From contig NZ_CP042912.1 of NCBI RefSeq assembly GCF_008087665.1, positions 1,860,001 to 1,924,000 on the forward strand: a stretch of DNA of 64,000 nucleotides. The letters run 5' to 3'. Both the position numbers and the translations under genes were made by a program. Each line of letters starts with the position of its first letter. Position 1 is the stretch's first letter. Shown piece by piece: positions 1-64,000 of the stretch. Source of the DNA: Mariniblastus fucicola (lineage in GTDB: Bacteria; Planctomycetota; Planctomycetia; Pirellulales; Pirellulaceae). Below the pieces are notes generated by a model. That model worked only from the letters and a program-made list of their open reading frames with translations, did not search any database and was not told where the DNA came from.

Positions 1-2541
1 CACTATTGTTGCAGCATCTTTCAGGATCGATTCGTCTTGCGGATACCCGTAGTGCGGAACGAGTTCGGCATCAATGTTCAGCCCCGAGTCATTCAGAGCG
101 TTGGCAAGAATCATATTGCCGGCGCGATGTTCGTGTTTCATGCGGCCATGACTCGGATGCCCAGAAATGAAGACGACTTTGGTTTTCTTCTTCGCGTCTC
201 CAACTTCTTGTTCAGTGTCAACCGAAACACGATTCCAATACGCCCATTCGTTTTGCCAATCGTTAGCTTTGTTCTCGATCGTTAGTTTGACGGTTTGGCC
301 AGCGAAGTTTGAAAGGTCAACCGACACATCGAGCCATTCGTCGTTGGCGACAGTTTTGCTGCCGACGATTTGATCCGCCAGAAGTTCTCCGTTGGCTAAA
401 ACGCGCAATTGCCAATCGCCATGAGGGTGGTGACTGACTCGCATATTCAACTTCGTTCTGCCAATTTCTGGAATTTTCAGCTGTCGGCGTAGAGTGCTTG
501 GTGTTTCTCGATCCAATGGGTGTGTCTGGACTGCGGTTGCGTTCCGAAAAACAGAATGGTCGACCACACCGCCTTCACCTACGTCGTGTACTTTAAATCC
601 CGGAGCAGACTTTTGGATGATTCGTTGCCAAACTCGCTTTTCGTTCTTTTGCGGCTTTCGCGGTCGATTCACTTGCGATGCGACGTCTCCTGTCGTCAAA
701 CGCCTTGCAACGAATTCAGCAAGCTGCGGCATCTTTCCGTTGATTGCCAGAGCCAACGCTTTTTCAGGATGATGTGGAACCATCGGCTCAAGCCCAAACC
801 AAATCATTCGCGGCAAATTATTGTCGGCTGCATCTTCGCTGTGGCTTGCCAGCGCATCAAGGATTGGCCAGCGATCGGCAAACGGCATTCGTTGCACGGC
901 TGAACTCAAAAATCTTCGCACGACAGCAGAGGAATCATCTCGTGCCATTGCGGTAAACTTTTCCAGTACGTCAGGGCCAACAATTGAATCTTGCAACTTG
1001 CTCGTGTCCTGAAACGCATTCAATGGACTTTCGTCACAAAGGAATCGGATTGCCCAGCCGCGAATGTGTTCGTCAGAATGATCGAGTAGAGTTGTGAGTC
1101 CTGCTTCGTCGAAGGCGTTTGTGACGTACAGAGCCCACATCGCTCGTAGCTTCTTACGAGTTTCAACGTCGGAGTTTAAAATTGAAGTCAGAGTTTCTTG
1201 CGCTTCTGCGATGTCTCCGTTGGCTCGGTCTTGCAACAGCGTCCTGGATTGCCGCACGTACCAGTCATTGTCATGCGTTTGCAATTGAGCCAATTCAACG
1301 CTCGACATTGCCCTCAAGTTCGGCGGCGTGATCGGTGTCGCCTTCTTGGGCATGATGCGATACACACGACCGCTGTTGGGGAAGTTAATCGCGTTACCGC
1401 AGATGTCTGTGTCATGCCAGTCGAGAACATAAACGCCGCCCTCGGGTCCAATTTCTATGCTGAACCCAACCCACGCCAAATCATTCGTGGGCATAAAGTC
1501 ATCACCATGCTTGCCAATAAAGCTGGAGCCATTGGGTTGCATGAAGTCTGTCAGGACCGCATGTTCATGGATGTTGCACATGAAAAGATAATTGCGTTCG
1601 TTGTACGGTTTAGGGAATGCGTCCGCCAGGTAAAATCGCGCGCCACCATGAGCCGACAGGTGCGTATGGTCACGAATCGTTTTGATGTCGTCGTAAATGT
1701 GAGGATTCACATGCGGCAAACTTTGTTTGTGATAAACGCCGCCTTGCACGATGTGAAACAGGTGCGGAATGACGCAGCAGGTCGCGAACCCTTGACCGTG
1801 ATCGTCAAAGTCGAAACCCCATGGATTCGATAAACCTCTCGCATGGATTTCGAATTTGTTTCGCGTTGGATGGTAGCGCCAGATGCCTCCGTCAATAAAT
1901 TGGCGATCCTCTTTCGCGCAGTTAGGCTTGCCGACTTCCGAGCGCGTAAACACTCCGTGGCATCCATAGAGCCAACCGTCCGGTCCCCAGATGAAACTGT
2001 TGAGCGTTTCATGGCGATCGTGAAAGCCCCAGCCATCAAGCAAAATTTCCGGCGGTCCATCGGGGACGTCGTTCCCGTCTCTATCGGGAATGAAGCTAAA
2101 GTTTGGCGGCGAGCCAACGAAGACTCCTCCGTGGCCTAGGGCGATTCCAGATGTGAATGTTAACTTGTCCGTGAATGTCTTCTTCTTGTCGAAAATACCA
2201 TCTCCGTTGGTGTCTTCGAGAATTTGAATCCGACTGATCTGCTTGTCTTCGATGTGCTTGCCGCGTGTCTGATAGTTGAAGTTCTCGACAATCCACATTC
2301 GGCCTTTGTCGTCAAAGCAAAATGCAATCGGCTCAGCAATGTCAGGTTCTGCGGCAAACACTGAAACATCGAACCCGTCCGGGATCGCCATTTTCTTGAC
2401 GGCTTCGTCGGGTTTCAGAAACGGAGCGTCGCTGGTTCGGTGCTGTTTCTTCGGCAGTTCGTTTCGCGCGTCTTGTGCAAAGGCGGCACTAGAGGCCAAC
2501 AGGAGCAGCATCCAGGCAGAAGTGATTGATTTGATGATCAT
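1..2541 (-). CDS. PVC-type membrane-bound dehydrogenase with ThuA domain (3' part off window)
   Basis: The frame is open for 847 codons from the ATG at 2541 to the window edge, so the C-terminus is missing. The N-terminus has a signal peptide ending near AFAQ. Residues about 45-395 form a propeller of the planctomycete membrane-bound dehydrogenase type, with phrases such as MAIPDGFDVSVFAAEPDIAE and GPEGGVYVLDWHDTD. HEAT-like helices follow to about 560, then a beta-rich binding-type segment. At about residue 785 a ThuA-like (glutamine-amidotransferase fold) domain begins with KVVFISGHPSHG. ThuA-like domains are linked to sugar metabolism, so a role in periplasmic sugar oxidation is likely but inferred. 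The ATG overlaps the stop of the upstream haem-protein gene by 4 bases (ATGA), which suggests translational coupling and joint function, with the haem protein as electron acceptor. Confidence 0.85.
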   Translation of the reverse strand, partial: MIIKSITSAWMLLLLASSAAFAQDARNELPKKQHRTSDAPFLKPDEAVKKMAIPDGFDVSVFAAEPDIAEPIAFCFDDKGRMWIVENFNYQTRGKHIEDKQISRIQILEDTNGDGIFDKKKTFTDKLTFTSGIALGHGGVFVGSPPNFSFIPDRDGNDVPDGPPEILLDGWGFHDRHETLNSFIWGPDGWLYGCHGVFTRSEVGKPNCAKEDRQFIDGGIWRYHPTRNKFEIHARGLSNPWGFDFDDHGQGFATCCVIPHLFHIVQGGVYHKQSLPHVNPHIYDDIKTIRDHTHLSAHGGARFYLADAFPKPYNERNYLFMCNIHEHAVLTDFMQPNGSSFIGKHGDDFMPTNDLAWVGFSIEIGPEGGVYVLDWHDTDICGNAINFPNSGRVYRIMPKKATPITPPNLRAMSSVELAQLQTHDNDWYVRQSRTLLQDRANGDIAEAQETLTSILNSDVETRKKLRAMWALYVTNAFDEAGLTTLLDHSDEHIRGWAIRFLCDESPLNAFQDTSKLQDSIVGPDVLEKFTAMARDDSSAVVRRFLSSAVQRMPFADRWPILDALASHSEDAADNNLPRMIWFGLEPMVPHHPEKALALAINGKMPQLAEFVARRLTTGDVASQVNRPRKPQKNEKRVWQRIIQKSAPGFKVHDVGEGGVVDHSVFRNATAVQTHPLDRETPSTLRRQLKIPEIGRTKLNMRVSHHPHGDWQLRVLANGELLADQIVGSKTVANDEWLDVSVDLSNFAGQTVKLTIENKANDWQNEWAYWNRVSVDTEQEVGDAKKKTKVVFISGHPSHGRMKHEHRAGNMILANALNDSGLNIDAELVPHYGYPQDESILKDAATIV

Positions 2542-3731
2542 TTCGCCACCTCAACTTGCTTTGTCGTTTGCAGATACTTGATCAAGTCAATGACTTCCTT
2601 CTGTTCCATCTGTTCAAGTTGTCCGTCCGGCATCATCGATTTTTCGGATATCTTTCGTGCCTCGATATCTTCTTTCGCAATCACCAGCCTTGGATCTTCA
2701 ACCGTCTTCAGAACTAGTTTTGTGGCATCTTCTTCCGCAACGACACCCATTACTAGCCGGCCGTCTTCGGTTGCGACGGTCACCGTTCTGTATCCTTCGG
2801 CAACGTCATAGCTTGGGTCGATACTGTTAAGCAGAATGTAATCGAGGTTTGCTCGATTCGAACCTGTAAGTTCGGGGCCAATGTCGCCGCCTTCGTCGTA
2901 AAGCAAATGACAGTTTGCACAGGTCTTTTGGTAAACCGCTCGACCGCGAGAAGCACTCGCTTTTGCTAAAACCTCTGGCGTAAGCATCGCCTTGTATTTC
3001 GCCAATAGTTTTTCGCGGTCTTCACCAAGTGATTTCAGCTCCCCGAAAACCCCCTCGAAATCGCCGCCCAAAATTTCTTTCAATGCGCGGACAACATGAA
3101 CTGGAATTTGATCGCGATTGATCCGCTTCGATTCAACGGCTTCCAGCAAATGTCGAGCGTAGAATTTTCGCGTGGCCAACGTTTCGATCACGGCTGCTTT
3201 TTGATTCGAATCCATTGCCTCGTATCGCGAAAGTAAAACGGCTGGGGCAGTAGCGTTTTCGATCATCGCGAAACCGCGGATCGCGTCTAAATTCAGATCA
3301 GGGTCGTCCAGCAAGGATTCCAAAGCATCGGAAGCCTCTTCGTTTTGCTGAACGAGCAAGCTTCGCAGCGCGGTTTTCCGCAAAGTGATCTCAGCGGATG
3401 GATCGCGAATCGCCAACAACGCCAGCTCGGTCGCTTCGACATCGCCGAAAACCTGCGAAAGCTGCATCGTCAGTTCGCGAACGTTTGCTGTTTCGGCTTG
3501 CGACAATGTTTGGCTAAGCTCTTTCCACCCGTCAGGCGTTTGAACCTGGCGCCGACCTTCAAGTCCTTTGAGCATTCCGGTCAGCAACGACTGTCGCATC
3601 GCGTCATTGTCGGTTTTGCCAATCGCTTGTACCAACAACGCGAGTGAAGAAGTTTCATCACACATTGCCACGCGAGGCGAGAAAAAGGTGGCAAACAGAA
3701 TCAGCGACAACAGAGCTTGCTTCATGATCAT
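2538..3731 (-). CDS. Secreted HEAT-repeat c-type haem protein
   Basis: This 397-residue protein has a signal peptide (ends near AMCDE), a long alpha-helical HEAT-like middle, and a C-terminal c-type haem domain. The haem site is CANCH at about residues 270-274, followed by GGDIGPELTG and the C-terminal half typical of the planctomycete/verrucomicrobial putative haem-binding domain (TIGR02603 type). It probably accepts electrons from the dehydrogenase encoded immediately downstream, whose start codon overlaps its stop. In many planctomycetes the two activities sit in one polypeptide; here they are two coupled genes. The start could also be the ATG two codons in (3725), which is better spaced from a GGGA sequence. 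Confidence 0.85.
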   Translation of the reverse strand: MIMKQALLSLILFATFFSPRVAMCDETSSLALLVQAIGKTDNDAMRQSLLTGMLKGLEGRRQVQTPDGWKELSQTLSQAETANVRELTMQLSQVFGDVEATELALLAIRDPSAEITLRKTALRSLLVQQNEEASDALESLLDDPDLNLDAIRGFAMIENATAPAVLLSRYEAMDSNQKAAVIETLATRKFYARHLLEAVESKRINRDQIPVHVVRALKEILGGDFEGVFGELKSLGEDREKLLAKYKAMLTPEVLAKASASRGRAVYQKTCANCHLLYDEGGDIGPELTGSNRANLDYILLNSIDPSYDVAEGYRTVTVATEDGRLVMGVVAEEDATKLVLKTVEDPRLVIAKEDIEARKISEKSMMPDGQLEQMEQKEVIDLIKYLQTTKQVEVAK

Positions 3732-3794
3732 TCCCGAATGGTGATTGGGCCAGACGGATTCTAACCTGAAGCGGAACAGGTTTGTAGTGACGCG

Positions 3795-4646
3795 TTAGCG
3801 AACAGCAACAATGTACGCGATCCAACTTTCGTGACTGGGATATTCTTCCGTCCGGTACCACTCGCCCGTGTCCTCGCCGTCTTCGTCTTCGCGATCGAAG
3901 TACACATAGCTGTGACTGAAACCGGCCTCTTCAAGCAGTTCGCGAACTTCCGGGATCGTCCAGAAACGCCACTCGTAAGTGAACGCTTTCTTTAATTTGC
4001 TTCCATCAGCGAACCTGAATGAAATGTGGAACACGCAATCGGCAGTGACCGGATTGAAGCTTTCCTGTTTCCAATCGTAGCGAAATCCTTTCTTGCCTTT
4101 CTTGATCGTCCGCTTGTCCGTGCGACCTTCTTCGTAGCATCCTCCTCCGCCCATCATGTCCATCACCATGATGCCCTGATCCGCCATGTTGGCTCTGGCA
4201 ATTTTGAAATACTCAACGACCTCGGGACGCGTCTTGAAATACCAAAAAGAGAAATTCTGCGCCGCCAGAACATCCACGCGTGGCCGATTCTTTTGGCGAA
4301 CGTCCTGTTCCAGAATCTTGACCCGATCTTTTTGGTGCTGAGTCAAAGGCTCGAAGTTATGCTCGGTCCCCCACGCAATCGGTTCAGGATCAAGGTCGAT
4401 GCCCAGAGCCGTTCGTTCTCGCCCGCGGCGAACCCACTCGCAGCAGATCGCGTACGTGCCACAGAAATCCTCCCGAAGTGTTTTCGGTTTGCGACCAAAT
4501 TCGTCCTTGAAAGCCTGTTCGAAAAAGTCAACTTCATGTTCCGGTGACTGGACGGATTTTTGGTAGCAGAGATACTTGTCGGCTTGGGCGGCCAACGATT
4601 TTTTCTTGGGTTTTCCCACGTGCAGTGCCTGTTGATGGATCGTCAA
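3795..4646 (-). CDS. Class I SAM-dependent methyltransferase
   Basis: The protein is about 283 residues. The pattern LREDFCGTYAICCEWVRRG followed by ALGIDLDPEP matches motifs I and II of class I methyltransferases (SAM-binding loop and acidic residue after beta-2). Later segments, MVMDMMGGGGCYE and YEWRFWTIPEVRELLEEAGF, fit the C-terminal half of the same fold. The substrate cannot be told from the sequence. The longest frame begins with TTG at 4646 and has no early ATG; a GTG at 4619 with an AGG eight bases upstream is an alternative start. It lies between the haem-protein operon and smc on the same strand. Confidence 0.8.
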   Translation of the reverse strand: MTIHQQALHVGKPKKKSLAAQADKYLCYQKSVQSPEHEVDFFEQAFKDEFGRKPKTLREDFCGTYAICCEWVRRGRERTALGIDLDPEPIAWGTEHNFEPLTQHQKDRVKILEQDVRQKNRPRVDVLAAQNFSFWYFKTRPEVVEYFKIARANMADQGIMVMDMMGGGGCYEEGRTDKRTIKKGKKGFRYDWKQESFNPVTADCVFHISFRFADGSKLKKAFTYEWRFWTIPEVRELLEEAGFSHSYVYFDREDEDGEDTGEWYRTEEYPSHESWIAYIVAVR

Positions 4647-4781
4647 AGATGCGGATTCGAGGCGCTTATCTTAAGTGCAAACATTGACGTGGTATAGGCT
4701 TCAGACCTGCGTTTTCACGGATGAAAACCACATGATGGACGGTGCGGTGCAGATGCAATCTCGAGGGAAGGCCGGTGCCAA

Positions 4782-7700
4782 TCAAGCCGCGTCGTCGTCG
4801 CGATGGATGGCTTCATCGGAAATCTCGCCGTCTTCATTGACGTCCTCGAATCGAACGCTGACTCGCTTCGAGACGCCGCTCTCCTGCATCGTGATACCGT
4901 ACAGCGTTGTCGCAGCGGTCATCGTCTTCTTCGAGTGTGTCACGATTACGAATTTTGTCCAGCCAAGGAAACTCTTCAGCACGTCAATGAAACGACCAAT
5001 GTTGGCTTCGTCAAACGGAGCATCAACTTCGTCGAGGACGCAAAACGGGCTGGGGCGAAACTGGAAGATCGCCATCAACAGCGAAACCGCCGTGAGGGCT
5101 TTTTCGCCACCGCTGAGCAACGAGTTGTTAAACTCGGGCTTGCCGGGAGGCGTTGCGATGATCTCCACGCCGGCGTCAAGCGGATCGACGTCGGCTTCGA
5201 GAATGATGTCCGCTTTGCCGCCGCCGAAAGTTTGGCGAAACAGCTTTTGAAAGTTCGTGCGGATTGCTTCGAGCGTCTCAACGAAGATCTTTCGCGAGTC
5301 CGCGTTGATACGAACGATGATTTTCTCAAGGGTCTCTTTGGCTTCGACCAGATCTTCGTACTGACCATTGAGGTGATTGTAGCGAGTCTCAAGTTCTTCC
5401 AGCTCGTTCAACGCTTCCAGATTCACCGAGCCGATTTGTCCGAGCTTCTTTCTCAGCTGCGAAATTTCCTGGTCGATCTCTTCTCGCTCGGCGTTCTCGT
5501 CGAACTCTTCATTGGGAGCCTCGAACTCGTCCAGCGTCGTGATGTCGATGCCGTAGTCGTCTCGCATCCGCTCCATCAGTTGCGTTCGCTGCAAGTTGAT
5601 CTGCTCGGTGCGAATTTTCGTTTGCGTCAGCTTGTCTTCGGCCTGTTTGAGTGCGTCGCGACGCTGGTTGATGGCGTTTGTGATTTCCCGGCGCTGCCCG
5701 TCGATCTCCAGGCGTTCCTTATTCATCGTCGCCAACTTGTCGGCCAGTTCGTCTTTCTCCAGCGTCAGCTTTGAAATCAATTCGGTGGCTTCTTTGATCG
5801 CGATTTCAGCCGCGTCTCGCGCCGAAGCATCATCCGAAATGCGAGAGCCGAAATGTTTGCTGCGCTCTTCCTGTTGAGCTAATTGCTCGCGTTCGTCGGC
5901 GACTTGAGCCTGCAAAGATTCCAGTTGTTGTTCAAACTTTCCAACGGCGACTTTGGCCTTTGTCAGCTCCCGTTCGAGTTGGTCGCGTCGCTTTTGAGCC
6001 TCCCGAGCGTCCGATTCATCTTTCTCGATCAACTGCGAGAGACTGGAAACTGCCAGCTCATTTTTGGCCAAATCGTTTTGCTGGGACGTCAACGCGTTCG
6101 TGATCGTGGAGAGCAGCGATCCCGTTTGTGCAAGCTCGTTGTTGGCCGCCGCCAATTCGTCCTTAAGCGAACCAATCCGCCCCAGCACCTGATCGGCTTT
6201 GTCGGTTTCGGCTTGAAGTTTCGATGAGAGCCCCGTGTTTTCTTCGATCAGTTTTTGAACCTGACTCTCGGCCGTCGACTCAAGCTCTGTCAATTCGGCC
6301 ACTTGCTCGCGACAAGCATCGATTTCCGATTTCAGCCCCATCAGATTCTTCTTGATCGCCCGCAACTCACTGCGACGCGAAACGATTCCTCCGGTGACCG
6401 ATTTGGGACCGGCCAGGATCGTGCCGTCGGACTCCACGATCTCGCCATCGAGAGTTACCAAACGGACGGTTTTTCCCGGGCCGTTGTGAAGTCGCACGGC
6501 GTCGGCAAGCGTTTTGCAAACCCATGTTCCGCCGAGGAGAGACTGAGCGAACTGTTCATAGCGATCTTCGACTTGAACCAGTTCGTTGGCCCGTCCAATG
6601 ATTCCTGCTTCGCCCGAAAGATCGGTTCTCAGGTCAGCGCCAAGCGTCGGTGGCGAAGAGAGTTGAACGAGTCCAACGCGACCGTCCAGTTTCACCTGTT
6701 CGCTCGACAGTCCGTCCACCAGTTGCCGCCCATCGACAACGATGTACTGTGCGATATCTCCAAGTGCAACGTCGACGATACCTGCGTGTTGCACGTTCAC
6801 CGAAACCAGATCCGCTACCAGGCCGACAACATCACCAAGGTAACCCTCGCGAGACTGTTGCGACTTTTGCAGCAATTCGCGGGCTCCCGCGTTGACGCCT
6901 TCAAGGCTTTTCTCAAGCTCCTGAATGACGTTTGCTCGCTGCGTCAAACCGGACTGTTGATTTCGCAATTCCGACAGACGTTCTTTCCGACCGCCGAGTT
7001 CCTGCTTGTACTGATCGAACGATTTTCGCGCCTCCGCCAGTCGACCGTCCGTTCGTTCGGCTTCCGTTTTCAGCTGATGCTGGTGAGCCAGAACTTCTTC
7101 GTGGCGCTGTTTCTGTTCGTTCAGGTCCTTCTGCAAACGCTCGACAACACCCGAAAGTCGATCGCGATCCCGTTGGCTGGCCTGCAGTTTTGAATCGCTC
7201 GAAGAAACCAGTTTGCCAAACTGAGTCACCAGCAGCGCCAAATCCCGATACTCGTTGCGACGAGCCTCTCCGCTGGCCCGCAAAGAAAGCAGGGCTTCAT
7301 CTGCGGCCGACTGTTCTGCGGTCAGTTTTTCAAGTTGATCCGAAGCGTCACGGAAATCAATTTCCGCTTTGTCCAGTTCCTCAGCACGTTGTTTCACTCG
7401 CGCGCTCAGTTCCGCGGTTCGTTTCGCAGCCTGTTCGTTTTCTGCTTTCAGTTCTTCCTTGCGTTGATCGATGTCGATCAGCCGTGACTGATTGATCTGC
7501 AACTGCGAATCGTTCTGAGCCAGTTCTTCCCGGACGGTGCTTGAACGTTCCTGAACTTCGGACAGTCTCTCTGTCAGAGCATCCAGTTGCTCTTCGAAAG
7601 CTTTCGCTTTCCCGGATTCCGCGGCAATGAACTCCGCATGCTCTTTCGCGATCGCTGACTGTTCCTCGACGATGCTGTTGATCCCGGCAAGTTCCTCCGA

Positions 7701-8417
7701 GAAAGTCTTCCAGTCATTCACGCCAGCGAAGGTTCGCAAATGCTGCAGCCGTTCCGAAAACTCCTTGTAGCGAGCCGCCCGTGACGCCTGTGCTTTGACA
7801 CTGCGATAGCGGCTGCCGACTTCTTCCACGATATCCGACAGCCGAATCAGATTGCCGTGGACGCGAGCCAACCGCCGTTCGGCTTCAACTTTTTTGGCCT
7901 TGAAGCGGCTGATTCCAGCGGCTTCTTCGAAAATCGCACGCCGTTCCTTGGGGCTGGTGGACAGCATCCGCTCGACTTTGCCCTGCTCGATCAGGCTGTA
8001 CGCATCGGTGCCGACACCCGTTCCGCGAATCAGATTGCGGATGTCCTTCAGCCGCGAATTTTCGCCATTGATCAAGTATTCTGTGTCGCCGCTGCGATAG
8101 ACCCGGCGGCTGATGTGGACTTCGTCCGAGTCGATCCCCAGCAGCCGTTCCGTGTTGTCCAGAACCAGAGTCGCCTGAGCCGCGTTGGACGGACGCCGAG
8201 CGTTGGAACCGGACGATCCTTTGAAGATCACGTCCGACATCTCTTTGCCGCGGAGCGATTTCGCGCTCTGCTCGCCCAGCACCCATTTGATCGCGTCAAC
8301 GATGTTCGATTTACCCGAACCGTTGGGGCCGACGACGACCGTAATCCCTGGCGGAAACTCGAACCGGGTTTTGTCCGCGAAGCTCTTAAAGCCGCTAAGT
8401 TCCAGGGCCTTAAGCAT
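4782..8417 (-). CDS. smc: Chromosome segregation ATPase Smc
   Basis: At 1211 residues this has the normal Smc length and order. The N-terminal ATPase half has Walker A GPNGSGKSN at residues 30-38. Long coiled coils rich in E, Q, K and L flank a hinge at about 520-675. The C-terminal head carries the ABC signature LLSGGEKALTA near residue 1100 and Walker B VLDEVDAPFDEAN near 1126. Smc dimers with ScpA/ScpB organise and segregate the chromosome; scpA and scpB are not in this window. The ATG start gives the canonical N-terminus MLKALELSGFKSFADKT. The large frames on the opposite strand are shadows. Confidence 0.97.
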   Translation of the reverse strand: MLKALELSGFKSFADKTRFEFPPGITVVVGPNGSGKSNIVDAIKWVLGEQSAKSLRGKEMSDVIFKGSSGSNARRPSNAAQATLVLDNTERLLGIDSDEVHISRRVYRSGDTEYLINGENSRLKDIRNLIRGTGVGTDAYSLIEQGKVERMLSTSPKERRAIFEEAAGISRFKAKKVEAERRLARVHGNLIRLSDIVEEVGSRYRSVKAQASRAARYKEFSERLQHLRTFAGVNDWKTFSEELAGINSIVEEQSAIAKEHAEFIAAESGKAKAFEEQLDALTERLSEVQERSSTVREELAQNDSQLQINQSRLIDIDQRKEELKAENEQAAKRTAELSARVKQRAEELDKAEIDFRDASDQLEKLTAEQSAADEALLSLRASGEARRNEYRDLALLVTQFGKLVSSSDSKLQASQRDRDRLSGVVERLQKDLNEQKQRHEEVLAHQHQLKTEAERTDGRLAEARKSFDQYKQELGGRKERLSELRNQQSGLTQRANVIQELEKSLEGVNAGARELLQKSQQSREGYLGDVVGLVADLVSVNVQHAGIVDVALGDIAQYIVVDGRQLVDGLSSEQVKLDGRVGLVQLSSPPTLGADLRTDLSGEAGIIGRANELVQVEDRYEQFAQSLLGGTWVCKTLADAVRLHNGPGKTVRLVTLDGEIVESDGTILAGPKSVTGGIVSRRSELRAIKKNLMGLKSEIDACREQVAELTELESTAESQVQKLIEENTGLSSKLQAETDKADQVLGRIGSLKDELAAANNELAQTGSLLSTITNALTSQQNDLAKNELAVSSLSQLIEKDESDAREAQKRRDQLERELTKAKVAVGKFEQQLESLQAQVADEREQLAQQEERSKHFGSRISDDASARDAAEIAIKEATELISKLTLEKDELADKLATMNKERLEIDGQRREITNAINQRRDALKQAEDKLTQTKIRTEQINLQRTQLMERMRDDYGIDITTLDEFEAPNEEFDENAEREEIDQEISQLRKKLGQIGSVNLEALNELEELETRYNHLNGQYEDLVEAKETLEKIIVRINADSRKIFVETLEAIRTNFQKLFRQTFGGGKADIILEADVDPLDAGVEIIATPPGKPEFNNSLLSGGEKALTAVSLLMAIFQFRPSPFCVLDEVDAPFDEANIGRFIDVLKSFLGWTKFVIVTHSKKTMTAATTLYGITMQESGVSKRVSVRFEDVNEDGEISDEAIHRDDDAA

Positions 8418-8543
8418 TCGAGCAAGCTCCGGGTGAGTACGGGAAAGTTAACAAACTACAGGGTACAAATTTCGCGCAACGTGGGAAGCAAAGATCTCTA
8501 TTAGACTCTTTGCCCTGTCGACTTTCCACTCGACTTTCTGTTC

Positions 8544-10421
8544 TTACGGCTGCGACGGACTGCCTGTCACGAACTCTTTCATCTTCGTCCAAGCCGACTT
8601 CTGTTCCTGCAGTTCCTCAGCAGTCGGCAGGTTGCCATCGATCAAATCAGTCGTCACGCGAGCCGGACGCTTGTCTTCCATCTCCGAACCGTTGCGAAAC
8701 ATCTCCGGTGCGGATTCTGCAAGATAACGATTCGATTCCTCGGACACTGTATCGTCTTCGGTGTACTCGCGATCGTTTCCTGGAATGGCGTCGACGACCA
8801 GACGTGCAACCATCGTTTCGTCTTTCTTCGCTCCTCGAAAAATTTTCAAGATGCGACCGTAGGTGAAATCGTGATTCGCCAAAGTCTCAATCAGATCGCC
8901 GATCTCGGTCGAGCAAACCGTTTCTTCGCGTCCATGATCCTTTGAGTAGTGGATCAACTTCAGCTTGCCGGTCCCAGCCGATCGAATCGTGGTTCCGGTC
9001 TCGACGTACAGGAAGTCATCCGAGACTCGAGCGTCGCCAAAGACGACCACTTCAGGCCGTTTGCTGCGTGAGAAATGAACCATCGGGCTCGACTCAACCG
9101 GAACGCTGTGCAGAAAGAAATCTTTAAACTTGCGGCCATAGACCAACGGGTGATCCGGGCTGCGTGTGTGCAACGCGCGGAACGCACCGTAACGAGTTTC
9201 TGCACTTTCAGACTGCATCAACAGTTCGAGATAGGTTGCTGCATCGGAATCTTCGCAGGCCGAAAGTGCTGTCATCGCGTGCCAGCGGAACGCCGGTTCG
9301 GTTTCGGCGACTTCTTTCAGAATCAACAAGCCTTCCGAGTGGCCGCAGTAAGTCAACGCTTCGGCGGCGCGGAACCGAAGTTCCAAATCCGGATTGGTGA
9401 GCGAACGTTTCAAAGTCGGAACAGCGTCGCGTCCGATGGCTTCGAGTCGAAGTGCTGCCTGCGCGCAAGTCGCCGGGTCAGTCATCTGCTTGCCAAGTTC
9501 GTCCAGACGTTCGACTCGCTGCTGCGATGTTTCGTTGTATCGAATATTGGCCATCACTTCAGAGAAACGTCGGACATTGTGTCGGTAAATATCCGGCAAC
9601 TCCAGATTGACGGTCTTGTAATTCTTCGGCTGGGCAATGCCTTCTCTACCGTTTTCGGTCAGCGAAGTAAAGCGAGCGTTCACGGCGCGAGAGATCAGCG
9701 TCGTCGTTTTCGGACCGTAAGTCTGGGTCCGCAAGTTCAAACCAAGCGGACGGTATTCCAATGTTTCTCCACCGCCCAGGATCCAGCCATGAAGTTCGTT
9801 GGCTTCGTCCTGACGTGACTCAAAAACGCTGTCCACAAGGATCGCGCCTTCGGCAAGCCCGACGACCAGGCCTTCTTTCAGGCGACGGCCTTTGAATTGA
9901 GCCAGTCGTCTGAGTCGCGTGCGGAACACGGTTCCGTCATCAAGGCTGGTGCCTTCCATGTTGGGCACCATCTGAATTTCGACGTCGAAGCTGTCGCCTT
10001 TGCGTGCCCCAGGAGGAACATAGCCTCGGACGATCACCATCTCTGTATCTTTGCTTTCGAAAAGCTCGCGCGGATTGTCCAGTTTGTCTTTGTGCGTTTT
10101 AAGCTCGTCCAGCAAGTGGTCGCGATACGCACCGGGCTTCGCTGCCGATCCTGTTCCGTCAAGATTCAGCACCAATCCGATGCCTTCGATTTTGGCGTAG
10201 TCCATTCCCCACATGCCGCACGTTTCGGAAATGTACTTCGGGCCGACGGGAGATTTGTCCACGAACTGACTCAGTTCGTCTTCGTCGTCAGGACTTTGCC
10301 CGCGTTTGATGAAGTTGTTACATCCCGTTGCAGTTAAAATTCCGGCGATGGAAAACGCGGTAATACCAGCCAGGACTGAACGTCGGTGCGGATTGAGCGG
10401 TAACGAGAGACGTTTCTTCAT
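8544..10421 (-). CDS. FlgI-like lipoprotein with HEAT repeats
   Basis: The ATG at 10421 has AAGG eight bases upstream and is preferred over one five codons earlier. The N-terminus has RRSVLAG, a hydrophobic stretch and ATGC, a probable lipobox with a non-canonical residue at -3. Residues about 55-300 resemble the flagellar P-ring protein FlgI: GIGLVLNLDGTG, VRGYVPPGARKGDSFDVEIQ and GTVFRTRLRRLAQ match FlgI core strands. Residues about 305-430 are HEAT-like (AALRLEAIGRDAVPTLKRSL). The tail has a metal- or charge-rich low-complexity end. No other flagellar genes are nearby, so it is likely an envelope protein that reuses the FlgI fold. Function unknown. Confidence 0.75.
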   Translation of the reverse strand: MKKRLSLPLNPHRRSVLAGITAFSIAGILTATGCNNFIKRGQSPDDEDELSQFVDKSPVGPKYISETCGMWGMDYAKIEGIGLVLNLDGTGSAAKPGAYRDHLLDELKTHKDKLDNPRELFESKDTEMVIVRGYVPPGARKGDSFDVEIQMVPNMEGTSLDDGTVFRTRLRRLAQFKGRRLKEGLVVGLAEGAILVDSVFESRQDEANELHGWILGGGETLEYRPLGLNLRTQTYGPKTTTLISRAVNARFTSLTENGREGIAQPKNYKTVNLELPDIYRHNVRRFSEVMANIRYNETSQQRVERLDELGKQMTDPATCAQAALRLEAIGRDAVPTLKRSLTNPDLELRFRAAEALTYCGHSEGLLILKEVAETEPAFRWHAMTALSACEDSDAATYLELLMQSESAETRYGAFRALHTRSPDHPLVYGRKFKDFFLHSVPVESSPMVHFSRSKRPEVVVFGDARVSDDFLYVETGTTIRSAGTGKLKLIHYSKDHGREETVCSTEIGDLIETLANHDFTYGRILKIFRGAKKDETMVARLVVDAIPGNDREYTEDDTVSEESNRYLAESAPEMFRNGSEMEDKRPARVTTDLIDGNLPTAEELQEQKSAWTKMKEFVTGSPSQP

Positions 10422-10653
10422 CGGTGTGCCTTCCATGGCGAAATGAAGCTCAAATGGGTGCCATCGTTTGCGAAATGCACAGCGATGGCGCGTATTTTTC
10501 GCGGAACGTAGAGAGATCCCACGCCGCGGTCAAGATTAGTCGTCGGGTCATTATTCGGCCTAAATTGCCCAAACTCTGGCCGTGATGCATCTTCGCTGCT
10601 CCAGACGCGAAATCAGCATGCTGCTGTCGCCAGAACGGGCCAAATTGGCTTAG

Positions 10654-11136
10654 CTAGTCTTTCGGCGCTGTCTCAGGTTTCAGCGTCGAGGAGTGGTCAT
10701 GGATGATCTTCCATTTCCCATCCATCTTGCGAAGCACAAGCGAAAAGTTGCCGTCCTTTTTTACGTCTTCGTCGCCCCCGTCTTTCGGAGGCAAAATCAG
10801 ATGCCACTTTCCCAGGACCAACGCCGCGTCGTCATCGTCGCTCAACATGGTCACTTCAAGTCCGTCAAACGTGAGTGCTCCCATTCCACCTTTGGGGTAG
10901 GACTTTTTGTACTGATCAAGAGTCGCCTGCCAGCCTCGAGTTGTTTTGCCACCGCCACTGAAAGTCAATTTTTCTGATTTCCAGTAGGTTTCCATGAACC
11001 CCTCGATGTCTCCCTCGTTCCAACACTGAGCTTGCGTGGTCAAGATCGTTTCAATGTCGTCGTTCGAATTTGACGACAAACCGGCAATCAACGACAAACT
11101 GAACAGCGACAAAATAGCCAGGGATTTGGAAATCAT
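10654..11136 (-). CDS. Secreted NTF2-like (DUF4440/SnoaL-type) protein
   Basis: This is a 160-residue protein with an N-terminal signal peptide (LSLFSLSLIAGLSS) and an NTF2-like domain. The pattern ILTTQAQCWNEGDIEGFMET, then GWQATLDQYKK, then FSLVLRKMDGKWKIIHDHSS is typical of the DUF4440/SnoaL-like group, whose members bind small ligands or act as simple enzymes. The substrate is unknown. It is transcribed divergently from miaA, with about 175 bases between the two starts serving as a shared promoter region. Confidence 0.8.
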   Translation of the reverse strand: MISKSLAILSLFSLSLIAGLSSNSNDDIETILTTQAQCWNEGDIEGFMETYWKSEKLTFSGGGKTTRGWQATLDQYKKSYPKGGMGALTFDGLEVTMLSDDDDAALVLGKWHLILPPKDGGDEDVKKDGNFSLVLRKMDGKWKIIHDHSSTLKPETAPKD

Positions 11137-11312
11137 TTTAAACTTTCAAATTGAGTACAGTTCGACTGGTGACCGTGTTACTCTGATCGTAACCGGAAAC
11201 GAGAGTTTGTCGTTTGAGTCGTATGCCTACGCCGCGGATCCCGTGCAAAGCATGGTCTCGTGACACCCGTTTCAGGTTGCGACTTTTCAGGCTTCATTCC
11301 ACAATTTTATCC

Positions 11313-12263
11313 ATGACCGATCGATCCGACATCGCCAAAACTTGCTGGTTCCTGACAGGAGCCACCGCCAGCGGAAAATCCAGCACCAGTCTGGAGCTGG
11401 CGAAACGAATCAACGCCGAAATTATTTCGCTGGACTCGATGGCGATCTACCGCGGCATGGATATTGGCACGGCCAAGCCTCCGGTCGAAGAGCGTGGCGA
11501 CATTCCACATCACTTGATCGACATCCGTGATCCCAGCGAAACGTTCAGCACGTCCCAGTATCGTGATGCGGCGTTGCAGACAATTGATGCCGTTCGTTCA
11601 CGCGGGAAAGAAGTTCTGTTCGTCGGTGGAACAGCGCTGTATCTCAAAGCGTTGTTGCGTGGAATGTTCGAAGGTCCCCCAGCCGATTGGGAGTTCCGTA
11701 AAAAGGTCGAGGACGAGATCAAAGAGTCCGGCGGCGAGTTTCTGCACGAGCGTTTGCAGATGGTCGATCCTGTCGCGGCGCACAACATTCATCCCAATGA
11801 CCATCGGCGTCTGATCCGCGCGTTGGAGGTTTTCAGCACGACAGGCAAACCGATCAGTCATTGGCAAATGGAGTTTGACAGCCCGACTCCTGCCGAGCAA
11901 TGTCGCGTGTTCGCGATCCGACATGAGCGATCGATTCTGCACCAACGAATCGAGCAACGCGTCGGTGCCATGTTCGACGCCGGTTTGATCGAGGAAGTTC
12001 GTGGCTTGTTGGAAAAGCACGGCGAGTTGAGCCACACCGCGGCGCAGGCTGTCGGCTATCGCGAGGTTATCGAGCATCTCAATGGTCAGCATACCGAAGA
12101 GGAAACGAAAGAGTTGGTGTTGATTCGAACCCGTCGGTTTGCGCGACATCAGGAGACCTGGTTCCGCAATCTGAGCGAATGCCGCTGGGTTGATTTGGAA
12201 GCCGATTTTGAGCCATCGGCAGTGGCCGAAGAAATTATTGAGATGGCTGGAGTCGACGGCTGA
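11313..12263 (+). CDS. miaA: tRNA dimethylallyltransferase MiaA
   Basis: MiaA transfers a dimethylallyl group to N6 of adenosine 37 in tRNAs that read codons starting with U. The 316-residue product begins at ATG 11313; the longer open frame upstream is not conserved-looking. Visible motifs are the P-loop GATASGKSS, the substrate strand SLDSMAIYRGMDIGTAKPP, GGTALYLKALLRGMFEGPPA and the tRNA-binding end TRRFARHQETWFRN. Length and order match the family. Confidence 0.96.
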   Translation: MTDRSDIAKTCWFLTGATASGKSSTSLELAKRINAEIISLDSMAIYRGMDIGTAKPPVEERGDIPHHLIDIRDPSETFSTSQYRDAALQTIDAVRSRGKEVLFVGGTALYLKALLRGMFEGPPADWEFRKKVEDEIKESGGEFLHERLQMVDPVAAHNIHPNDHRRLIRALEVFSTTGKPISHWQMEFDSPTPAEQCRVFAIRHERSILHQRIEQRVGAMFDAGLIEEVRGLLEKHGELSHTAAQAVGYREVIEHLNGQHTEEETKELVLIRTRRFARHQETWFRNLSECRWVDLEADFEPSAVAEEIIEMAGVDG

Positions 12264-12552
12264 GCCCCGAAAAACCGCGTGTTTTGAGAGCTGAGGACTT
12301 CTTTCTCTGTTTAAGTTCTGTCCTCGCGTCCGATTTCCGTTTTCGGTGGGGTCTAAATTTCAGGACCCGAGTGTGGCTTTGTTGCACCGGATCCAACCGA
12401 ATGAAATAGTTGGTGGGCTCGGGCAATCTGTAATCGGTTTTCTGTGCCCGACCGTGATTCGATGGCACTCTAATTCTATTTTGCGTTTCCTTTGCATCAT
12501 GCAACAGGATGGGATGGAGGGGCCGGTCAGCCTGTTCTGTCCGGCCCTTTTT
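12264..12552 (+). ncRNA. Candidate structured RNA or leader ending in an intrinsic terminator
   Basis: This gap of about 300 bases after miaA contains several pairing segments. GGGTC at about 12349 pairs with GACCC around 12363. CCCGAG near 12364 pairs with CTCGGG near 12418, enclosing a CCAAC/GTTGG hairpin. CGGGCA near 12421 pairs with TGCCCG near 12445. The stretch ends in a strong terminator hairpin with a T tract at 12520-12552, only about 12 bases before the start of the next gene. That layout fits an independent small RNA or an attenuated leader. No known riboswitch, 6S, SRP, tmRNA or RNase P core was recognised. Confidence 0.35.
12520..12552 (+). terminator. Rho-independent terminator or attenuator
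   Basis: GGGCCGG at 12520-12526 pairs with CCGGCCC at 12541-12547. An inner CAG/CTG pairing is separated from it by one T-T mismatch, leaving a 6-base loop. TTTTT follows directly at 12548-12552. It could end miaA or small-RNA transcription, or attenuate the gene that starts at 12565. Confidence 0.8.
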
Positions 12553-12564
12553 GCATTAGGTTTT

Positions 12565-13554
12565 ATGGCGGCGTTCAATATGCTGGTGAACAAGCACCTT
12601 GCGTTTATTTTGGTCACTGTCTCGTGTGCGATGCATTCGTGCACAACGGGGAACGTCTGCGGACAAGACCGCAGTGCATCGCGTGCACCGGAGTTCGAAG
12701 CCGAACGTTTGCCGACGCCGTCTCTGGAGTTGGCTCCTTGGGAAGAGGAAGATTCCGAGCTGGAGATTGTTTCGGGAGAGTCGGCTGGACTTTCAACACG
12801 AACCAAAGACGCGGAACCGTCTCCGGTGGATACCCCGCCAGAAGGACAGGTTTGGGAAACCGAGTCGCACAACGTTCGGGGCGCGTCACAACATAATCCG
12901 ATTCTTGAACTTGAAGGCGAGGAGGTTGCGAATCCTTATCGTGGTGATTGGTTTGATCTGTTGAAAATGGAGCACGTTTGTCGTGAGATCGAATTGATCC
13001 GAGAGCAAGAGGTCGCGATTCGCGACGTCAGCCGGAAGTACAGATCGCTGTGCCGGAGCGTTCTACGAGAGTACGCGCAGGCAATCGTTTTGCCAACGGA
13101 AGAAGCGTATTCACGCCAGGCGATGCAGATGCGACTTGCCAAGCTGAGAACAAACGCTATCGATGAGATTCGCAGTGACATCCTGCTTCCGCAACAGGCC
13201 CGGCGACTCCGGAAAATTGACTTTCAAATGACGCTGCAATCGCAGGGGATTGTCGCGACGCTACGAGATCGTGACTTGGGGCTGGACATTACCAAAGAAC
13301 AGCTCAGGGTGATCGAATCGCGTGCGGCAAAGCTGTCTGTAGAGTACGACTTGCTGCTACGTGGATTCAGGATCGAATTTCGCAACCAGATCCTCGGGCA
13401 GTTGAATTCTGATCAACGAGCCGAAATTGAATCATTGATGCAGTTGGATGCATCGGTTGGGGCGGAGGTGGAAGCCGATCAGGATGTGACAATGCGGGAA
13501 GAACTCGAGCGAGCGGCTTTGGAAAATCTGCAAGAGTATCGCTCTGGGCAGTAG
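12565..13554 (+). CDS. Secreted alpha-helical protein of unknown function
   Basis: I do not recognise the family. The chosen ATG has TTAGG just upstream and gives about 329 residues; the ATG five codons later (12580) is an alternative. The N-terminus is a signal peptide (HLAFILVTVSCAMHSC). Residues about 35-115 are acidic and of low complexity. The rest is predicted helical, rich in R, E, Q and L (ELIREQEVAIRDVSRKYRSL, LRVIESRAAKLSVEYDLLLR, LGQLNSDQRAEIESLM). The LNSDQRAEIE phrase recalls the LTxxQ helices of CpxP/Spy-type periplasmic proteins, so a periplasmic chaperone-like role is possible but weakly supported. It sits right behind a terminator hairpin. Confidence 0.65.
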   Translation: MAAFNMLVNKHLAFILVTVSCAMHSCTTGNVCGQDRSASRAPEFEAERLPTPSLELAPWEEEDSELEIVSGESAGLSTRTKDAEPSPVDTPPEGQVWETESHNVRGASQHNPILELEGEEVANPYRGDWFDLLKMEHVCREIELIREQEVAIRDVSRKYRSLCRSVLREYAQAIVLPTEEAYSRQAMQMRLAKLRTNAIDEIRSDILLPQQARRLRKIDFQMTLQSQGIVATLRDRDLGLDITKEQLRVIESRAAKLSVEYDLLLRGFRIEFRNQILGQLNSDQRAEIESLMQLDASVGAEVEADQDVTMREELERAALENLQEYRSGQ

Positions 13555-13607
13555 GGACGTTGCAACTGCCGCTGTAAATTTTTGAGCCTGCGCGTAAAAT
13601 CAGGCTC

Positions 13608-14297
13608 ATGTCACGTATTTTTGTTTTCGATGCCGTCCACACCATTCTCAGGCCCATGCCTGACGTCGTGTCGGCATATTTTTTAGCCGGTCAACGTCAC
13701 GGTAGTGAACTTTCGAAGCAGGACGTCAAGAAACGTTTTCGCATCGCTCGCCGGCAAAGATTCGGAACGTACGTCGTCGCGTCGCAAACTCACCCCGGTT
13801 CGCTACCGTCGAGCGATGAGATTGAGCGTATGCTTTGGCGCGACCTGATATCGGACGTATTTGAGGACCTCGATCGAGTTGACGAGCTTTTCGAACAGCT
13901 CTGGTTACATTTTGCGATGGCCGAGAATTGGCAATTGTACGACGACGTTGAGGAATGCTGGTCGCGATTGCACGCCAACGGAGACCGAATCGTGGTAGCC
14001 TCAAATTTTGATTCCCGGTTGCTTGACATCGTGGCAAAGCACCCGACTCTCGCGCTCGCCGACGCCGTCTACTGTTCCGCTGAAGTCGGCTTTCGCAAGC
14101 CAGACCCGCGGTTTTATGAAACGGTCGCGACATTGTTCGGGATCAAAGATTCCGACGAAGTGATCATGATCGGAGACGACTTCGAGAACGACTATGTGGC
14201 TCCGGGACGATTCGGCTGGCGGGCTTTTCACCTGAATCGAAAACACGGCGTGCGTCCCGACGAACGGGTAATCTCTTGCCTCAGTCAGCTTTCGTGA
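13608..14297 (+). CDS. HAD-family hydrolase lacking the second catalytic aspartate
   Basis: This 229-residue protein has the HAD layout: motif I FDAVHT (residues 7-12), a helical cap at about 15-100, motif II VVASNFDS, the motif III lysine in FRKPDPRFYE, and motif IV MIGDDFENDYVAPG. Active HAD phosphatases have DxDxT in motif I. Here the nucleophile position D8 is kept but the D+2 general acid is valine, so it may be a slow phosphatase, a dehalogenase-like enzyme or a binding protein. Closest type: HAD subfamily IA. The upstream gene and downstream yjbQ are on the same strand. Confidence 0.85.
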   Translation: MSRIFVFDAVHTILRPMPDVVSAYFLAGQRHGSELSKQDVKKRFRIARRQRFGTYVVASQTHPGSLPSSDEIERMLWRDLISDVFEDLDRVDELFEQLWLHFAMAENWQLYDDVEECWSRLHANGDRIVVASNFDSRLLDIVAKHPTLALADAVYCSAEVGFRKPDPRFYETVATLFGIKDSDEVIMIGDDFENDYVAPGRFGWRAFHLNRKHGVRPDERVISCLSQLS

Positions 14298-14359
14298 CCG
14301 GCGTTGCGTCTGTATCCTGTCCGCAAAATATTTCTTCGGGCCAATGATAGAAGCGATCT

Positions 14360-14788
14360 ATGACACAGTTGCATCAAACTCAAATTTCACTTCCGTCCTA
14401 TCCTCGCGGCTTCCATTTAATCACGCGACACGTTGTAGATGCGTTGCCGGAATTGAGCGAGTTCGGCGTCGGCATGTTACAGGTGTTCATCCAGCACACT
14501 TCGGCGAGTTTGACAATTAATGAAAACGCCGATCCCGATGTTCGCGTCGATATGGAGACTGCGGCGAATTTGATTTGTCCCGAGAACATGCCCTTTGTTC
14601 ACACTTGCGAAGGCCCCGACGATATGCCCGCGCACGTAAAGGCATCTTTCTTCGGTTGTCAGCTGCAGATTCCAATCCGCGACGGTCGATTGGCACTCGG
14701 GACATGGCAAGGCATCTACCTGTGCGAACATCGCAATCGGGGTGGTTCGAGAAGATTGGTGCTGACGATTCAGGGCATGAAAGCATGA
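14360..14788 (+). CDS. YjbQ/UPF0047 family protein
   Basis: This 142-residue single-domain protein matches YjbQ from end to end: QVFIQHTSASLTINENADPD, DDMPAHVKASFFG and LGTWQGIYLCEHRNRGG, the last being the conserved family core. Family members have been reported to have weak thiamine-phosphate-synthase activity, and their true role is unsettled. The conserved histidines in IQHTSA, PAHVKA and CEHRNR form the presumed metal or active site. It is probably co-transcribed with the uvrA-type gene downstream. Confidence 0.93.
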   Translation: MTQLHQTQISLPSYPRGFHLITRHVVDALPELSEFGVGMLQVFIQHTSASLTINENADPDVRVDMETAANLICPENMPFVHTCEGPDDMPAHVKASFFGCQLQIPIRDGRLALGTWQGIYLCEHRNRGGSRRLVLTIQGMKA

Positions 14789-14908
14789 GCGGTGATCGGA
14801 ACGGATCTTTTGCGCCGTCGCGCCCAAGCGCGAGTCAGTTTCGCCAGAACCGTGTGCGGGAAAAACGCACAGACGCGAAAGTTTTTTACTTCATGGATTG
14901 TCGAACCT

Positions 14909-17725
14909 ATGCCTGAGTTCGATCAGATCGAAGTCATCGGTGCTCGTACGCACTGCCTGAAAAACGTCGACGTTTCGATTCCACAGAATCAGTTGGTGGT
15001 GATCACCGGTCGCAGCGGCAGCGGAAAAAGCTCTCTGGCGATCGACACCATCTTCGCCGAAGGACAGCGACAGTTCCTGGAGTGCCAATCGATCCACTCG
15101 CGGCAGTACTTTGATCAACTGCCTCGAGCCGATGTCGATCGCATCGTAAATTTGCCGCCAACGGTTTGCTCCAAACAGCAGAACTCCGGGGGCAGCCCGC
15201 GCAGCACCGTCGGGACGCTGACTGAAGTTCATGACTTTCTCAGAGTCCTGTTCGCACAAGCGGGAACGGTCCACTGCGTGCAATGCGGCGATGCGATTGA
15301 GCAAGCGACTGAGATCGATATTTGCGACGCGATCGAAGCCTTCCCGGAAGCGACTCGCATGATGGTGCTGGCGCCGTTGGTCGACGATGGCATGGAGCTC
15401 GCGAGAGCTATCGAAATGGTCCGCCGTGAAAGGTTGCTGCGCATCTCGATCGATGGAGCGATCTTCGACATCGAAGAGACGCCGCCGCTTGATCCGCAAC
15501 GGCAATATGAATTCGCAGCCGTTGTCGATCGCATTATTGTGCGTGACAATTTTCGGGAACGGCTACTCAAAGCCATCGATTCGGCTTCGGAACTCGGTCA
15601 GGGCAACATCCTCGTTCGCTACGTGACTCCGGGCGACCTCGAAGCCGATGCTTCGATTCGCAGCGATCCGGTCCGCTGGCAAACTCTGCGATACAGCACG
15701 CGTTACGCTTGTGCAAAATGCGGCATCGCCTGTTCGGAAATTAGTCCACGCCTGTTCAGCTTCAATAGCCCGCAAGGCGCCTGTCCGGAATGCCAGGGGC
15801 TCGGTTTGCAACTGCGTTTTGATACCGAACGAGTTATCGATCGGACGCGTTCGCTCAGTGAAGGCGCCGTGTTGCCGTGGAGCAGTTTCTCAGCCGCGAA
15901 GCTCAAGTCCACGCTGAAAGAATTGCAGCCGCTGTTGGAGAAAGTCGGCTTCGATCGTGACCGGCCGATGTCGGATCTGAGTGCTGATTCTTTGCGACGG
16001 TTGTTGGAATCAACCGACAAGGAATCGCCTGGCATTTTTGTGCTGCTGCACCGCGAACTGGCAACGACCGATGACGATGAACGCTATGAAGAGCTTGCTT
16101 CGCTGGAGCGTCCCCTGCCCTGCCCGGCGTGTCACGGTTCGCGGTTGAATCTACAAGCCAACGCCGTTCGGTTTGCAGGAAATTCAATTGCAGAAGTACT
16201 CAACATGTCGCTTGGCAATGCGGCAGCCTGGTTTCGCGCTGCCAGACTCGACGAATCGACGCCAGAAAAAAAACTGGCGGCTGAAACGCTGGTCGCAGAG
16301 ATTCAAAAACGGCTGGACTATCTGGTCGAAGTCGGCGTGCACTACCTGTCGCTCGGTCGCGGCGCCGATTCGCTAAGCGGTGGAGAACTTCAACGCGTAC
16401 GCATGGGGGCTTCGATCGGATCCGGCTTGGCCAACGTTTGCTACGTGCTCGACGAACCCAGCGTTGGCTTGCACGCCCGCGACAGTGAGCGTTTACTGAA
16501 CTCTCTGCGAACACTGAAAGAAAACGGCAATTCGCTGATCGTCGTTGAGCATGACGAAACGATCATCGAAAATGCAGACCACTTGATCGATGTCGGTCCC
16601 GGCGCCGGAGACCTTGGCGGAGAAGTCGTCGCCACAGGTTTGCCCGAACAGGTTGCCGCCGCCGATGCTGCCAGCCTGACTGGCGCGTTTCTCAGCGGCA
16701 AAGAGCAGTTTGCGTCGTTTCCGCAGCGTGAAGTTGATTCGAAGAAAGTCATTTCGATTCGCGGCGCCTCCGGGTTCAACTTGAAATCGGTTGACGTTTT
16801 CATTCCGTTGCATCGATTTGTTTGCGTTTCCGGAGTCAGCGGTTCGGGAAAAAGCACGTTGATCAATCGCACGCTGGCTCCCGCGATTCAGGACCATTTT
16901 GGTTTCTTCGGCAAGCGACCTGAGACCTTTGATTCGATCGAGGGATTGGAACAGATCGACAAAGCCATCCTGATCGATCAGGCGCCGATCGGCCGCAGTT
17001 CCAAAAGTTGTCCAGCGACGTTTTGTGGCCTGTGGGATTTGTTTCGCAAAATCTTTTCGGCCACGCGAGTTGCGAAACAACGTGGTTACGGAATTGGGCG
17101 GTTTAGCTTCAACTCGAAAGCCGGGCGTTGTGACGATTGCAAAGGCCATGGAGTCCGGCGCGTTAAAATGGATTTCATGCCGGACCTGTTTGTCGAATGC
17201 GAAACCTGCAAAGGCCGTCGCTTCAACGTGCAAACTTTGCAAGCCAAATTCGGGACGCTCTCGATCGCCGATGTGCTGGACCTGAATGTGGCTCAGGCAC
17301 GTGAACGATTCGAAAACTTCGCCAAACTGACTCGGATTCTCGACGTGATGCTCTCAGTCGGGCTCGGCTATCTCAAGCTCGGCCAGCCCGCTAACACGCT
17401 CTCCGGTGGTGAAGCCCAGCGGCTGAAATTGGCCAAAGAACTGGCTCGATCCTCTGAAGGGCACACGCTTTATCTGCTGGACGAGCCGACGCGAGGATTG
17501 CACTTCGCCGACGTCAGAGACTTGCTGACGGTGCTGCAGAAACTTGTCGATCAGGGACATTCGGTCGTCGTGATCGAGCACAATCTGGACGTGCTCAAGT
17601 CGGCTGACTGGATTATCGATCTTGGTCCCGACGGTGGTGACGCGGGCGGCGAAGTGGTCGTCTGTGGGACACCTGCACAGGTTGCCGCCTGTTCAGTGTC
17701 CATAACCGGGCAATTTTTGGGGTAA
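14909..17725 (+). CDS. uvrA: Excinuclease ABC subunit A (UvrA or UvrA paralogue)
   Basis: UvrA is the damage-recognition ATPase of nucleotide excision repair. From ATG 14909 the protein is 938 residues, the normal length; the longer frame upstream is unlikely to be translated. It has two ABC ATPase halves: Walker A GRSGSGKSS near the N-terminus and SGVSGSGKST in the second half, signatures LSGGELQRVRMG and LSGGEAQRLKLA, and Walker B YVLDEPSVGLHARD and YLLDEPTRGLHFAD. Zinc modules are CAKC/CPEC and CDDC/CETC. The signature deviations (GRGADSLSGGELQ, DQAPIGRSSKSCPAT) are larger than expected for the main UvrA, so this could be a second paralogue. The rest of the genome would decide. Confidence 0.88.
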   Translation: MPEFDQIEVIGARTHCLKNVDVSIPQNQLVVITGRSGSGKSSLAIDTIFAEGQRQFLECQSIHSRQYFDQLPRADVDRIVNLPPTVCSKQQNSGGSPRSTVGTLTEVHDFLRVLFAQAGTVHCVQCGDAIEQATEIDICDAIEAFPEATRMMVLAPLVDDGMELARAIEMVRRERLLRISIDGAIFDIEETPPLDPQRQYEFAAVVDRIIVRDNFRERLLKAIDSASELGQGNILVRYVTPGDLEADASIRSDPVRWQTLRYSTRYACAKCGIACSEISPRLFSFNSPQGACPECQGLGLQLRFDTERVIDRTRSLSEGAVLPWSSFSAAKLKSTLKELQPLLEKVGFDRDRPMSDLSADSLRRLLESTDKESPGIFVLLHRELATTDDDERYEELASLERPLPCPACHGSRLNLQANAVRFAGNSIAEVLNMSLGNAAAWFRAARLDESTPEKKLAAETLVAEIQKRLDYLVEVGVHYLSLGRGADSLSGGELQRVRMGASIGSGLANVCYVLDEPSVGLHARDSERLLNSLRTLKENGNSLIVVEHDETIIENADHLIDVGPGAGDLGGEVVATGLPEQVAAADAASLTGAFLSGKEQFASFPQREVDSKKVISIRGASGFNLKSVDVFIPLHRFVCVSGVSGSGKSTLINRTLAPAIQDHFGFFGKRPETFDSIEGLEQIDKAILIDQAPIGRSSKSCPATFCGLWDLFRKIFSATRVAKQRGYGIGRFSFNSKAGRCDDCKGHGVRRVKMDFMPDLFVECETCKGRRFNVQTLQAKFGTLSIADVLDLNVAQARERFENFAKLTRILDVMLSVGLGYLKLGQPANTLSGGEAQRLKLAKELARSSEGHTLYLLDEPTRGLHFADVRDLLTVLQKLVDQGHSVVVIEHNLDVLKSADWIIDLGPDGGDAGGEVVVCGTPAQVAACSVSITGQFLG

Positions 17726-17967
17726 GGCCCGGCCGCCGGCAGAAGATCAAATTTGTCGGGTTTCGTAGGCCAAAGTAAGGCCGAAAACGGTTTCTTGGTT
17801 TGGTTGTGGACTTTCGCCACAAGTTGCAGATTGAAGAAAGGTAAGTTTGCTGGTTGGACAAAATTGCGATTGCCCGTCGCGGAACGGTCGGGCATCGAAT
17901 TTGCTCCGATAGATAGAAACAACATGCTTGCCGCAAATCGATGACCCCAAGGAAAAGAAGCAATCTC

Positions 17968-19377
17968 ATGAATCGTCGCATCAAGTCAAAGTCACGTTTC
18001 CAGTCATACCAGCAGCTCGAAGCCAAAAACCTGTTGGCCGCCATCTACCACAACCCCGACAGCGGAATCCTGTACATCGCTGGAGACAGCGGAGCCAACG
18101 TCGGCCAGGTCAGTGTCTCTGGTGACAACGTCGTCGCGCAGATTGACGGCCAATCTTACTCGGGCGCCAGCGACGACGTGACGGATATTATCTTCATTGG
18201 CTACGACGGAAACGATACCTTCACGAATTTGTCCGATCTTGATTCAAGCATGTACGGGCATCTGGGTAACGACACACTGACCGGAGGTGGCGGAGACGAC
18301 AATCTTGTCGGAGGAGCCGGCAATGACACGATCCAGGGGCTCGATGGAGACGATCGAATTGTTGGGGCCGACGGCAACGATACGCTCGAAGGAGGAGACG
18401 GCGAGGACCGAATCTTTGGCACCGCCGGAACCAACACGATCTATGGCGGGGCCGGTGACGACACGATTTACGGAAGCGAGGACGCCGACGAAATCTACGG
18501 TGATGCGGGCGCTGACAAGATCTACGCACTCGGCGGCGACGACATTCTGTACACGGGAACCGGTGGTGTGGAGGGCGGAAGTTTCGACGAGGGTGATCTG
18601 GCGATGGGGCACGGAGGTGACGACGAGTTCTACGGTTCGACTGGTTTGAATATTTTCTATGGAGGAGACGGCGACGACATTATGGTGGGTGGTTCGGGCG
18701 AAAACCGAATGCACGGCCAAGCCGGTGACGACACGCTGACCGGCGGCGAAAAAGGAGACTATATGACTGGCGCCGACGGTGATGATACCTTCGACGGACG
18801 AGGCGGCGTCGATTATTACAATGTTGGAGACGGAAGCGATACCATCGTTTACTCGCAGAGCTATGTTCCAACTGATGTTCACGTGACGAACAACGGAGGC
18901 ACTGCGGAGACTCGTATCCAAAACGAACTCGTCAGCAACGCGACTTGGGTGCAGTTCGCAGATCGAACGATCTCAGCTGACCAGGCTTACTATTTAACGG
19001 TCGATGAAACGAACTTCTCAAGCCTCAACGGCTACCGCGTTTCCAGTTCCGTTGGTTTCGTTTCCAAACCGTCCGACCTCGCAGATTTTGCCTACAACTG
19101 GTCTTTGCAGATGGCAAGCGCGGGAACATTAAGTCACTCAACAGAAAGTGACAGGGCGTCTCTCTACGTCGGTGATCGATCGGCTGTAGGCGAAAACGTG
19201 GCGATGGTAAGCGACACCGGGCAATCGGACGTCCAAATCGCCAACTACTTCCTGAGTTTGTGGCAGAGCAGTTCGGCGCACAACAGCAACTTGCTTAACA
19301 GCAACTATCAGGAAGTCGGCATCGGTATTGTGAAATCCGGTGGTGCGTGGTGGGCGACCCAGATTTTCATGGGCTGA
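17968..19377 (+). CDS. Secreted RTX-repeat protein with C-terminal CAP domain
   Basis: The ATG at 17968 is preferred because AGGAAAAGAAG lies upstream; it gives 469 residues. The N-terminus reads RFQSYQQLEAKNLLAA, close to the LExRxLLA signature that begins many planctomycete surface proteins. Residues about 85-270 hold roughly a dozen glycine/aspartate nonapeptides of the GGxGxDxUx type (GGAGNDTIQGLDGDDRI), which fold as calcium-binding beta rolls. The C-terminal 130 residues resemble a CAP/SCP domain (LADFAYNWSLQMASAGTLSH, then GENVAM, then YFLSLWQSSSAHNSNLL, then YQEVGIGIV). This suggests a calcium-stabilised exported protein displaying a CAP domain; the CAP activity is unknown. Confidence 0.85.
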   Translation: MNRRIKSKSRFQSYQQLEAKNLLAAIYHNPDSGILYIAGDSGANVGQVSVSGDNVVAQIDGQSYSGASDDVTDIIFIGYDGNDTFTNLSDLDSSMYGHLGNDTLTGGGGDDNLVGGAGNDTIQGLDGDDRIVGADGNDTLEGGDGEDRIFGTAGTNTIYGGAGDDTIYGSEDADEIYGDAGADKIYALGGDDILYTGTGGVEGGSFDEGDLAMGHGGDDEFYGSTGLNIFYGGDGDDIMVGGSGENRMHGQAGDDTLTGGEKGDYMTGADGDDTFDGRGGVDYYNVGDGSDTIVYSQSYVPTDVHVTNNGGTAETRIQNELVSNATWVQFADRTISADQAYYLTVDETNFSSLNGYRVSSSVGFVSKPSDLADFAYNWSLQMASAGTLSHSTESDRASLYVGDRSAVGENVAMVSDTGQSDVQIANYFLSLWQSSSAHNSNLLNSNYQEVGIGIVKSGGAWWATQIFMG

Positions 19378-19484
19378 TTGATTCGCTCATAACGCTGACT
19401 GAGTCCATAAGAAATATCGACGTTTCGCGGAATGACAGGCGAGCGTCCAAGCTACAGTAGCGTTGCGGCGTTGGAATGGATTAC

Positions 19485-19511
19485 AAAAAAGCCCCCGAAT
19501 GATTCGGGGGC
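19485..19511 (-). terminator. Rho-independent terminator for the metalloprotease gene
   Basis: Read on the minus strand, GCCCCCGAA and TTCGGGGGC form a 9-bp stem with a 3-base loop, followed at once by TTTTTT (plus-strand A run at 19485-19490). It lies about 80 bases past the stop at 19589. Confidence 0.85.
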
Positions 19512-19588
19512 CAGCAAGAGATCTTTTGGTGAAAGCGATCTACAACTTTGTAGTTGCTGAAGTCATAAATCGCTTTGGTGTTGGATTC

Positions 19589-20989
19589 TCACATGCAGCG
19601 CCGACGACGTAGCTGCCCAGAAACGACGAACATCAACAGAAGCGTTCCGGCGGCCGGTTCTGGGACGGCTGCGATGCCAAAGCCAGATCCGGTGAGGAAG
19701 TAGCCTCCCATGTCGTAATACTGAGCACCGTCGAACGATGCCGTCACTTCGTCGTGCCCACCATAGCTGCTGATCACGGCGTAGTATTCGCCGGATGACA
19801 GCAGGCCAGAAAAATTAACCGAGAGCGTGTCCGCTGCTTCGATGCCTGTCGCGACCAGCGTCTGATCGTAATTGTATATCTCAAGTTGGCTGCGAAGGAT
19901 GGCGCCGTTATCAGCAACGCCGGCGGTCAACAGGTCGTTTCCGTTGTTCACCGTTAGTGAGATTGAATTCGTTCCATCGCTCATGAACGTAAAGAAATCA
20001 GACGTGTAGTTCTCAGAGCCCATCGGATCGTACCGATCAAAACCACTTCCGACCTCAATCGGATTGATGATGCCCCTGTGCAGATTGCCAGACGTATCAA
20101 CTTCATCGCCCGAAAGTGGAATGGCTGTCGCAGTAGCAAACGTGTCGCCAATGCCGCTGTCAATAAAACTCATTCCGCTGTTCAACATGATGACATCGAC
20201 ATCATCCTGTTCGACGGCATTGCCGAAATCGTTGTGAGTCGATCCCGCACGCCAGGTGACTCGCTGCCGATCGCTGGCGTTACCCATGATTCCAACGTAG
20301 CTGCCAGAGCCTGACGAGTCATCGCCGTTACCGTACTCGTTGACTAGCGTGCCGCCATCATAGTCTCCTTGATGTTGCAGTCCGAACGTGTGGCCGACTT
20401 CGTGAGAGACGATACTACCAATGTACGTTCCGTTTGATATCGCACTTCCGTAATCGACATCCTGAGAGAACATGAAATTGGTGTGGTCACCGTTGTTTGT
20501 GGCAACGGAATCAATGACACCGAGGTTAGCAATACCGTCAGCCGATCCTTGCCAGCCAGCATTTCCCGGAGGTCCGATGATCGTGTGCATCATTCGGGCT
20601 TGAGAATCATAATAGGATTGCCGCTGTGCATCGTTCGCTGCCTGCCCGGCAGCAACCGCCGGGTCGATTGTCGTAACGTTGACATCGAACGACCAAAACT
20701 GATTTGCTGTCTGAGCCCAAATCGACCGAATCGTGTCTTGCTGATCTGCCGTGAACGTATCTGTAGGCGCCGCGTTGTCCAATCCAAGGTTGGTCCCCGG
20801 GTCACTTGACCCCCAAAGTCCATCAAACGCGAATCCAGCTGGATTCAGGTACAAAGTATAGGCGGCGCCATCGCGACTGCTGAGTTCCGGAACACTCTCG
20901 CTCAACTGAGCCGAAAGACTCGAAACGGACGACGCGACGACAATGGCGATCGCGGCGAGCAGATAGAATGGCTTGTCAAAAATTTTCAT
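19589..20989 (-). CDS. PEP-CTERM metzincin-type metalloprotease
   Basis: This 466-residue exported protein starts with a signal peptide (LLAAIAIVVASSVSSLSA). The zinc motif HEVGHTFGLQH, HExxHxxGxxH, lies near residue 195 and defines a metzincin-type protease, with the third histidine as zinc ligand. The C-terminus VPEPAAGTLLLMF followed by RRRR is a PEP-CTERM sorting signal, processed by an exosortase/archaeosortase-type enzyme elsewhere in the genome. A beta-rich domain between about 290 and 435 (DDVDVIMLNSGMSFIDSGIG, then a pre-peptidase-like fold) may help binding. AGGAAG lies a few bases before the ATG. It may process surface proteins or dietary protein outside the cell. Confidence 0.85.
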   Translation of the reverse strand: MKIFDKPFYLLAAIAIVVASSVSSLSAQLSESVPELSSRDGAAYTLYLNPAGFAFDGLWGSSDPGTNLGLDNAAPTDTFTADQQDTIRSIWAQTANQFWSFDVNVTTIDPAVAAGQAANDAQRQSYYDSQARMMHTIIGPPGNAGWQGSADGIANLGVIDSVATNNGDHTNFMFSQDVDYGSAISNGTYIGSIVSHEVGHTFGLQHQGDYDGGTLVNEYGNGDDSSGSGSYVGIMGNASDRQRVTWRAGSTHNDFGNAVEQDDVDVIMLNSGMSFIDSGIGDTFATATAIPLSGDEVDTSGNLHRGIINPIEVGSGFDRYDPMGSENYTSDFFTFMSDGTNSISLTVNNGNDLLTAGVADNGAILRSQLEIYNYDQTLVATGIEAADTLSVNFSGLLSSGEYYAVISSYGGHDEVTASFDGAQYYDMGGYFLTGSGFGIAAVPEPAAGTLLLMFVVSGQLRRRRCM

Positions 20990-21190
20990 GTTTTTGCTTC
21001 CTGTCAGGGTGATGGTTCAAAGGCGTAGCTGGACAGGCAACGTCAGGGGAAAAAGAAAGATCCCTCGCGTGACTACGCGGATGGTAGCTCACGGCAGGCA
21101 GATGGGTATTGGACTTTGGTCTCATACGGCAATGGACCGGTACGCTTGGGGTTCCCGTTGGATGCCCGGCATGAGCGGCTGAACGCTCTG

Positions 21191-21838
21191 TTATCGCAGT
21201 TCTGACAAGTCTGCGTCTTCGAATTGCCGCAGCCGATTAAGGGATTGCACCATCTCGGCGACGCTGGAAAGTTCGAGCTTTCGCATCACTCGCCCTCGGT
21301 GCACCTTCACTGTTTTCTCAACGATTCCAAGCTCCGTCGCCACCTGTTTGTTTAACATTCCAGTTGAAACTAACTTTATCACTTCGTGCTCGCGTGGAGT
21401 TAGCGACTTTAAGCGGTCTCGGAATTGAATCGTCTCAAGATCGTCCTGATACGTTCGCAGCTGACGATCCACGGCGGCACGAACGCTGGACAGCAAAACA
21501 TCTGGTGGGCAAGGCTTGGCCAGAAAGTCGATTGCCCCCTGCTTCATCGCTGATACAGCCAGCGGCCAATCCGCGTGCGCTGTTAGCATGATCGCAGGTA
21601 TTCTGAAACCTCGATTGCGCAACTCCTGGAGCAACTGCAATCCAGATCGGTCCGGCATGGCATAGTCGAGAATCAGACAGCCCAGCAGTTCAGCAGTAGC
21701 GATCTCAAGAAACTCGTCGGCCGAATTGAACTCTCGAACACTCCAACCTTCGACGCGCAGCAAACGCCGATTCGCACGCAACACCGATAGGTCGTCGTCA
21801 ACCAAATACACGACCGGCTCCAGACTCAAATCGTTCAT
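21191..21838 (-). CDS. FixJ/NarL-type response regulator
   Basis: The regulator has a receiver domain with acidic pocket VDDD near the N-terminus, phosphorylation site LILDYAMPD (about D58), the TAHAD switch region and the FLAKPCPP lysine. It is followed by a LuxR-type helix-turn-helix (LTPREHEVIKLVSTG, NKQVATELGIVEKTVKVHRG). The start is ATG 21838, which overlaps the stop of the sensor kinase gene by 4 bases (ATGA); a longer frame upstream would run back into that gene. It is the direct partner of the kinase and probably activates transcription after phosphorylation. Confidence 0.93.
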   Translation of the reverse strand: MNDLSLEPVVYLVDDDLSVLRANRRLLRVEGWSVREFNSADEFLEIATAELLGCLILDYAMPDRSGLQLLQELRNRGFRIPAIMLTAHADWPLAVSAMKQGAIDFLAKPCPPDVLLSSVRAAVDRQLRTYQDDLETIQFRDRLKSLTPREHEVIKLVSTGMLNKQVATELGIVEKTVKVHRGRVMRKLELSSVAEMVQSLNRLRQFEDADLSELR

Positions 21839-24800
21839 TGAGACTCTCCGTCGAGCGGAATGGAAGGCGGAATGGAAATCATAAACTTGGCTCCGCAAGG
21901 TTGATTTGGCTGAGTCCAAATACGTCCGTCATGAGCCTGTACGATCGCGCGGCAAAGAGAAAGCCCGATTCCCAATCCGTCTTCCCGAGTCGAGTAAAAT
22001 GGCTTGAAGACTTCTTCTGCCCGGTCCGGAGAAATCCCTGGCCCGGAATCGGCTACGGTAATCAGTAATTCTGAACCCAGTTGTTCGCTGATGACCGTCA
22101 CAAGCCTTGACTCAGACTTTGCTTCACCGATCGCGTGGGCGGCGTTAAGAATAAGGTTGATTAGGACCTGTTCCAGTTGAACACTGTCGCCCATACCGAG
22201 GATCGTAGGAGGACTGGGGCGAAACACCAGATCAATCGATTGGGATTTCAATTCGGCTGTCACGGCTTTGACAGCCATTGCGATAACAGCCTGATAGTCC
22301 AGCCGTTCGCGCGTCCGCGGGTGTTTCTTCAACAGGGTTCTCATGTGCTGAACAATCTCACTGGCCCGTTGGTCGTCAATGACAATGTCGTTCAGCGTTT
22401 CGAGTAACTCGGCGCGGTCGACGGGATCACGCTGAGTCAGTCGACGCGCCGATTCGGCATTGGTCAAGATCGCTGATAAGGGTTGGCTAAGCTCATGTGC
22501 GAAAGACGTCGATAGTTTCTCCAGTGTTGCGACGCGAGAGAGATGAACGGTTTGGCTCTGATAAACGGCCGCGTTCTCGTGTGCCTTCGATGACTCCATT
22601 TTTTCTCGCCGCAACATCGAACGATTTCGTGCCAAGGTCGCCGAGACCGCAGCAACGACTACGAAAGCGAGGCTTAACATCAAAAGCTGGAACCACCGCG
22701 TCTGCCAGTAGAAGTGCGATACGTGAAAGTTCACCGTTTCGGAAGGCAAGCCCCACGAACCCAGATTGTTGGATGACCTCACCTCAAATTGATAGTCACC
22801 AGGAGCCAGACCATCGAATTGCACCTCACGACGATTGCCAATTTCTCGCCATTGATCACTCGCTCCTCTCAGGCGATAGCTGAATCTTGTCCCCTTCGGG
22901 CGTTCCGTTTTGAGTGCCGTAAAATCAAACTGTATCGGCGTTGAACCCGGCTCGATGTCCTTTGGAAAAGGAGCCTCATGTGTCTGATCACCAACCCTCA
23001 TCGATTCAATTCGAATATGAGGTTGGTCAGATTGAAACGAGAAATCTGTAGGATTGACCGCGACAATATGCCGGGGAGTAGAGAACAACAGTAAGCCATC
23101 TTGAGTACGCAAACCTGCCGGCGAATAGCCAGATGTGCAGTCGGCGCTCGGCATGCCGTCATCCCGGTTGAGTGTGAAAACGGTGGGAGTTTGACTTTTG
23201 TCTTGGGCCCAACGATGCAACTCGGACTTTAGCAGGCGAACGATTCCATGGGCTGTGCCAAGCCAAAGTTCGTCCTTGCCGTTTTCAACAATTGAACTCA
23301 CCACGGTGCTTGGCAATCCGTCACGTTCGTCAAAGCCATGGATCGTGCCTTCCGTATCAAGCCATGCAAGTCCACCGCCGTGGGTTCCGATCCACGTCGT
23401 TCCGGCCGCATCAGCCAAAATCGAATTCACCATTTTGACAGGCAATCCCTGGTCTGTTGTAAAGTGCTTCGATCCGTCTTCTCGCCAGCGAAAAATGCCG
23501 TTGCCTGCTGTCCCGATCCATAAGTGACCATCTGGTTGACCTGCAAGACAATTGATCGGGGAACCGAAATCCATACTGGCTGCCGTCACAAAGCTCGAGC
23601 TGACAAATCGTCTTAGCTTGCCATCTCTCCCGCCAACAAATAGCGTTCCGTCGGATCGAATGACAATTGACGTCAGATTGGCGTCAGGCGTGCGGAAGAT
23701 TCTCGACTCGCTGCCCGGCGAGTCTCGACGAACGACGAACTGCGGACACGCAAACCAGATGAAACCTCGATCATCTCGCAAGCCGGCTCGAACCGAGGGG
23801 TACATGCTGACATCGGGAATGTCGTCCACTGGTTGCAGGTCGCTCAGCGGTCCACGGTGCAAACTTCCTCCCACTGTCGCAGCCCAGATCGTTCCGTCAG
23901 ATTCTTCCGCGAGCCCCTTCAGCACGCCGACTTTCGTGCCTGTGCCAACTTCGAAAAACTCAACTCGCGACTTTGCAACACGAAACAGTCCTTGAGACTC
24001 GGTGCCAACCCATAACACATCGTTGGCATCGACACACATCGATCGAATGGAAGATCCAACTCCGGCGACCGAATCAAAGCGTCCGTTTCGCCACGCGTAC
24101 AGGCCGGTTGAATGTGAGCCCAGCCAAATTGTGCCATCAGCTGACTCGGCTATTCTGGTGACGATGTTGAAAGGAACGCCGTCTTCTTTTTCTAGTTCGC
24201 TCCACGTTTCATTCTCGCGACGCAAAACGATTCCGTTGCCAATTGGAGCCCACAGTACGCCTTGCCGATCGACCAACAAAGCCGTTGCTTCCGCATTGGA
24301 GTACTTCTCAGGAAGCGAAACTTTTTCGCTGTGGTTTCCAACAATTCGGAACAGGCCCTGATTGTGTGCGGAACACCAGACTTCAGATTCCGGTCCAATG
24401 GCGAGGGCGCGAATTGTGTTGTAACCCGGTTCGTCGTCCGTGCTCTGTTCTGGCGACAGTTGTATTTCCTCCAATCCCAGAGGAGTCCAATGCTGCAGGC
24501 CTTTTGAAGTCCCGATCCAGACACTGTCAGGAGAATCTGAAGCGAGGCTGTAGACGTCGTTGCCCAGCAAGCCTTCTTTGGTCGTCATCTGAGCGACTTC
24601 GCCGGGCGGCCAATGCAATAGGCCGGAGCCACCTGTGCCAATCCAAACTCCACCAGCATTGTCATTTTCCAACACGGACAGACCCAGCGCCGGCAAACCA
24701 TCATTTAAACCGTAGTCAGTGAACTTGACGCCATCAAAACGATTTAAGCTCGATCGTGTTCCCAACCACAAGTAGCCATCATTGGTTGCCGTGATCGCCG

Positions 24801-25044
24801 GGACCGACTCTTGCGCCAAGCCAGTGGCCGAGTTCCATGATTGAACGACCCATGGCGACTGCTGTTCGCTTTGGACTTTCGCCGAAAGGCGAGAGACGCT
24901 CCAGTTCGATATGATGCAAAAAGCGACGGTAGAGAAGAATACCAGTCTCGCGCCGAAATTTGAGCGCTGCGCGACTAAATGTTCCCAATGACATTCGCCG
25001 ATTGAAACTTGAAATGGTATTGATCGCAGAGGGCTGACAAACAC
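21835..25044 (-). CDS. Propeller-type sensor histidine kinase
   Basis: This 1069-residue kinase has an N-terminal membrane anchor or signal (VFFSTVAFCIISNWSVSRL). A long periplasmic sensor follows, made of about twelve Reg_prop-type repeats (GYLWLGTRSSLNRFDG, GTIWLGSHSTGLYAW, VLWVGTESQGLFRV) forming two beta propellers to about residue 680. Next are a Y_Y_Y domain (FSYRLRGASDQWREIG, GDYQFEVRSSNNLGSWG), a membrane helix (LLMLSLAFVVVAAVSATLA), a HisKA domain with phospho-acceptor in FAHELSQPLSAIL (about H850), and an HATPase (LINLILNAAHAIGEA, GIGLSLCRAIV). Such sensors in gut Bacteroides recognise oligosaccharides. Unlike those hybrid systems it has no receiver; the regulator is the coupled downstream gene. 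Confidence 0.93.
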   Translation of the reverse strand: MFVSPLRSIPFQVSIGECHWEHLVAQRSNFGARLVFFSTVAFCIISNWSVSRLSAKVQSEQQSPWVVQSWNSATGLAQESVPAITATNDGYLWLGTRSSLNRFDGVKFTDYGLNDGLPALGLSVLENDNAGGVWIGTGGSGLLHWPPGEVAQMTTKEGLLGNDVYSLASDSPDSVWIGTSKGLQHWTPLGLEEIQLSPEQSTDDEPGYNTIRALAIGPESEVWCSAHNQGLFRIVGNHSEKVSLPEKYSNAEATALLVDRQGVLWAPIGNGIVLRRENETWSELEKEDGVPFNIVTRIAESADGTIWLGSHSTGLYAWRNGRFDSVAGVGSSIRSMCVDANDVLWVGTESQGLFRVAKSRVEFFEVGTGTKVGVLKGLAEESDGTIWAATVGGSLHRGPLSDLQPVDDIPDVSMYPSVRAGLRDDRGFIWFACPQFVVRRDSPGSESRIFRTPDANLTSIVIRSDGTLFVGGRDGKLRRFVSSSFVTAASMDFGSPINCLAGQPDGHLWIGTAGNGIFRWREDGSKHFTTDQGLPVKMVNSILADAAGTTWIGTHGGGLAWLDTEGTIHGFDERDGLPSTVVSSIVENGKDELWLGTAHGIVRLLKSELHRWAQDKSQTPTVFTLNRDDGMPSADCTSGYSPAGLRTQDGLLLFSTPRHIVAVNPTDFSFQSDQPHIRIESMRVGDQTHEAPFPKDIEPGSTPIQFDFTALKTERPKGTRFSYRLRGASDQWREIGNRREVQFDGLAPGDYQFEVRSSNNLGSWGLPSETVNFHVSHFYWQTRWFQLLMLSLAFVVVAAVSATLARNRSMLRREKMESSKAHENAAVYQSQTVHLSRVATLEKLSTSFAHELSQPLSAILTNAESARRLTQRDPVDRAELLETLNDIVIDDQRASEIVQHMRTLLKKHPRTRERLDYQAVIAMAVKAVTAELKSQSIDLVFRPSPPTILGMGDSVQLEQVLINLILNAAHAIGEAKSESRLVTVISEQLGSELLITVADSGPGISPDRAEEVFKPFYSTREDGLGIGLSLCRAIVQAHDGRIWTQPNQPCGAKFMISIPPSIPLDGESQ

Positions 25045-25298
25045 TAGTCGATTCTTGCCATGTTTCAGTTTGAAGATGGAACAAAGATTGCAAAGTCGAA
25101 ACCATCCGTACCGCGCGAAGCTTCGGCCCAGTCAGGCCACGCTGCCCAGACGAATTCGGCTCAGACTAAGCCAAGTTGAGCGACGGCACAAACTGGCGTT
25201 GGGTGATTTTGATATGCGTTGGCGGTAGTTTCTTGAAACTTTCTGCGATCAATTGAGTTGAGCGTACTGAATGTCCATAATGACTTGAAAAACCAGGG

Positions 25299-27092
25299 AT
25301 GACGACTGTGGAAGATGAAAAGCTGGACTCAGGGAGTCTAACGGAAAAGCGCAACGGAAAGTTCAAGCCGTTGCGAGTATGGCCGGCGATTGTTTTGGTG
25401 TTGCTGATCGCGGCATTGAAAATCGCGTCCTTTTTCGTGCAAATGGACGCTATGGCTGTCATGATCACGCTGATTTTGGGGCCCTTGGTACTGGGGTTGC
25501 TGGTGCTCATCTGGTGGGTGACGTTTAGTCGTGCGTCGGCGTCGGAGAAAGCCTTGGGCTTCTTCGGTGTAGTTGCCGCCGGCGTGGCAGTTCACTTTTT
25601 GATCGATCCGACTATGCGTGGTCCCGGGCAAATTCTGATCGGCATCCCGATCGGCATGTTGGCTTTTGGGATCGTTGCCATCCTGATGAAAAATGTTCTC
25701 TCGATGAAGCGAACTATCGTGATGCTTCTCGCGACGCTGATTGGTTTTTCATCCATCGCCCTGTTCCGAAACGACGGCATGTGGGGCAGCGGCCAATTGG
25801 GACTCGACTGGCGTTGGAACGAGACCCCGGAAGAGAAAATGATGGCTCAGCGCAGTGCTACAAGTGGCGAAGCCGAAACTTTCACAGACGAACAATTTGA
25901 GGAATGGTTGTCTGAACCTGAATGGCCCGGCTTTCGTGGTCCCAACGGAGATGGTCGATATCCCGGGCCGGACATCGCCACGGACTGGAAAGCGAATCCG
26001 CTAAAGCTCGACTGGAAGATCCCGGTGGGGCCGGGTTGGTCTTCGTTTGCTGTCGCTGGCAATCTGCTGTTCACGCAAGAGCAACATGGCGAGCAAGAAA
26101 CGGTTGTTTGCTACGCGGCCGATTCCGGAAAAGAGATCTGGAAACAGCATATCAATGAGAGGTTTTTCGATCCGCTTGGCGGGCCTGGTCCTCGAGCCAC
26201 GCCAACGATCGCGAACGGTATGCTGTTCGCTCAATCCGCGATGGGTGACTTACAGCGACTGGACCCGAAAACAGGCGAGTTGATTTGGACGAAAGATCTC
26301 AAGGAGCTTGCAGATCGAGAGCCTCCTCAGTGGGGATTTTCTTCTTCTCCGCTGGTCGTCGGCGATATCGTGGTGGCCTACGCGGGCGGCGCCGACGGAA
26401 AAGGAACTCTGGGTTTCGACGCCGAAACAGGTGAACTGGTTTGGTCGGCCAAATCCGGAAACCATTCTTACGCCACGCCGCAGATTGTAAAGTTTGGCGA
26501 TCGCGAAAGCGTGGCCATGCTGACCAACGACGGCGTACATTTGATCAATCCAGCAACAGGCGACATGCTGCTGGATTACGAATGGCCGTTCGGAGGATAT
26601 CGCGCGACTCAGCCTCATGTGCTCGACGACGGTTCGATGCTGTTGCCGACTCAGGAGCTTGGTACACGTCGGATCGAGTTGGCTTCGGTTCGCGAAGGTT
26701 CCGAATCTGCGCCGCTGACGGCAACGGAAGTCTGGACGGCCAAACGACTCAAGCCGGACTTCAACGATTTCGTAATCTACGAAGATCACGCTTACGGTTT
26801 TGACGGCGGAGTTTTTCTGTGCGTTGACATGTCGAATGGCAAGCGAAAATGGAAAGGCGGACGCTACGGCAAAGGACAGGTTCTACTTTTGCAAAACGCG
26901 GGGCTACTGCTGGTCGCGGCTGAGGATGGCAAACTGGCGCTACTCAAAGCCGATCCATCATCATGGCAGGAGTTGTCAAAGTTCCAGGCGTTGGAAGGTC
27001 GAACCTGGAACCATCCGGTTGTAATTGGCGATCGCCTGTACGTTCGCAATTCACAGGAAGCAGCGTGTTTCATTCTGCCAACCACCGAATAA
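25299..27092 (+). CDS. Membrane-anchored PQQ-like beta-propeller protein
   Basis: This 597-residue protein has about four to five membrane helices in the first 155 residues (VWPAIVLVLLIAALKIASFF, AVMITLILGPLVLGLLVLIW, FFGVVAAGVAVHFLI, TIVMLLATLIGFSSIALF). A soluble domain of PQQ-binding-like (BamB-type) repeats follows, with WPGFRGPNGDGRYPG and blades such as VCYAADSGKEIWKQ, LDPKTGELIWTKDL and FDAETGELVWSAKS. Planctomycetes carry many such proteins and no ligand is known. It is divergent from the sensor kinase, with about 250 bases between the starts. Confidence 0.85.
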   Translation: MTTVEDEKLDSGSLTEKRNGKFKPLRVWPAIVLVLLIAALKIASFFVQMDAMAVMITLILGPLVLGLLVLIWWVTFSRASASEKALGFFGVVAAGVAVHFLIDPTMRGPGQILIGIPIGMLAFGIVAILMKNVLSMKRTIVMLLATLIGFSSIALFRNDGMWGSGQLGLDWRWNETPEEKMMAQRSATSGEAETFTDEQFEEWLSEPEWPGFRGPNGDGRYPGPDIATDWKANPLKLDWKIPVGPGWSSFAVAGNLLFTQEQHGEQETVVCYAADSGKEIWKQHINERFFDPLGGPGPRATPTIANGMLFAQSAMGDLQRLDPKTGELIWTKDLKELADREPPQWGFSSSPLVVGDIVVAYAGGADGKGTLGFDAETGELVWSAKSGNHSYATPQIVKFGDRESVAMLTNDGVHLINPATGDMLLDYEWPFGGYRATQPHVLDDGSMLLPTQELGTRRIELASVREGSESAPLTATEVWTAKRLKPDFNDFVIYEDHAYGFDGGVFLCVDMSNGKRKWKGGRYGKGQVLLLQNAGLLLVAAEDGKLALLKADPSSWQELSKFQALEGRTWNHPVVIGDRLYVRNSQEAACFILPTTE

Positions 27093-27242
27093 GTTGACCA
27101 ATTCGCATGGCGGCTTTTCTCGAGCGGGACAAGTAGGTTCGCAGTCAATGAATTAGCGGCTTTCCCATTAAAAATCGTTCTGCCGTGTAAGGTTTCCGTC
27201 TCGCGGAAGAGTTACCATGGAACCCATCGAATAGTTGGTGCC

Positions 27243-27854
27243 ATGAACGAAATTCCGCAAACTCGAGCCAGCCTTTTACTGCGGCTGGGAAATGAAAGCC
27301 AGAATGCCTGGCCGGAGTTTCTGTCAATTTATGAAAGTGCCCTGTACGGCTTCTGCCGCGCGAAAGGCCTTCAGGATGCGGATGCTCGGGATGTACTTCA
27401 GGACGTGCTGACGGCTGTGATGAAGAAACTTCCAGACTGGGATTCCGATTCCAGCAAAGGCAGTTTCCGCGGATGGCTGTTTCGCGTTGCCAGAAACATC
27501 GCGATCGATGAAGTGAAACGGAAAGCCAAAAAGGTGACGGCTTCCGGTGACACGCAAGTCGGTCGCATGCTGGCGGAAGTTCCCGGGCCGAACGATCCCC
27601 AAGATCAGTCGTTCGAGACAGAGTACCAGCGCGCGCTATTGGATTGGGCTTCCAGTCAGGTGAAGAACGAAGTTCGTGAAAACACCTGGTTGTCGTTCCG
27701 CATGACGGCTCTTGAAGGTCAAAAGGCGGAACAAGTCGCTGAAGCGTTAGGCGTGTCAGTCGGCACGGTGTACACCGCCAAGTGCCGAGTCGTCGCTCGG
27801 ATTCGCAATGTGATTGCGGTGATGGGTGAAGAGTTTGAGATGTCGTTGGAGTGA
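27243..27854 (+). CDS. ECF-type RNA polymerase sigma factor
   Basis: This 203-residue sigma factor has region 2 at about residues 20-95 (LYGFCRAKGLQDADARDVLQ, then GSFRGWLFRVARNIAIDEVK) and region 4 near the C-terminus (FRMTALEGQKAEQVAEALGV, then VGTVYTAKCRVVARIRNV). It belongs to the planctomycete ECF groups that are encoded next to Ser/Thr kinases carrying zinc-finger domains, and such a kinase gene follows here on the same strand after a REP-like inverted repeat. Its regulation probably passes through that kinase. Confidence 0.93.
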   Translation: MNEIPQTRASLLLRLGNESQNAWPEFLSIYESALYGFCRAKGLQDADARDVLQDVLTAVMKKLPDWDSDSSKGSFRGWLFRVARNIAIDEVKRKAKKVTASGDTQVGRMLAEVPGPNDPQDQSFETEYQRALLDWASSQVKNEVRENTWLSFRMTALEGQKAEQVAEALGVSVGTVYTAKCRVVARIRNVIAVMGEEFEMSLE

Positions 27855-27866
27855 GTTTTTTGCACG

Positions 27867-27990
27867 CAATACAAGCCCGAAGCGCAAGCGAGTGGTTCGT
27901 CTGCGCGTCGGGACAACACAAACGGTTCGATACGGGAACGTGATGCAATCTTGCGGCTAAACCACTCGCTTGCGCTTCGGGTTTGTACTG
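27867..27990. repeat. REP-like inverted repeat between sigma factor and kinase genes
   Basis: Left arm at 27871-27897 contains GCCCGAAGCGCAAGCGAGTG; right arm at 27959-27985 is its reverse complement with one mismatch in 27 bases. About 60 bases lie between the arms. The sequence type (GAAGCGCAAGCGAG) is the kind of intergenic palindromic repeat that is frequent in planctomycete genomes. Confidence 0.8.
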
Positions 27991-28040
27991 AACGCTTCAT
28001 GAAACCAAGAGCCCCAATCCAGACACTCAAGGAATAACCA

Positions 28041-31000
28041 ATGCCCAATCATCAACCCAAAACCTGTTTCGAAAAAGAAGTTCTTGCCAACTATCTCGGC
28101 GAGCAACTTTCGGAATCTGAAGAAGCCTCCATTCAGCAACACCTCGACGACTGTCCCAGCTGCCAACAGCAACTCGAACGCGTCGCTGCCGATCAGACGA
28201 TGTGGGAAAGCCTCAAACGACACGTTTCTCTCTCCTCCGACATCTCCACTGAAACAGAAACCTATACGCGACGCCAAACGCTGATCGAGTTTCTTGCTCC
28301 CACCGACGACCCACGCATGCTGGGTCGTCTTGGCAACTACGAGATCTGCGGCTTCATCGGACAGGGCAGCACGGGAATCGTACTCAAAGCCTTCGAACCG
28401 AGCCTCAATCGCTACGTCGCCATCAAGGTCCTTTCGCCGGTTTACTCGTCCAACGGAGCTGCCCGCAAACGATTTGAACGCGAAGGCCGGGCTGTCGCTT
28501 CGGTCGTACACCCCAACATCGTGCCGATCCACGCTGTCGATCAGTTCCGTGGCTTGCCCTACATCGTGATGCAATACGTCCCGGGCCTTTCGCTGCTGCA
28601 GCGGCTCGACAAAGACGGCCCCATTGAAACCGAAGAGGTCGCTCGGGTTGGTTTGCAGGTCGCCAAGGGGCTTGCCGCCGCTCACAAAGTCGGCATCGTG
28701 CACCGTGATATCAAACCGGCCAACGTGATCCTGGAGAACACCATCGAACGCGCCATGGTGACGGATTTTGGGTTGGCCCGCGTCGCCGACGACGCTTCAA
28801 TGACTCGAAGTGGAATGATCGCGGGCACGCCACAGTACATGTCGCCCGAACAGGCTCGTGGCGAAGCGATCGATGCCCGATCAGATTTGTTCAGCTTGGG
28901 CAGTTTGATGTACGCCGCTTGTACTGCTCGGCCGCCGTTCCGCGCCGAAACGATCGTTGGCGTCATCCATCGAGTCTGCAACACGAACCCGCGTCCGATC
29001 CGCGAAGTCAATCCAAAGATCGAACAGTGGATGTGCGACTTCATCGATCGTCTGATCGCGAAGGAGCCGAACAAGCGTTTTCAAACTGCGGACGAACTTT
29101 CATCTTTGTTGGCTCTAGAGCTGGCCTATCTGCAGAACCCAACGCAGACGATCAAGCCCACTCGCGAGTGGCGCGATGTCGAGAACAAGGTTGCTCCAAT
29201 GGGTGAGCGGCAAGGCGCTAGCCGCCGGTACTCTAGCGCAACGGACCGACGGCTAGCGCCTCGTCGCTCACAGCTTCGGATCCGGCTAAAGCCGGTACTA
29301 CAAACCGTTGCCGCATTGGGAGGTATCGTCCTCCTCACCGCCGCCTTCATCCCCGGCGTCGGCGACAAAGTAACCTCTCTCTTCTCCCCATCCAACAACG
29401 CTCCGCTCATTGCTCAATTCGATAGCGATGGCAAGGAGGATGACTCCGCTACGGTCGTCGAGACGACAACCAAAAACGGCGCCGAAATCATCTGGACCAA
29501 ACACGAATCCGACTGGAGTACCGACGCGCTGGTCACCTACGACCAGAAATGGGAGAAGAGCTTCGACGTTGACTCTGACGGAACGCTCAAGCTGGACATC
29601 GATCAAGCCAACGTGCTTGTTCGCCCTGCCGACAACGATGGTTCAGTCACGGTCACCATGATGCGACGAGTCGAAGCGGCCTCATTGGGAAAAGCCAAGA
29701 AGATTTTCGATAACTACAAGCCTCGAATGTCTGTTAGCGACGATGGATTCGAACTCACTTGCGGATCAGAGGAAGAGGATCGCCCTGAATCAGTCGACCG
29801 TATCGTCTACCGCATCGCGATTCCACCAAAGTACAACGCCAACGTCAAACTCAAATCGGGCGACATCACGATCGGAGAACTCGACGGCGACGTGACCACC
29901 AACACCGGGTTTGGAGCCACCAGGATTGGCCACACCAAGGGTAACCTGAAAGTCGTCGGTCGCGGCGGATGCGTCGACATCACGGCCGGTTGCCAGGGCG
30001 GTGCTGACGTCGAAGGCGTCAACGCAGATGTCTACGCAGCCAATATCGGCGAATCATCACAGCTTCGTCTCTCCGGAGGCAACGTGTGGATCGGTGAATG
30101 CGAAGGTGAAATCTACGCTCAAACTTCTGGTGGCGACATCAAAGTCCAAAACGTACTTGGCAAGGTCGCTGGCTTTGCACTCGATGGCGACGTAGAAGTT
30201 CGACTCGACAAATCACCTGCAGCCGGCTGTCGCTTCGGTACAACCGGCGGTGAGCTAAACATGTTGATCAGCAGCAAAGTGGCAGCAACCGTTCGCACGA
30301 CTGAACGTGGCCTCGAAGGATTTGAAGAATCTTCGGATGAGATTGGCATGACAGATCCCTTGTATGATCGAAAACTCAATGGCGGCGGTCAAGTTGTCCA
30401 CGCCAAGGTCGATAGCGGCGAATTCAACTTCGCGGTTCTGGAACTTGAGGAAGGAGCCAGCTTTAGTGACGAAAGTCTCGGAGGAAGCGGCGTTCCTGAT
30501 GGTCTTGGCGGAAGCGGAGGACTGAGCAGCAACACTCGCTACAACTTCCTCGCCGCTCGTGAAAAATTTTCCGCCGTTCCTGGAGCCGGAAAGATCACCA
30601 ACGTCGCCTTGGATCGTGATGGCGACATGGATGGGTATTCGGTCTACTTGCCGGTTTCGTTCGATGGCAACGAAGACAAATATCCCGTGCTGATTTCGCT
30701 GGGAGGATCATGGAACGTCGGCAAAACGATTGACAGCGTCAACAACTGGGGCCTGTCGCGTCTGGTTCGCGATGAAAGCGACCTGTCGAACGAGCGAAAC
30801 AGATTGTTGCTCGATTCCTTCATCATTGTTGCTCCGCACATCAAGAAAGGTCAGTACTCGGATCACGCAGAAACGATCCAGTACATCATCGACACCGTTG
30901 CCGATCAATATCGCGGCGACACCGATCGCGTGTACCTGACGGGCCTGAGCCGCGGCGGTCATGGAACCTGGGGCCTTGCGTCGAAGATGCCTGAGACCTT

Positions 31001-32138
31001 CGCCGCAGTAGTTCCTGTTGCCGGCAGCACCGATTTCGTTGATAGCTTCGAACCGATCGCTGAGACGTCGGTTTGGATCGCCTGCAACACCGGCGACGGC
31101 AACTACGGCGAAACGAAGGCAGCCATCGAAAAGATCGAAGACCTCAGTGACGAAAAGTTCCTGGTTGTCCACGATCCCGACGTCAGCAAAACCGACTATC
31201 TGAACCAGCGTTTTGTGCTCACCGCTCCTCGTCGCGATCATCACGACGCCTGGACCGAACTTTACACGCGAAACGAGTTCTATAAGTGGCTGCTGCAGCA
31301 AACCAGGGACGGGTCAGCTCCTGAAAGTGTCCTTGATTCTGGTCAAGGAAACGAACAAGAGGTCACTGGTGACTCAGTTTTGCCAAAGTCCCCAGGTGTT
31401 TTCAAAACGTTGAAGCTGTTCCTTCCCAACCCAAACGAAAAAGGAAAACTCATTGTTGATATCAATCGTGGCTCTATCGAAGTAGAAGGCTACGACGGCA
31501 AGGAAGTCGTTGTCGATATCCTGATGACTCCGCCGAAATTTCGAACATTCGACGGCGACGATCCCGAAATGAAGACACTCTTCTCGCCAACTTACGACCT
31601 TGATGTTGACCGCGAGAATAACTCTATCAAGTTTGATACCTACAATCAGGATTACGCACTAAACCTTCGCATTAGAGTTCCACGCGAGATCGACTTGTCC
31701 CTGGACGCCTACCGCGACGGTTACATTGAAGCAAAGAATGTGTCCGGGTCGATTCACGCCCACAGTGAGCACAGCGATATCCGTTTGCTCGACATTTCTG
31801 GCTCAGCAACTGCATTCAGTCGCAACGGTAACCTGACAGTCAGCTTTCTCGAGGTTATCGATACTGCAAAGCTGGACTTTGAGTCCTACAACGGAGCAAT
31901 TGACCTGACCTTGCCCGAAGGCATCGCAGCAACCACTGCGATCTCATCCGGAACAGGTTCCTTCCGCACGAGCTTCGATATCGTTTCCATCGAGGAACAA
32001 GACGGTCCTGAATCGATCCTCTCCAAAGTCAAAAAGAACGTCGACGAGTATCAATTTGGCGAGATCAATGGCGGTGGCGTTCCGCTGCGGATCGAAAATG
32101 AGAATGGCAGTGTCGCGGTTCGCAAGACTGCAAACTAA
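28041..32138 (+). CDS. Giant Ser/Thr kinase with zinc finger, adhesin-like repeats and alpha/beta-hydrolase
   Basis: The 1365-residue protein has, in order: an anti-sigma-type zinc finger (HLDDCPSC, Hx3Cx2C, about residues 36-43); a protein kinase at about 98-365 with IGQGSTGIV, VAIKVL, HRDIKPANV and DFGLARV; a basic linker coded by a palindromic repeat (about 388-412); one membrane helix at about 425-440; a DUF4097-like beta-helix segment at about 500-800; an esterase/PHB-depolymerase-like hydrolase at about 850-1080 with nucleophile in TGLSRGGHG and a likely histidine in RRDHHDAW; and a second DUF4097-like segment to the end. AAGGA precedes the ATG. The kinase and zinc finger should be cytoplasmic and the rest extracytoplasmic. 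It probably controls the neighbouring ECF sigma factor; the hydrolase role is unknown. Confidence 0.88.
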   Translation: MPNHQPKTCFEKEVLANYLGEQLSESEEASIQQHLDDCPSCQQQLERVAADQTMWESLKRHVSLSSDISTETETYTRRQTLIEFLAPTDDPRMLGRLGNYEICGFIGQGSTGIVLKAFEPSLNRYVAIKVLSPVYSSNGAARKRFEREGRAVASVVHPNIVPIHAVDQFRGLPYIVMQYVPGLSLLQRLDKDGPIETEEVARVGLQVAKGLAAAHKVGIVHRDIKPANVILENTIERAMVTDFGLARVADDASMTRSGMIAGTPQYMSPEQARGEAIDARSDLFSLGSLMYAACTARPPFRAETIVGVIHRVCNTNPRPIREVNPKIEQWMCDFIDRLIAKEPNKRFQTADELSSLLALELAYLQNPTQTIKPTREWRDVENKVAPMGERQGASRRYSSATDRRLAPRRSQLRIRLKPVLQTVAALGGIVLLTAAFIPGVGDKVTSLFSPSNNAPLIAQFDSDGKEDDSATVVETTTKNGAEIIWTKHESDWSTDALVTYDQKWEKSFDVDSDGTLKLDIDQANVLVRPADNDGSVTVTMMRRVEAASLGKAKKIFDNYKPRMSVSDDGFELTCGSEEEDRPESVDRIVYRIAIPPKYNANVKLKSGDITIGELDGDVTTNTGFGATRIGHTKGNLKVVGRGGCVDITAGCQGGADVEGVNADVYAANIGESSQLRLSGGNVWIGECEGEIYAQTSGGDIKVQNVLGKVAGFALDGDVEVRLDKSPAAGCRFGTTGGELNMLISSKVAATVRTTERGLEGFEESSDEIGMTDPLYDRKLNGGGQVVHAKVDSGEFNFAVLELEEGASFSDESLGGSGVPDGLGGSGGLSSNTRYNFLAAREKFSAVPGAGKITNVALDRDGDMDGYSVYLPVSFDGNEDKYPVLISLGGSWNVGKTIDSVNNWGLSRLVRDESDLSNERNRLLLDSFIIVAPHIKKGQYSDHAETIQYIIDTVADQYRGDTDRVYLTGLSRGGHGTWGLASKMPETFAAVVPVAGSTDFVDSFEPIAETSVWIACNTGDGNYGETKAAIEKIEDLSDEKFLVVHDPDVSKTDYLNQRFVLTAPRRDHHDAWTELYTRNEFYKWLLQQTRDGSAPESVLDSGQGNEQEVTGDSVLPKSPGVFKTLKLFLPNPNEKGKLIVDINRGSIEVEGYDGKEVVVDILMTPPKFRTFDGDDPEMKTLFSPTYDLDVDRENNSIKFDTYNQDYALNLRIRVPREIDLSLDAYRDGYIEAKNVSGSIHAHSEHSDIRLLDISGSATAFSRNGNLTVSFLEVIDTAKLDFESYNGAIDLTLPEGIAATTAISSGTGSFRTSFDIVSIEEQDGPESILSKVKKNVDEYQFGEINGGGVPLRIENENGSVAVRKTAN
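29204..29305 (+). repeat. In-gene palindromic repeat, copy A
   Basis: A 67-bp element at 29204-29270 begins TGAGCGGCAAGGCGCTAGCC and ends with a near-perfect inverted copy of that arm. After 13 bases a second small module, GGCTAAAGCCGGTACTACAA, follows at 29284. Both lie inside the kinase gene without breaking the frame and encode ERQGASRR...RRLAPRRS just before the membrane helix. Confidence 0.85.
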
Positions 32139-32500
32139 AGGGTTGCCGCAATGGTCGCAAGTCGTCAGAATCGATTAACTGAAGCGCCCTGGCCTCGGTC
32201 GTAGAGTGGTTTGGAACCGCGGCTAGCGTTGCCTCGGCTGATCGCCATTGAGCAACCGGGGCTAGTTGGAGCAGGTCTACCTCCAAGCGGTGTCTTCCTG
32301 AACTACTTTGGCCGAACACATCAACTGCTCTGCTCTTTGCAAGCAGGTCGTTGCTTCATCGACGTATCCGTTTGCTGATGCAATTCAGGCTCGGTTGGCG
32401 GCGCGCTCGCAGGATGCAGCCTGCTACGTGTTGCGGCTGGCGGAATGAAAACGGTTGAGCAGCTGTACCATCGGCAACTTCGACTCACGCAATGTGGCCT
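32139..32500. other. Intergenic region with repeat remnants
   Basis: No convincing gene is seen. GGCTAGCG at 32221 followed by GCCTCGGCTGATCGCC resembles one arm of the palindromic element found in the kinase and rbsA genes, in decayed form. GCAGGATGCAGCCTGC near 32409 is a short palindrome. The region separates two converging transcripts. Confidence 0.4.
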
Positions 32501-33391
32501 CTATTTTTCAGGCCTGCGGCGACAAGCCCCGGCGACCAGAAGCAACAGCAGCGCTGCTCCGGTAGATGGTTCTGGAACCGAAGCGATGCTTGTGGCGGTA
32601 AACTGAAAGTCATCGAAGAAGCTTTTACCAGCGCCGTCATCCATCTGAAGGTGCAAGTATTGGACTGTCGTGTCACTGATTTCCGCGTTCCATGCCATCT
32701 CGGTCGATGAAAATGTGTTTTCGTTTGCGTCGGTGAATCCAATCGCTGATGTTTTGTTTTGCATGTCCAGTGTCAAGGTGACTCGGGTCCAGGTGCTATT
32801 GCTGGCTTGCAAGTTCGTGCTTTGCCAATTCACCCCGTCCACACTGTAGTCGACACGCGGAGCATTTTGGTTGCCAAGCGAATACATGCCAATACTGGCC
32901 AGAATTTCTCCGGTTCCATTGAGTAGGTTGGTGCGTTGGTAGATCCCCTCTGGATAGAAAAACGAAAAGTCATTGCTCCAAGTGTCCGGACAGATCCAGT
33001 AACTCAGGTTCAATGTTCCGTCGGCATTCGATTTTGGATCGATACCGCTGGTGTCCGCAGCGCTCAGTTCGTATCGGTAGTCGGCTCCGTCTCCACCGGA
33101 TGCGTATTGGCTTTCAGTTCGCAAGTCCAGCAGCACATTACCTTCTTTGGGAGCAGCACTACCGAACGCACCAGCGGTAACCAGTTCGCCTTGGGTCACA
33201 ACGGGGTTGGGGCTGTCGATTTTTGTCCAATTGCCGACCAGAGGCTGATTGGTCACGTCGACAAAATCAGTCGAATAGGTTTCAAGTCCGCCAAGCAGGT
33301 TGTCGGCGCGCGTTGGCGAGGCGAAAACAGTGACGAGAATCAGCGTGAAAGGTGAGAGGCTGAGAGTACGGAAGTAGGTTGCTGCGTTCAT
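32501..33391 (-). CDS. PEP-CTERM protein
   Basis: The ATG at 33391 with GGAG upstream is preferred over one 16 codons earlier and gives 296 residues. The N-terminal signal peptide is followed by a mature part starting near TRADNLLGG. The body is beta-rich and jelly-roll-like (GDGADYRYELSAADTSG, WTRVTLTLDMQNKTSAIGFT, QYLHLQMDDGAGKSFFDDFQ), like extracellular lectin- or carbohydrate-binding-like domains. The C-terminus ASVPEPSTGAALLLLL then CRRR is a PEP-CTERM sorting signal for exosortase-dependent export and anchoring. Ligand unknown. Confidence 0.85.
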   Translation of the reverse strand: MNAATYFRTLSLSPFTLILVTVFASPTRADNLLGGLETYSTDFVDVTNQPLVGNWTKIDSPNPVVTQGELVTAGAFGSAAPKEGNVLLDLRTESQYASGGDGADYRYELSAADTSGIDPKSNADGTLNLSYWICPDTWSNDFSFFYPEGIYQRTNLLNGTGEILASIGMYSLGNQNAPRVDYSVDGVNWQSTNLQASNSTWTRVTLTLDMQNKTSAIGFTDANENTFSSTEMAWNAEISDTTVQYLHLQMDDGAGKSFFDDFQFTATSIASVPEPSTGAALLLLLVAGACRRRPEK

Positions 33392-33728
33392 TGCAGACGT
33401 TCTCCATGAAAAAGGAAGGGGCCGAGTTGGTGGACGCAACTTGGCTGAGAAACCGGTTTCGTGGGCAATAAAACGTTGGGTTGCGATTGGCCGCTATGTG
33501 GTGTCAAAGTTCCCAAACTTTCCGCTCCCAGAAATTTTGGCCCTTACCGCCGGTAACGTCGATACAACCTGATCAATTCAGGGGTCGGGAGTCCGGTGGC
33601 TTCCGTGGCGCAAGCTCCGAACGCGCGCCATTGATCGCAGCGGGATTTCTGATGGCCAAACGCCTCAATCCGGACCTGATTCTCAGTGTGATTCGCCCTC
33701 AGAGAGGCTGGGCATTCCGACGCCGCCT
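33392..33728. other. Intergenic region without recognised features
   Basis: The stretch holds the promoter side of the PEP-CTERM gene and the 3' side of the ankyrin gene. I see no gene, clear hairpin with T tract, or repeat in it. Confidence 0.4.
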
Positions 33729-34907
33729 TCAGCGTTGCTGCGCAAGGAACGCCGCGAGTTGTTCCAGCCCGTGTTCCGCTGCGGTTTCGGACACGGTCTT
33801 GTTGGTCTTGGGGCTTTTGGAATCCGGATCGAATCCATACTCAATGAACAGCTTCGCCAGCCGAATCGCGTCGGCTTCGGTGCCCAGTCGTTCGCACTTG
33901 AAGCCGTAGTGGCTTTTCTGAATGAAGTCCTCCGCGACCAGGTGGAGCGGAATGAAAGGATCGCCTCGGTCATATTTTTCGTTCAAGGCGTCCTTTGATT
34001 TCAGGAACTCCAGCTGGGACTTGATCAGCGCAAAATACTGATCAATGTCACCATCGCGGTTGTGGCTGGTGATCGCGTTTTCGATCGAATGCCGGGCAAA
34101 ATCGGGCGTGTAAAGGTCCGGGCAAAGCTCCATGCAGGCGCGTACCGATTTCGGATAGCCACACCAGGTCGCAGCGCCTTTGACGTTGTCAAGCACGGTT
34201 CCTCGCGGCCAGTTGCTGACCGGTCCCGCATCGCTGGCATGATGCTGCAGCAGTTCCGCAATCAACGCGTGTTGTTCGTGGCGGACAAGCGTGAACAGTG
34301 ACGGCTGCCCGCCCAATTCAATGACTCGTTGCAGTAAGTTCAGTTCGGGAAAATCATCGCTGGAAACGGGTTCGCCATCGGCTTTTTTAACTGCCGTGTA
34401 GGTCTCAAAGGCCTTGCGAAAAAGCTTGGCGACTTCCGCGTCGCAATCACGTTTGTATCGCCACGTTTCGCCTGGTTGATAGTCGGCTTCCGTGTCCCAC
34501 AGATTGTTGAAAGTGCAGTCGACGAACGGCGTCGAACAATACGGAAACGCAACCAGCGACGGGTTGTAATCCAGAATCAGATGCACCACGTCGTAGTTGT
34601 CCAAACCGCGCCGATTGGATTCGTGGAAAGCGTTCAGCAGCGGCATCCCGCGCTCGCGTGGTTCTTCGACGCCCAGCTTTGCGTCCGGGTCGGCGCCGGC
34701 GTTGAGCAAAGCTTTCACCAGATCGGTATCCAGCCTGTTTGCGGCGCGATAAAGAGGAAAGCCATCGGTGTGCAAACTGTCAGGCCGATAGTTCCGGCCA
34801 GCCAGCGTGGAGTCTTCCTCAAGCATCGCGATGGCGGTTTCGCCAAGACCGTTCGTTATCGCGTCCCAGAAGGATTCGAGTTTCTCGTTTTCAGGTCCTG
34901 ACATCAC
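33729..34907 (-). CDS. Ankyrin-repeat-like protein
   Basis: This is a 392-residue protein without a signal peptide. N-terminal helices show ankyrin features (TDGFPLYRAANRLDTDLVKA, then LLNAGADPDAKLG; NYDVVHLILDYNPSLVAF), and C-terminal ones end with AIRLAKLFIEYGFDPDSKS and ETAAEHGLEQLAAFL. The middle repeats are degenerate. It probably acts in protein binding in the cytoplasm; the partner is unknown. The next gene upstream on this strand is the AraC-type regulator, 80 bases away. Confidence 0.75.
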   Translation of the reverse strand: MMSGPENEKLESFWDAITNGLGETAIAMLEEDSTLAGRNYRPDSLHTDGFPLYRAANRLDTDLVKALLNAGADPDAKLGVEEPRERGMPLLNAFHESNRRGLDNYDVVHLILDYNPSLVAFPYCSTPFVDCTFNNLWDTEADYQPGETWRYKRDCDAEVAKLFRKAFETYTAVKKADGEPVSSDDFPELNLLQRVIELGGQPSLFTLVRHEQHALIAELLQHHASDAGPVSNWPRGTVLDNVKGAATWCGYPKSVRACMELCPDLYTPDFARHSIENAITSHNRDGDIDQYFALIKSQLEFLKSKDALNEKYDRGDPFIPLHLVAEDFIQKSHYGFKCERLGTEADAIRLAKLFIEYGFDPDSKSPKTNKTVSETAAEHGLEQLAAFLAQQR

Positions 34908-34987
34908 GGTCTCGCATTGGCGAAAGGGATTTGGGCTGGGACGAATCGCAGGTTGGCCCGTTTCAACGGGAGCGAATTCTACATTGG

Positions 34988-35860
34988 CTACTGTCGGCAG
35001 TGTTTGCGAAAGCCTCTTGGCGTCATGCCGGTGGACTCTTTGAAGGCGCGGTTGAATCGGCTGAGCGATTCAAACCCTGAATCGAAGGCCACGTTTACGA
35101 TCTGGTCATCGCGAGTCACCAGCAGTCGCTGGGCTTCCGCGATGCGGTGTCGGGTGACCAGCGAGTTTAGCGTTGTGCCGAACGTCTTTCGAAACAGCGT
35201 TGCTGCATAGTCCGGATGCAAGTCAACGCTGTCGGCAATGTCCTTGATCAGCAGGCGTGATTTAAAGTTGCGGGCAATGAAGCACGCCATGCGTTCAGCC
35301 TTTTCGAGGTTGGGCGACGTGCGCCCCAAGCCATCGTCCCGGTTCGGTGCACTGGTTTGTTTATGCTGCGATCTGGCCAGACGAAGCAGGCGGGCTTTCA
35401 GTTCCAGCAACACGATTTCCTGAACGTCGGCCGAATCGCGAGTCAAATCGTGATGCCACTGAGCGAACAGTTCGCTGTCGCGGGAAGAAACGGCTTCGCT
35501 TCGATCGCTGCAAATCGCATTGCCGGTGATCAACTGCGTCTGCAGGTGCTCGGGCAATCCCCATTGCAGGAATCGGCCAAACGGAATCGTGATCACGTAA
35601 TAGTTCTCAACATCGCGGAACTCCACGATCTGATGGGGCACCGCTGCCCAGAACAGAGACAGCGTTTTGGCCTCGACCGTCACCCGCCGGCCTCCGATCA
35701 AATAGGTCAGCGAACCACGATCGAGGAAGTTGACTTCGATCTCGTCGTGCTGATCGGGACGTGGCATCTGCACCGGCTCCCAGATCTCGCAGGTGAAACC
35801 GTAAGGCTCAAAGTCGGGTCGTAGGGTGTCAAATTGCTCCATGACCTCAGGATAGTGCAA
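34988..35860 (-). CDS. AraC-family transcriptional regulator
   Basis: The 290-residue protein has an N-terminal cupin-type sensor (FLDRGSLTYLIGGRRVTVEA) and a C-terminal double helix-turn-helix (LLIKDIADSVDLHPDYAATL, FRKTFGTTLNSLV; VNVAFDSGFESLSRFNRAFK, GMTPRGFRKH). The longest frame starts with TTG at 35860, seven bases after AAGG; the ATG at 35842 has a poorly spaced GAGG, so TTG is the likely start. It is divergent from the zinc dehydrogenase and sits at the head of the ribose/DUF1593 locus, so a sugar-responsive activator role for that locus is a reasonable inference. Confidence 0.9.
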   Translation of the reverse strand: MHYPEVMEQFDTLRPDFEPYGFTCEIWEPVQMPRPDQHDEIEVNFLDRGSLTYLIGGRRVTVEAKTLSLFWAAVPHQIVEFRDVENYYVITIPFGRFLQWGLPEHLQTQLITGNAICSDRSEAVSSRDSELFAQWHHDLTRDSADVQEIVLLELKARLLRLARSQHKQTSAPNRDDGLGRTSPNLEKAERMACFIARNFKSRLLIKDIADSVDLHPDYAATLFRKTFGTTLNSLVTRHRIAEAQRLLVTRDDQIVNVAFDSGFESLSRFNRAFKESTGMTPRGFRKHCRQ

Positions 35861-35952
35861 GTTTATGCCTTAATCGAGGGAGAATATGCGTTTCTCTGCT
35901 GTAAAACAGACAGCGAACTGGAACAACACAGACTTTTGCAGGGAAAATTGCC

Positions 35953-37167
35953 ATGAGCAACGTCCTCGACAAAACGGAAAAAGCGACTGCCGCCAGCAGC
36001 TCAACCAAACCAGAAACCGTGCGAGCGGTCGCCATGACGGCGCCGGGACAGACGGAAATGAGGTCCTATCCCTATCCGACGATGGATCAGGATTCGGCGA
36101 TTCTCAAAGTAGACATGGCGGGTATCTGTGGCACGGATCGCCACATTTACAAAGGAGAAGCCACCGAGCTGCGCGGGAAGTCGATCTTTCCGTACGTTGG
36201 TGGCCACGAAGTCATCGGCACGATCATGGAGATCGGCGACAACGCGGCAAAAGTCATGGACTACGACCGGCAGCCACTTGAAGTCGGTGATCGTGTCGCA
36301 CTTGCGGTGGAAGTCAATTGCGGCCACTGCATCTACTGCCGCAAGCATTACAACAACACGACTTGCCTGAATCAGATTCAGGCTTACGGCTTGCATCCGA
36401 ACTGCGAGACCAAGCCTTATCTTCGCGGTGGCTTTGCCGAGTACATGTACATCATGCCTGGCACGCATCTGTTCAAGGTTCCCGAAGAGATGCCAACCGA
36501 CGTGGCGGTCTTCGTCGAAGAGATGGCGGTTGCCTATCATTCGCTTGGTCGGGCGTCGAGCATGTTCGCGCCGGTCAACGAAGGCTTTGGCCCTGGGCAG
36601 TCAGTCGCCGTTTTGGGCAACGGCCCGTTGGGGATTCTGCACGGCATTATGGCGGACATTCACGGTGCGGGTTTGAAGATCGCAACGGATTTGTCTGATC
36701 TGCGACTTGGGATTGCCGAAGGCCTGTATGCGGATGTGACGTTGAACGCGTCCAGGATGTCAACCGACGAGCGAATTGCTCGCGTGAAGGAGATGACAGA
36801 CGGCGGTGTCGGTCCGGATTTGGTGATCGAGTGTGCCGGTGAGCCCGAAGCGTTTATCGAAGCCCTGAAGATGGTTCGTAAAGGCGGCACGGTCATTGAA
36901 GTCGGTAACTGGGTGGACATGGGTAAGCCTGTGAATCTCGATGTGATGAGGCACATCAGTTCCAAGAACCTGCACATTCATTCGGTGTTCCACTGCGGCA
37001 CCGATTGGCGTCCAGTGCTCAAGATTCTCCAACAGCAGTCAAAACGGTTTGACTTCCCGTCGTTGATTACGCATCGATTGGGTCTGGATGAGTTGGTTGA
37101 TCAGTTCGGGACGGTCACGAACTTCGACGAGTGCTGTAAAATTGAAGTGATCCCGCACAAGGCTTAG
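35953..37167 (+). CDS. Zinc-dependent MDR-family sugar/polyol dehydrogenase
   Basis: This 404-residue medium-chain dehydrogenase has the catalytic zinc ligands CGTD and GGHEVIG, and structural zinc cysteines in NCGHCIYCRKHYNNTTC. The Rossmann segment is VAVLGNGPLGILHGIMADIHG, followed by the acidic end of beta-2 (ATDLSD), which favours NAD over NADP. Residues 1-20 are a non-conserved extension. Related enzymes oxidise polyols, threonine or sugar alcohols. Next to ribose genes a pentitol or pentose derivative is a plausible substrate, but this is inference. It is divergent from the AraC regulator across about 90 bases and 127 bases before rbsD. Confidence 0.88.
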   Translation: MSNVLDKTEKATAASSSTKPETVRAVAMTAPGQTEMRSYPYPTMDQDSAILKVDMAGICGTDRHIYKGEATELRGKSIFPYVGGHEVIGTIMEIGDNAAKVMDYDRQPLEVGDRVALAVEVNCGHCIYCRKHYNNTTCLNQIQAYGLHPNCETKPYLRGGFAEYMYIMPGTHLFKVPEEMPTDVAVFVEEMAVAYHSLGRASSMFAPVNEGFGPGQSVAVLGNGPLGILHGIMADIHGAGLKIATDLSDLRLGIAEGLYADVTLNASRMSTDERIARVKEMTDGGVGPDLVIECAGEPEAFIEALKMVRKGGTVIEVGNWVDMGKPVNLDVMRHISSKNLHIHSVFHCGTDWRPVLKILQQQSKRFDFPSLITHRLGLDELVDQFGTVTNFDECCKIEVIPHKA

Positions 37168-37294
37168 TCCAAAGACTGGAAGAAAGCGGCGAGCCTGACG
37201 CACGTATGTGTGGCAAGGGCTTGCTGCAGATTTCCTCGCACCGCAACAATATCCTTGCGGCTCGCAGCTTTCTTTCCTGTTTAGATCACGGAAA

Positions 37295-37702
37295 ATGAAA
37301 CGATCCCGACTGCTCAACAGCGAACTCAGTTACGCCATCAGCCGCATTGGTCACACCGCGTCCATCACGTTATGCGATGCCGGGTTGCCGATTCCGCCCG
37401 GTCCGCAGCGAATCGATCTTGCCATCGAAAACGGTTATCCATCGTTCCTGCGCACGCTGGATGCGTTGCTGAGTGAAATGATGGTGGAAGAAATCGTCGT
37501 TGCGACTGAAATTCATGAGCACAACGATTCCGTTTTCGTTCAGATGATGGAATCGTTCGAATCGCATTCCATGTCACCAGCGGTTACCAAAGTTTCGCAT
37601 GAGGAGTTCAAGCAGTTGACTCAATCCAGCGAAGCCATCGTTCGTACCGGCGAGTGCACACCGTATGCGAATGTGATATTGAAATCAGGAGTCGTGTTTT
37701 AG
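37295..37702 (+). CDS. rbsD: D-ribose pyranase
   Basis: RbsD interconverts pyranose and furanose forms of ribose so that ribokinase can use the imported sugar. The 135-residue product starts at ATG 37295; the longer upstream frame is not family-like. Family marks are SRIGHTASITLCDAGLPIP, which holds the catalytic histidine, GPQRIDLAI, and the C-terminal TGECTPYANVILKSGVVF. It opens the rbs gene chain, 77 bases before rbsB. Confidence 0.95.
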   Translation: MKRSRLLNSELSYAISRIGHTASITLCDAGLPIPPGPQRIDLAIENGYPSFLRTLDALLSEMMVEEIVVATEIHEHNDSVFVQMMESFESHSMSPAVTKVSHEEFKQLTQSSEAIVRTGECTPYANVILKSGVVF

Positions 37703-37779
37703 GGTCCCGTGACGCGGTCCAGGCGGCGATTGCGTCCGCTGCGATCTGTCGAAATCGCCTTTACCAATAATAGAGAATC

Positions 37780-38772
37780 ATGAAGCAAATAACCTCCATT
37801 CTGTCCCTCGCATTTGCCATGTTCATTGCTGCCACGATCGGCTGCAACAGCGACACGCCCAGCAAAACCGCTGGTGAAAATGATGCTGAAGGAGGCAGTG
37901 ACAGCAAACGCATCGCCGTGGTCGTTTCCACGCTCAACAATCCCTGGTTCGTCGTGCTGGCCGAAGCCGGCAAAGAGAATGCGGAAAAACTTGGCTATGA
38001 AGCTACCATCTTCGATTCGCAAAACGATCCGGCCAAGGAAACGGAGCACTTCGACAATATCGTTTCTTCCGGCTATGCCGCAGTGCTTTTCAATCCGACG
38101 GATGGCGATGGCTCAATCGCAAACGTAAAACGCGCCAAGGAGGCTGGCGTCCCGGTGTTCTGCATGGATCGCGAAATCAACTCGACCGACGTCGCGGTCA
38201 CCCAGATCCTTTCCGACAATTATTCCGGCTGTGTATCGCTTGGCCAGCACTTCGTCAAAGAGGTTGGCGAATCGGGAAAATACGTCGAGCTGCTGGGGCT
38301 GGTCGGCGACAACAATACCTTCAACCGATCCAAAGGTTTCCACAGTGTCGTCGATCGCTATCCTGATCTGGAAATGGTGGCTCAGCAAAGCGCCGATTTT
38401 GATCGCGCAAAAGCTTTGGAGGTCATGGAGTCAATCCTGCAAGCCAATCCCGACATCAACGCGGTTTTCTGTGGTAACGATGCAATGGCAATGGGTGCCT
38501 ATCAGGCGCTCAAGGCATCCGGCAAAGCTGATTCGGTCAAAGTTTTCGGATTCGACGGCGCTGACGACGTGGTGAACTTGATCAAGGAAGGAAAGATCGC
38601 CGCCACCGGCATGCAGTTCCCCAAACTGATGGCTCGCACTGCTGCGGAATCCGCGGACAAATATCTCAACGGCGATACGGATTTCCCTCAAAAAGTTCCA
38701 GTCACTGTTGAACTCGTCCACCAGGGAAATGCGGACAGCTTCGGCGACTATGGCCGAGAGGAAACCGAGTGA
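37780..38772 (+). CDS. rbsB: Ribose ABC transporter substrate-binding lipoprotein
   Basis: This 330-residue periplasmic-binding protein is of the ribose/galactose class (type I fold). The N-terminus ends in [11 protein letters not shown], a lipoprotein-type cleavage site. The start of the mature fold, [20 protein letters not shown], and later [39 protein letters not shown] and VFGFDGADD are classic RbsB segments. The stop overlaps the GTG start of the DUF2291 gene (GTGA). Confidence 0.93.
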
Positions 38773-39425
38773 AAAAGAGCGGCGGCCGATGGGGGATTCG
38801 AATCGCGCTCGCTTTGGCGTGCGTTGTGTTGCTCTATTTCTTTCCACTGTTTCGCGTGGTGGCTCTCAGCGATGTCGATACGCCATCAATTAACAATGGC
38901 GCCGTGCAGTTCGATGCCACGACGTTTGTCGACTCGTTCTGGTCGGACAAACTTCTTCCCGGAGAAAACAAGGCCACGAATATTGCCGAGCTAATCACGG
39001 CGATTGAAAAAGACAAAGCATCGGCAAAGGAATCGTTTGGTCGTACCGTTGGGCTTAGCCGAAGCTATTTCTATTTCGTCAAAGGCACAGGTCGCGTTGT
39101 TAAAGTCAAACGCAACACGATCGGAATTGCAATCGACGAAAGTTCAACCGCGCCGCAAGTTCTGCTGGACATCGGACCCATTTTCGGCAACGTTGTTCGC
39201 GACGGAACGGGCTTGTTGGACGTCAACGATTTTGCGAACTCGCAGGACTTCAACGCGATTTCAACGGAGCTCAACCGGCGCATCGAAGCCGACGTGCAAC
39301 CGGCGCTGCGTGAGAAGGCTATCGCAGGAGCCAACGTTCGCTTCACTGGTTGCGTGCAAATCACCGATGAAAGCTCGGACCTTTCGCCGCTGAGGATCGT
39401 TCCCTTTTTCGCGGAGGTCCCATGA
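38769..39425 (+). CDS. DUF2291-type membrane-anchored protein
   Basis: This 218-residue protein has one N-terminal hydrophobic helix ([20 protein letters not shown]) and a predicted extracytoplasmic domain ([20 protein letters not shown], then [20 protein letters not shown]). This matches DUF2291 proteins, which in other genomes occur within ribose-type ABC transporter operons. GTG start and stop codon both overlap neighbouring genes by 4 bases (rbsB upstream, rbsA downstream), so it is translated as part of the transporter set. It may assist assembly or substrate capture; role unproven. Confidence 0.8.
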
Positions 39426-41077
39426 ACGACTCTTCCGATGTCATTCTTCAAGCCAATTCGATTTCGAAGTCTTTCCCGGGAGTCAAAGCACTCGATGGCG
39501 TTGATTTGACGCTTCGCGCCGGTCGCTTGACGGCCTTGCTGGGCGAAAACGGCGCCGGCAAGTCAACGCTGATGAAAATCCTGGCCGGTGTTCAGCCGCC
39601 AGACGAAGGCGAATTGATCCTTGATGGCGAAGCCGTTCAGTTCTCGAACCCACGCGAAGCACTCGACCGTGGCATCGCGATGATCTACCAGGAATTGAGC
39701 CTCGTTCCTGATCTGACGGTGGCCGAGAACATCTTTCTTGGTCGCGAGCCGGTGCAGCTTGGCGGGGCGATGATCGACTATCGCGAAATGAACCGTCGCA
39801 CCGCCGATTGGATGAAGCTACTGGAGATGGATGTCTCTCCAACGACCAGCGTGGGTAGGCTTCGAGTCGGTCAACAGCAGCTGATTGAGATTGCGCGTGC
39901 TCTTGCCGGTGACGTTCGCGTTTTGATTCTGGACGAACCCACTTCGGCAATTTCAGAGCATGAAACAGAAGTCCTTTTCCGCCGCATCGCGGACTTGAAG
40001 CAACGCGGCGTGGCGATGGTTTACATCACGCACCGCCTTGAGGAACTGGAACGTATCGCCGACGACGTGGCAATCATGCGGGATGGTCAGCTGGTCGGAA
40101 GCGGCGAGTATGGCGTCCGTAGTAAGTCTGAGCGACAAGGCGCTAGCCGTCGGTTCGTTGCAGCGGAAAACCGGCGGCTAGCGCCTGGCCGCTCACCTGT
40201 CGAGCAGCGTCTGGCTGAAGCCGGTACTACAAACAAATTCACCCACGACGAAATGGTCCGCTTGATGGCCGGCCGCGACGTGAAAACTTCCCAACGATCC
40301 TCGTCGGCTACCGAAAATGAAGTGCTTCGCGTGAAAGGCATCTCGTTGCCACATCCCACACGCGTCGATGACTTTCTGGTCAACGATGTCGACCTCCACG
40401 TTCATCGCGGCGAAGTGCTGGGCATCTTCGGCTTGATGGGGGCGGGACGAACCGAACTTTTGGAGTGCGTTTTTGGGTTGCATCATGGCGTTGCCTCGGG
40501 CGACGTTCAGATCGAAGGCAACGATGTGACGATCCGTCGGCCAGGCGAAGCGATCGAACATGGACTTGCTTTGGTCCCGGAAGACCGAAAACGCGACGGA
40601 CTGGTTTTGCCAATGACCGTCGGCGAAAACGCGAGCCTTGCCAGTCTGCGGCGGGCCGAAAAGTTTGGTTTGCTCAGTTCAAAGTCGCTTCGCGATCACG
40701 TTCATCCGTTTGTCGAACGGTTTCGCGTCAAGACACCTTCATTGCGGGAGCGGATCGTCAACTTGAGTGGGGGCAATCAACAGAAAGTCATCCTGGCGAA
40801 ATGGTTGGCGACGCAGCCAAAGGTACTGATGCTCGACGAGCCGACTCGTGGCATCGACGTGCAAGCCAAAAACGAAATCTACGAATTGATTAACGAGCTA
40901 ACGGCCGAAGGTCTGGCTGTCGTGATGGTGTCATCCGAACTGCCGGAAGTGATGGCGGTTTCGGATCGCATTCTTGTGATGTGTGAGGGTCGTGCTACGC
41001 AAGAGTTTTCTCGCGACCAGGCCACTGACGAAAAGATATTACATGCCGCATTGCCAGGGAGGGCCGCGACGATATGA
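39422..41077 (+). CDS. rbsA: Ribose ABC transporter double ATPase, with repeat-derived insertion
   Basis: RbsA powers ribose import. It has two ATPase halves. The first carries GENGAGKSTL, signature region LRVGQQQLIEIARAL and Walker B VLILDEPTSAI. The second carries the degenerate P-loop GLMGAGRTELL usual for RbsA, LSGGNQQKVILAKWL and VLMLDEPTRGID. The length of 551 is about 50 more than usual. The excess lies at about residues 230-272, where a palindromic repeat (40129-40234) adds ERQGASRR...RRLAPGRS between the first half and DEMVRLMAGRDV. The frame is intact, so the protein is probably functional. ATGA overlaps join it to the DUF2291 gene and to rbsC. Confidence 0.93.
   Translation: MNDSSDVILQANSISKSFPGVKALDGVDLTLRAGRLTALLGENGAGKSTLMKILAGVQPPDEGELILDGEAVQFSNPREALDRGIAMIYQELSLVPDLTVAENIFLGREPVQLGGAMIDYREMNRRTADWMKLLEMDVSPTTSVGRLRVGQQQLIEIARALAGDVRVLILDEPTSAISEHETEVLFRRIADLKQRGVAMVYITHRLEELERIADDVAIMRDGQLVGSGEYGVRSKSERQGASRRFVAAENRRLAPGRSPVEQRLAEAGTTNKFTHDEMVRLMAGRDVKTSQRSSSATENEVLRVKGISLPHPTRVDDFLVNDVDLHVHRGEVLGIFGLMGAGRTELLECVFGLHHGVASGDVQIEGNDVTIRRPGEAIEHGLALVPEDRKRDGLVLPMTVGENASLASLRRAEKFGLLSSKSLRDHVHPFVERFRVKTPSLRERIVNLSGGNQQKVILAKWLATQPKVLMLDEPTRGIDVQAKNEIYELINELTAEGLAVVMVSSELPEVMAVSDRILVMCEGRATQEFSRDQATDEKILHAALPGRAATI
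40129..40234 (+). repeat. In-gene palindromic repeat, copy B
   Basis: A 67-bp element at 40129-40195 has arms TGAGCGACAAGGCGCTAGCC and its near inverse; 51 of 67 bases match copy A by hand count, with the arms most alike. The second module GGCTGAAGCCGGTACTACAA follows at 40213 after 17 bases. It is read in the same protein frame as copy A (ERQGASRR...RRLAP). Confidence 0.85.
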
Positions 41078-42045
41078 AACTGGACCGCGAACATCTGGCA
41101 AAGTTTCAATCGCTGATTGCGCTCACCGCGATGGTTGTTGCGATGAGCTTGCTGTCGAGCAACTTTCTCACTGCCGACAACGGATTGAATATTCTGAGAC
41201 AGATTTCAGTTAACCTCTGCCTGTCAATCGGGATGACGCTGATCATTCTCACCGGCGGCATCGACCTTTCCGTAGGAGCGATCCTCGCATTGTCGGGAGC
41301 GATTGCGGCGGGCTTGCTCAAGAATGGAGTCCGGCTGGAGGCGTTGGGGTTGGGATTGGAGTTCACTGTTTTTGGAGCAGTCGTTGCGGGGTTGCTTGCA
41401 GGCGCGGCGGCAGGTTTGTTCAACGGTTTGGCGATTACCAAATTCAAAATTCCTCCTTTTGTGGCGACGCTGGGGATGTTTAGCATCGCCCGAGGTCTGA
41501 CGATGCTATGGACCGGCGGCTTTCCGATTACAGGACTCGGCGATACCTTCGGCTGGATCGGATCGGGCATGCTGTTTTCGATTCCCGCTCCGGTTTGGAT
41601 ATCCGCGACGTTGGTGTTGGCTTTCGTGTTGTTGACTCGGCTCACTCGATTCGGCCGACATATTTACGCCGTTGGAGGCAACGAACGCGCCGCATTGTTG
41701 ACGGGGCTTCCGGTCGATCGAATAAAGATCGCGGTTTATACGCTAGGCGGATTGCTTTCTGCAGCCGCAGCCATGATCGTGACGGCTCGACTTGATTCAG
41801 CTCAACCGAACGCTGGTTTAGGCTACGAACTCGACTCGATTGCCGCCGTTGTCATTGGAGGCACATCACTTTCGGGAGGCCGCGGAAGTGTTTTGGGAAC
41901 CGTGATTGGGTGCTTGATCATCGGCGTGCTTAACAACGGACTTTTCTTGCTAAACGTTTCCCCATTTTGGCAACAAGTGGTGAAAGGCTTTGTGATCTTG
42001 GCCGCGGTTGCCGTGGATCGAATGAGTCAGGTGGATTCCAGATGA
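41074..42045 (+). CDS. rbsC: Ribose ABC transporter permease
   Basis: This 323-residue integral membrane protein of the RbsC/AraH family has about 8-10 helices. Family core motifs are ILTGGIDLSVGAILALSGAI, AAGLFNGLAITKFKIPPFVA, TLGMFSIARGL, YAVGGNERAALLTGLPVDR and AVVIGGTSLSGGRGSVLGT. It starts within the rbsA stop (ATGA) and its own stop overlaps the rbsK start. It forms the import channel with RbsA and RbsB. Confidence 0.95.
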   Translation: MKLDREHLAKFQSLIALTAMVVAMSLLSSNFLTADNGLNILRQISVNLCLSIGMTLIILTGGIDLSVGAILALSGAIAAGLLKNGVRLEALGLGLEFTVFGAVVAGLLAGAAAGLFNGLAITKFKIPPFVATLGMFSIARGLTMLWTGGFPITGLGDTFGWIGSGMLFSIPAPVWISATLVLAFVLLTRLTRFGRHIYAVGGNERAALLTGLPVDRIKIAVYTLGGLLSAAAAMIVTARLDSAQPNAGLGYELDSIAAVVIGGTSLSGGRGSVLGTVIGCLIIGVLNNGLFLLNVSPFWQQVVKGFVILAAVAVDRMSQVDSR

Positions 42046-42983
42046 GCGAAAGCAAAACACCTCGAATCTGCGTCGTCGGTTCAGCCAATATTGATTTGAT
42101 CTTTCGCACGCCGCGAATGCCGGCTCTTGGAGAAACGATTGCCGGAACGGCCCTGCACCAGTGTATGGGAGGCAAAGGCGCGAACCAGGCAGTCGTGGCG
42201 GCGCGACTTGGCGGAGAGGTTACTTTCATCGCAAGCGTCGGCAGCGATGCGTTCGGTGCTGAATCCATTTCGGCCTACGAAGCGGAAGGCATCGATGCGT
42301 CCTACATCAGCCGCGCGTCCGATCAGCCGACAGGAACCGCAGCAATTTTTGTCGACGACGAAGCGGAGAATTGCATCATCGTGGTGGCCGGTGCCAACGC
42401 TTTGCTTTCACCAGAAAGCATTCGTGCTGCGGCGAACGTCATCGAACAATCCGATGCGGTGCTTTGCCAGCTGGAAACGCCTGTAGATGCGGCGGTGGAG
42501 GCCTTTCGCATCGCGCGTGCAGCGAACACGACCACGATCCTGACGCCGGCTCCTGCAAAAAGTGTCACCGATGAGTTGCTGTCTTTGTGCGACGTTTGCG
42601 TGCCCAACAAAACAGAGATCACGTTGATCAGCGGGATTGCAATTGAGTCAGAAGACGACGCGATACGCGCGGCCGAAGTGCTGCGGGCCAAAGGAGTGAA
42701 GCAAGTTGCTTTGACCCTTGGCAGTGAGGGAGTGTTGGTGCTGGACGATTTTGGCCAGACAAAGATCCCGGCGATGAAGGTCGCTGCGGTGGACACGACC
42801 GGGGCAGGCGATGCCTTCACTGGCGGACTTGCCATGTCACTTGCCGGAAGCCCTGGTCTGGCCGATGCCGCGAGACGGGCCGCGATCGTTGCCGCCATTT
42901 CCGTTACCAAAATCGGCACACAAACATCATTTCCAACGCTCGAAGAAGTTGAAGCCTGGACCACCAAAAAGGAAACGTCATGA
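42042..42983 (+). CDS. rbsK: Ribokinase
   Basis: This 313-residue PfkB-family kinase phosphorylates ribose at O5. Start ATG 42042 overlaps the rbsC stop; a longer frame upstream runs inside rbsC. Family motifs are GSANIDLIFRTPRMPALGET, CMGGKGANQAVVAARLGGE (the GGKGANQA sugar site) and VDTTGAGDAFTGG with the catalytic aspartate. The stop overlaps the start of the first DUF1593 gene (ATGA), so the chain of coupled genes runs on into secreted proteins. Confidence 0.95.
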   Translation: MSESKTPRICVVGSANIDLIFRTPRMPALGETIAGTALHQCMGGKGANQAVVAARLGGEVTFIASVGSDAFGAESISAYEAEGIDASYISRASDQPTGTAAIFVDDEAENCIIVVAGANALLSPESIRAAANVIEQSDAVLCQLETPVDAAVEAFRIARAANTTTILTPAPAKSVTDELLSLCDVCVPNKTEITLISGIAIESEDDAIRAAEVLRAKGVKQVALTLGSEGVLVLDDFGQTKIPAMKVAAVDTTGAGDAFTGGLAMSLAGSPGLADAARRAAIVAAISVTKIGTQTSFPTLEEVEAWTTKKETS

Positions 42984-44443
42984 TTCACAGATTGAAGCCA
43001 GTTCGCAGTGCCGTGCTCACGCTAATGAGCATGCTTGTCTTTCCCAGCGGAATTTCTTTTGCCGAGGAACCCGAGCTTCAGCGCAAGGTCGTGCTGACCG
43101 ACATCGAAGCCGACCCCGACGACACGCAATCGCTGGTTCGGCTGTTGCTGTACGCGAACCAGATCGACATCGAAGCCATCGTGGCAACAACTTCGGTGCA
43201 TCAGAAAGATCGTGTGGCTCCCGAGTCGATTCACAAAGTCCTTGACGCTTACGGCAAAGTTCAGGCAAACCTCTTGCTGCACGAACCGGGATTTCCCACC
43301 GTGGAAGACCTCAAGGCGAAAGTCACTGAGCATCTTCCGCTTTACGGCATGGAAGGCGTGGGCGAAGACAAGGACTCGCCGGGTTCCGACCGAATCATCG
43401 AGCTGTTGGACTCGGACGACGAAAGGCCGCTTTGGATTTCCGTTTGGGGCGGGCCGAACACACTGGCTCAGTCGCTTTTCAAACTTCGCAAAACCCGTTC
43501 TGCAGAAGAGCTTGAAAAACTGGTCAGCAAACTCCGCGTCTACACGATCTCCGACCAGGACGATTCGGCGATCTGGATTCGCAATGAGTTTCCAGGCGTG
43601 TCCTACATCGTCAGTCCCGGCAGTTATCGTCGCTCAACCTGGGGGGCGATCAATCAGCGAATCGATGGCATCGACAACACAACCATCAGCAACAAGTGGA
43701 TCGCCGACAATATTCAGCAATCGCACGGTCCGCTCGGAGCCCAGTACCCCGACGTCGCCTGGGGCGTTGAAGGCGACACGCCGGCGTTTCTTGGCTTGCT
43801 TCCCAACGGGTTGAACGTTCCCGAGCGTCCGGACTTCGGCGGTTGGGGTGGGCGATACGAGCTTTCGCAGCCGACCGATGAAGAAATCAAAGTTGGCCAG
43901 GACGTGGAAGGCGTGCCCATCAAAGCTGAAACGCGAAAGATCTGGACCAACACGGAAGACTCATACGCTCCGCGAATCTTCAAGGAGTATGGCCGAGCCG
44001 AGAAGCCTGACGAGCAAACGTTCACCAACAATCGAGTCACGCTTTGGCGTTGGCGAGATGATTTTCAAAACGACTTCGCCGCTCGCATGGACTGGACGAT
44101 CAAAGATGTTGCCGGCGCGAACCATCCGCCCGTTCCGGCTTTGGCTCATCCGGAAAAGTTCACCGTAGAACCGGGCGAGAAGTTTCGGCTTGATGCGGGG
44201 GGCACGACGGACCCCGACGGTGACAGTCTTGGTTTCACGTGGATGCAGTATCCCGAGGCCGGTTCCTCGCCGCGAGTCAAAGTCGACTTCAAGAACTTCC
44301 CTGAGAACGTATACCAGGTAAATCGCGTCGCGCCGAAAGTTAGCCGGACCGAGACGATGCACTTCATTCTAAAAGTCACCGACAAAGGCAGCCCGCCACT
44401 GACTCGATACAAACGCGTGATCGTGACGGTGGAGCCGAACTAA
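42980..44443 (+). CDS. Secreted DUF1593/Sde182-like protein 1 (nucleoside-hydrolase fold)
   Basis: The 487-residue protein starts with a signal peptide (MSMLVFPSGISFAEE). Residues about 30-330 match the DUF1593 (Sde182) nucleoside-hydrolase-like domain: VVLTDIEADPDDTQSLVRLL has D1, D7 and D8 spaced as in the metal site of true nucleoside hydrolases; VWGGPNTLAQSL corresponds to their GPLTNxA loop; GVEGDTPAFLGLLPNGLN carries a late aspartate. A PKD/Ig-like domain follows (GEKFRLDAGGTTDPDGDSLG). The start overlaps the rbsK stop. Known relatives include a cellulose-binding protein, so it could bind or cleave a glycan or a riboside. Confidence 0.88.
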   Translation: MIHRLKPVRSAVLTLMSMLVFPSGISFAEEPELQRKVVLTDIEADPDDTQSLVRLLLYANQIDIEAIVATTSVHQKDRVAPESIHKVLDAYGKVQANLLLHEPGFPTVEDLKAKVTEHLPLYGMEGVGEDKDSPGSDRIIELLDSDDERPLWISVWGGPNTLAQSLFKLRKTRSAEELEKLVSKLRVYTISDQDDSAIWIRNEFPGVSYIVSPGSYRRSTWGAINQRIDGIDNTTISNKWIADNIQQSHGPLGAQYPDVAWGVEGDTPAFLGLLPNGLNVPERPDFGGWGGRYELSQPTDEEIKVGQDVEGVPIKAETRKIWTNTEDSYAPRIFKEYGRAEKPDEQTFTNNRVTLWRWRDDFQNDFAARMDWTIKDVAGANHPPVPALAHPEKFTVEPGEKFRLDAGGTTDPDGDSLGFTWMQYPEAGSSPRVKVDFKNFPENVYQVNRVAPKVSRTETMHFILKVTDKGSPPLTRYKRVIVTVEPN

Positions 44444-44445
44444 TC

Positions 44446-45720
44446 ATGATTCGTTCAGTGACAATCCTGGCGCTGCTCATGCTGATCGCGCTGTTGGTCT
44501 GCGCTCCCTGCGCTGCTGAACGCCACCGAGTGATTGTTTCCACCGACATCGGCGGCACCGATCCGGATGACTTTCAGTCGATGGTTCACCTGTTGGTTTA
44601 TGCTGACGATCTGGACATCGAAGGACTGATTTCTTCGCCGTATGGCGATGGTCGCAAACAGGACATCCTTGACGTGATTGATTGCTACGAGAAAGACTTT
44701 CCAAACCTGAAAACGTATTCCGACGACTATCCAACTCCCGATCAGCTGCGAATGTTGACGAAGCAGGGCGAAACCGAGCGAGCTCCGTACTGCGGATTCC
44801 GAAAGTCCACGGAAGGATCGCGATGGATCATTGAATGTGCCAAAACCGAAGACGATCGGCCATTGCACGTCCTTGTTTGGGGAGGCCTCGAAGACATCGC
44901 GCAGGCACTCCACGACGATCCGGAAATTTTGCCGAAGCTGCGCGTCTACTGGATCGGCGGACCGAACAAAAAGTGGTCGCCTGATGCTTACCAGTACATC
45001 GTCGAGCACCATCCGAAATTGTGGATGATCGAATCCAACGCGACGTATCGCGGCTGGTTTGTTGGCGGGCCGCAGGCTGAGGACCTTGGCAACGAAACTT
45101 TCGTGAAGAATCACGTGAAAGGGAAAGGCTCGCTGGGCGACTTCTTTGTAAGTCAAAAATCAGACATCAAAATGGGTGACACTCCTTCGGTTGCCTGGTT
45201 GCTTAAAGGCAAACCTGACGATCCGACTCAGCCTGGTTGGGGTGGCCAATACGTGCCGGCCTGGAGGCGTCCCATCAAAAAGCTTGATCGCATGCCAATG
45301 CCTCACGACCAGATTGAGATCTTCGGCATCCTTGAGTTGTCTCTGCCGACCCAAAACGTTCCGGCCGATTCGCAGGCGACATTGAACGTCGAAAATCAAA
45401 AATTGGTTGGGCACTTTTCTGACAACGCGCTTCGGTTTCGTTTCTGTCCCAAAGCCGCCAAGAAATACAACTTCACGATCGGCAGCAATGTCGCATCGCT
45501 CGATGGTATCACGGGAACGATCAAGTCTGTTCGTCCCTCGCCCGAGATCGCGAAGGAAGCTTCGGGCCTATATCGAAACTGGTGGACCGATACTCCCGAT
45601 CCGGCATTTGCCGAAGACGGCCACCATGGTGCCAAAACAGTCAACCGATGGCGCGAGGAATTTCTTCGCGACTTCTCTGAACGAATGCTGCGCTGCAAAC
45701 TACCGAAACCATTAAATTGA
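44446..45720 (+). CDS. Secreted DUF1593-like protein 2
   Basis: The 424-residue protein begins two bases after the previous stop. It has a signal peptide (LALLMLIALLVCAPCAAE). The nucleoside-hydrolase-like domain shows VIVSTDIGGTDPDDFQSMVH, VWGGLEDIAQAL, WMIESNATYRG and KMGDTPSVAWLL. Unlike copies 1 and 3 it lacks the PKD-like LDA...DPDGD segment and has a different beta-rich C-terminus (about residues 290-420). It differs enough from its neighbours to suggest separate substrates rather than recent duplication. Confidence 0.85.
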   Translation: MIRSVTILALLMLIALLVCAPCAAERHRVIVSTDIGGTDPDDFQSMVHLLVYADDLDIEGLISSPYGDGRKQDILDVIDCYEKDFPNLKTYSDDYPTPDQLRMLTKQGETERAPYCGFRKSTEGSRWIIECAKTEDDRPLHVLVWGGLEDIAQALHDDPEILPKLRVYWIGGPNKKWSPDAYQYIVEHHPKLWMIESNATYRGWFVGGPQAEDLGNETFVKNHVKGKGSLGDFFVSQKSDIKMGDTPSVAWLLKGKPDDPTQPGWGGQYVPAWRRPIKKLDRMPMPHDQIEIFGILELSLPTQNVPADSQATLNVENQKLVGHFSDNALRFRFCPKAAKKYNFTIGSNVASLDGITGTIKSVRPSPEIAKEASGLYRNWWTDTPDPAFAEDGHHGAKTVNRWREEFLRDFSERMLRCKLPKPLN

Positions 45721-45734
45721 ATTCGAGGTAACCC

Positions 45735-48359
45735 ATGAACATTCTACGAACGCTGTTAGGCTTTTTTCTTGCCCTGGTTGTTTTGTCTGACGGCAGCGGC
45801 GAAGCCATGGCGGAAAAGCCGCGGATGGTTGTCCTTACCGATGTGTCGACGTGGGAGACGGACGACCACGAGTCACTGATCCGCTTGATGGCACACGCGG
45901 ACCTGTTCGAGATCGAAGGCCTGGTGATGACCACCGGCTACAGCATCAGCACGCTGAACAAGTCACCTGAAAAAGATTTCATCAACATCATCCGCGGAGT
46001 CGTCGACGCTTACGAAAAAGATCTGCCGAACCTGATGAAACGATCAGGACAAACTGGACACGCACACGACGATGGGGTGCAAAAAGTTGGCTACTGGCCA
46101 AGCGCTGATTACTTGCGAGACCGGATCGTCATTGGCAGTCCCAATCGCGGCATCAAGTTCATCGGTGACGACAACAATTCCGCCGGGAGTGAACTGCTGA
46201 TCAACCTGGCGGACGAGGAAGACGATCGTCCGTTGTTTGTCGGCATCTGGGGCGGCGGCAACACGCTTGCTCAGGCAATTCACAAAGTCAAAAAGGACCG
46301 CAGCCCAACTGATTACAAAAAGTTCCTGAACAAGCTTCGTGTGTACGCGATTACGGATCAGGACCGCAGCTACAAAGGTGAAGGCCACGAGATCAGTTCT
46401 CACGGTTGGATTTACGAGCAGACGGGCAGCGATCTGGAATTCATTTGGGACGAAGCCGCCTGGAAACAACACAATGGAATCGGCAAAAGCAACTGGGATC
46501 AATACGCCCAGCACATTCAGGGCCACGGCAATCTCGGCAGCCAATACCCGAAATACAAATACGGCGTCGAAGGCGACACGCCGGCCTTTCTGTTCCTGAT
46601 GCCCAATGGTCTCAATGATCCGGACGATCCGACGCAGTCGAGTTGGGGCGGGAACTTCGTCCACAAAGACGGCGGCCTGTGGCGGGAAGCAAAATCCTGC
46701 GCCGCGAACTTCAAGCAAACCTATCCAGCGGCCTTCAACAACTTTGCCGCTCGCATGGACTGGGCCAAAGATGGAAAAGGAAATCGCAATCCCGTTCTAA
46801 GTCTTAATGGTGATATAAGCTTGGACGTGCTTACCAAAACTGCCGAGCCTGGATCGAAGGTAACGTTGAACGCCTCCGCGACGACGGATCCTGATGGCGA
46901 CGAGTTGAGATTCAAATGGTGGGTGCAGGGCGACGCCGGAGACTATTCTGGCAAAGTTGAACTTTCTGGCAGCGACACTCATGAAGTCACGGTCGAAGTG
47001 CCTGCAGCCGCAGCCGGTCGCAGCTTCCACGTCATCTGCGAGGTCACCGACAACGGAACGCACAATCTTAGCAGCTACCGACGAGTCATCTTTCAGGCGA
47101 CCGGGGAAACCGTCGCCGGTGTTGCTTCGGCGCAAAAGCAAACCGCGATGACCGATGCCGCTGCGAAAAACCAGTCGATGGCGGAATGGCTGAGAGTCTA
47201 CATTCCCTCAAACTATGCGGGCACCGAAGTGGTTGCTCATGGCGGTGGAGCCTGGTTCCAGGCAAAGCTCGCGGAACCCGAATTGGTCGCCAGTTGGGCG
47301 GATTGGAAAGAAGAAGTTCTGACATTGAAAGACGTCGAAGCTCACAGTTTGACCGAAGGCGAATCGCTCTTCGTCAGCGAGACGTCAAAAACAAAATGGG
47401 CTGAACACGCCAACGTTACTTTTTACGAGGGAGTCGGCTACTACATCGACGGCTATGAAGCTTCGACGATGTCCAGCTGGGATGTGGCCAAAACCACGAT
47501 GATCCAGTTCACCGGCGACTCCGATGGGTTTGTTGCGGCGATGGCGAAAGCAAAACAGGAGAGCCCATCTGCTTCGATGCCCAAAGAAGTTTCGTTTCGA
47601 CAGTGGCTCTTTGAGTTCCTTCCGACGCAATATCCCGACGCCCAAATGGTCGACCACACTCACTGGTTGCAGGCAAAGATCGGCAACGGCGTCACTGCGA
47701 ACTGGACCGAGTGGACAGAAGAAGATTCGACTTTCAAAGCGATGGAGGCTCATAATCTCGTCGCCGGCAAGTCCATGTTCGTCGAACAGAAGGGTGCGAA
47801 GAACAAGGAATGGGCTGAGCACCCTGCGGTTACGTACTACGAGGGAGCTGGCTACTACATTTCCGGTTACGATCCGACAACGATGAGCGACTGGGATGGC
47901 AAAGCGCTTTCTGTAATACAATTCGACGGCGAATCCAAAGACCTTGCTCGCACAATCGGCATGGGCTGGGCCCGCAGGCAATCGTTCGCAGGTTGGCTGT
48001 ACCATTATCTTCCCGCGAAGTTTCCCAACGCTCGCATGACCGATCACGGAAAATGGAAGCAGGCTCACATCACCGACGGCGACGTCGCCAGCTGGGAAGA
48101 ATGGACGGTTGAAGGCGTCACGCTGAAGTACATCGAAGACCACAGTTTGGCTCAAGGCAAATCGTTCTTCATTGAGAAAGCAACGAAGACTCCATGGGCC
48201 GATCATGCGGCGGTTACGTATTATCCTGGCGTTGGTTACTACTGCACGGGTTACGACTCGGCCACGATGAGCGACTGGAACGTTGAAGGCCTCACGTTAA
48301 TCCAGTTTGACGGTGACTCGAAAGAGATCGTTGAAGCGATTGTCAAAGGATGGAAGTAG
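45735..48359 (+). CDS. Secreted DUF1593-like protein 3 with three tandem C-terminal modules
   Basis: The 874-residue protein has an ideal GAGGT six bases before the ATG. It has a signal peptide (FFLALVVLSDGSGEAMA) and a DUF1593 domain at about 30-340 (VVLTDVSTWETDDHESLIRL, IWGGGNTLAQAI, GVEGDTPAFLFLMPNGLND). A PKD/Ig-like domain covers about 360-460 (LNASATTDPDGDELRFKWW). Three tandem modules of about 130 residues follow, starting near 480, 619 and 749, each with a WL..Y/F.P...P.A...DH opening and a YYxGxGYYxxGYxxxTMSxW core. I do not recognise the module; binding of a surface or glycan is a guess. Confidence 0.87.
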   Translation: MNILRTLLGFFLALVVLSDGSGEAMAEKPRMVVLTDVSTWETDDHESLIRLMAHADLFEIEGLVMTTGYSISTLNKSPEKDFINIIRGVVDAYEKDLPNLMKRSGQTGHAHDDGVQKVGYWPSADYLRDRIVIGSPNRGIKFIGDDNNSAGSELLINLADEEDDRPLFVGIWGGGNTLAQAIHKVKKDRSPTDYKKFLNKLRVYAITDQDRSYKGEGHEISSHGWIYEQTGSDLEFIWDEAAWKQHNGIGKSNWDQYAQHIQGHGNLGSQYPKYKYGVEGDTPAFLFLMPNGLNDPDDPTQSSWGGNFVHKDGGLWREAKSCAANFKQTYPAAFNNFAARMDWAKDGKGNRNPVLSLNGDISLDVLTKTAEPGSKVTLNASATTDPDGDELRFKWWVQGDAGDYSGKVELSGSDTHEVTVEVPAAAAGRSFHVICEVTDNGTHNLSSYRRVIFQATGETVAGVASAQKQTAMTDAAAKNQSMAEWLRVYIPSNYAGTEVVAHGGGAWFQAKLAEPELVASWADWKEEVLTLKDVEAHSLTEGESLFVSETSKTKWAEHANVTFYEGVGYYIDGYEASTMSSWDVAKTTMIQFTGDSDGFVAAMAKAKQESPSASMPKEVSFRQWLFEFLPTQYPDAQMVDHTHWLQAKIGNGVTANWTEWTEEDSTFKAMEAHNLVAGKSMFVEQKGAKNKEWAEHPAVTYYEGAGYYISGYDPTTMSDWDGKALSVIQFDGESKDLARTIGMGWARRQSFAGWLYHYLPAKFPNARMTDHGKWKQAHITDGDVASWEEWTVEGVTLKYIEDHSLAQGKSFFIEKATKTPWADHAAVTYYPGVGYYCTGYDSATMSDWNVEGLTLIQFDGDSKEIVEAIVKGWK

Positions 48360-48935
48360 GGAGTGACGTCAGCTTCCGTTTCTTCGACCAAGCCCACGTG
48401 GACATCGGGCTCGACCGTCGCTGGCGAAGAAATCGACTGATCGGAAACGATCGCGACCGAGGCTACAACAAGTTTTCGGCTCGGAAAATTTAAGAAGCAG
48501 TTTTTGGGGCCGAAAACCAATCCCAACCCGAATAGGTTGTGATTCAATTTCTCCGTTCACCGCGGACTTCGCCTATGGGGAACTGATTGGTTTTGGCGAT
48601 AGCCACGGTTTCGCGTCAAAACGGCTCGCCTTCAAGATCAGTAAGCCCTCGCGCTTCGGGATTGGCGGCATGCCCAGTCTTCATTGAACGGTATTGAGGG
48701 TTAACTCGGATCGCGATTCGAGTCCGAAAAACAATGACTGATGGCTTCAACCGCGGGAATTGAGCCAAATAGCCAAGCCATTTGCTTATCCCGGCTAAAA
48801 AAAGTTGAAATTTTCCTGAGGGGCACCGCGTTCTTTCTCCATATGTGGACGTGGCGCGAGTTCATTGCTCGTGCAGGAGCAGGCCGAAAATCCTCAACAG
48901 AGTAGGCGCAAACAACCACAAACTGGGATAATCCA
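48360..48935. other. Intergenic region, no gene recognised
   Basis: This gap of about 575 bases follows the ribose/DUF1593 chain. CCCTCGCGCTTCGGG at about 48645 is a decayed version of the REP arm seen at 27959. No terminator with a clean T tract and no convincing coding sequence was found; the end of the long operon and the promoter of the next gene must lie here. Confidence 0.4.
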
Positions 48936-50408
48936 ATGTTTAAGAAAAAAATGCAACTTCGGGCCCTCATCGCCCCCACACTGTTTGTCACTCTTGCGTG
49001 TGCTTTCCAGCCCGCTCAAGCACAGGAAAAAACCCAGTTCTTCTTCGCGGAAGATGTGTCGGTCGGTCCGCCGCGGGTCAACCATGTACCGCGGCAGGCA
49101 ACGCCAAAAACCAAAGCCGCAGCGGAAGACTTTCAGGATCGCATTGGCGGTGCAAGTTCGGTCAGTTTTGAGAACTTCGGCGTAGACGAAGACGGTTCAA
49201 AGCTGAACGCCATCTCAGATTTCCATCTTGAGTTCTCGGGGGGCGTGACTGCGGATCTAACGGGTATTAACGGCGTTGGCGTTGTTCTTGATCCCTCCAA
49301 GACCTCTTGGGGAAATTTCCCGACGCATGGCAAAAAATTTCTGTCAATCATGTCGAAGGAAGAGGACCCTAATGCGGATGCCACCGCGTACGCAACGATC
49401 AAGTTCAGCACGCCCCAGGCGGCGTTCGGTTTCTGCGCAACGGACATTGAATCCAACAGGTTGATCATCGAACTGCTCCACACGGATGGAACAACCGAAA
49501 AATATACGGCACCCGTTACGATTCCACAGAATTCAGGGGGTTGCAACTTCATCGGGATGATCAACACCAGCCGCCCATTCGCGGGCGTCCGGTTTATCAA
49601 TGCAGGAAAAGGTAAAGAAGGTTTCGGTTTCGACGAAATGATGATCGCCGAACCAAAACTCGTTGAGATCGGCGCTGTGATTATGGAGTGCACCGGATAC
49701 TATGAGCGTGGTGAGTACGAAAAGTGCGTCAGCCACTACGAGAAAACGATTGAGAGCTTCCTGCGGAGCACAAAAATCACTCAGGAAAACAGAACGCGTC
49801 TTGAGCTGGCGATTAAGGAAACGCGAAATACCAGTATCACAGCTCAAACTCGCTGCACCATCCTTCGCAGTGCATTCTACGCAATGCAGTACTCAGAGAC
49901 TTGCGGGGGAATCGTAACAACTGCAATCAGCGAAGCTTCAACGTTCTACCAGAGCAAGAACTATGAAGGTTGCTGGTCTTCCTACGAAAAGTACGCTTAC
50001 GAGATGCTGCAAACCTCTTCGATTTCGGTTGTCGACCGTCAACGCCTCGAAATGGCACTCGCCTACGAAGGCAGCTGGGAAACTCGCTGCACGATGATGA
50101 AGCAGACTTTCGAATACATCAACACGGAGATCCACAACACGAGCCTGTTCCTGCAACAGTCGCAGAGCATCGCTCTCCAGTGGAGCAGGTACTTCGTCGT
50201 GAGCATGGATGTCGAGCAAGGACGAGCGATCCAAATTGAGTCCTCCAACGACGGCGGACTCACGTGGACGGTCAATGAAAAGTTCACCAGTACCGACACT
50301 TCGCATCGCTACATTGACTACTCGAACGATTACATGAACAGTGCTCACCGTATCTATCGTGCCCAGTACGTTGATAGCGGCTACATAAAAGCGCAGGTCT
50401 ATAACTAG
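48936..50408 (+). CDS. Secreted protein with duplicated cysteine-containing helical repeats
   Basis: The 490-residue protein has a signal peptide (ending QPAQAQE). Residues about 60-245 form a beta-rich domain of a type seen in exported lectin-like proteins (ISDFHLEFSGGVTADLTGIN, AYATIKFSTPQAAFGFCATD, EGFGFDEMMIAEP). Residues about 250-390 are two helical repeats that align with each other: YERGEYEKCVSHYEKTIES...RLELAI...TRCTILRSAF and YQSKNYEGCWSSYEKYAYE...RLEMAL...TRCTMMKQTF, each with one early and one late cysteine. I do not know the family. A strong terminator follows 30 bases after the stop. Confidence 0.75.
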   Translation: MFKKKMQLRALIAPTLFVTLACAFQPAQAQEKTQFFFAEDVSVGPPRVNHVPRQATPKTKAAAEDFQDRIGGASSVSFENFGVDEDGSKLNAISDFHLEFSGGVTADLTGINGVGVVLDPSKTSWGNFPTHGKKFLSIMSKEEDPNADATAYATIKFSTPQAAFGFCATDIESNRLIIELLHTDGTTEKYTAPVTIPQNSGGCNFIGMINTSRPFAGVRFINAGKGKEGFGFDEMMIAEPKLVEIGAVIMECTGYYERGEYEKCVSHYEKTIESFLRSTKITQENRTRLELAIKETRNTSITAQTRCTILRSAFYAMQYSETCGGIVTTAISEASTFYQSKNYEGCWSSYEKYAYEMLQTSSISVVDRQRLEMALAYEGSWETRCTMMKQTFEYINTEIHNTSLFLQQSQSIALQWSRYFVVSMDVEQGRAIQIESSNDGGLTWTVNEKFTSTDTSHRYIDYSNDYMNSAHRIYRAQYVDSGYIKAQVYN

Positions 50409-50438
50409 TTGGCTCCCAAACCACTTCCGAATGAGACG

Positions 50439-50470
50439 ACGGGTGAGCCAACTGGCTCACCCGTTTTTTT
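50439..50470 (+). terminator. Rho-independent terminator
   Basis: ACGGGTGAGCC at 50439-50449 pairs perfectly with GGCTCACCCGT at 50454-50464, giving an 11-bp stem and 4-base loop, followed by a run of seven T counting the last stem base. Confidence 0.93.
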
Positions 50471-51060
50471 GACGGATATTCTTTGTCCCGTTTGCGGATG
50501 GGTGTTTGCGATATTGGCCGTTGAGCGTTTGCCCGGTTTCATACGTTAAACCTGGCTACGTTCTTCGGCCAATATCCTTTTGCGCTCAATCAGTTGACGA
50601 CCATGTCCCAGAGTCGTCCCGCGCACAACACAGATCGCAAAAGATCGATTTTCCAATGAAATCGAACGCGGGTCAGCTTTGCCTGACACCCAGAATCGCC
50701 GCGGCGGTCGGCATAAGTATCGAGGCTGACCAAGCGAACTTCGGCAACGGAAACTTCAATCATCCGCAACGCAACAGTGGCTCCAAATCGTGGTGGGTCG
50801 ACTCGAGCGGAGACGAAGTCACATTTGATGAAAAACTTGAAGGCGATCACTGGATCATGCGATCGCCAAACACCAGTTACGACATCGAGTCTCACTTCCT
50901 TCCCACGCACGCCGCGATCAAAGTGCTCAAAGCGGGTCACGCTTGGCTGCACCGATTAACGCTGCAGAGTAGAATACACAATGCTTCCAGTTCGCGACAC
51001 CGACTGGCTTAAGTCGGAGCCGTGTGAATTCCGCCTGAAGGCGGGACTACAATTCGCATA
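50471..51060 (+). other. Gap holding a doubtful open frame (50506-51012) and a small repeat
   Basis: The open frame codes for 168 residues without a good ribosome site. Its second half (SKSWWVDSSGDEVTFDEKLE, GDHWIMRSPNTSYDIES) looks more protein-like than its first half, so it may be the remnant of a gene. An antisense frame also exists, so coding is unproven. At 51033-51054 GCCTGAAGGCGGGACTACAA is a third copy of the short module that accompanies the palindromes in the kinase and rbsA genes. Confidence 0.35.
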
Positions 51061-51070
51061 ACCAGAAACC

Positions 51071-53059
51071 ATGGACATGAACTTTCGGACGACGCTCAGA
51101 CGATCTATCGCTTGCTGCATTGCGTTCCCGCTTATGGCAACGCCGATTGTTGCTCAGGAGAAACCTGTCTCTGTTGCGACGCCCGATGGTTACGCCACGC
51201 AAAACGGCGGCACCACCGGTGGAGGTGACGCGCCGCGAGTCACCGTCTCGACTGCTGAAGCATTCAGTAAAGCCGTTTCGGGCGATGAACCGGCGGTCGT
51301 CATCGTCGATGGCCAAATCGAAATCGGAAACGTCAACGTTGGCTCGAACAAGACCATCGTTGGCGCGGGCGTCACCGCGGGGCTCTCAGGCGGCACGCTG
51401 AAAGTCCGCAGCAACAATGTCATCGTGCAAAATCTGACTTTGGGGCCGGCCGAAGGCGATGCGATTGAAGTCTCCGGCGCAAAGAATGTCTTTATCACCA
51501 AATGTTCCTTTCACGATAGCTCCGACGAGCTTTGTTCCGTGGTCCGTGAGTCCGACTTTGTCACGATCTCGTGGTGTAAATTCTATTTCGACAAACCGCA
51601 TGGCCATGCATTCGGTGGACTGATTGGAAATGGCGACGACCGGGAATCTGATCGTGGCAAGCTGCACGTGACGATGCACCACAACTGGTACGCCGAAGGT
51701 GTCAAGGGAAGAATGCCACGTGTGCGTTTCGGCCACGTCCACATCTACAACAACTTTTACAACAGCATCGGTAGCGGATACTGCATCGGCACTGGATTCG
51801 AATGCCATGTCCGCGTGGAGAACAGCTGTTTCGAAAAAGTGAAACGCCCGTGGCGGGAACAGAAGGTCGGCGCTCTGCAAAGCGGCGGCGAAATCGGCTG
51901 GAGTAACCTTGCTTTTGAAGGCTGCGAACAACCGACGTATATCGAGAACAAGTTTCCGGTGTTTGAACTGCCTTACTCTTTTGATGCGGACAAAGTCGAA
52001 GACGTTAAAGCTCGGGTCACAGATTCAACTCGCGGTGCCGGTAACTGCCTGAGCCCGAAAACGGGAAGCTCCGAATCGAAGAAGCCACGCATCGTCGTCC
52101 TGTCCGACTTTCCGCCGATCGGAGTGGTAAAAGGCGGCGACGTTCCCAACACGATGAAGAGCGATCCTGATGACATGCAGTCGATGGTTCGCTTTCTGCT
52201 GTACTCCAATGAGCTTCAAGTCGAAGGGCTTGTTGCGGCTGCGGGCACGTTTGCGATGGAAGCTCACAAGAAGAACATCCTCGGCGTGCTCGACCGTTAC
52301 GAAAAAGTCTATGAAAACCTGAAGTCACACGATCCTGATTTCCCCACGCCGGACTATCTGCGATCGGTGACTTACGAAGGCCGCGGCAATAATCACGGAA
52401 CCAACATCAAGTGGGGCAAAGACAAACAGCCGTGGTCCGACATCATCGGCGAAGGACTCGACAGCGAAGCTTCCGACGCGATCATCAAAATCGTTGACAA
52501 ACCTGATCCGCGTCCGGTCTGGATCAGTGTGTGGGGCGGACCGCGCGAAGTCGCCCAAGCCATCTGGAAGGTAAAGAACACTCGCAGTGAAGCAGAACTC
52601 GAAACGTTTGTCAGCAAACTGCGAATCTTCCTGATCGCCTACCAGGATGCAACGCATGGCTGGCTGATGGAAGAGTTCCCGGACCTGTTCATCATTGACT
52701 CGCGCAAGACCTATCAAGGAATGTTCGGCGGCCGAGACCAGTTGTCTGACTTGAATTGGGTCAACGAACATATCCGCAAGGGACATGGCCCGCTGTGTGA
52801 CGTCTATCCGCACGAGGGCATGGGTTGCACCGGAGTTTGCGAAGGCGACACGCCGGCCTTCATGAATCTAATCAGCGAATTGCGTGGCCTTAACGATTCC
52901 GAAGACCCGACACAGCCAAGCTGGGGCGGGCAATACAAACGCCTGGCTGGTACAAATCACTTCGTCGATGGTCCTGGCAAGTCCAGTATCTCTCGATGGA
53001 GAAAGGACTACCAAAAGGAATTCCAGCAGCGGGCTGACTGGTGCGTGACGCCAAAATAG
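51071..53059 (+). CDS. Pectate lyase (PL1 type) fused to a DUF1593 domain
   Basis: The 662-residue protein has a signal peptide (CCIAFPLMATPIVAQE). Residues about 30-320 form a PL1 right-handed beta helix: FVTISWCKFYFDKPHGHAFG, GKLHVTMHHNWYAEGVKGRM and PRVRFGHVHIYNNFYNSIG. The RMPRVRFG segment contains the catalytic arginine of PL1 lyases. Residues about 340-660 are a DUF1593 domain (MKSDPDDMQSMVRFLLYSNE, VWISVWGGPREVAQAI, CEGDTPAFMNL, DPTQPSWGGQYKRL). The lyase cleaves polygalacturonate-type glycans; the fusion ties DUF1593 to the same substrate. Confidence 0.9.
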   Translation: MDMNFRTTLRRSIACCIAFPLMATPIVAQEKPVSVATPDGYATQNGGTTGGGDAPRVTVSTAEAFSKAVSGDEPAVVIVDGQIEIGNVNVGSNKTIVGAGVTAGLSGGTLKVRSNNVIVQNLTLGPAEGDAIEVSGAKNVFITKCSFHDSSDELCSVVRESDFVTISWCKFYFDKPHGHAFGGLIGNGDDRESDRGKLHVTMHHNWYAEGVKGRMPRVRFGHVHIYNNFYNSIGSGYCIGTGFECHVRVENSCFEKVKRPWREQKVGALQSGGEIGWSNLAFEGCEQPTYIENKFPVFELPYSFDADKVEDVKARVTDSTRGAGNCLSPKTGSSESKKPRIVVLSDFPPIGVVKGGDVPNTMKSDPDDMQSMVRFLLYSNELQVEGLVAAAGTFAMEAHKKNILGVLDRYEKVYENLKSHDPDFPTPDYLRSVTYEGRGNNHGTNIKWGKDKQPWSDIIGEGLDSEASDAIIKIVDKPDPRPVWISVWGGPREVAQAIWKVKNTRSEAELETFVSKLRIFLIAYQDATHGWLMEEFPDLFIIDSRKTYQGMFGGRDQLSDLNWVNEHIRKGHGPLCDVYPHEGMGCTGVCEGDTPAFMNLISELRGLNDSEDPTQPSWGGQYKRLAGTNHFVDGPGKSSISRWRKDYQKEFQQRADWCVTPK

Positions 53060-53093
53060 TCAGTCGCGATTCAAACAATCATCATTACAAACA

Positions 53094-54356
53094 ATGCAAA
53101 GACCCATGAAAACTCTCATCCTGTTTCTTGCCGCAGTTCTTGTCTCCGCCAGTTCTGCCGCTGCGCAACAATCGTCTTCCATCATTGACGCCGACGCAGT
53201 CGCTCGAATCAATTCGAATCTGGGTTCTTTCGTCGAATCGGGAGCCATCAAAGGCGTCTCCGCAATGGTATTTGAAAAGGACAAAGAAGTATACTTCAAA
53301 GCCTTCGGCATGTCTGACGAAGAAGCTGGAATCCCAATGTCGCGCGACACGATCGTGCAAATCTTTTCCATGACCAAGCCCGTTACTGGCGTGGCGTTGA
53401 TGAGGCTTCACGAGCAAGGCAAATTCAAACTTGACGATCCGGTTTCGAAATACATTCCGTCGTTCGCGAACCTGAAAGTCGCCACTGGCAAAGACGAAAA
53501 CGGGGATCTGATCTTGGTCGATCCCAAACGGCCGATGACCATTCGCGACTTAACTCGCCACACTTCAGGCCTGGCCGGCAACCATGGTCCGGCTTGGGTC
53601 AAAGAACTCATCAAAGACAATCCGCTCAAGCCCGAAAACACACTCGAACAGGCCGCAGAAGCGTTCAGCAAACTGCCACTGTGGTTTCACCCTGGCAGCC
53701 AATGGTCGTATGGTCCCTCTGTCGACATGCAGGCTCGCCTGGTGGAAATTCTCTCTGGCAAGAAGTTCGACGTCTACATTCAAGAGACCATTCTCGATCC
53801 GCTGAAGATGACCGACACGTCCTACCGTGTTCCCGAAAGCAAGCTGGGTCGGATGGCAGGCATCTACTGGCGTGACGACAACACGGGCGAACTCTCGCGC
53901 AAGGATGATGAAAAGGACTTCAATACAAAGCCCTATCCAATGACGCCCGGCGGCTGGGGACTGACCGCAACCATCGACGACTACATGCGTTTCGCTCGCA
54001 TGCTGCAAAACGAAGGCGAACTTGACGGCGTCCGAATCCTGAAACCCGAAACCGTGAAACTAATGGCAACCAGTCACCTTTCGGAGAACGTCAAAGAGCG
54101 ATCGTGGCTGCCGAGCAAAGGCCAAGTCGGATTTGGAATCGACTTTGCCGTTCGCGTTGCTCCACCTCAATCGAAAAACGAACCCAATGGCGTCGTCGGC
54201 GAATTCTTCTGGGACGGCGCGGCCAGTACGATGTTTTGGGTCGATCCAAAGAGCGATTTGACTGCTGTGATGTTTGTGCAGTTGCGACCGTTTGACAAAA
54301 TTGGATTACAAAAGGCATTTCGCAACGCCGTTTACGGTCCACGGGTCGCCGATTGA
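53094..54356 (+). CDS. Secreted serine hydrolase of the beta-lactamase/class C family
   Basis: The 420-residue protein has a signal peptide (LILFLAAVLVSASSAAAQ). The active-site motif SMTK at residues 92-95 gives the nucleophile serine and lysine, and a tyrosine follows in WSYGPSVDMQ near 206, as in family VIII esterases and class C beta-lactamases. PF00144-type segments include MTIRDLTRHTSGLAGNHGP and MTPGGWGLTATIDDYMRFAR. In this setting an esterase that removes acyl groups from glycans is as likely as a beta-lactamase or peptidase. ATG 53106 is an alternative start. Confidence 0.88.
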   Translation: MQRPMKTLILFLAAVLVSASSAAAQQSSSIIDADAVARINSNLGSFVESGAIKGVSAMVFEKDKEVYFKAFGMSDEEAGIPMSRDTIVQIFSMTKPVTGVALMRLHEQGKFKLDDPVSKYIPSFANLKVATGKDENGDLILVDPKRPMTIRDLTRHTSGLAGNHGPAWVKELIKDNPLKPENTLEQAAEAFSKLPLWFHPGSQWSYGPSVDMQARLVEILSGKKFDVYIQETILDPLKMTDTSYRVPESKLGRMAGIYWRDDNTGELSRKDDEKDFNTKPYPMTPGGWGLTATIDDYMRFARMLQNEGELDGVRILKPETVKLMATSHLSENVKERSWLPSKGQVGFGIDFAVRVAPPQSKNEPNGVVGEFFWDGAASTMFWVDPKSDLTAVMFVQLRPFDKIGLQKAFRNAVYGPRVAD

Positions 54357-54368
54357 AATCCGAATTGG

Positions 54369-54389
54369 GCTGCGGCCTCCAACCGCAGC
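54369..54389 (+). terminator. Weak terminator-like hairpin
   Basis: GCTGCGG pairs with CCGCAGC across a 7-base loop just after the serine hydrolase gene, but the T run comes eight bases later, so termination is uncertain. Confidence 0.35.
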
Positions 54390-54450
54390 ATTGAACATTT
54401 TTACAGCGGCTGCAAGCAAACAGCCAAGTTTGTAGCGGGAGCTTTAACAG

Positions 54451-55332
54451 ATGCGAATTTGTTTCACTGGCGGCTCGGGAAAAGCGGGACGCCACGTTGT
54501 GGCTCACCTTGCCGCCCAAGGCCACACGGTTCTGAACCTTGATTTAGTGCCCGCGAACATCAAAGGCGTCTGGGACATGACGGCTGATTTGACAGACACC
54601 GGCCAAGTGTTTTCTGCACTCTCGGGAATCGTTGGCTTCGACGAACTCGATTGCGAACCCGGAGTTCCCAAATTTGATGCTGTCGTGCACTTTGCCGCCA
54701 TCCCGCGAATTCAGCTGCGCCCGGATCCCGATTGTTACCGCATCAATACGGCTTCGACCTACAACGTATTGGAAGCCGCGATCAAGCTGGGCATTCCCAA
54801 ATTACTGTTCGCGTCATCGGAAACGACTTATGGTATCTGCTTTGCCGACGGCGAAGTCAAACCTGACTATATCCCGGTCGATGAAGAACACTCAACCGTT
54901 CCGCACGATGCCTACGCGATGTCGAAAGTTTGCAACGAGGTTTGCGGCAAGGGCTTTCATGCACGGTCGGGCACCGACATCTATGCCTTGCGGATTAACA
55001 ACGTGATCGAGCCGCACGAGTATGAAGCCTATGCTCCGCAGTGGAAAGCCAACGCAGCGTGCCGCCGCCGCAACATCTTCGCCTACATCGACACTCGCGA
55101 TCTGAGCCATTTTGTCGAGTGCGCTTTGGCGACCGATGGACTGGGCTATCAGGTTTTCAACGTCGCCAATCCCGATTCGTCGGTCGGCATGCCCAGCGCC
55201 GACGTGATCCAGAACTTTTACGCCGACGTGCCACAGAAACGCGAGTTTGGCGAGTATGAAACGTTCTATTCGATCGACAAATCCCGCGAGTTGCTAGGAT
55301 TCGATCCGCAGCCGCGTTGGCGAGACGACTGA
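54451..55332 (+). CDS. NAD-dependent epimerase/dehydratase, uronate-dehydrogenase-like SDR
   Basis: The 293-residue extended SDR starts with the nucleotide site FTGGSGKAGRHVVAHLA, keeps D in NLDLVP after beta-2 (NAD preference), has VVHFAAIPR, the active-site serine in LFASSETTYG and YAMSK (YxxxK). Length and the AGGKAG-like N-terminus recall uronate dehydrogenases, which oxidise galacturonate or glucuronate. Next to a pectate lyase that would be sensible, but the call within the SDR family is inference; a UDP-sugar epimerase is possible. Confidence 0.82.
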   Translation: MRICFTGGSGKAGRHVVAHLAAQGHTVLNLDLVPANIKGVWDMTADLTDTGQVFSALSGIVGFDELDCEPGVPKFDAVVHFAAIPRIQLRPDPDCYRINTASTYNVLEAAIKLGIPKLLFASSETTYGICFADGEVKPDYIPVDEEHSTVPHDAYAMSKVCNEVCGKGFHARSGTDIYALRINNVIEPHEYEAYAPQWKANAACRRRNIFAYIDTRDLSHFVECALATDGLGYQVFNVANPDSSVGMPSADVIQNFYADVPQKREFGEYETFYSIDKSRELLGFDPQPRWRDD

Positions 55333-55373
55333 ACCTGAATTTCGCCGGCCAGCATGTGTTTTTTGAGTTCGCG

Positions 55374-55577
55374 GCTGTGTCGTGCATGTCTATGTGCGCA
55401 ACATACTGTCAATCCTGTTCATCCTGTCTAAATTCCGAGCATGTCGGCTCATTTGTTTTTGTGACAAGATTTACAGGATGAACAGGATCAGAGCGCGGCT
55501 GTCACGTGGATGTCTTTGTGCGTAACATCCTGTCAATCCTGTTTATTCTGTCTAAATTCCGAGCATGTCGCCGCGAG
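55374..55577. repeat. Direct-inverted-direct intergenic repeat
   Basis: Two direct copies of about 75 bases (55374-55456 and 55499-55577, offset 124) share TGTCAATCCTGTT and TAAATTCCGAGCATGTCG. Between them, at 55461-55499, lies an inverted copy of the core (ACAGGATGAACAGGAT). The CCTGTTCATCCTGT core is of a widespread intergenic repeat type. Confidence 0.8.
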
Positions 55578-55607
55578 TTTTTTGATTTAAGCCGGGCGGC
55601 TTGGGCG

Positions 55608-56327
55608 CTACCACTGCAACGTTGGGTCGTCTTTGAGCTGCTCGAGAGTATAAGTGGCGTCCATCAGGCGAACTCGGGACCGATAGCCAGCTTTGGGCTC
55701 GCGAATCGAATTTGCTTTCGTGTCAAACCAGGTCGGCGGCGCAACCCGAGAACGAAACTCGTGGCCTTCGGCCGAATATCGGTGCACGCCACCTCGTTTT
55801 CCGCGGTAGGAAACGACTTCCATGACGATGCCTTTCCGAAGGCCGATGTCAGCCAGTTCAAACAATTTTCTCGCTCGGCTACGAAAGCCTCTCGCACGCT
55901 TGTGGTTTTCTCGCTCCGCTGAATTCCTCGCCGCCAAAGTAAACTTGTTCGCCGTCTCGGTCGTCTTCGCAATCGCATCGATCAAATTCACGTTTTTTGC
56001 GGGCGAAATTTTGCGAACGACTTTGGGCTCGAAGTTAAAATCTGATTCGCGGTAAACCAGAAATTTCACTCTGCGAAATCGTTTCTGGCCGACAGGCTGC
56101 GCACCAGGCTTGAGTGCCCCAATCAGTTTGGTACCTTTGGACCGCGAGAACAGTTCTTCGGTTTGTGAGTCGCGAAAGTAATGCTCGCCACGAAACTCAA
56201 TCCCGTTTTCACCACGACGCGGAGCTCGGTACTTCTTGAACCACTGTCCGCCGGTGAAATAGCCCGATTCTTTCGCTCCCTTTTTCGAAGTGAACTTTGG
56301 TCGTTTTTGGTTTGCCAGTTTGTCCAT
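55608..56327 (-). CDS. Basic protein of unknown function
   Basis: I do not recognise the family. The ATG at 56327 is used because the longer frame begins with TTG. The product is 239 residues, strongly basic (rich in K and R), with no signal peptide or membrane helix. Patterns such as FTGGQWFKKYRAPRRGENGI, EFRGEHYFRD and KFLVYRESDFNFEPKVVRKI could suit nucleic-acid binding. It stands alone next to a repeat cluster, convergent with the SDR gene, and could be a recently acquired gene. Confidence 0.5.
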   Translation of the reverse strand: MDKLANQKRPKFTSKKGAKESGYFTGGQWFKKYRAPRRGENGIEFRGEHYFRDSQTEELFSRSKGTKLIGALKPGAQPVGQKRFRRVKFLVYRESDFNFEPKVVRKISPAKNVNLIDAIAKTTETANKFTLAARNSAERENHKRARGFRSRARKLFELADIGLRKGIVMEVVSYRGKRGGVHRYSAEGHEFRSRVAPPTWFDTKANSIREPKAGYRSRVRLMDATYTLEQLKDDPTLQW

Positions 56328-56612
56328 GTCGAACCGGAAATGAAAGGAACAACCCAAATGAAAGCATGTTGGTAACTCAAAGAACCGCAGACGAAAAGCC
56401 TAGCCAACACCATGCAGGTCAACGACGAAAGGTTAAGCCCATTGGCACATGCTTTGCATTCACTGCTCTTACAACCGCGACGTCATGGCGATTGGCTGAT
56501 CGATGCAATTTCGCGATTACGTTGATTGCCAAGCGATCAATCCGGGTTCGACAGGACCATCCCCTGGTTGTCGCCAACGACGTCGATTCATGGAAAGTTT
56601 CAGGAGCAAAAA

Positions 56613-56825
56613 ATGACTCTGGATCCACAATTGGGCGATATGTTCGAGTGTCGGAAATGTACGGCTCAGATTCACGTCACTCGCGGCTGCGATTGCGATA
56701 CACCATGTGCTGACTTTCAGTGCTGCGGCCTGCCAATGGAGAATGTCACTGAACCTGCTGTGCAAACGGCGGACGACACTGAACTGAATGATGGTCTCGA
56801 AATCAGTTCGGACCGAAGTTCGTAA
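56613..56825 (+). CDS. Small desulforedoxin-like zinc/iron protein
   Basis: This 70-residue protein has AGGAG seven bases before the ATG at 56613. The pattern FECRKC and FQCCGLPMENV gives two CxxC/CC pairs with the CCGxPM ending of the desulforedoxin/desulfoferrodoxin N-terminal domain; extra cysteines (GCDCDTPCADF) lie between. It likely binds zinc or iron through four cysteines. Role unknown. Confidence 0.7.
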   Translation: MTLDPQLGDMFECRKCTAQIHVTRGCDCDTPCADFQCCGLPMENVTEPAVQTADDTELNDGLEISSDRSS

Positions 56826-56890
56826 ACGCCTTTGGAGCATTCAGCGCGGGGTGTGAAAAGAGTGAGTTGAAAGAAATCTTGTGAACACGA

Positions 56891-57496
56891 ATGACAATGC
56901 CGTCGCATCTGAGGCTCGCAACGCTGATGAATGACTTCCACGCCGAAACTGAATCCAGAACGATTGAAAATCCGGAGGCTGCATCGGGCTTGGCGACTGT
57001 GAAGCCTCTGACCGGAGAACTGATTGCGGACGGCGCAACTTCCACTTCGGCAGAAGCTTCAGAGCTGGCATGGGTTGAGACATGGACAGACTTTCTGGAC
57101 ACGAAATTCACGATCCCCGGAACGAGAATTCGATACGGTGCTGACTTCTTGATGGGTTTAATCCCGGGAGTCGGCGATGCATTGAGTTTGGTATTTTCGG
57201 GCGTGCTGATCGCGACGATGGCGCGTCACGGAGCCAGCACACTATTGGTCGTACGGATGTTGATCAACGTGTTTCTGGACACGATCGTCGGGACCATCCC
57301 GATCTTGGGCAACGCGTTTGACTTATTCTACAAGGCAAACTACCGCAACGCGAAGCTGATGCGAGAATATTATCACGAAGGCAAACACTCTGGCAGTGTT
57401 TGGCCGCTGGTGATCGGTGTTTTCGCAGCGATCTCCATCGCGCTTACACTGATGGTTTGGCTGCTATTCAAGATTGTGGTTTGGGTCATGCCGTGA
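56891..57496 (+). CDS. DUF4112-family membrane protein
   Basis: The protein has about 201 residues with a polar N-terminus of about 65. It then shows the DUF4112 core: FTIPGTRIRYGADFLMGLIP, GVGDALSLVFSG, LLVVRMLINVFLDTIVGTIP and ILGNAFDLFYKANYRNA. A C-terminal membrane helix follows (LVIGVFAAISIALTLMVWLL). The family is of unknown function. The first ATG is used; ATG 56927 is possible. It is probably transcribed with the desulforedoxin-like gene. Confidence 0.85.
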   Translation: MTMPSHLRLATLMNDFHAETESRTIENPEAASGLATVKPLTGELIADGATSTSAEASELAWVETWTDFLDTKFTIPGTRIRYGADFLMGLIPGVGDALSLVFSGVLIATMARHGASTLLVVRMLINVFLDTIVGTIPILGNAFDLFYKANYRNAKLMREYYHEGKHSGSVWPLVIGVFAAISIALTLMVWLLFKIVVWVMP

Positions 57497-57547
57497 CCAT
57501 CAAGATCGAACGTTTAAATTTTAACCAATACAACTTTGGATAGCCCA

Positions 57548-57814
57548 ATGCTCGGAAATATAATCGGTTGGTGTTTCTTTGGCCTGATCGCGGGGTCGAT
57601 TGCCAAATGGTTGACCGGCAGCGAGCGGCCACCAGGGTGCTTTCCCACCGTTCTTGTTGGTGTGGCAGGTTCCTTCACGATGGGAGCAATCTTTCACATC
57701 CTGTTCGCCAGTTCCAACGAAGGCGTGCAGCCCTCTGGTTTCATTGGCTCGGTGATCGGGGCGATGATCGTGCTGTACCTGTACCGCAAGTTCTCGGATC
57801 GCACGGTTGATTGA
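57548..57814 (+). CDS. GlsB/YeaQ/YmgE-family small membrane protein
   Basis: The 88-residue protein has three membrane helices and the family pattern IGWCFFGLIAGSIAKWLTG, FPTVLVGVAGSFTMGAIF and SVIGAMIVLYLYRKF. Members are called stress-response or transglycosylase-associated proteins, without a proven activity. ATG 57548 is preferred over TTG 57536. Confidence 0.9.
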   Translation: MLGNIIGWCFFGLIAGSIAKWLTGSERPPGCFPTVLVGVAGSFTMGAIFHILFASSNEGVQPSGFIGSVIGAMIVLYLYRKFSDRTVD

Positions 57815-58114
57815 ATCAGCTGCGACACGGCCAGCGTAGTCGCGGCGATGAATCGTTCGCTAAGATGATATCCGTGATTCGGAACTGATCTAAAGCAGCC
57901 CGATCGAGCGGGCTGTCAGATCATCTTGCGTTTGTGATCCGGTTCGAAACTTTTTTGCGGGCCAAGGGTTTGGATGTGAGCAACAATTCCTGTGAACTCG
58001 CGACGTTCGATTTGAAACAACGTTTTTTCGTTGGTACCATCGAATGCGGACTTTCACAGTTTCAGCGTAATCGTTTCTTTACCGCCTGTATGAATTCAGG
58101 ATTTGGGGATCTTC

Positions 58115-61100
58115 ATGCCAATTCGTCTTTGCGTCGCTCCGGTTTTCGTCGTCCTGCTCTTCATTTTTCTCTTTCCAGCTGATCCCATCCAGGCACAGGG
58201 CAGTGATGAGGATTCAAAATCGAAGGCTACTTCAAAGGTTGAATCTGAGAAGGAAAAAGGCGAGCTAAAGGAAGAGGTTGCCGCAAAGGAGCAGAAGAAA
58301 GAAGAGCAACCAAAGCCTAAGGCCAAGAAACAGACTAAAGTCAAACCTTCGCTGCCGGCCTCAATTGCGGATCAGACAAACTGGCGTTCAATCGGACCCG
58401 CAAATATGGGGGGGCGGATTACTGCCATCACGGTTTACGAGAAAGACCCGAGTATTTGGTGGGCTGCAACAGCGTCAGGTGGATTGCTCAAGACAACCAA
58501 CAACGGTCGAACACTGGAGCATCAGTTTGATGACCAGGCGACTGTTTCGATCGGTGACGTCCAAGTCGCTCAAAGCAATCCGGAGATCGTTTGGGTTGGG
58601 ACGGGCGAATCCAATCCTCGAAATAGCGTTTCGTGGGGAGATGGAGTCTACAAGTCCGCTGACGGCGGCAAGACCTGGAAGAATATGGGGCTGAAGAAGT
58701 CCTTTCAGATCGGAGCGCTGGCGATTCATCCAGAGAACCCGGACGTCGTCTGGGTTGGGGCTCTCGGACGATTGTGGGGACCCAATGAAGAGCGCGGGCT
58801 TTTCAAAACTACCGATGGTGGAAAGAACTGGAAGAAGGTTTTGTTCGTTGACGACAAGACCGGCATCGTCGATGTCCAACTGGATCCGAAAAATCCTGAA
58901 AACTTGCTGGTGGCGACTTACGAACGAAAGCGAGACGGTTTTGACGGCAACGACCCTGAACAGCGTTTCGGCGAAGGATCAGGAATTCACAGGTCAACCG
59001 ACGGCGGAGAAACTTTCGAACGGATTACCGAAGGCCTGCCATCGTGCAAAATGGGGCGAATTGGATTGGACTATTTCGAGGCCGATCCCAACATTGTGGT
59101 TGCCGTAGTCGAGTCGGAAAAAATCGCCAAGCGTCCGGAGAAGTCTCCGTTTCTCGGTATTCGCGGCGAGAACGCCGACGTTGGTGCTCGCCTTACCAAC
59201 ATCACCAAAGGCGGGCCATGCGACAAGGCTGGACTCAAAGATGACGATATTGTGATCGCGGTCCAGGACAACATCGTTATGTCCTACAACGACTTTTTGG
59301 GTGAAGTCCGAAAGCATCAAGCCGGCGAAAAAATCAAAGTCCTCGTCTCTCGCGAACGCAAACAGGTTGAAGTCGAAGTCGAACTTGGCGAAAGACCAAA
59401 GTCTGGAAACAACAGCACGCGAACAGAATTCTCGGGAACTTTAGGTGGGCAGGCCGCAAACCTCCAAGGTCAACAGGGCCCTGACGATCACGACTACGGC
59501 GGTATCTATTTGTCTGAAGACGGAGGCGTTTCCTGGAAGCGAATCAATTCGCTCAATCCACGGCCGATGTACTACAGCAACATCCAGATTGATCCCGTCG
59601 ACAGAAACAATATTTATCTGTGCGGCACGAGCCTCTACAAATCAAAAGACGGCGGTGAAACATTCACCGGTGATGGCGGAAGCGACGGAATTCACGTCGA
59701 TCATCATGCCCTCTGGATCGACAAGCGGGATCCGCGCCACATGATTCTTGGAAACGACGGTGGCGTGCATGTTACCTACGATCGCATGGAGCATTGGGAT
59801 CACCTGAACCATGTTGCGATCGGTCAGTTCTATCACGTTGGTGTCGATACTTCGATGAACTACAAGGTCTACGGCGGACTCCAGGACAACGGTAGCTGGG
59901 GCGGTCCTTCGCGTGGAGGCAGCGGCGGAGCGGTCAACTCTGATTGGTTGCGAGTTGGTGGAGGCGATGGATTTGTAACGCTGGTTGATCCGAATGACCC
60001 AAATGAGATTTACTTTGAAAGCCAGAACGGCGGAATGGGGCGAATCAATCTGGAAACCGGTTCGCGCGGTTTCATTCGGCCTCGTCCACCAAAGGGAACG
60101 CGATATCGATTCAACTGGAAAACGCCATTTTTGCTTTCGCCGCACAACTCAAAAATGCATTACAGCGCGGGCAACTATGTGTTTCGTTCGTTTGACCGCG
60201 GCAACGGGATAAAAGCCATCTCGCCCGAAATCACGAACACAAGCAAAGGTGCTGGAAGTGCAATTTCCGAGTCGCCAGTACAACCGGGATTGATCTATGT
60301 GGGCACGACCGATGGTGCGGTTTGGAAAACGGAAGACGGGGGTAGCTCCTGGGAGCCACTGGCCTATCAGCCTGTGAAAGAGGAGAAAAAAGAAGAGGGC
60401 AAGAAGGATGGAAAATCTGACAAAGAAAAATCAGAGAAAGAGAAAACCTCTGACAAATCGGACGACCCTTCGGCTGAGAAAGAAGAAGCTTCATCCGGCG
60501 ACGATCCAGTCAGCGGCGCGTGGACGGGTCGGATGATTTCTGATCGTATCCCTGAGGACCGCGCTGAGTTTAACTTCGAACTGGAGCTTGATGGCACGAA
60601 AGTCACCGGCAGCATCGAAGGGCGACGCGGAAACCAGGATATTTCCGAAGGAACTTTCGATCCTGAGACAGGCGAGATTTCTTGGAGTCTTGAAGGTCGA
60701 CGGGGCGCTCGCGAATACTCGGGCAAGATCGAGGACGGAAAGATGACTGGCGAAATGTCTGTCAGCGGACGCGACGTCCAGATGGAATTTACTGCCAGCA
60801 AAGGCGATGGAAAACCGAAAAAGACTGCAGGCAAGCTTCAGCTTTCATCGCTGTCTGTCCGGAATGCACTGGTTGGAATTCTAATCATTGAGGATCCGAT
60901 TTCCGGTCAATGGACTGGAGTGGTTGAGAACGAAAACTTGCCTGGCGGTAAAGTTGAGTTCACGATCAACATCAAGATGGATGACAAGAGTCAGCTGTCC
61001 GGCACCATCAAATCTGCGGCAGGCGATTCTGACATCGTTGAAGGTAGCTATGATTCAGAGACCGGAAAGATCATCTTCGATGCTGAAAACGATGAGATCA

Positions 61101-62602
61101 GTATTTTCGTGGAAGGTGAAGTCGACGGGGCTCAAATGACTGGCTCTATGTCAATCAATGACGGCATGCTGGACGTTGACTTTGACGCTGCAAAGAAAGA
61201 GCCAAAGGAAGAGGATGACCAGGAAGAAGCCGAAACCGGATCAGAGACGGAAAAAGAATCGGCTGAAGAAGTGCCTACTGAATCCGCGAAGGATGAAGCA
61301 AGCGAGTCGGTAGAAAAGGAAGACAAGGAACAGAAGCCTGTCAAACGCGACCCGAACGATCTGGTCAGCGGGCAGTGGGAAGGCAACATGGTTTCGCAGC
61401 GTGGTGAACGCGAAATGAAATTGGCGTTGAACTTCAAATCGAACGACGAAATCACTGGAACTTTCGAGTCGACTCAGGGAGAGCGTGAGATTTCCAGCGG
61501 TAAGTTTGATCCAGAGACCAATTCGCTTTCTCTGTACTCTGAAACTGATCAGTTCACGCTTCAGTTCACTGGCACTGTCAAAGGCGATCAGTACGAAGGC
61601 GAGATCGACATCAACGAGGGCTCTTTCACGATGGAGTTCGATGTTACTCGTCAATCCAAAGAAGTTACGGCCGAGAAAGCCGAACCGAAAAAGGACGCGA
61701 CCAAGGCGAAGAAGGAGCAGTACAAGCAACCAACGGGTGAGAAGTCGCTTTCGAAACTGCTTCCCGGACCTCGCTGGGTTAGCTCAATCGAAGCTTCGAA
61801 GTTCAAGAAAGAGCGATGCTACATGACCTTTGATGGGCATCGTAGCAACGATGACGGAATTTATGTCTTTGCTACCGAAGACGGCGGAAAGACCTGGGAG
61901 TCACTGACAACCAATCTTCCCAAAACAGCGGGATCGGCAAGGGTGCTTCGCGAGGATACAAAGAATGAGAATCTGTTGTTCCTTGGTTGTGAGTTCTCGT
62001 CGTGGTACACCATCGACCGCGGTCAAACGTGGACTCGTATCAAAGGCGGTCTGCCAACCGTAGCCGTGCATGAGTTCGCCATTCACGACAAGCGTCAGGA
62101 AGTCGTTGCTGCAACTCATGGTCGAAGCCTGTGGATTGCGGATATTTCAGTGCTACGCCAGATGACCAAAGAGACGTTGACCAAGGATGTGCACCTGTTT
62201 CAACCGCGTGATGCTATTTCGTGGAGCCGCCAGCCTGCACGCGGAAACAGCGGCACCCGTCGCTTTGTTGGGACCAACCCGTCAAGCGGAACCATTGTCG
62301 CCTACTCTCTTGGTAAATCGGCTCGCATCGTTCGATTGACATTGCACGACCTTAAAGGCGACGTTGTTAAAACGTTCGAAACGTCGGGCCGAAAAGGTTA
62401 CCACCAAATAAACTGGGACCTTTCTCGCGATCAAGCGGGCGGACAAAGACGTTTCGCAGGATCCGTTCGACCGGGTAAATACTTGTTGACGCTGAGTGTT
62501 GACGGTGAGAAAGAACAGAAAGTCGTCAATGTCGTTGGGGACCCGACGCGAGCCAACCAGTCGGCGAGTGCAGAATTCGAAGACGAGTTGTTTGGCTATT
62601 AG
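58115..62602 (+). CDS. Giant secreted Asp-box propeller protein with PDZ and three repeated modules
   Basis: ATG 58115 follows GGGGA; a TTG four codons earlier is less likely. The protein is 1495 residues with a signal peptide (LLFIFLFPADPIQAQ), then a K/E-rich stretch to about 85. A VPS10/sialidase-like beta propeller carries Asp-boxes (SADGGKTW, TTDGGKNW, STDGGETF, SEDGGVSW, SKDGGETF, TEDGGSSW, TEDGGKTW). It is interrupted at about 345-430 by a PDZ domain (FLGIRGENADVGARLTNIT...GPCDKAGLKDDDIV). It is interrupted again at about 755-1200 by acidic/lysine linkers and three modules opening D.VSGxWxG. The end has a FlgD-like Ig strand region. It probably acts as an exported binding or processing scaffold; no enzyme site was recognised. 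Confidence 0.85.
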   Translation: MPIRLCVAPVFVVLLFIFLFPADPIQAQGSDEDSKSKATSKVESEKEKGELKEEVAAKEQKKEEQPKPKAKKQTKVKPSLPASIADQTNWRSIGPANMGGRITAITVYEKDPSIWWAATASGGLLKTTNNGRTLEHQFDDQATVSIGDVQVAQSNPEIVWVGTGESNPRNSVSWGDGVYKSADGGKTWKNMGLKKSFQIGALAIHPENPDVVWVGALGRLWGPNEERGLFKTTDGGKNWKKVLFVDDKTGIVDVQLDPKNPENLLVATYERKRDGFDGNDPEQRFGEGSGIHRSTDGGETFERITEGLPSCKMGRIGLDYFEADPNIVVAVVESEKIAKRPEKSPFLGIRGENADVGARLTNITKGGPCDKAGLKDDDIVIAVQDNIVMSYNDFLGEVRKHQAGEKIKVLVSRERKQVEVEVELGERPKSGNNSTRTEFSGTLGGQAANLQGQQGPDDHDYGGIYLSEDGGVSWKRINSLNPRPMYYSNIQIDPVDRNNIYLCGTSLYKSKDGGETFTGDGGSDGIHVDHHALWIDKRDPRHMILGNDGGVHVTYDRMEHWDHLNHVAIGQFYHVGVDTSMNYKVYGGLQDNGSWGGPSRGGSGGAVNSDWLRVGGGDGFVTLVDPNDPNEIYFESQNGGMGRINLETGSRGFIRPRPPKGTRYRFNWKTPFLLSPHNSKMHYSAGNYVFRSFDRGNGIKAISPEITNTSKGAGSAISESPVQPGLIYVGTTDGAVWKTEDGGSSWEPLAYQPVKEEKKEEGKKDGKSDKEKSEKEKTSDKSDDPSAEKEEASSGDDPVSGAWTGRMISDRIPEDRAEFNFELELDGTKVTGSIEGRRGNQDISEGTFDPETGEISWSLEGRRGAREYSGKIEDGKMTGEMSVSGRDVQMEFTASKGDGKPKKTAGKLQLSSLSVRNALVGILIIEDPISGQWTGVVENENLPGGKVEFTINIKMDDKSQLSGTIKSAAGDSDIVEGSYDSETGKIIFDAENDEISIFVEGEVDGAQMTGSMSINDGMLDVDFDAAKKEPKEEDDQEEAETGSETEKESAEEVPTESAKDEASESVEKEDKEQKPVKRDPNDLVSGQWEGNMVSQRGEREMKLALNFKSNDEITGTFESTQGEREISSGKFDPETNSLSLYSETDQFTLQFTGTVKGDQYEGEIDINEGSFTMEFDVTRQSKEVTAEKAEPKKDATKAKKEQYKQPTGEKSLSKLLPGPRWVSSIEASKFKKERCYMTFDGHRSNDDGIYVFATEDGGKTWESLTTNLPKTAGSARVLREDTKNENLLFLGCEFSSWYTIDRGQTWTRIKGGLPTVAVHEFAIHDKRQEVVAATHGRSLWIADISVLRQMTKETLTKDVHLFQPRDAISWSRQPARGNSGTRRFVGTNPSSGTIVAYSLGKSARIVRLTLHDLKGDVVKTFETSGRKGYHQINWDLSRDQAGGQRRFAGSVRPGKYLLTLSVDGEKEQKVVNVVGDPTRANQSASAEFEDELFGY

Positions 62603-62623
62603 ATTCGGAAACAGTTTACTTTG

Positions 62624-62648
62624 GGGCACCCAATGACGTGGGTGCTCT
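62624..62648. terminator. Hairpin after the propeller gene
   Basis: GGGCACCCA pairs with TGGGTGCTC (one G-T pair) across a 6-base loop, 22 bases past the stop. There is no T tract, so it may act with Rho or only stabilise the mRNA end. Confidence 0.4.
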
Positions 62649-62749
62649 GAGTTCACTCCCGTTTCGATCATGACATGTTACGATTGTGGCCGCGCGAACC
62701 GATCGTGCATGTCTGAAGACGTCGTCCACTCAACCGCGACCGGGTAAAC

Positions 62750-63646
62750 GTGCTTAGCTGGTATTCTCTGACCCTGATCGCAGCGGTGTTTCTGGGGCTA
62801 TATGGCATTGCCAAGAAGCATGCGGTCGACGAAAACGCAGTCGCACCGGTTTTGCTGGCGAACGTCAGCACCGCGGCGTTGATATGGAGTATTCCCGTAG
62901 CGTGGGAAGTTCTTTCTGGCGAAAGTGACGTCGGTTTCGGACTTTGTCAGCTGGGAGCGATCGAGCATCTTCAGCTGTTTTTGAAGTCCGCGATGGTGGG
63001 CACGTCCTGGATGTTCGCATTCGTTGCGTTGAAGAATTTGCCGATTTCGATCGCGACACCGATTCGAGCCACCAGTCCGCTGTGGACGATCCTGTTGGCG
63101 GTTAGTTTCGCCAATGAACGACCGATGGTGGCGCAGTGGGTTGGAATGGCGTTGATCATGGTTTCGTTTTACGCGTTTTCGAAAGTCGGGCGGAGAGAAG
63201 GCATTCACTTTCGGCACAACCGGGCAGTTTGGCTGATGGTGGCAGCGACGTTAGTCAGTTCATTTTGCGGTTTGTACGACAAGTTTCTGTTGCAAACCGT
63301 CGGGATCAAGCCAGCGGTCGTGCAAGCCTGGTTCTCGATCTATTTGGTTCCGGTCATGATTCCAATGAGCCTCGTTTGGTGGTTTCGCGATCGACAGAAG
63401 ACTCCTTTTAAGTGGCGTTGGTCGATCCCGATGATCGCGATCTTGCTGCTGATCGCGGACTACGTTTACTTCGTCGCTGTTTCAGATCCGGAGGCTTTGA
63501 TCTCGGTGATCTCGCCGCTGCGTCGTTGCTCCATCGTGATTCCTTTCCTGTTTGGGATTTTGGCGCTCAAGGAACAGAACTGGCGGGCAAAATCGGTCTG
63601 TATTGCGATTCTAATTGTGGGTGCGTTTTTGATTAGTGTTGCCTGA
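62750..63646 (+). CDS. EamA/DMT-family transporter
   Basis: The 298-residue protein starts with GTG and has ten predicted membrane helices in two EamA halves (VFLGLYGIAKKHAVDENAVA and FCGLYDKFLLQTVGIKPAVV open them; LPISIATPIRATSPLWTILL and LISVISPLRRCSIVIPFLFG are the paired conserved segments). Family members export or import metabolites; the substrate is unknown. Confidence 0.9.
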   Translation: MLSWYSLTLIAAVFLGLYGIAKKHAVDENAVAPVLLANVSTAALIWSIPVAWEVLSGESDVGFGLCQLGAIEHLQLFLKSAMVGTSWMFAFVALKNLPISIATPIRATSPLWTILLAVSFANERPMVAQWVGMALIMVSFYAFSKVGRREGIHFRHNRAVWLMVAATLVSSFCGLYDKFLLQTVGIKPAVVQAWFSIYLVPVMIPMSLVWWFRDRQKTPFKWRWSIPMIAILLLIADYVYFVAVSDPEALISVISPLRRCSIVIPFLFGILALKEQNWRAKSVCIAILIVGAFLISVA

Positions 63647-63728
63647 GTGGGAGGAGTACCGAATCAGAAACCTGACTTCCGTGGTTCGGTTCTCACTCCC
63701 GCGCCTTGCAGTCTCACAACAGCAACAA

Positions 63729-64000
63729 CTAACTCCCAACGCTTACCGCCTTCCGCTTCTTGGGGCCATTGAGCATCGTGCCAATTATCGTGTAGCGAAT
63801 CAGGTACTCATACGTCAAAAGCAAGAACGCCGACACCACAACAATGATGCCTACCAGCTTCAATACCGCTGGAATTGGCCAGTCCTTGACCAGCCATTGA
63901 GCCAGAATCACCAGCGGCAAATGGGCGAGGTACAGCCAGTACGATGAATCGGAAACGTATCGCATCGCTTTGCTCTCGCCAGAAAACAGATCTCGAAACA
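63729..64000 (-). CDS. Acyltransferase-3-like membrane protein (3' end only)
   Basis: The frame is open to the right edge, so only the last 90 residues are present. SGESKAMRYVSDSSYWLYLA, HLPLVILAQWLVKDWP and a final helix (LVGIIVVVSAFLLLTYEYLI) match the C-terminus of acyltransferase family 3, including OpgC-type glucan-modifying enzymes. It would transfer acyl groups to exported sugars; the exact substrate cannot be seen. It is convergent with the EamA gene. Confidence 0.8.
   Translation of the reverse strand, partial: FRDLFSGESKAMRYVSDSSYWLYLAHLPLVILAQWLVKDWPIPAVLKLVGIIVVVSAFLLLTYEYLIRYTIIGTMLNGPKKRKAVSVGS

Follow-up and report, generated by a model that had tools for sequence, protein, structure and literature searches.

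Within the window analysed here, a 64,000-nt stretch of the Mariniblastus fucicola genome (to whose positions the coordinates below refer unless a genome position is given), two genes carry the same palindrome as part of their coding sequence. A sequence-only reading of this DNA had noted that both copies are translated in the same frame, and the question raised by this locus is whether that agreement reflects a use for the encoded peptide or a property of the palindrome itself. The palindrome, called module A, is indeed present in a protein kinase gene (29204-29270) and in rbsA (40129-40195), and its translations, ERQGASRRYSSATDRRLAPRRS in the kinase and ERQGASRRFVAAENRRLAPGRS in RbsA, confirm the ERQGASRR...RRLAP reading, stop-free and basic, in both genes. 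The two in-gene palindromes have fold z-scores of -5.6 and -6.8. The repeat is far above chance in the window: AGGCGCTAGCC occurs four times with at most one mismatch, against 0.57 expected, and none of 100 shuffles reaches four. A second module, B, follows A after 13 nt in the kinase gene and 17 nt in rbsA; both gaps had been read correctly, and A and B are, as had been proposed, separable. The features are:

28041-32138, plus strand: host gene 1, a Ser/Thr protein kinase of 1365 aa (open reading frame with domain matches)
29204-29270, minus strand: module A of the kinase gene, in which two REP-like hairpins form an inverted 67-nt dimer; its orientation is opposite to that of the copy in rbsA
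29204-29228, plus strand: its left arm, TGAGCGGCAAGGCGCTAGCCGCCGG, a GC-type hairpin CGGC-AA-GGC-GCTA-GCC-GCCG
29246-29270, minus strand: its right arm, TGAGCGACGAGGCGCTAGCCGTCGG on the minus strand, an AT-type hairpin CGAC...GTCG
29282-29305, minus strand: module B of the kinase gene, a GTAG-tagged REP dimer half, GTTTGTAGTACCGGCTTTAGCCGG (palindrome 29284-29305)
39422-41077, plus strand: host gene 2, an rbsA-type sugar ABC transporter ATPase of 551 aa with two ABC_tran domains
40115-40234, plus strand: the whole rbsA insert, exactly 120 nt or 40 codons, with ends GTCCGTAGT...ACTACAAAC
40129-40195, plus strand: module A of rbsA, 67 nt, AT-type arm first
40211-40234, minus strand: module B of rbsA, GTTTGTAGTACCGGCTTCAGCCAG (palindrome 40213-40234)

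The inserts in RbsA and in the kinase

Comparison with homologues delimits the rbsA insert. Among 76 RbsA homologues surveyed, 71 allowed measurement of the spacing between the DG and M.GR motifs, which is 26 residues in 61 of the 71, 27 in nine and 53 in one; in the RbsA studied here it is 66 residues. Removal of 120 nt, best at 40115-40234, brings back the homologue spacing with no residue lost, and the nearest homologue found (G036, 61-62% identity) is without a counterpart of the insert. The ends of the insert are imperfectly inverted with respect to each other and carry a GTAG tag, and the cut point is ambiguous by about ±3 nt. Module B is translated here as RLAEAGTTN. In an AlphaFold model of RbsA built on an alignment of 36 sequences (mean pLDDT 86.5), both ATPase domains are confident but most of the insert (residues 231-270) has pLDDT values of 41-56, so that the insert is predicted to be disordered. 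The solved structures that match RbsA are general ABC ATPases only and are uninformative on the insert.

The kinase has a zinc-finger-like N terminus, a Pkinase domain at residues 100-350, the insert at about 389-422 and a transmembrane helix from about 423; there are also matches to DUF4097 and weak matches to esterase/peptidase domains. Modules A and B, the latter translated as RLKPVLQT, make up an insert of 102 nt (34 codons) that is in frame in a gene that is otherwise intact. Kinase homologues were taken from the genome search, and most align over the kinase part only: the alignment is good over the kinase domain and the linker is variable. (A contig search for kinase relatives confirmed none.) In the closest homologue (G077, 60-61% identity) the linker from the end of the domain to the transmembrane helix has about 26 residues vs about 59 here, an excess that comes close to the 34 codons of A plus B.

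The insert has a net charge of +8 directly before the transmembrane helix, and the preceding 25 residues have +1. Thus, the positively charged stretch noted earlier is there, and a role for it in orienting the protein is possible; such a role is nevertheless not required, because homologues that lack the insert are also basic over a short juxtamembrane stretch at this place (TPTRKKRSGF, for example).

What modules A and B are

Each arm of A can fold on itself into a 7-bp stem with an AA bulge (consensus TGAG-CGRC-AA-GGC-GCTA-GCC-GYCG). Across 63 arms, arm positions 6 and 21 form a G-C pair in 53, an A-T pair in eight, a G-T pair in one and an A-C mismatch in one. Since the dimers of class II (defined below) partner an AT arm with a GC arm, these changes compensate within an arm and not between arms, which argues that A is a head-to-head dimer of two hairpins; self-folding arms with compensatory changes are what is expected of REP-like hairpins. 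The foot of the arms is (G)TGAG in nearly all cases rather than a GTAG or CGTC tag, and A is therefore not filed under the GTAG/CGTC REP families. At both A copies, Rfam gave no match to a known RNA family.

Module B, on the other hand, has the features of a GTAG REP. The tag stands beside a short G+C-rich hairpin (GTAGTACCGGCTTTAGCCGG in the kinase gene, GTAGTACCGGCTTCAGCCAG in rbsA), and the module is multi-copy, with 14 matches of up to three mismatches at about 12 places in the genome, and forms inverted (head-to-head) pairs at genome positions 3168026/3168066 and 5449397/5449437. The window holds one further copy, which has no A nearby:

51031-51054, minus strand: a solitary B-type GTAG REP, AATTGTAGTCCCGCCTTCAGGCGG

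There are about 41 copies of A in the genome (a single contig of 6.57 Mb), and they are mostly intergenic. About 30 of these, class I, form the centre of a 131-bp element; its terminal inverted repeats GGCACTGTTTGG, its CTAG/CCAG-like tetranucleotide flanks and its lack of coding capacity are typical of a MITE. Eight copies with other flanks, including both copies in the window, make up class II; the flanks of the copies at 29204 and 40129 are without the class I terminal inverted repeats. (Class I elements often lie at the end of a gene, as at L073, L076, L083, L084 and similar loci, where the CTAG target appears to supply a TAG stop codon.) Shorter MITEs of 82-83 bp have A collapsed between AGCG or CGCT direct repeats, which shows the instability typical of palindromes. 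These short forms were considered as empty sites of a pre-existing MITE into which A had inserted, but they are collapse products, so that A came first. Deletion forms of the MITE are present at L351-L357, L361, L365 and L366, and still shorter ones are deleted between TGTTTGG repeats.

A match to A with E <= 0.01 was obtained in 33 of the 100 genomes searched, that of M. fucicola counted; the weaker of these matches may be due to chance. In relatives, the inverted repeats that surround A are of several kinds (GTAGGGCCGGTTCC...CCGGCC in G077, GTGGACAGCGCCA in G024 and G027, GTAAGTATTCGCCGAAGA in G074), and in another genus a GTAG REP flanks A on both sides (L114, L175). A tentative and rather doubtful reading is that A is a self-standing palindromic module found across many genera of the family and order, which would serve as hairpin cargo of separate mobile-element families: repeatedly the core of unrelated MITEs and of GTAG REP dimers, and occasionally carried in frame into proteins.

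Number and setting of the copies

Whether a copy lies within a gene was judged by codon preference on each side together with spanning open reading frames. By this measure, a clear coding frame is present on both sides of 2 of the approximately 41 A copies, both of them in the window. At genome position 5430238, a third candidate runs into the 5' end of an open reading frame; it precedes a signal peptide, and the true start of the gene probably lies downstream of it. In another genome (G012, L126) an A arm precedes the probable start of a long open reading frame, a case judged from translation only. A lone A arm at about 1503-1528 of L128 (G050:C14) lies in an open frame of 786 codons, in the VSGKALAAG frame, and is a possible in-gene case.

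The class II copies are unevenly distributed. Five of the eight fall within 205 kb (1740-1945 kb of the genome, G000:C1), with p ~0.0004 under a uniform model and p ~0.001 by label permutation. A distance of 10.9 kb separates the two in-gene copies, and only 11 of 820 copy pairs are so close together (p ~0.013). Within 150 nt of an A copy, B is found in two cases, both in the window, vs 0.02 expected; a third, at 1740 kb, is just past this limit. Simple independent insertion does not explain the clustering of class II and of the in-gene copies, and local spread is one possibility.

(Two other features of the window were observed. There is an Rfam match to DUF805b RNA, RF02914, at 48874-48908 on the plus strand, with 37.2 bits vs a gathering threshold of 35.6, just before the open reading frame 48936-50408. 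In addition, two 90-nt direct repeats at 55370-55459 and 55494-55583, 84% identical and 124 nt apart, lie right behind the open reading frame 54451-55332.)

Why both genes use the same frame

The ERQ reading is common to both genes, as originally described, but the frame bias that this seemed to imply is absent: among 75 A dimers, it is the length modulo 3 that decides which frame is free of stops. With a length of 0 modulo 3 (66 nt and similar), the VSGKALAA frame alone is open; with 1 modulo 3 (67 nt), it is the ERQGASRR frame alone; and with 2 modulo 3 (68 nt) it is both, apart from three dimers without an open frame. Consequently, the ERQ frame is forced in both window copies, because both are 67 nt long.

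Orientation does not disturb this agreement. Compared with the rbsA copy, that of the kinase gene scores 72.5 bits on the minus strand and 66.2 on the plus strand, and its AT arm is on the right, that of rbsA on the left. Thus, the two A copies are inserted in opposite orientations, each gene reads the strand of the element that the other does not, and a bias of strand is not supported. As A is palindromic, the ERQ...RRLAP frame of a 67-nt copy is open on both strands and yields a nearly identical peptide from either. It is then the symmetry of the element, its length and the exclusion of stops that make the two genes agree in frame. The 4-nt difference between the two A-to-B gaps puts module B in a different frame in each gene.

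Origin and survival of the in-gene copies

Taken together, these observations argue strongly that the in-gene copies are survivors: non-autonomous hairpin palindromes tolerated in flexible linkers, whose shared frame very probably comes from their length and not from a function in the protein. Module A would be a non-autonomous, hairpin-forming mobile repeat. In its usual intergenic setting it would either make up the core of a MITE or lie beside or within a GTAG REP dimer. Two composites of A and B would have entered coding frames at flexible linkers, in RbsA the one joining its two ATPase domains and in the kinase the one leading from the kinase domain to the membrane helix. Only insertions that kept the frame and were free of stops would survive, and surviving copies of 67 nt would look alike whichever way they were inserted. 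The encoded peptides may then be tolerated basic loops, probably disordered. We infer that transposition was the source of the inserts, that selection acted against frame-breaking insertions, and that the peptides have no function in the protein.

The opposite reading, in which the proteins benefit from the basic ERQGASRR...RRLAP peptide (as a topology signal or a charged linker) and its frame has been selected, appears very improbable. The nearly identical basic peptide in both in-gene copies and the charge of the kinase insert directly before its helix speak for it, but length by itself forces the frame, the same peptide is present in RbsA at a point where that protein is not a membrane protein, and kinase homologues keep basic juxtamembrane residues without the insert. 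Moreover, only 2 of the approximately 41 copies are in genes, and a peptide search in 149 genomes of the family listed none besides these in an open frame of similar length (in the richest genome, G077, 58 of 638 candidates were scored). It is also improbable, though somewhat less so, that a single insertion, followed by local copying or gene conversion within 1.74-1.95 Mb, produced both in-gene copies. The clustering of class II copies and the common orientation of B with respect to the gene are consistent with such copying; against it, A is flipped relative to B between the two copies, and their spacers, their loops and the gap to B all differ.

As to what moves the modules, a REP-associated tyrosine transposase (RAYT) encoded in the genome could spread A and B. 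The GTAG tag and head-to-head dimers of B, the REP-like hairpins of the A arms and the presence of seven Y1_Tnp genes all fit this proposal, which is a real possibility but on balance unlikely. A search for an associated transposase elsewhere in the genome had been suggested; neither A nor B lies within 1.5 kb of any of the seven genes. At 30 Y1_Tnp loci of relatives, 1.5 kb on each side contained no B and a single A arm, about 1.5 kb away; B is thus near none of the 37 loci, and at none of them is a RAYT gene flanked by the same REP. In addition, A is without a GTAG or CGTC tag, and the sole Y1_Tnp gene with inverted flanking REPs has a different one. This gene (genome position 5122333-5122554) has the inverted, GTGG-tagged REP GTGGCTGCGGCGTCTCGCCGCAG on both sides (L054, ~1358 and ~2157; G000:C1, ~5122.2-5123.0 kb), and likely forms with it a REP-transposase unit of its own, unrelated to A and B. 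Separately, a 31-nt inverted repeat, CAATACAAGCCCGAAGCGCAAGCGAGTGGTT, is present in the window at 27867-27897 and 27960-27990, in intergenic DNA; a similar motif lies beside a Y1_Tnp gene in L053 and in L106.

Comparison with known systems

GTAG/CGTC REPs are hairpin units that often form head-to-head dimers and are occasionally intragenic, where they encode 20-30 aa; they are also reported in Planctomycetes, with R. baltica listed, and genes broken by them are thought to be purged (Di Nocera et al. 2013, PMC3733652). The same paper also describes Rickettsia RPEs within open reading frames and REPs that are part of longer palindromes. Compared with the GTAG/CGTC REPs, A differs in its TGAG foot, B alone has GTAG, and here A and B form a composite. 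The arrangement resembles REPINs in having two inverted REP hairpins per unit and GTAG on B, but no RAYT gene adjoining A or B was found. About 30 copies of A share the architecture of the 131-bp MITE, whose ends the two window copies are without; no autonomous partner was identified.

In mode of insertion, the copies are like the Rickettsia RPEs, in which a palindrome likewise lies in frame in genes that are probably still functional; here, the inserts of 120 nt in rbsA and 102 nt in the kinase gene are in frame in otherwise intact genes. RPEs, however, occupy many genes of one genome, in contrast to the two copies seen here. To this body of work the locus adds two clear in-gene cases, one of them with an exactly defined insert of 40 residues, and a REP-like module found within several kinds of outer inverted repeat. 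It also shows that an apparent frame preference of an in-gene palindrome can arise from length and symmetry alone, a caution against inferring function from such a preference.

Follow-up and report, generated by a model that had tools for sequence, protein, structure and literature searches.

A pectate lyase-like beta-helix fused to an Sde182 NH-like domain near ribose-uptake genes in Mariniblastus fucicola

The Locus

The DNA analyzed here, hereafter the window, is a stretch of 64,000 nucleotides from Mariniblastus fucicola (Planctomycetota, Pirellulaceae; contig NZ_CP042912.1, positions 1,860,001 to 1,924,000). It carries a gene in which a family 1 polysaccharide lyase (PL1) module is joined to a domain of family PF07632, downstream of ribose-uptake genes and three further PF07632 genes (Table 1). 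The genes from RbsB through the third PF07632 gene form a single operon-like run with intergenic gaps of −4, −4, −4, −79, −4, 2, and 14 bp, and within it RbsB, RbsA, RbsC, and the ribokinase make up one adjoining rbs-type set. RbsB matches the ribose-binding protein of T. maritima at E 2.9e-115 with long identical sequence blocks, and the ribokinase is the only one in the window genome above the TIGR02152 cut-off. The locus has all four components (RbsB/A/C/K) of a known rbs ribose-uptake operon, including a ribokinase above the curated cut-off, but goes beyond it in also encoding PF07632 proteins that look secreted, together with glycan enzymes and a dehydrogenase.

Because a separate 490-aa gene and a terminator-like hairpin intervene between this run and the fusion gene, the fusion, hydrolase, and epimerase genes may form a second transcript. 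Terminator-like sites in the region are at the level of shuffled sequence (11 found, 10.2 expected) and promoter-like sites show no excess there over shuffles (4 found, 3.7 expected). The order of permease, ribokinase, PF07632 genes, fusion, beta-lactamase-class hydrolase, and epimerase is shared with a genome of another genus, G551.

Table 1. Genes and sequence features of the locus, numbered from the first letter of the window.
Feature	Position	Strand	Remarks
AraC-type regulator	34988..35860	-	
Zinc-type alcohol/polyol dehydrogenase	35953..37167	+	conserved next to rbs genes
RbsB-like binding protein	37780..38772	+	best PDB match T. maritima ribose-binding protein 2fn8
DUF2291 lipoprotein	38769..39425	+	
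Sugar ABC transporter ATPase, RbsA-like	39422..41077	+	
Ribose-type ABC permease, RbsC-like	41074..42045	+	
Ribokinase	41967..42983	+	TIGR02152, 357.9 bits (cut-off 299.65)
PF07632 + Sde0182_C protein	42980..44443	+	4 bp shared with ribokinase gene
PF07632 protein	44446..45720	+	Pfam
PF07632 + Sde0182_C protein	45735..48359	+	419-aa C-terminal stretch without Pfam family
Terminator-like hairpin with T run	50438..50465	+	5' of fusion gene; pattern match
PL1-PF07632 fusion gene, 662 aa	51071..53059	+	single ATG-to-stop frame; N-terminus signal-peptide-like by eye
PL1 parallel beta-helix module, residues 33-329	51167..52057	+	PF00544; 7bbv E 7.7e-35, Z 40.4
SSDELCSV, residues 150-157	51518..51541	+	D152 kept; S156 replaces Asp of 10/14 aligned PL1s
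GRMPRVRFG, residues 213-221	51707..51733	+	R214 and R219 of RxPxxR motif kept
Linker, residues 330-339	52058..52087	+	330-334 with pLDDT < 50
Sde182 NH-like module, residues 340-662	52088..53056	+	PF07632; 2yhg E 7.6e-50, Z 37.4
D346 ... D367-D368, invariant Asp residues with insert between	52106..52174	+	probable Ca/pentose site; alignment
CEGDTPAF, residues 590-597	52838..52861	+	G592, D593, P595 invariant in 20/20 NH-like domains
Serine hydrolase, beta-lactamase/esterase class	53094..54356	+	34 bp 3' of fusion; order alike in G551
NAD-dependent epimerase/dehydrogenase-like protein	54451..55332	+	also in G551 cluster

Two Modules in One Reading Frame

The N-terminal half of the fusion protein matches PF00544 (Pectate_lyase_4) over residues 77–241 (90.2 bits against a cut-off of 24, E 1.8e-25), and residues 362–622 match PF07632 (Sde182_NH-like, NH standing for nucleoside hydrolase; 238.1 bits against a cut-off of 26.8, E 1.7e-70), the only Pfam family reported for the C-terminal half. 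The latter match covers profile positions 8–268 of 268, a complete domain. PF07632 is the former DUF1593, a name that family members still carry in public records, and Pfam describes the family as cellulose-binding. An AlphaFold model (mean pLDDT 88.0, pTM 0.61) predicts two well-ordered domains whose relative placement is uncertain, and residues 1–31, which look like a signal peptide by eye, have low model confidence.

Among solved structures, the modeled PL1 half (residues 32–329) is closest to pectate lyase B of Verticillium dahliae (7bbv) and the NH-like half (residues 337–662) to Sde_0182 of Saccharophagus degradans (2yhg), which is also its sole PDB sequence match up to E 1. With these comparisons and the Pfam matches, the initial annotation of a complete PL1 helix and a complete DUF1593 domain in one frame is borne out. 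The likeness to 7bbv and other PL1 pectate lyases extends over the whole beta-helix and the RxPxxR motif, but the window protein has Ser for one Ca-ligand Asp, no active-site Lys, and the NH-like fusion. Sde_0182 shares the NH-like domain at 38% identity over 281 residues and is likewise joined to carbohydrate modules according to a review (PMC8910321); however, its partners are CBMs where the window protein has a PL1 helix, and the latter protein is without Sde0182_C and carries extra residues between D346 and D367. By fold, the NH-like half also resembles the E. coli nucleosidase RihA (Z 20.0).

Active Site of the PL1 Half

In an alignment of 14 PL1 proteins, D130, D152, H179, R214, and P216 are kept in all, and R219 in 10; both Arg residues stand in all four members of the subfamily to which the fusion belongs. 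The segment RMPRVRFG (residues 214–221), which had been singled out as catalytic, is therefore present with the Arg residues of RxPxxR kept, but its integrity does not show activity because the DGxxD Ca motif of PL1 reads DExxS here. The fusion protein, its ortholog in G551, and their two nearest relatives have Glu at position 153 and Ser at position 156, where the other 10 of the 14 have Gly and Asp. The canonical set of Asp residues and Lys of the PL1 Ca/active site is thus incomplete, with S156 in place of the third Asp and F181 at the Lys position, the latter being Phe or Tyr in 10 of the 14. We take position 156 to be a Ca ligand and position 181 to be that of the active-site Lys from B. 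subtilis Pel and PelC.

This canonical set is not required in every PL1 subfamily, as PfPL1 and VexL are PL1 members without catalytic Ca according to one report (PMC11229556). The same report describes PfPL1 (Pseudoalteromonas fuliginea, PL1_2, 9buj) as acting on apiogalacturonan, apparently without a catalytic Ca pocket, and proposes metal-independent catalysis (PMC11229556). Its likeness to the window protein comes through PL1_2-like neighbors of PF07632 genes. In five loci that combine rbs and PF07632 genes, such neighbors carry S-x-D-E and H-x-F-G-G at positions aligned with the fusion PL1, and the one of these five that was tested (locus L114) matches PfPL1 at E 1.8e-48; within the PL1 subfamily of the fusion, H-x-F-G-G occurs only in the fusion protein and its G551 ortholog. 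By analogy, we lean toward reading the PL1 half as a metal-independent lyase, though the degenerate Ca motif (S156) and Phe for Lys would also fit a lyase that has lost its activity, or a module that only binds. PfPL1 itself is less close in sequence and fold (18% identity; Z 28.6, ranked below 7bbv, 3zsc, and others), is absent from the 23 PDB sequence matches of the PL1 half, and has a second catalytic Arg for which the window protein offers no clear counterpart, R219 being kept there instead. In overall structure the PL1 half is nearer to canonical PL1 (7bbv, Z 40.4).

An alternative reading is that both modules are non-catalytic glycan binders, in which a degenerate PL1 helix and a lectin-like Sde182 domain tether the cell or its enzymes to a uronate polymer. 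Ser replaces the Ca-site Asp in 4/4 of the PL1 subfamily, Pfam labels the C-terminal family as cellulose-binding, and Sde_0182 is regarded as a furanose-interacting module in a review (PMC8910321). Against it stand the retention of R214 and R219, the strong constraint on the PL1 half (see below), and the SxDE and HxFGG letters common to the PL1_2-like neighbors, whose relative is an active lyase (PMC11229556). We consider this binder reading rather improbable.

Conserved Site of the NH-Like Half

In an alignment of 20 NH-like domains, drawn from the window, the rest of the window genome, and further genomes, D346, D367, D368, W488, G489, G592, D593, and P595 are identical throughout, and the insert between D346 and D367 is typical of the subfamily of the fusion. 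The conserved Asp residues probably form a Ca/pentose site, judging from the alignment. The NH-like proteins have GD(T/S)P where RihA has HDP, so that the His of HDP is not kept; the equivalence of the two motifs is our inference, and the role of that His and the catalytic residues of RihA are as we presume them to be. A sequence link between PF07632 and RihA was too weak for use (profile comparison probability 2.0 over 38 columns). For Sde_0182, a review reports a retained Ca ion and no hydrolysis of purine and pyrimidine nucleosides, and regards the domain as interacting with furanoses (PMC8910321).

Conservation, Recurrence, and Rarity of the Fusion

Among 241 genomes of the family, G551 has an intact ortholog of the fusion with 80% identity over residues 3–659. 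Between the two proteins, the PL1 half has a dN of 0.126 and the NH-like half one of 0.096 with synonymous differences near saturation, and the short linker is free to change (dN 0.47), a pattern of protein-level constraint, or purifying selection, on both halves. A further genome, G599 (locus L094), has a 792-aa fusion of PL1, PF07632, and Sde0182_C. In phylogenetic trees, the PL1 half of this protein clusters with G554 and G432 genes and the NH-like half with a G432 gene (70% identity), both apart from the window halves, and PL1 and PF07632 were therefore joined at least twice. Relatives of both G599 halves lie in one G432 cluster (L103) in the order NHa, GH127, PL1, NHb. An assembly error, which the initial annotation had named among the findings that would refute it, is ruled out by the G551 ortholog and this second, independent fusion.

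The closest relatives of the window NH-like half, in G602, G603, G600, G601, G542, G482, and G194, are in no case fused to PL1. In those genomes, the domain is the second of two NH-like domains (L095, L097, L046), comes after a portion of an NH3-type protein (L096), or forms a protein by itself (L098, L099, L100). The closest relatives of the PL1 half, a protein of Phycisphaerales (61% identity) and a PL1 (53–55%) whose contig was assigned to a Desulfobacterales bin, both lack an NH-like module; on the latter contig, whose bin label is as given, genes for PL1, apiosidase-like/DUF6298, and PF07632-type proteins lie in a row. From these unfused relatives on both sides, the fusion looks like the product of a swap of the N-terminal partner.

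The search for the domain pair, as suggested in the initial annotation, found at least three fused proteins across 392 genomes of the phylum, 241 of the family, and 337 of another phylum, those of G551 and G599 besides that of the window. The window fusion stands alone among the matches listed for the 392 phylum genomes (best three or fewer candidates per genome scored), at least three fusions including that of the window occur in the 241 family genomes (best five or fewer), and no place spans both halves among the matches listed for the 337 genomes in the phylum to which G625 belongs, a MAG with the title Chthoniobacter flavus (best three or fewer). The check for a fused frame took in 166 of 167 loci, all except L156 (E. 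coli). A contig-wide search with the PL1 half returned 8 relatives and no further fusion, in a search that may leave out records near the window, and of 59 plasmid records matching the whole fusion protein none has 80% of it in one place. Scarcity in the phylum, family, and G625-phylum searches speaks against a wide spread of the fusion in these groups. Within the genus, 27 of the 28 genomes lack any match, the window genome being the only one with it, and the locus is therefore dispensable or acquired. No description of a PL1–PF07632 fusion was found in the open-licence literature, and one may exist elsewhere; as far as these searches show, the conserved, repeated PL1 fusion and its coupling to rbs genes are new, while a link of PF07632 to carbohydrates had already been published.

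PF07632 Beside Ribose and Glycan Genes

Using the window genes, we checked 36 loci of the family, all of them chosen for PF07632 or PL1 matches and not fully independent (L101 and L118 adjoin in G477, and G548 contributes both L116 and L117). At least two of RbsA/B/C/K occur in 18 of the 19 loci with three or more places matching the NH-like domain (the window's own L054 is counted in the 18, and L118 is the one exception), in 0/14 loci with one or two such places, and in 0/3 with none. In the 18 loci the ribokinase is usually present beside the ribose-type ABC transporter. Among 20 control regions, which come from other parts of 19 of the genomes bearing these loci and were not chosen for such matches, none has an rbs match and one has a beta-lactamase-class match.

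Two of the 18 rbs-bearing loci have a PL1-type beta-helix protein in fused form and five have one 3–154 bp from a PF07632 gene, and no PL1-like protein was found in the remaining 11 at the threshold used. GH127 occurs in 7 of the 36 loci, an epimerase in 6, and an apiosidase-like protein in 2. In a census of 14 genomes, PL1 is present in five, four of which have it either fused to PF07632 or at a distance of about 4.4 kb; in the fifth (G409) the distance is about 252 kb, and two frames share the PL1 sequence. In L058 a PL1 with 55% identity lies two genes from PF07632.

Genera outside the phylum show PF07632 with glycan genes. It adjoins GH115 and esterase genes in Catenovulum, has two GH127 genes and several genes for esterases or alpha/beta-hydrolases nearby in Spirosoma, and adjoins uxaC and altronate dehydratase with GH43 further on in Croceicoccus; rbs genes are absent from the PF07632 stretches viewed in these three. 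Contexts were obtained for 7 of 11 plasmid PF07632 matches, and four of these regions are beside glycan or uronate genes (the above three genera and Croceibacterium, with GH65/GH3). The others are beside a ROK-family gene (Pantoea), without such a gene (Skermanella), or unannotated (Indioceanicola).

These contexts bear on the further proposal of the initial annotation that the neighboring DUF1593 proteins are glycan-binding or glycan-cleaving rather than nucleosidases. Its direction toward glycans was right, in view of PL1 in L058, GH127 and PL1 in L103, and the Catenovulum and Croceicoccus genes. The fusion does not by itself exclude a nucleosidase, because the neighboring PF07632 genes run with RbsB, RbsA, RbsC, and the ribokinase, an arrangement in keeping with proteins that free ribose, or a pentofuranose like it, from a carrier of any kind.

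A Possible Function for the Fusion Protein

The uronate- and pectin-type gene partners together with a pentose uptake outlet lead to what we regard as the simplest account, in which acidic polysaccharides bear a pentofuranose that PF07632 proteins either hold or release; the recurrence of the fusion in a second genus beside ribose-uptake genes likewise suggests that the domain may handle five-carbon sugars on such polymers. Our preferred reading, to which we give about even odds (a probability near 0.5), is that the fusion is a secreted two-module protein of a glycan-foraging locus, with a uronate-cutting PL1, a pentofuranose-holding NH-like module, and the rbs genes as outlet. The PL1 module would cut a uronic-acid polymer by beta-elimination with R214 as the base, probably without a catalytic Ca ion, while the tethered NH-like module would hold a pentofuranosyl unit through its conserved Asp (probably Ca) site, and would then either remove this unit or fix the protein to the polymer that bears it. 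Once released, the pentose (ribose, or a sugar resembling it such as apiose) would pass through the RbsBAC-type transporter to the ribokinase of the same locus.

As to the sugar, RbsB and the ribokinase favor ribose, GH127 favors arabinose, and the apiosidase-like neighbors, together with a PL1_2 relative that acts on apiogalacturonan, favor apiose by analogy. It counts against the preferred reading that pectin does not usually contain ribose. A more specific form, in which the NH-like module is an O-furanosidase of a new glycosidase family that strips beta-D-apiofuranose or ribofuranose branches off a uronate backbone cut by a metal-independent PL1 and feeds rbs-type uptake, is put forward tentatively, as a possibility on the doubtful side; if true, a lyase and a debranching enzyme would share one chain, and the nucleoside-hydrolase fold could have been reused in an additional glycosidase family. 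For PF07632, a family with a solved structure and a substrate that is not known, the fusion points to the polymer class (uronates) and the rbs linkage to the monomer class (pentofuranoses). The idea that the main benefit lies in uronate catabolism lacks support, because UxaC is strong in the window genome (641.7 bits) and marginal in G551 (42.7 bits). A simple uronate-catabolism locus is likewise not supported: among the other 13 genomes compared UxaC has no match in four and scores 41–58 bits in nine, so that its strong form, confined to the window genome, does not track the fusion.

Ribose salvage would instead have secreted PF07632 N-ribohydrolases act on nucleosides or nucleotide cofactors, RbsBAC and the ribokinase take up the ribose, and PL1 only anchor the protein to a surface polymer. 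The NH fold with its invariant Asp site, the closeness of RbsB to ribose-binding proteins in sequence, the sole curated-level ribokinase of the genome, and the operon-like run of three PF07632 genes with rbs genes all speak for it. We nevertheless think it unlikely, given GD(T/S)P in place of the presumed RihA counterpart HDP, with the His lost, and the three other genera in which PF07632 accompanies GH115, GH127, or uronate genes while the stretches viewed have no rbs genes; the reported inactivity of Sde_0182 on purine and pyrimidine nucleosides also weighs against it (PMC8910321). That the two halves have no function in common, having been joined neutrally, by accident, or in assembly, might be suspected from the small number of fused proteins (at least three in the genomes searched), but is largely refuted by the 80% ortholog, the purifying selection on both halves, the conserved neighbors, and the second independent fusion, and we give it hardly any weight.

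A minor observation concerns the PL1_2-like neighbors, on which weak Pfam rows (a binary-toxin Ca-binding domain and a helicase) fall below the cut-offs and were set aside as chance, or as a Ca-repeat motif also matched by TSP3 repeats.

Accessory regions and neighbouring genes

A Pfam search places no family over the C-terminal 419 aa (window 47100-48359) of the protein encoded at 45735-48359. Since different parts of this stretch match the same places in the tandem NH (PF07632 domain) proteins of three other genomes (G551, which carries the fusion ortholog; G600; and G603), it appears as if it were composed of repeat units of roughly 130–140 aa. The stretch looks like an accessory domain of PF07632 proteins that is undescribed so far. 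Between this region and the fusion lies a gene whose 490-aa product has zero Pfam matches and gives no tblastn match in the other clusters at E 1e-15.

Coordinates of the 490-aa protein and of PL1_2-like proteins in rbs-NH loci of other genomes
Feature	Sequence	Coordinates	Remark
490-aa protein, secreted-looking	Window	48936-50408	Between rbs-NH run and fusion
PL1_2-like protein	L098	18501-19901	
PL1_2-like protein	L100	2024-3451	
PL1_2-like protein	L101	1990-3363	
PL1_2-like protein	L113	11386-12876	
PL1_2-like protein	L114	4854-6206	

The five PL1_2-like proteins (resembling PL1 subfamily 2; 450–496 aa) are encoded 3–154 bp from PF07632 genes. None of the five reaches the Pfam cut-off for the pectate lyase family PF00544, and therefore plain Pfam annotation would overlook such lyases. 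Consecutive genes for PL1, apiosidase-like/DUF6298 and PF07632-type proteins are also found at 542-4427 of locus L058, on a contig whose bin is labelled Desulfobacterales. In most rbs-NH loci the rbs genes are adjoined by a zinc-type dehydrogenase gene (35953-37167 in the window; 76–86% identity), whose product passes no NCBIfam cut-off and whose substrate may allow the sugar of the locus to be identified.

Distribution of the fusion

Among the 28 genomes of genus g1, many of them incomplete, 27 lack a match to the fusion protein, the exception being G000:C1 of the genome that holds the window, which suggests that the locus was gained by transfer or lost in the other genomes of the genus. In G409, another genome compared, a PL1 gene (C1:6378434-6378951) is split over two frames and is possibly a decaying copy; no PF07632 gene lies closer to it than about 252 kb.
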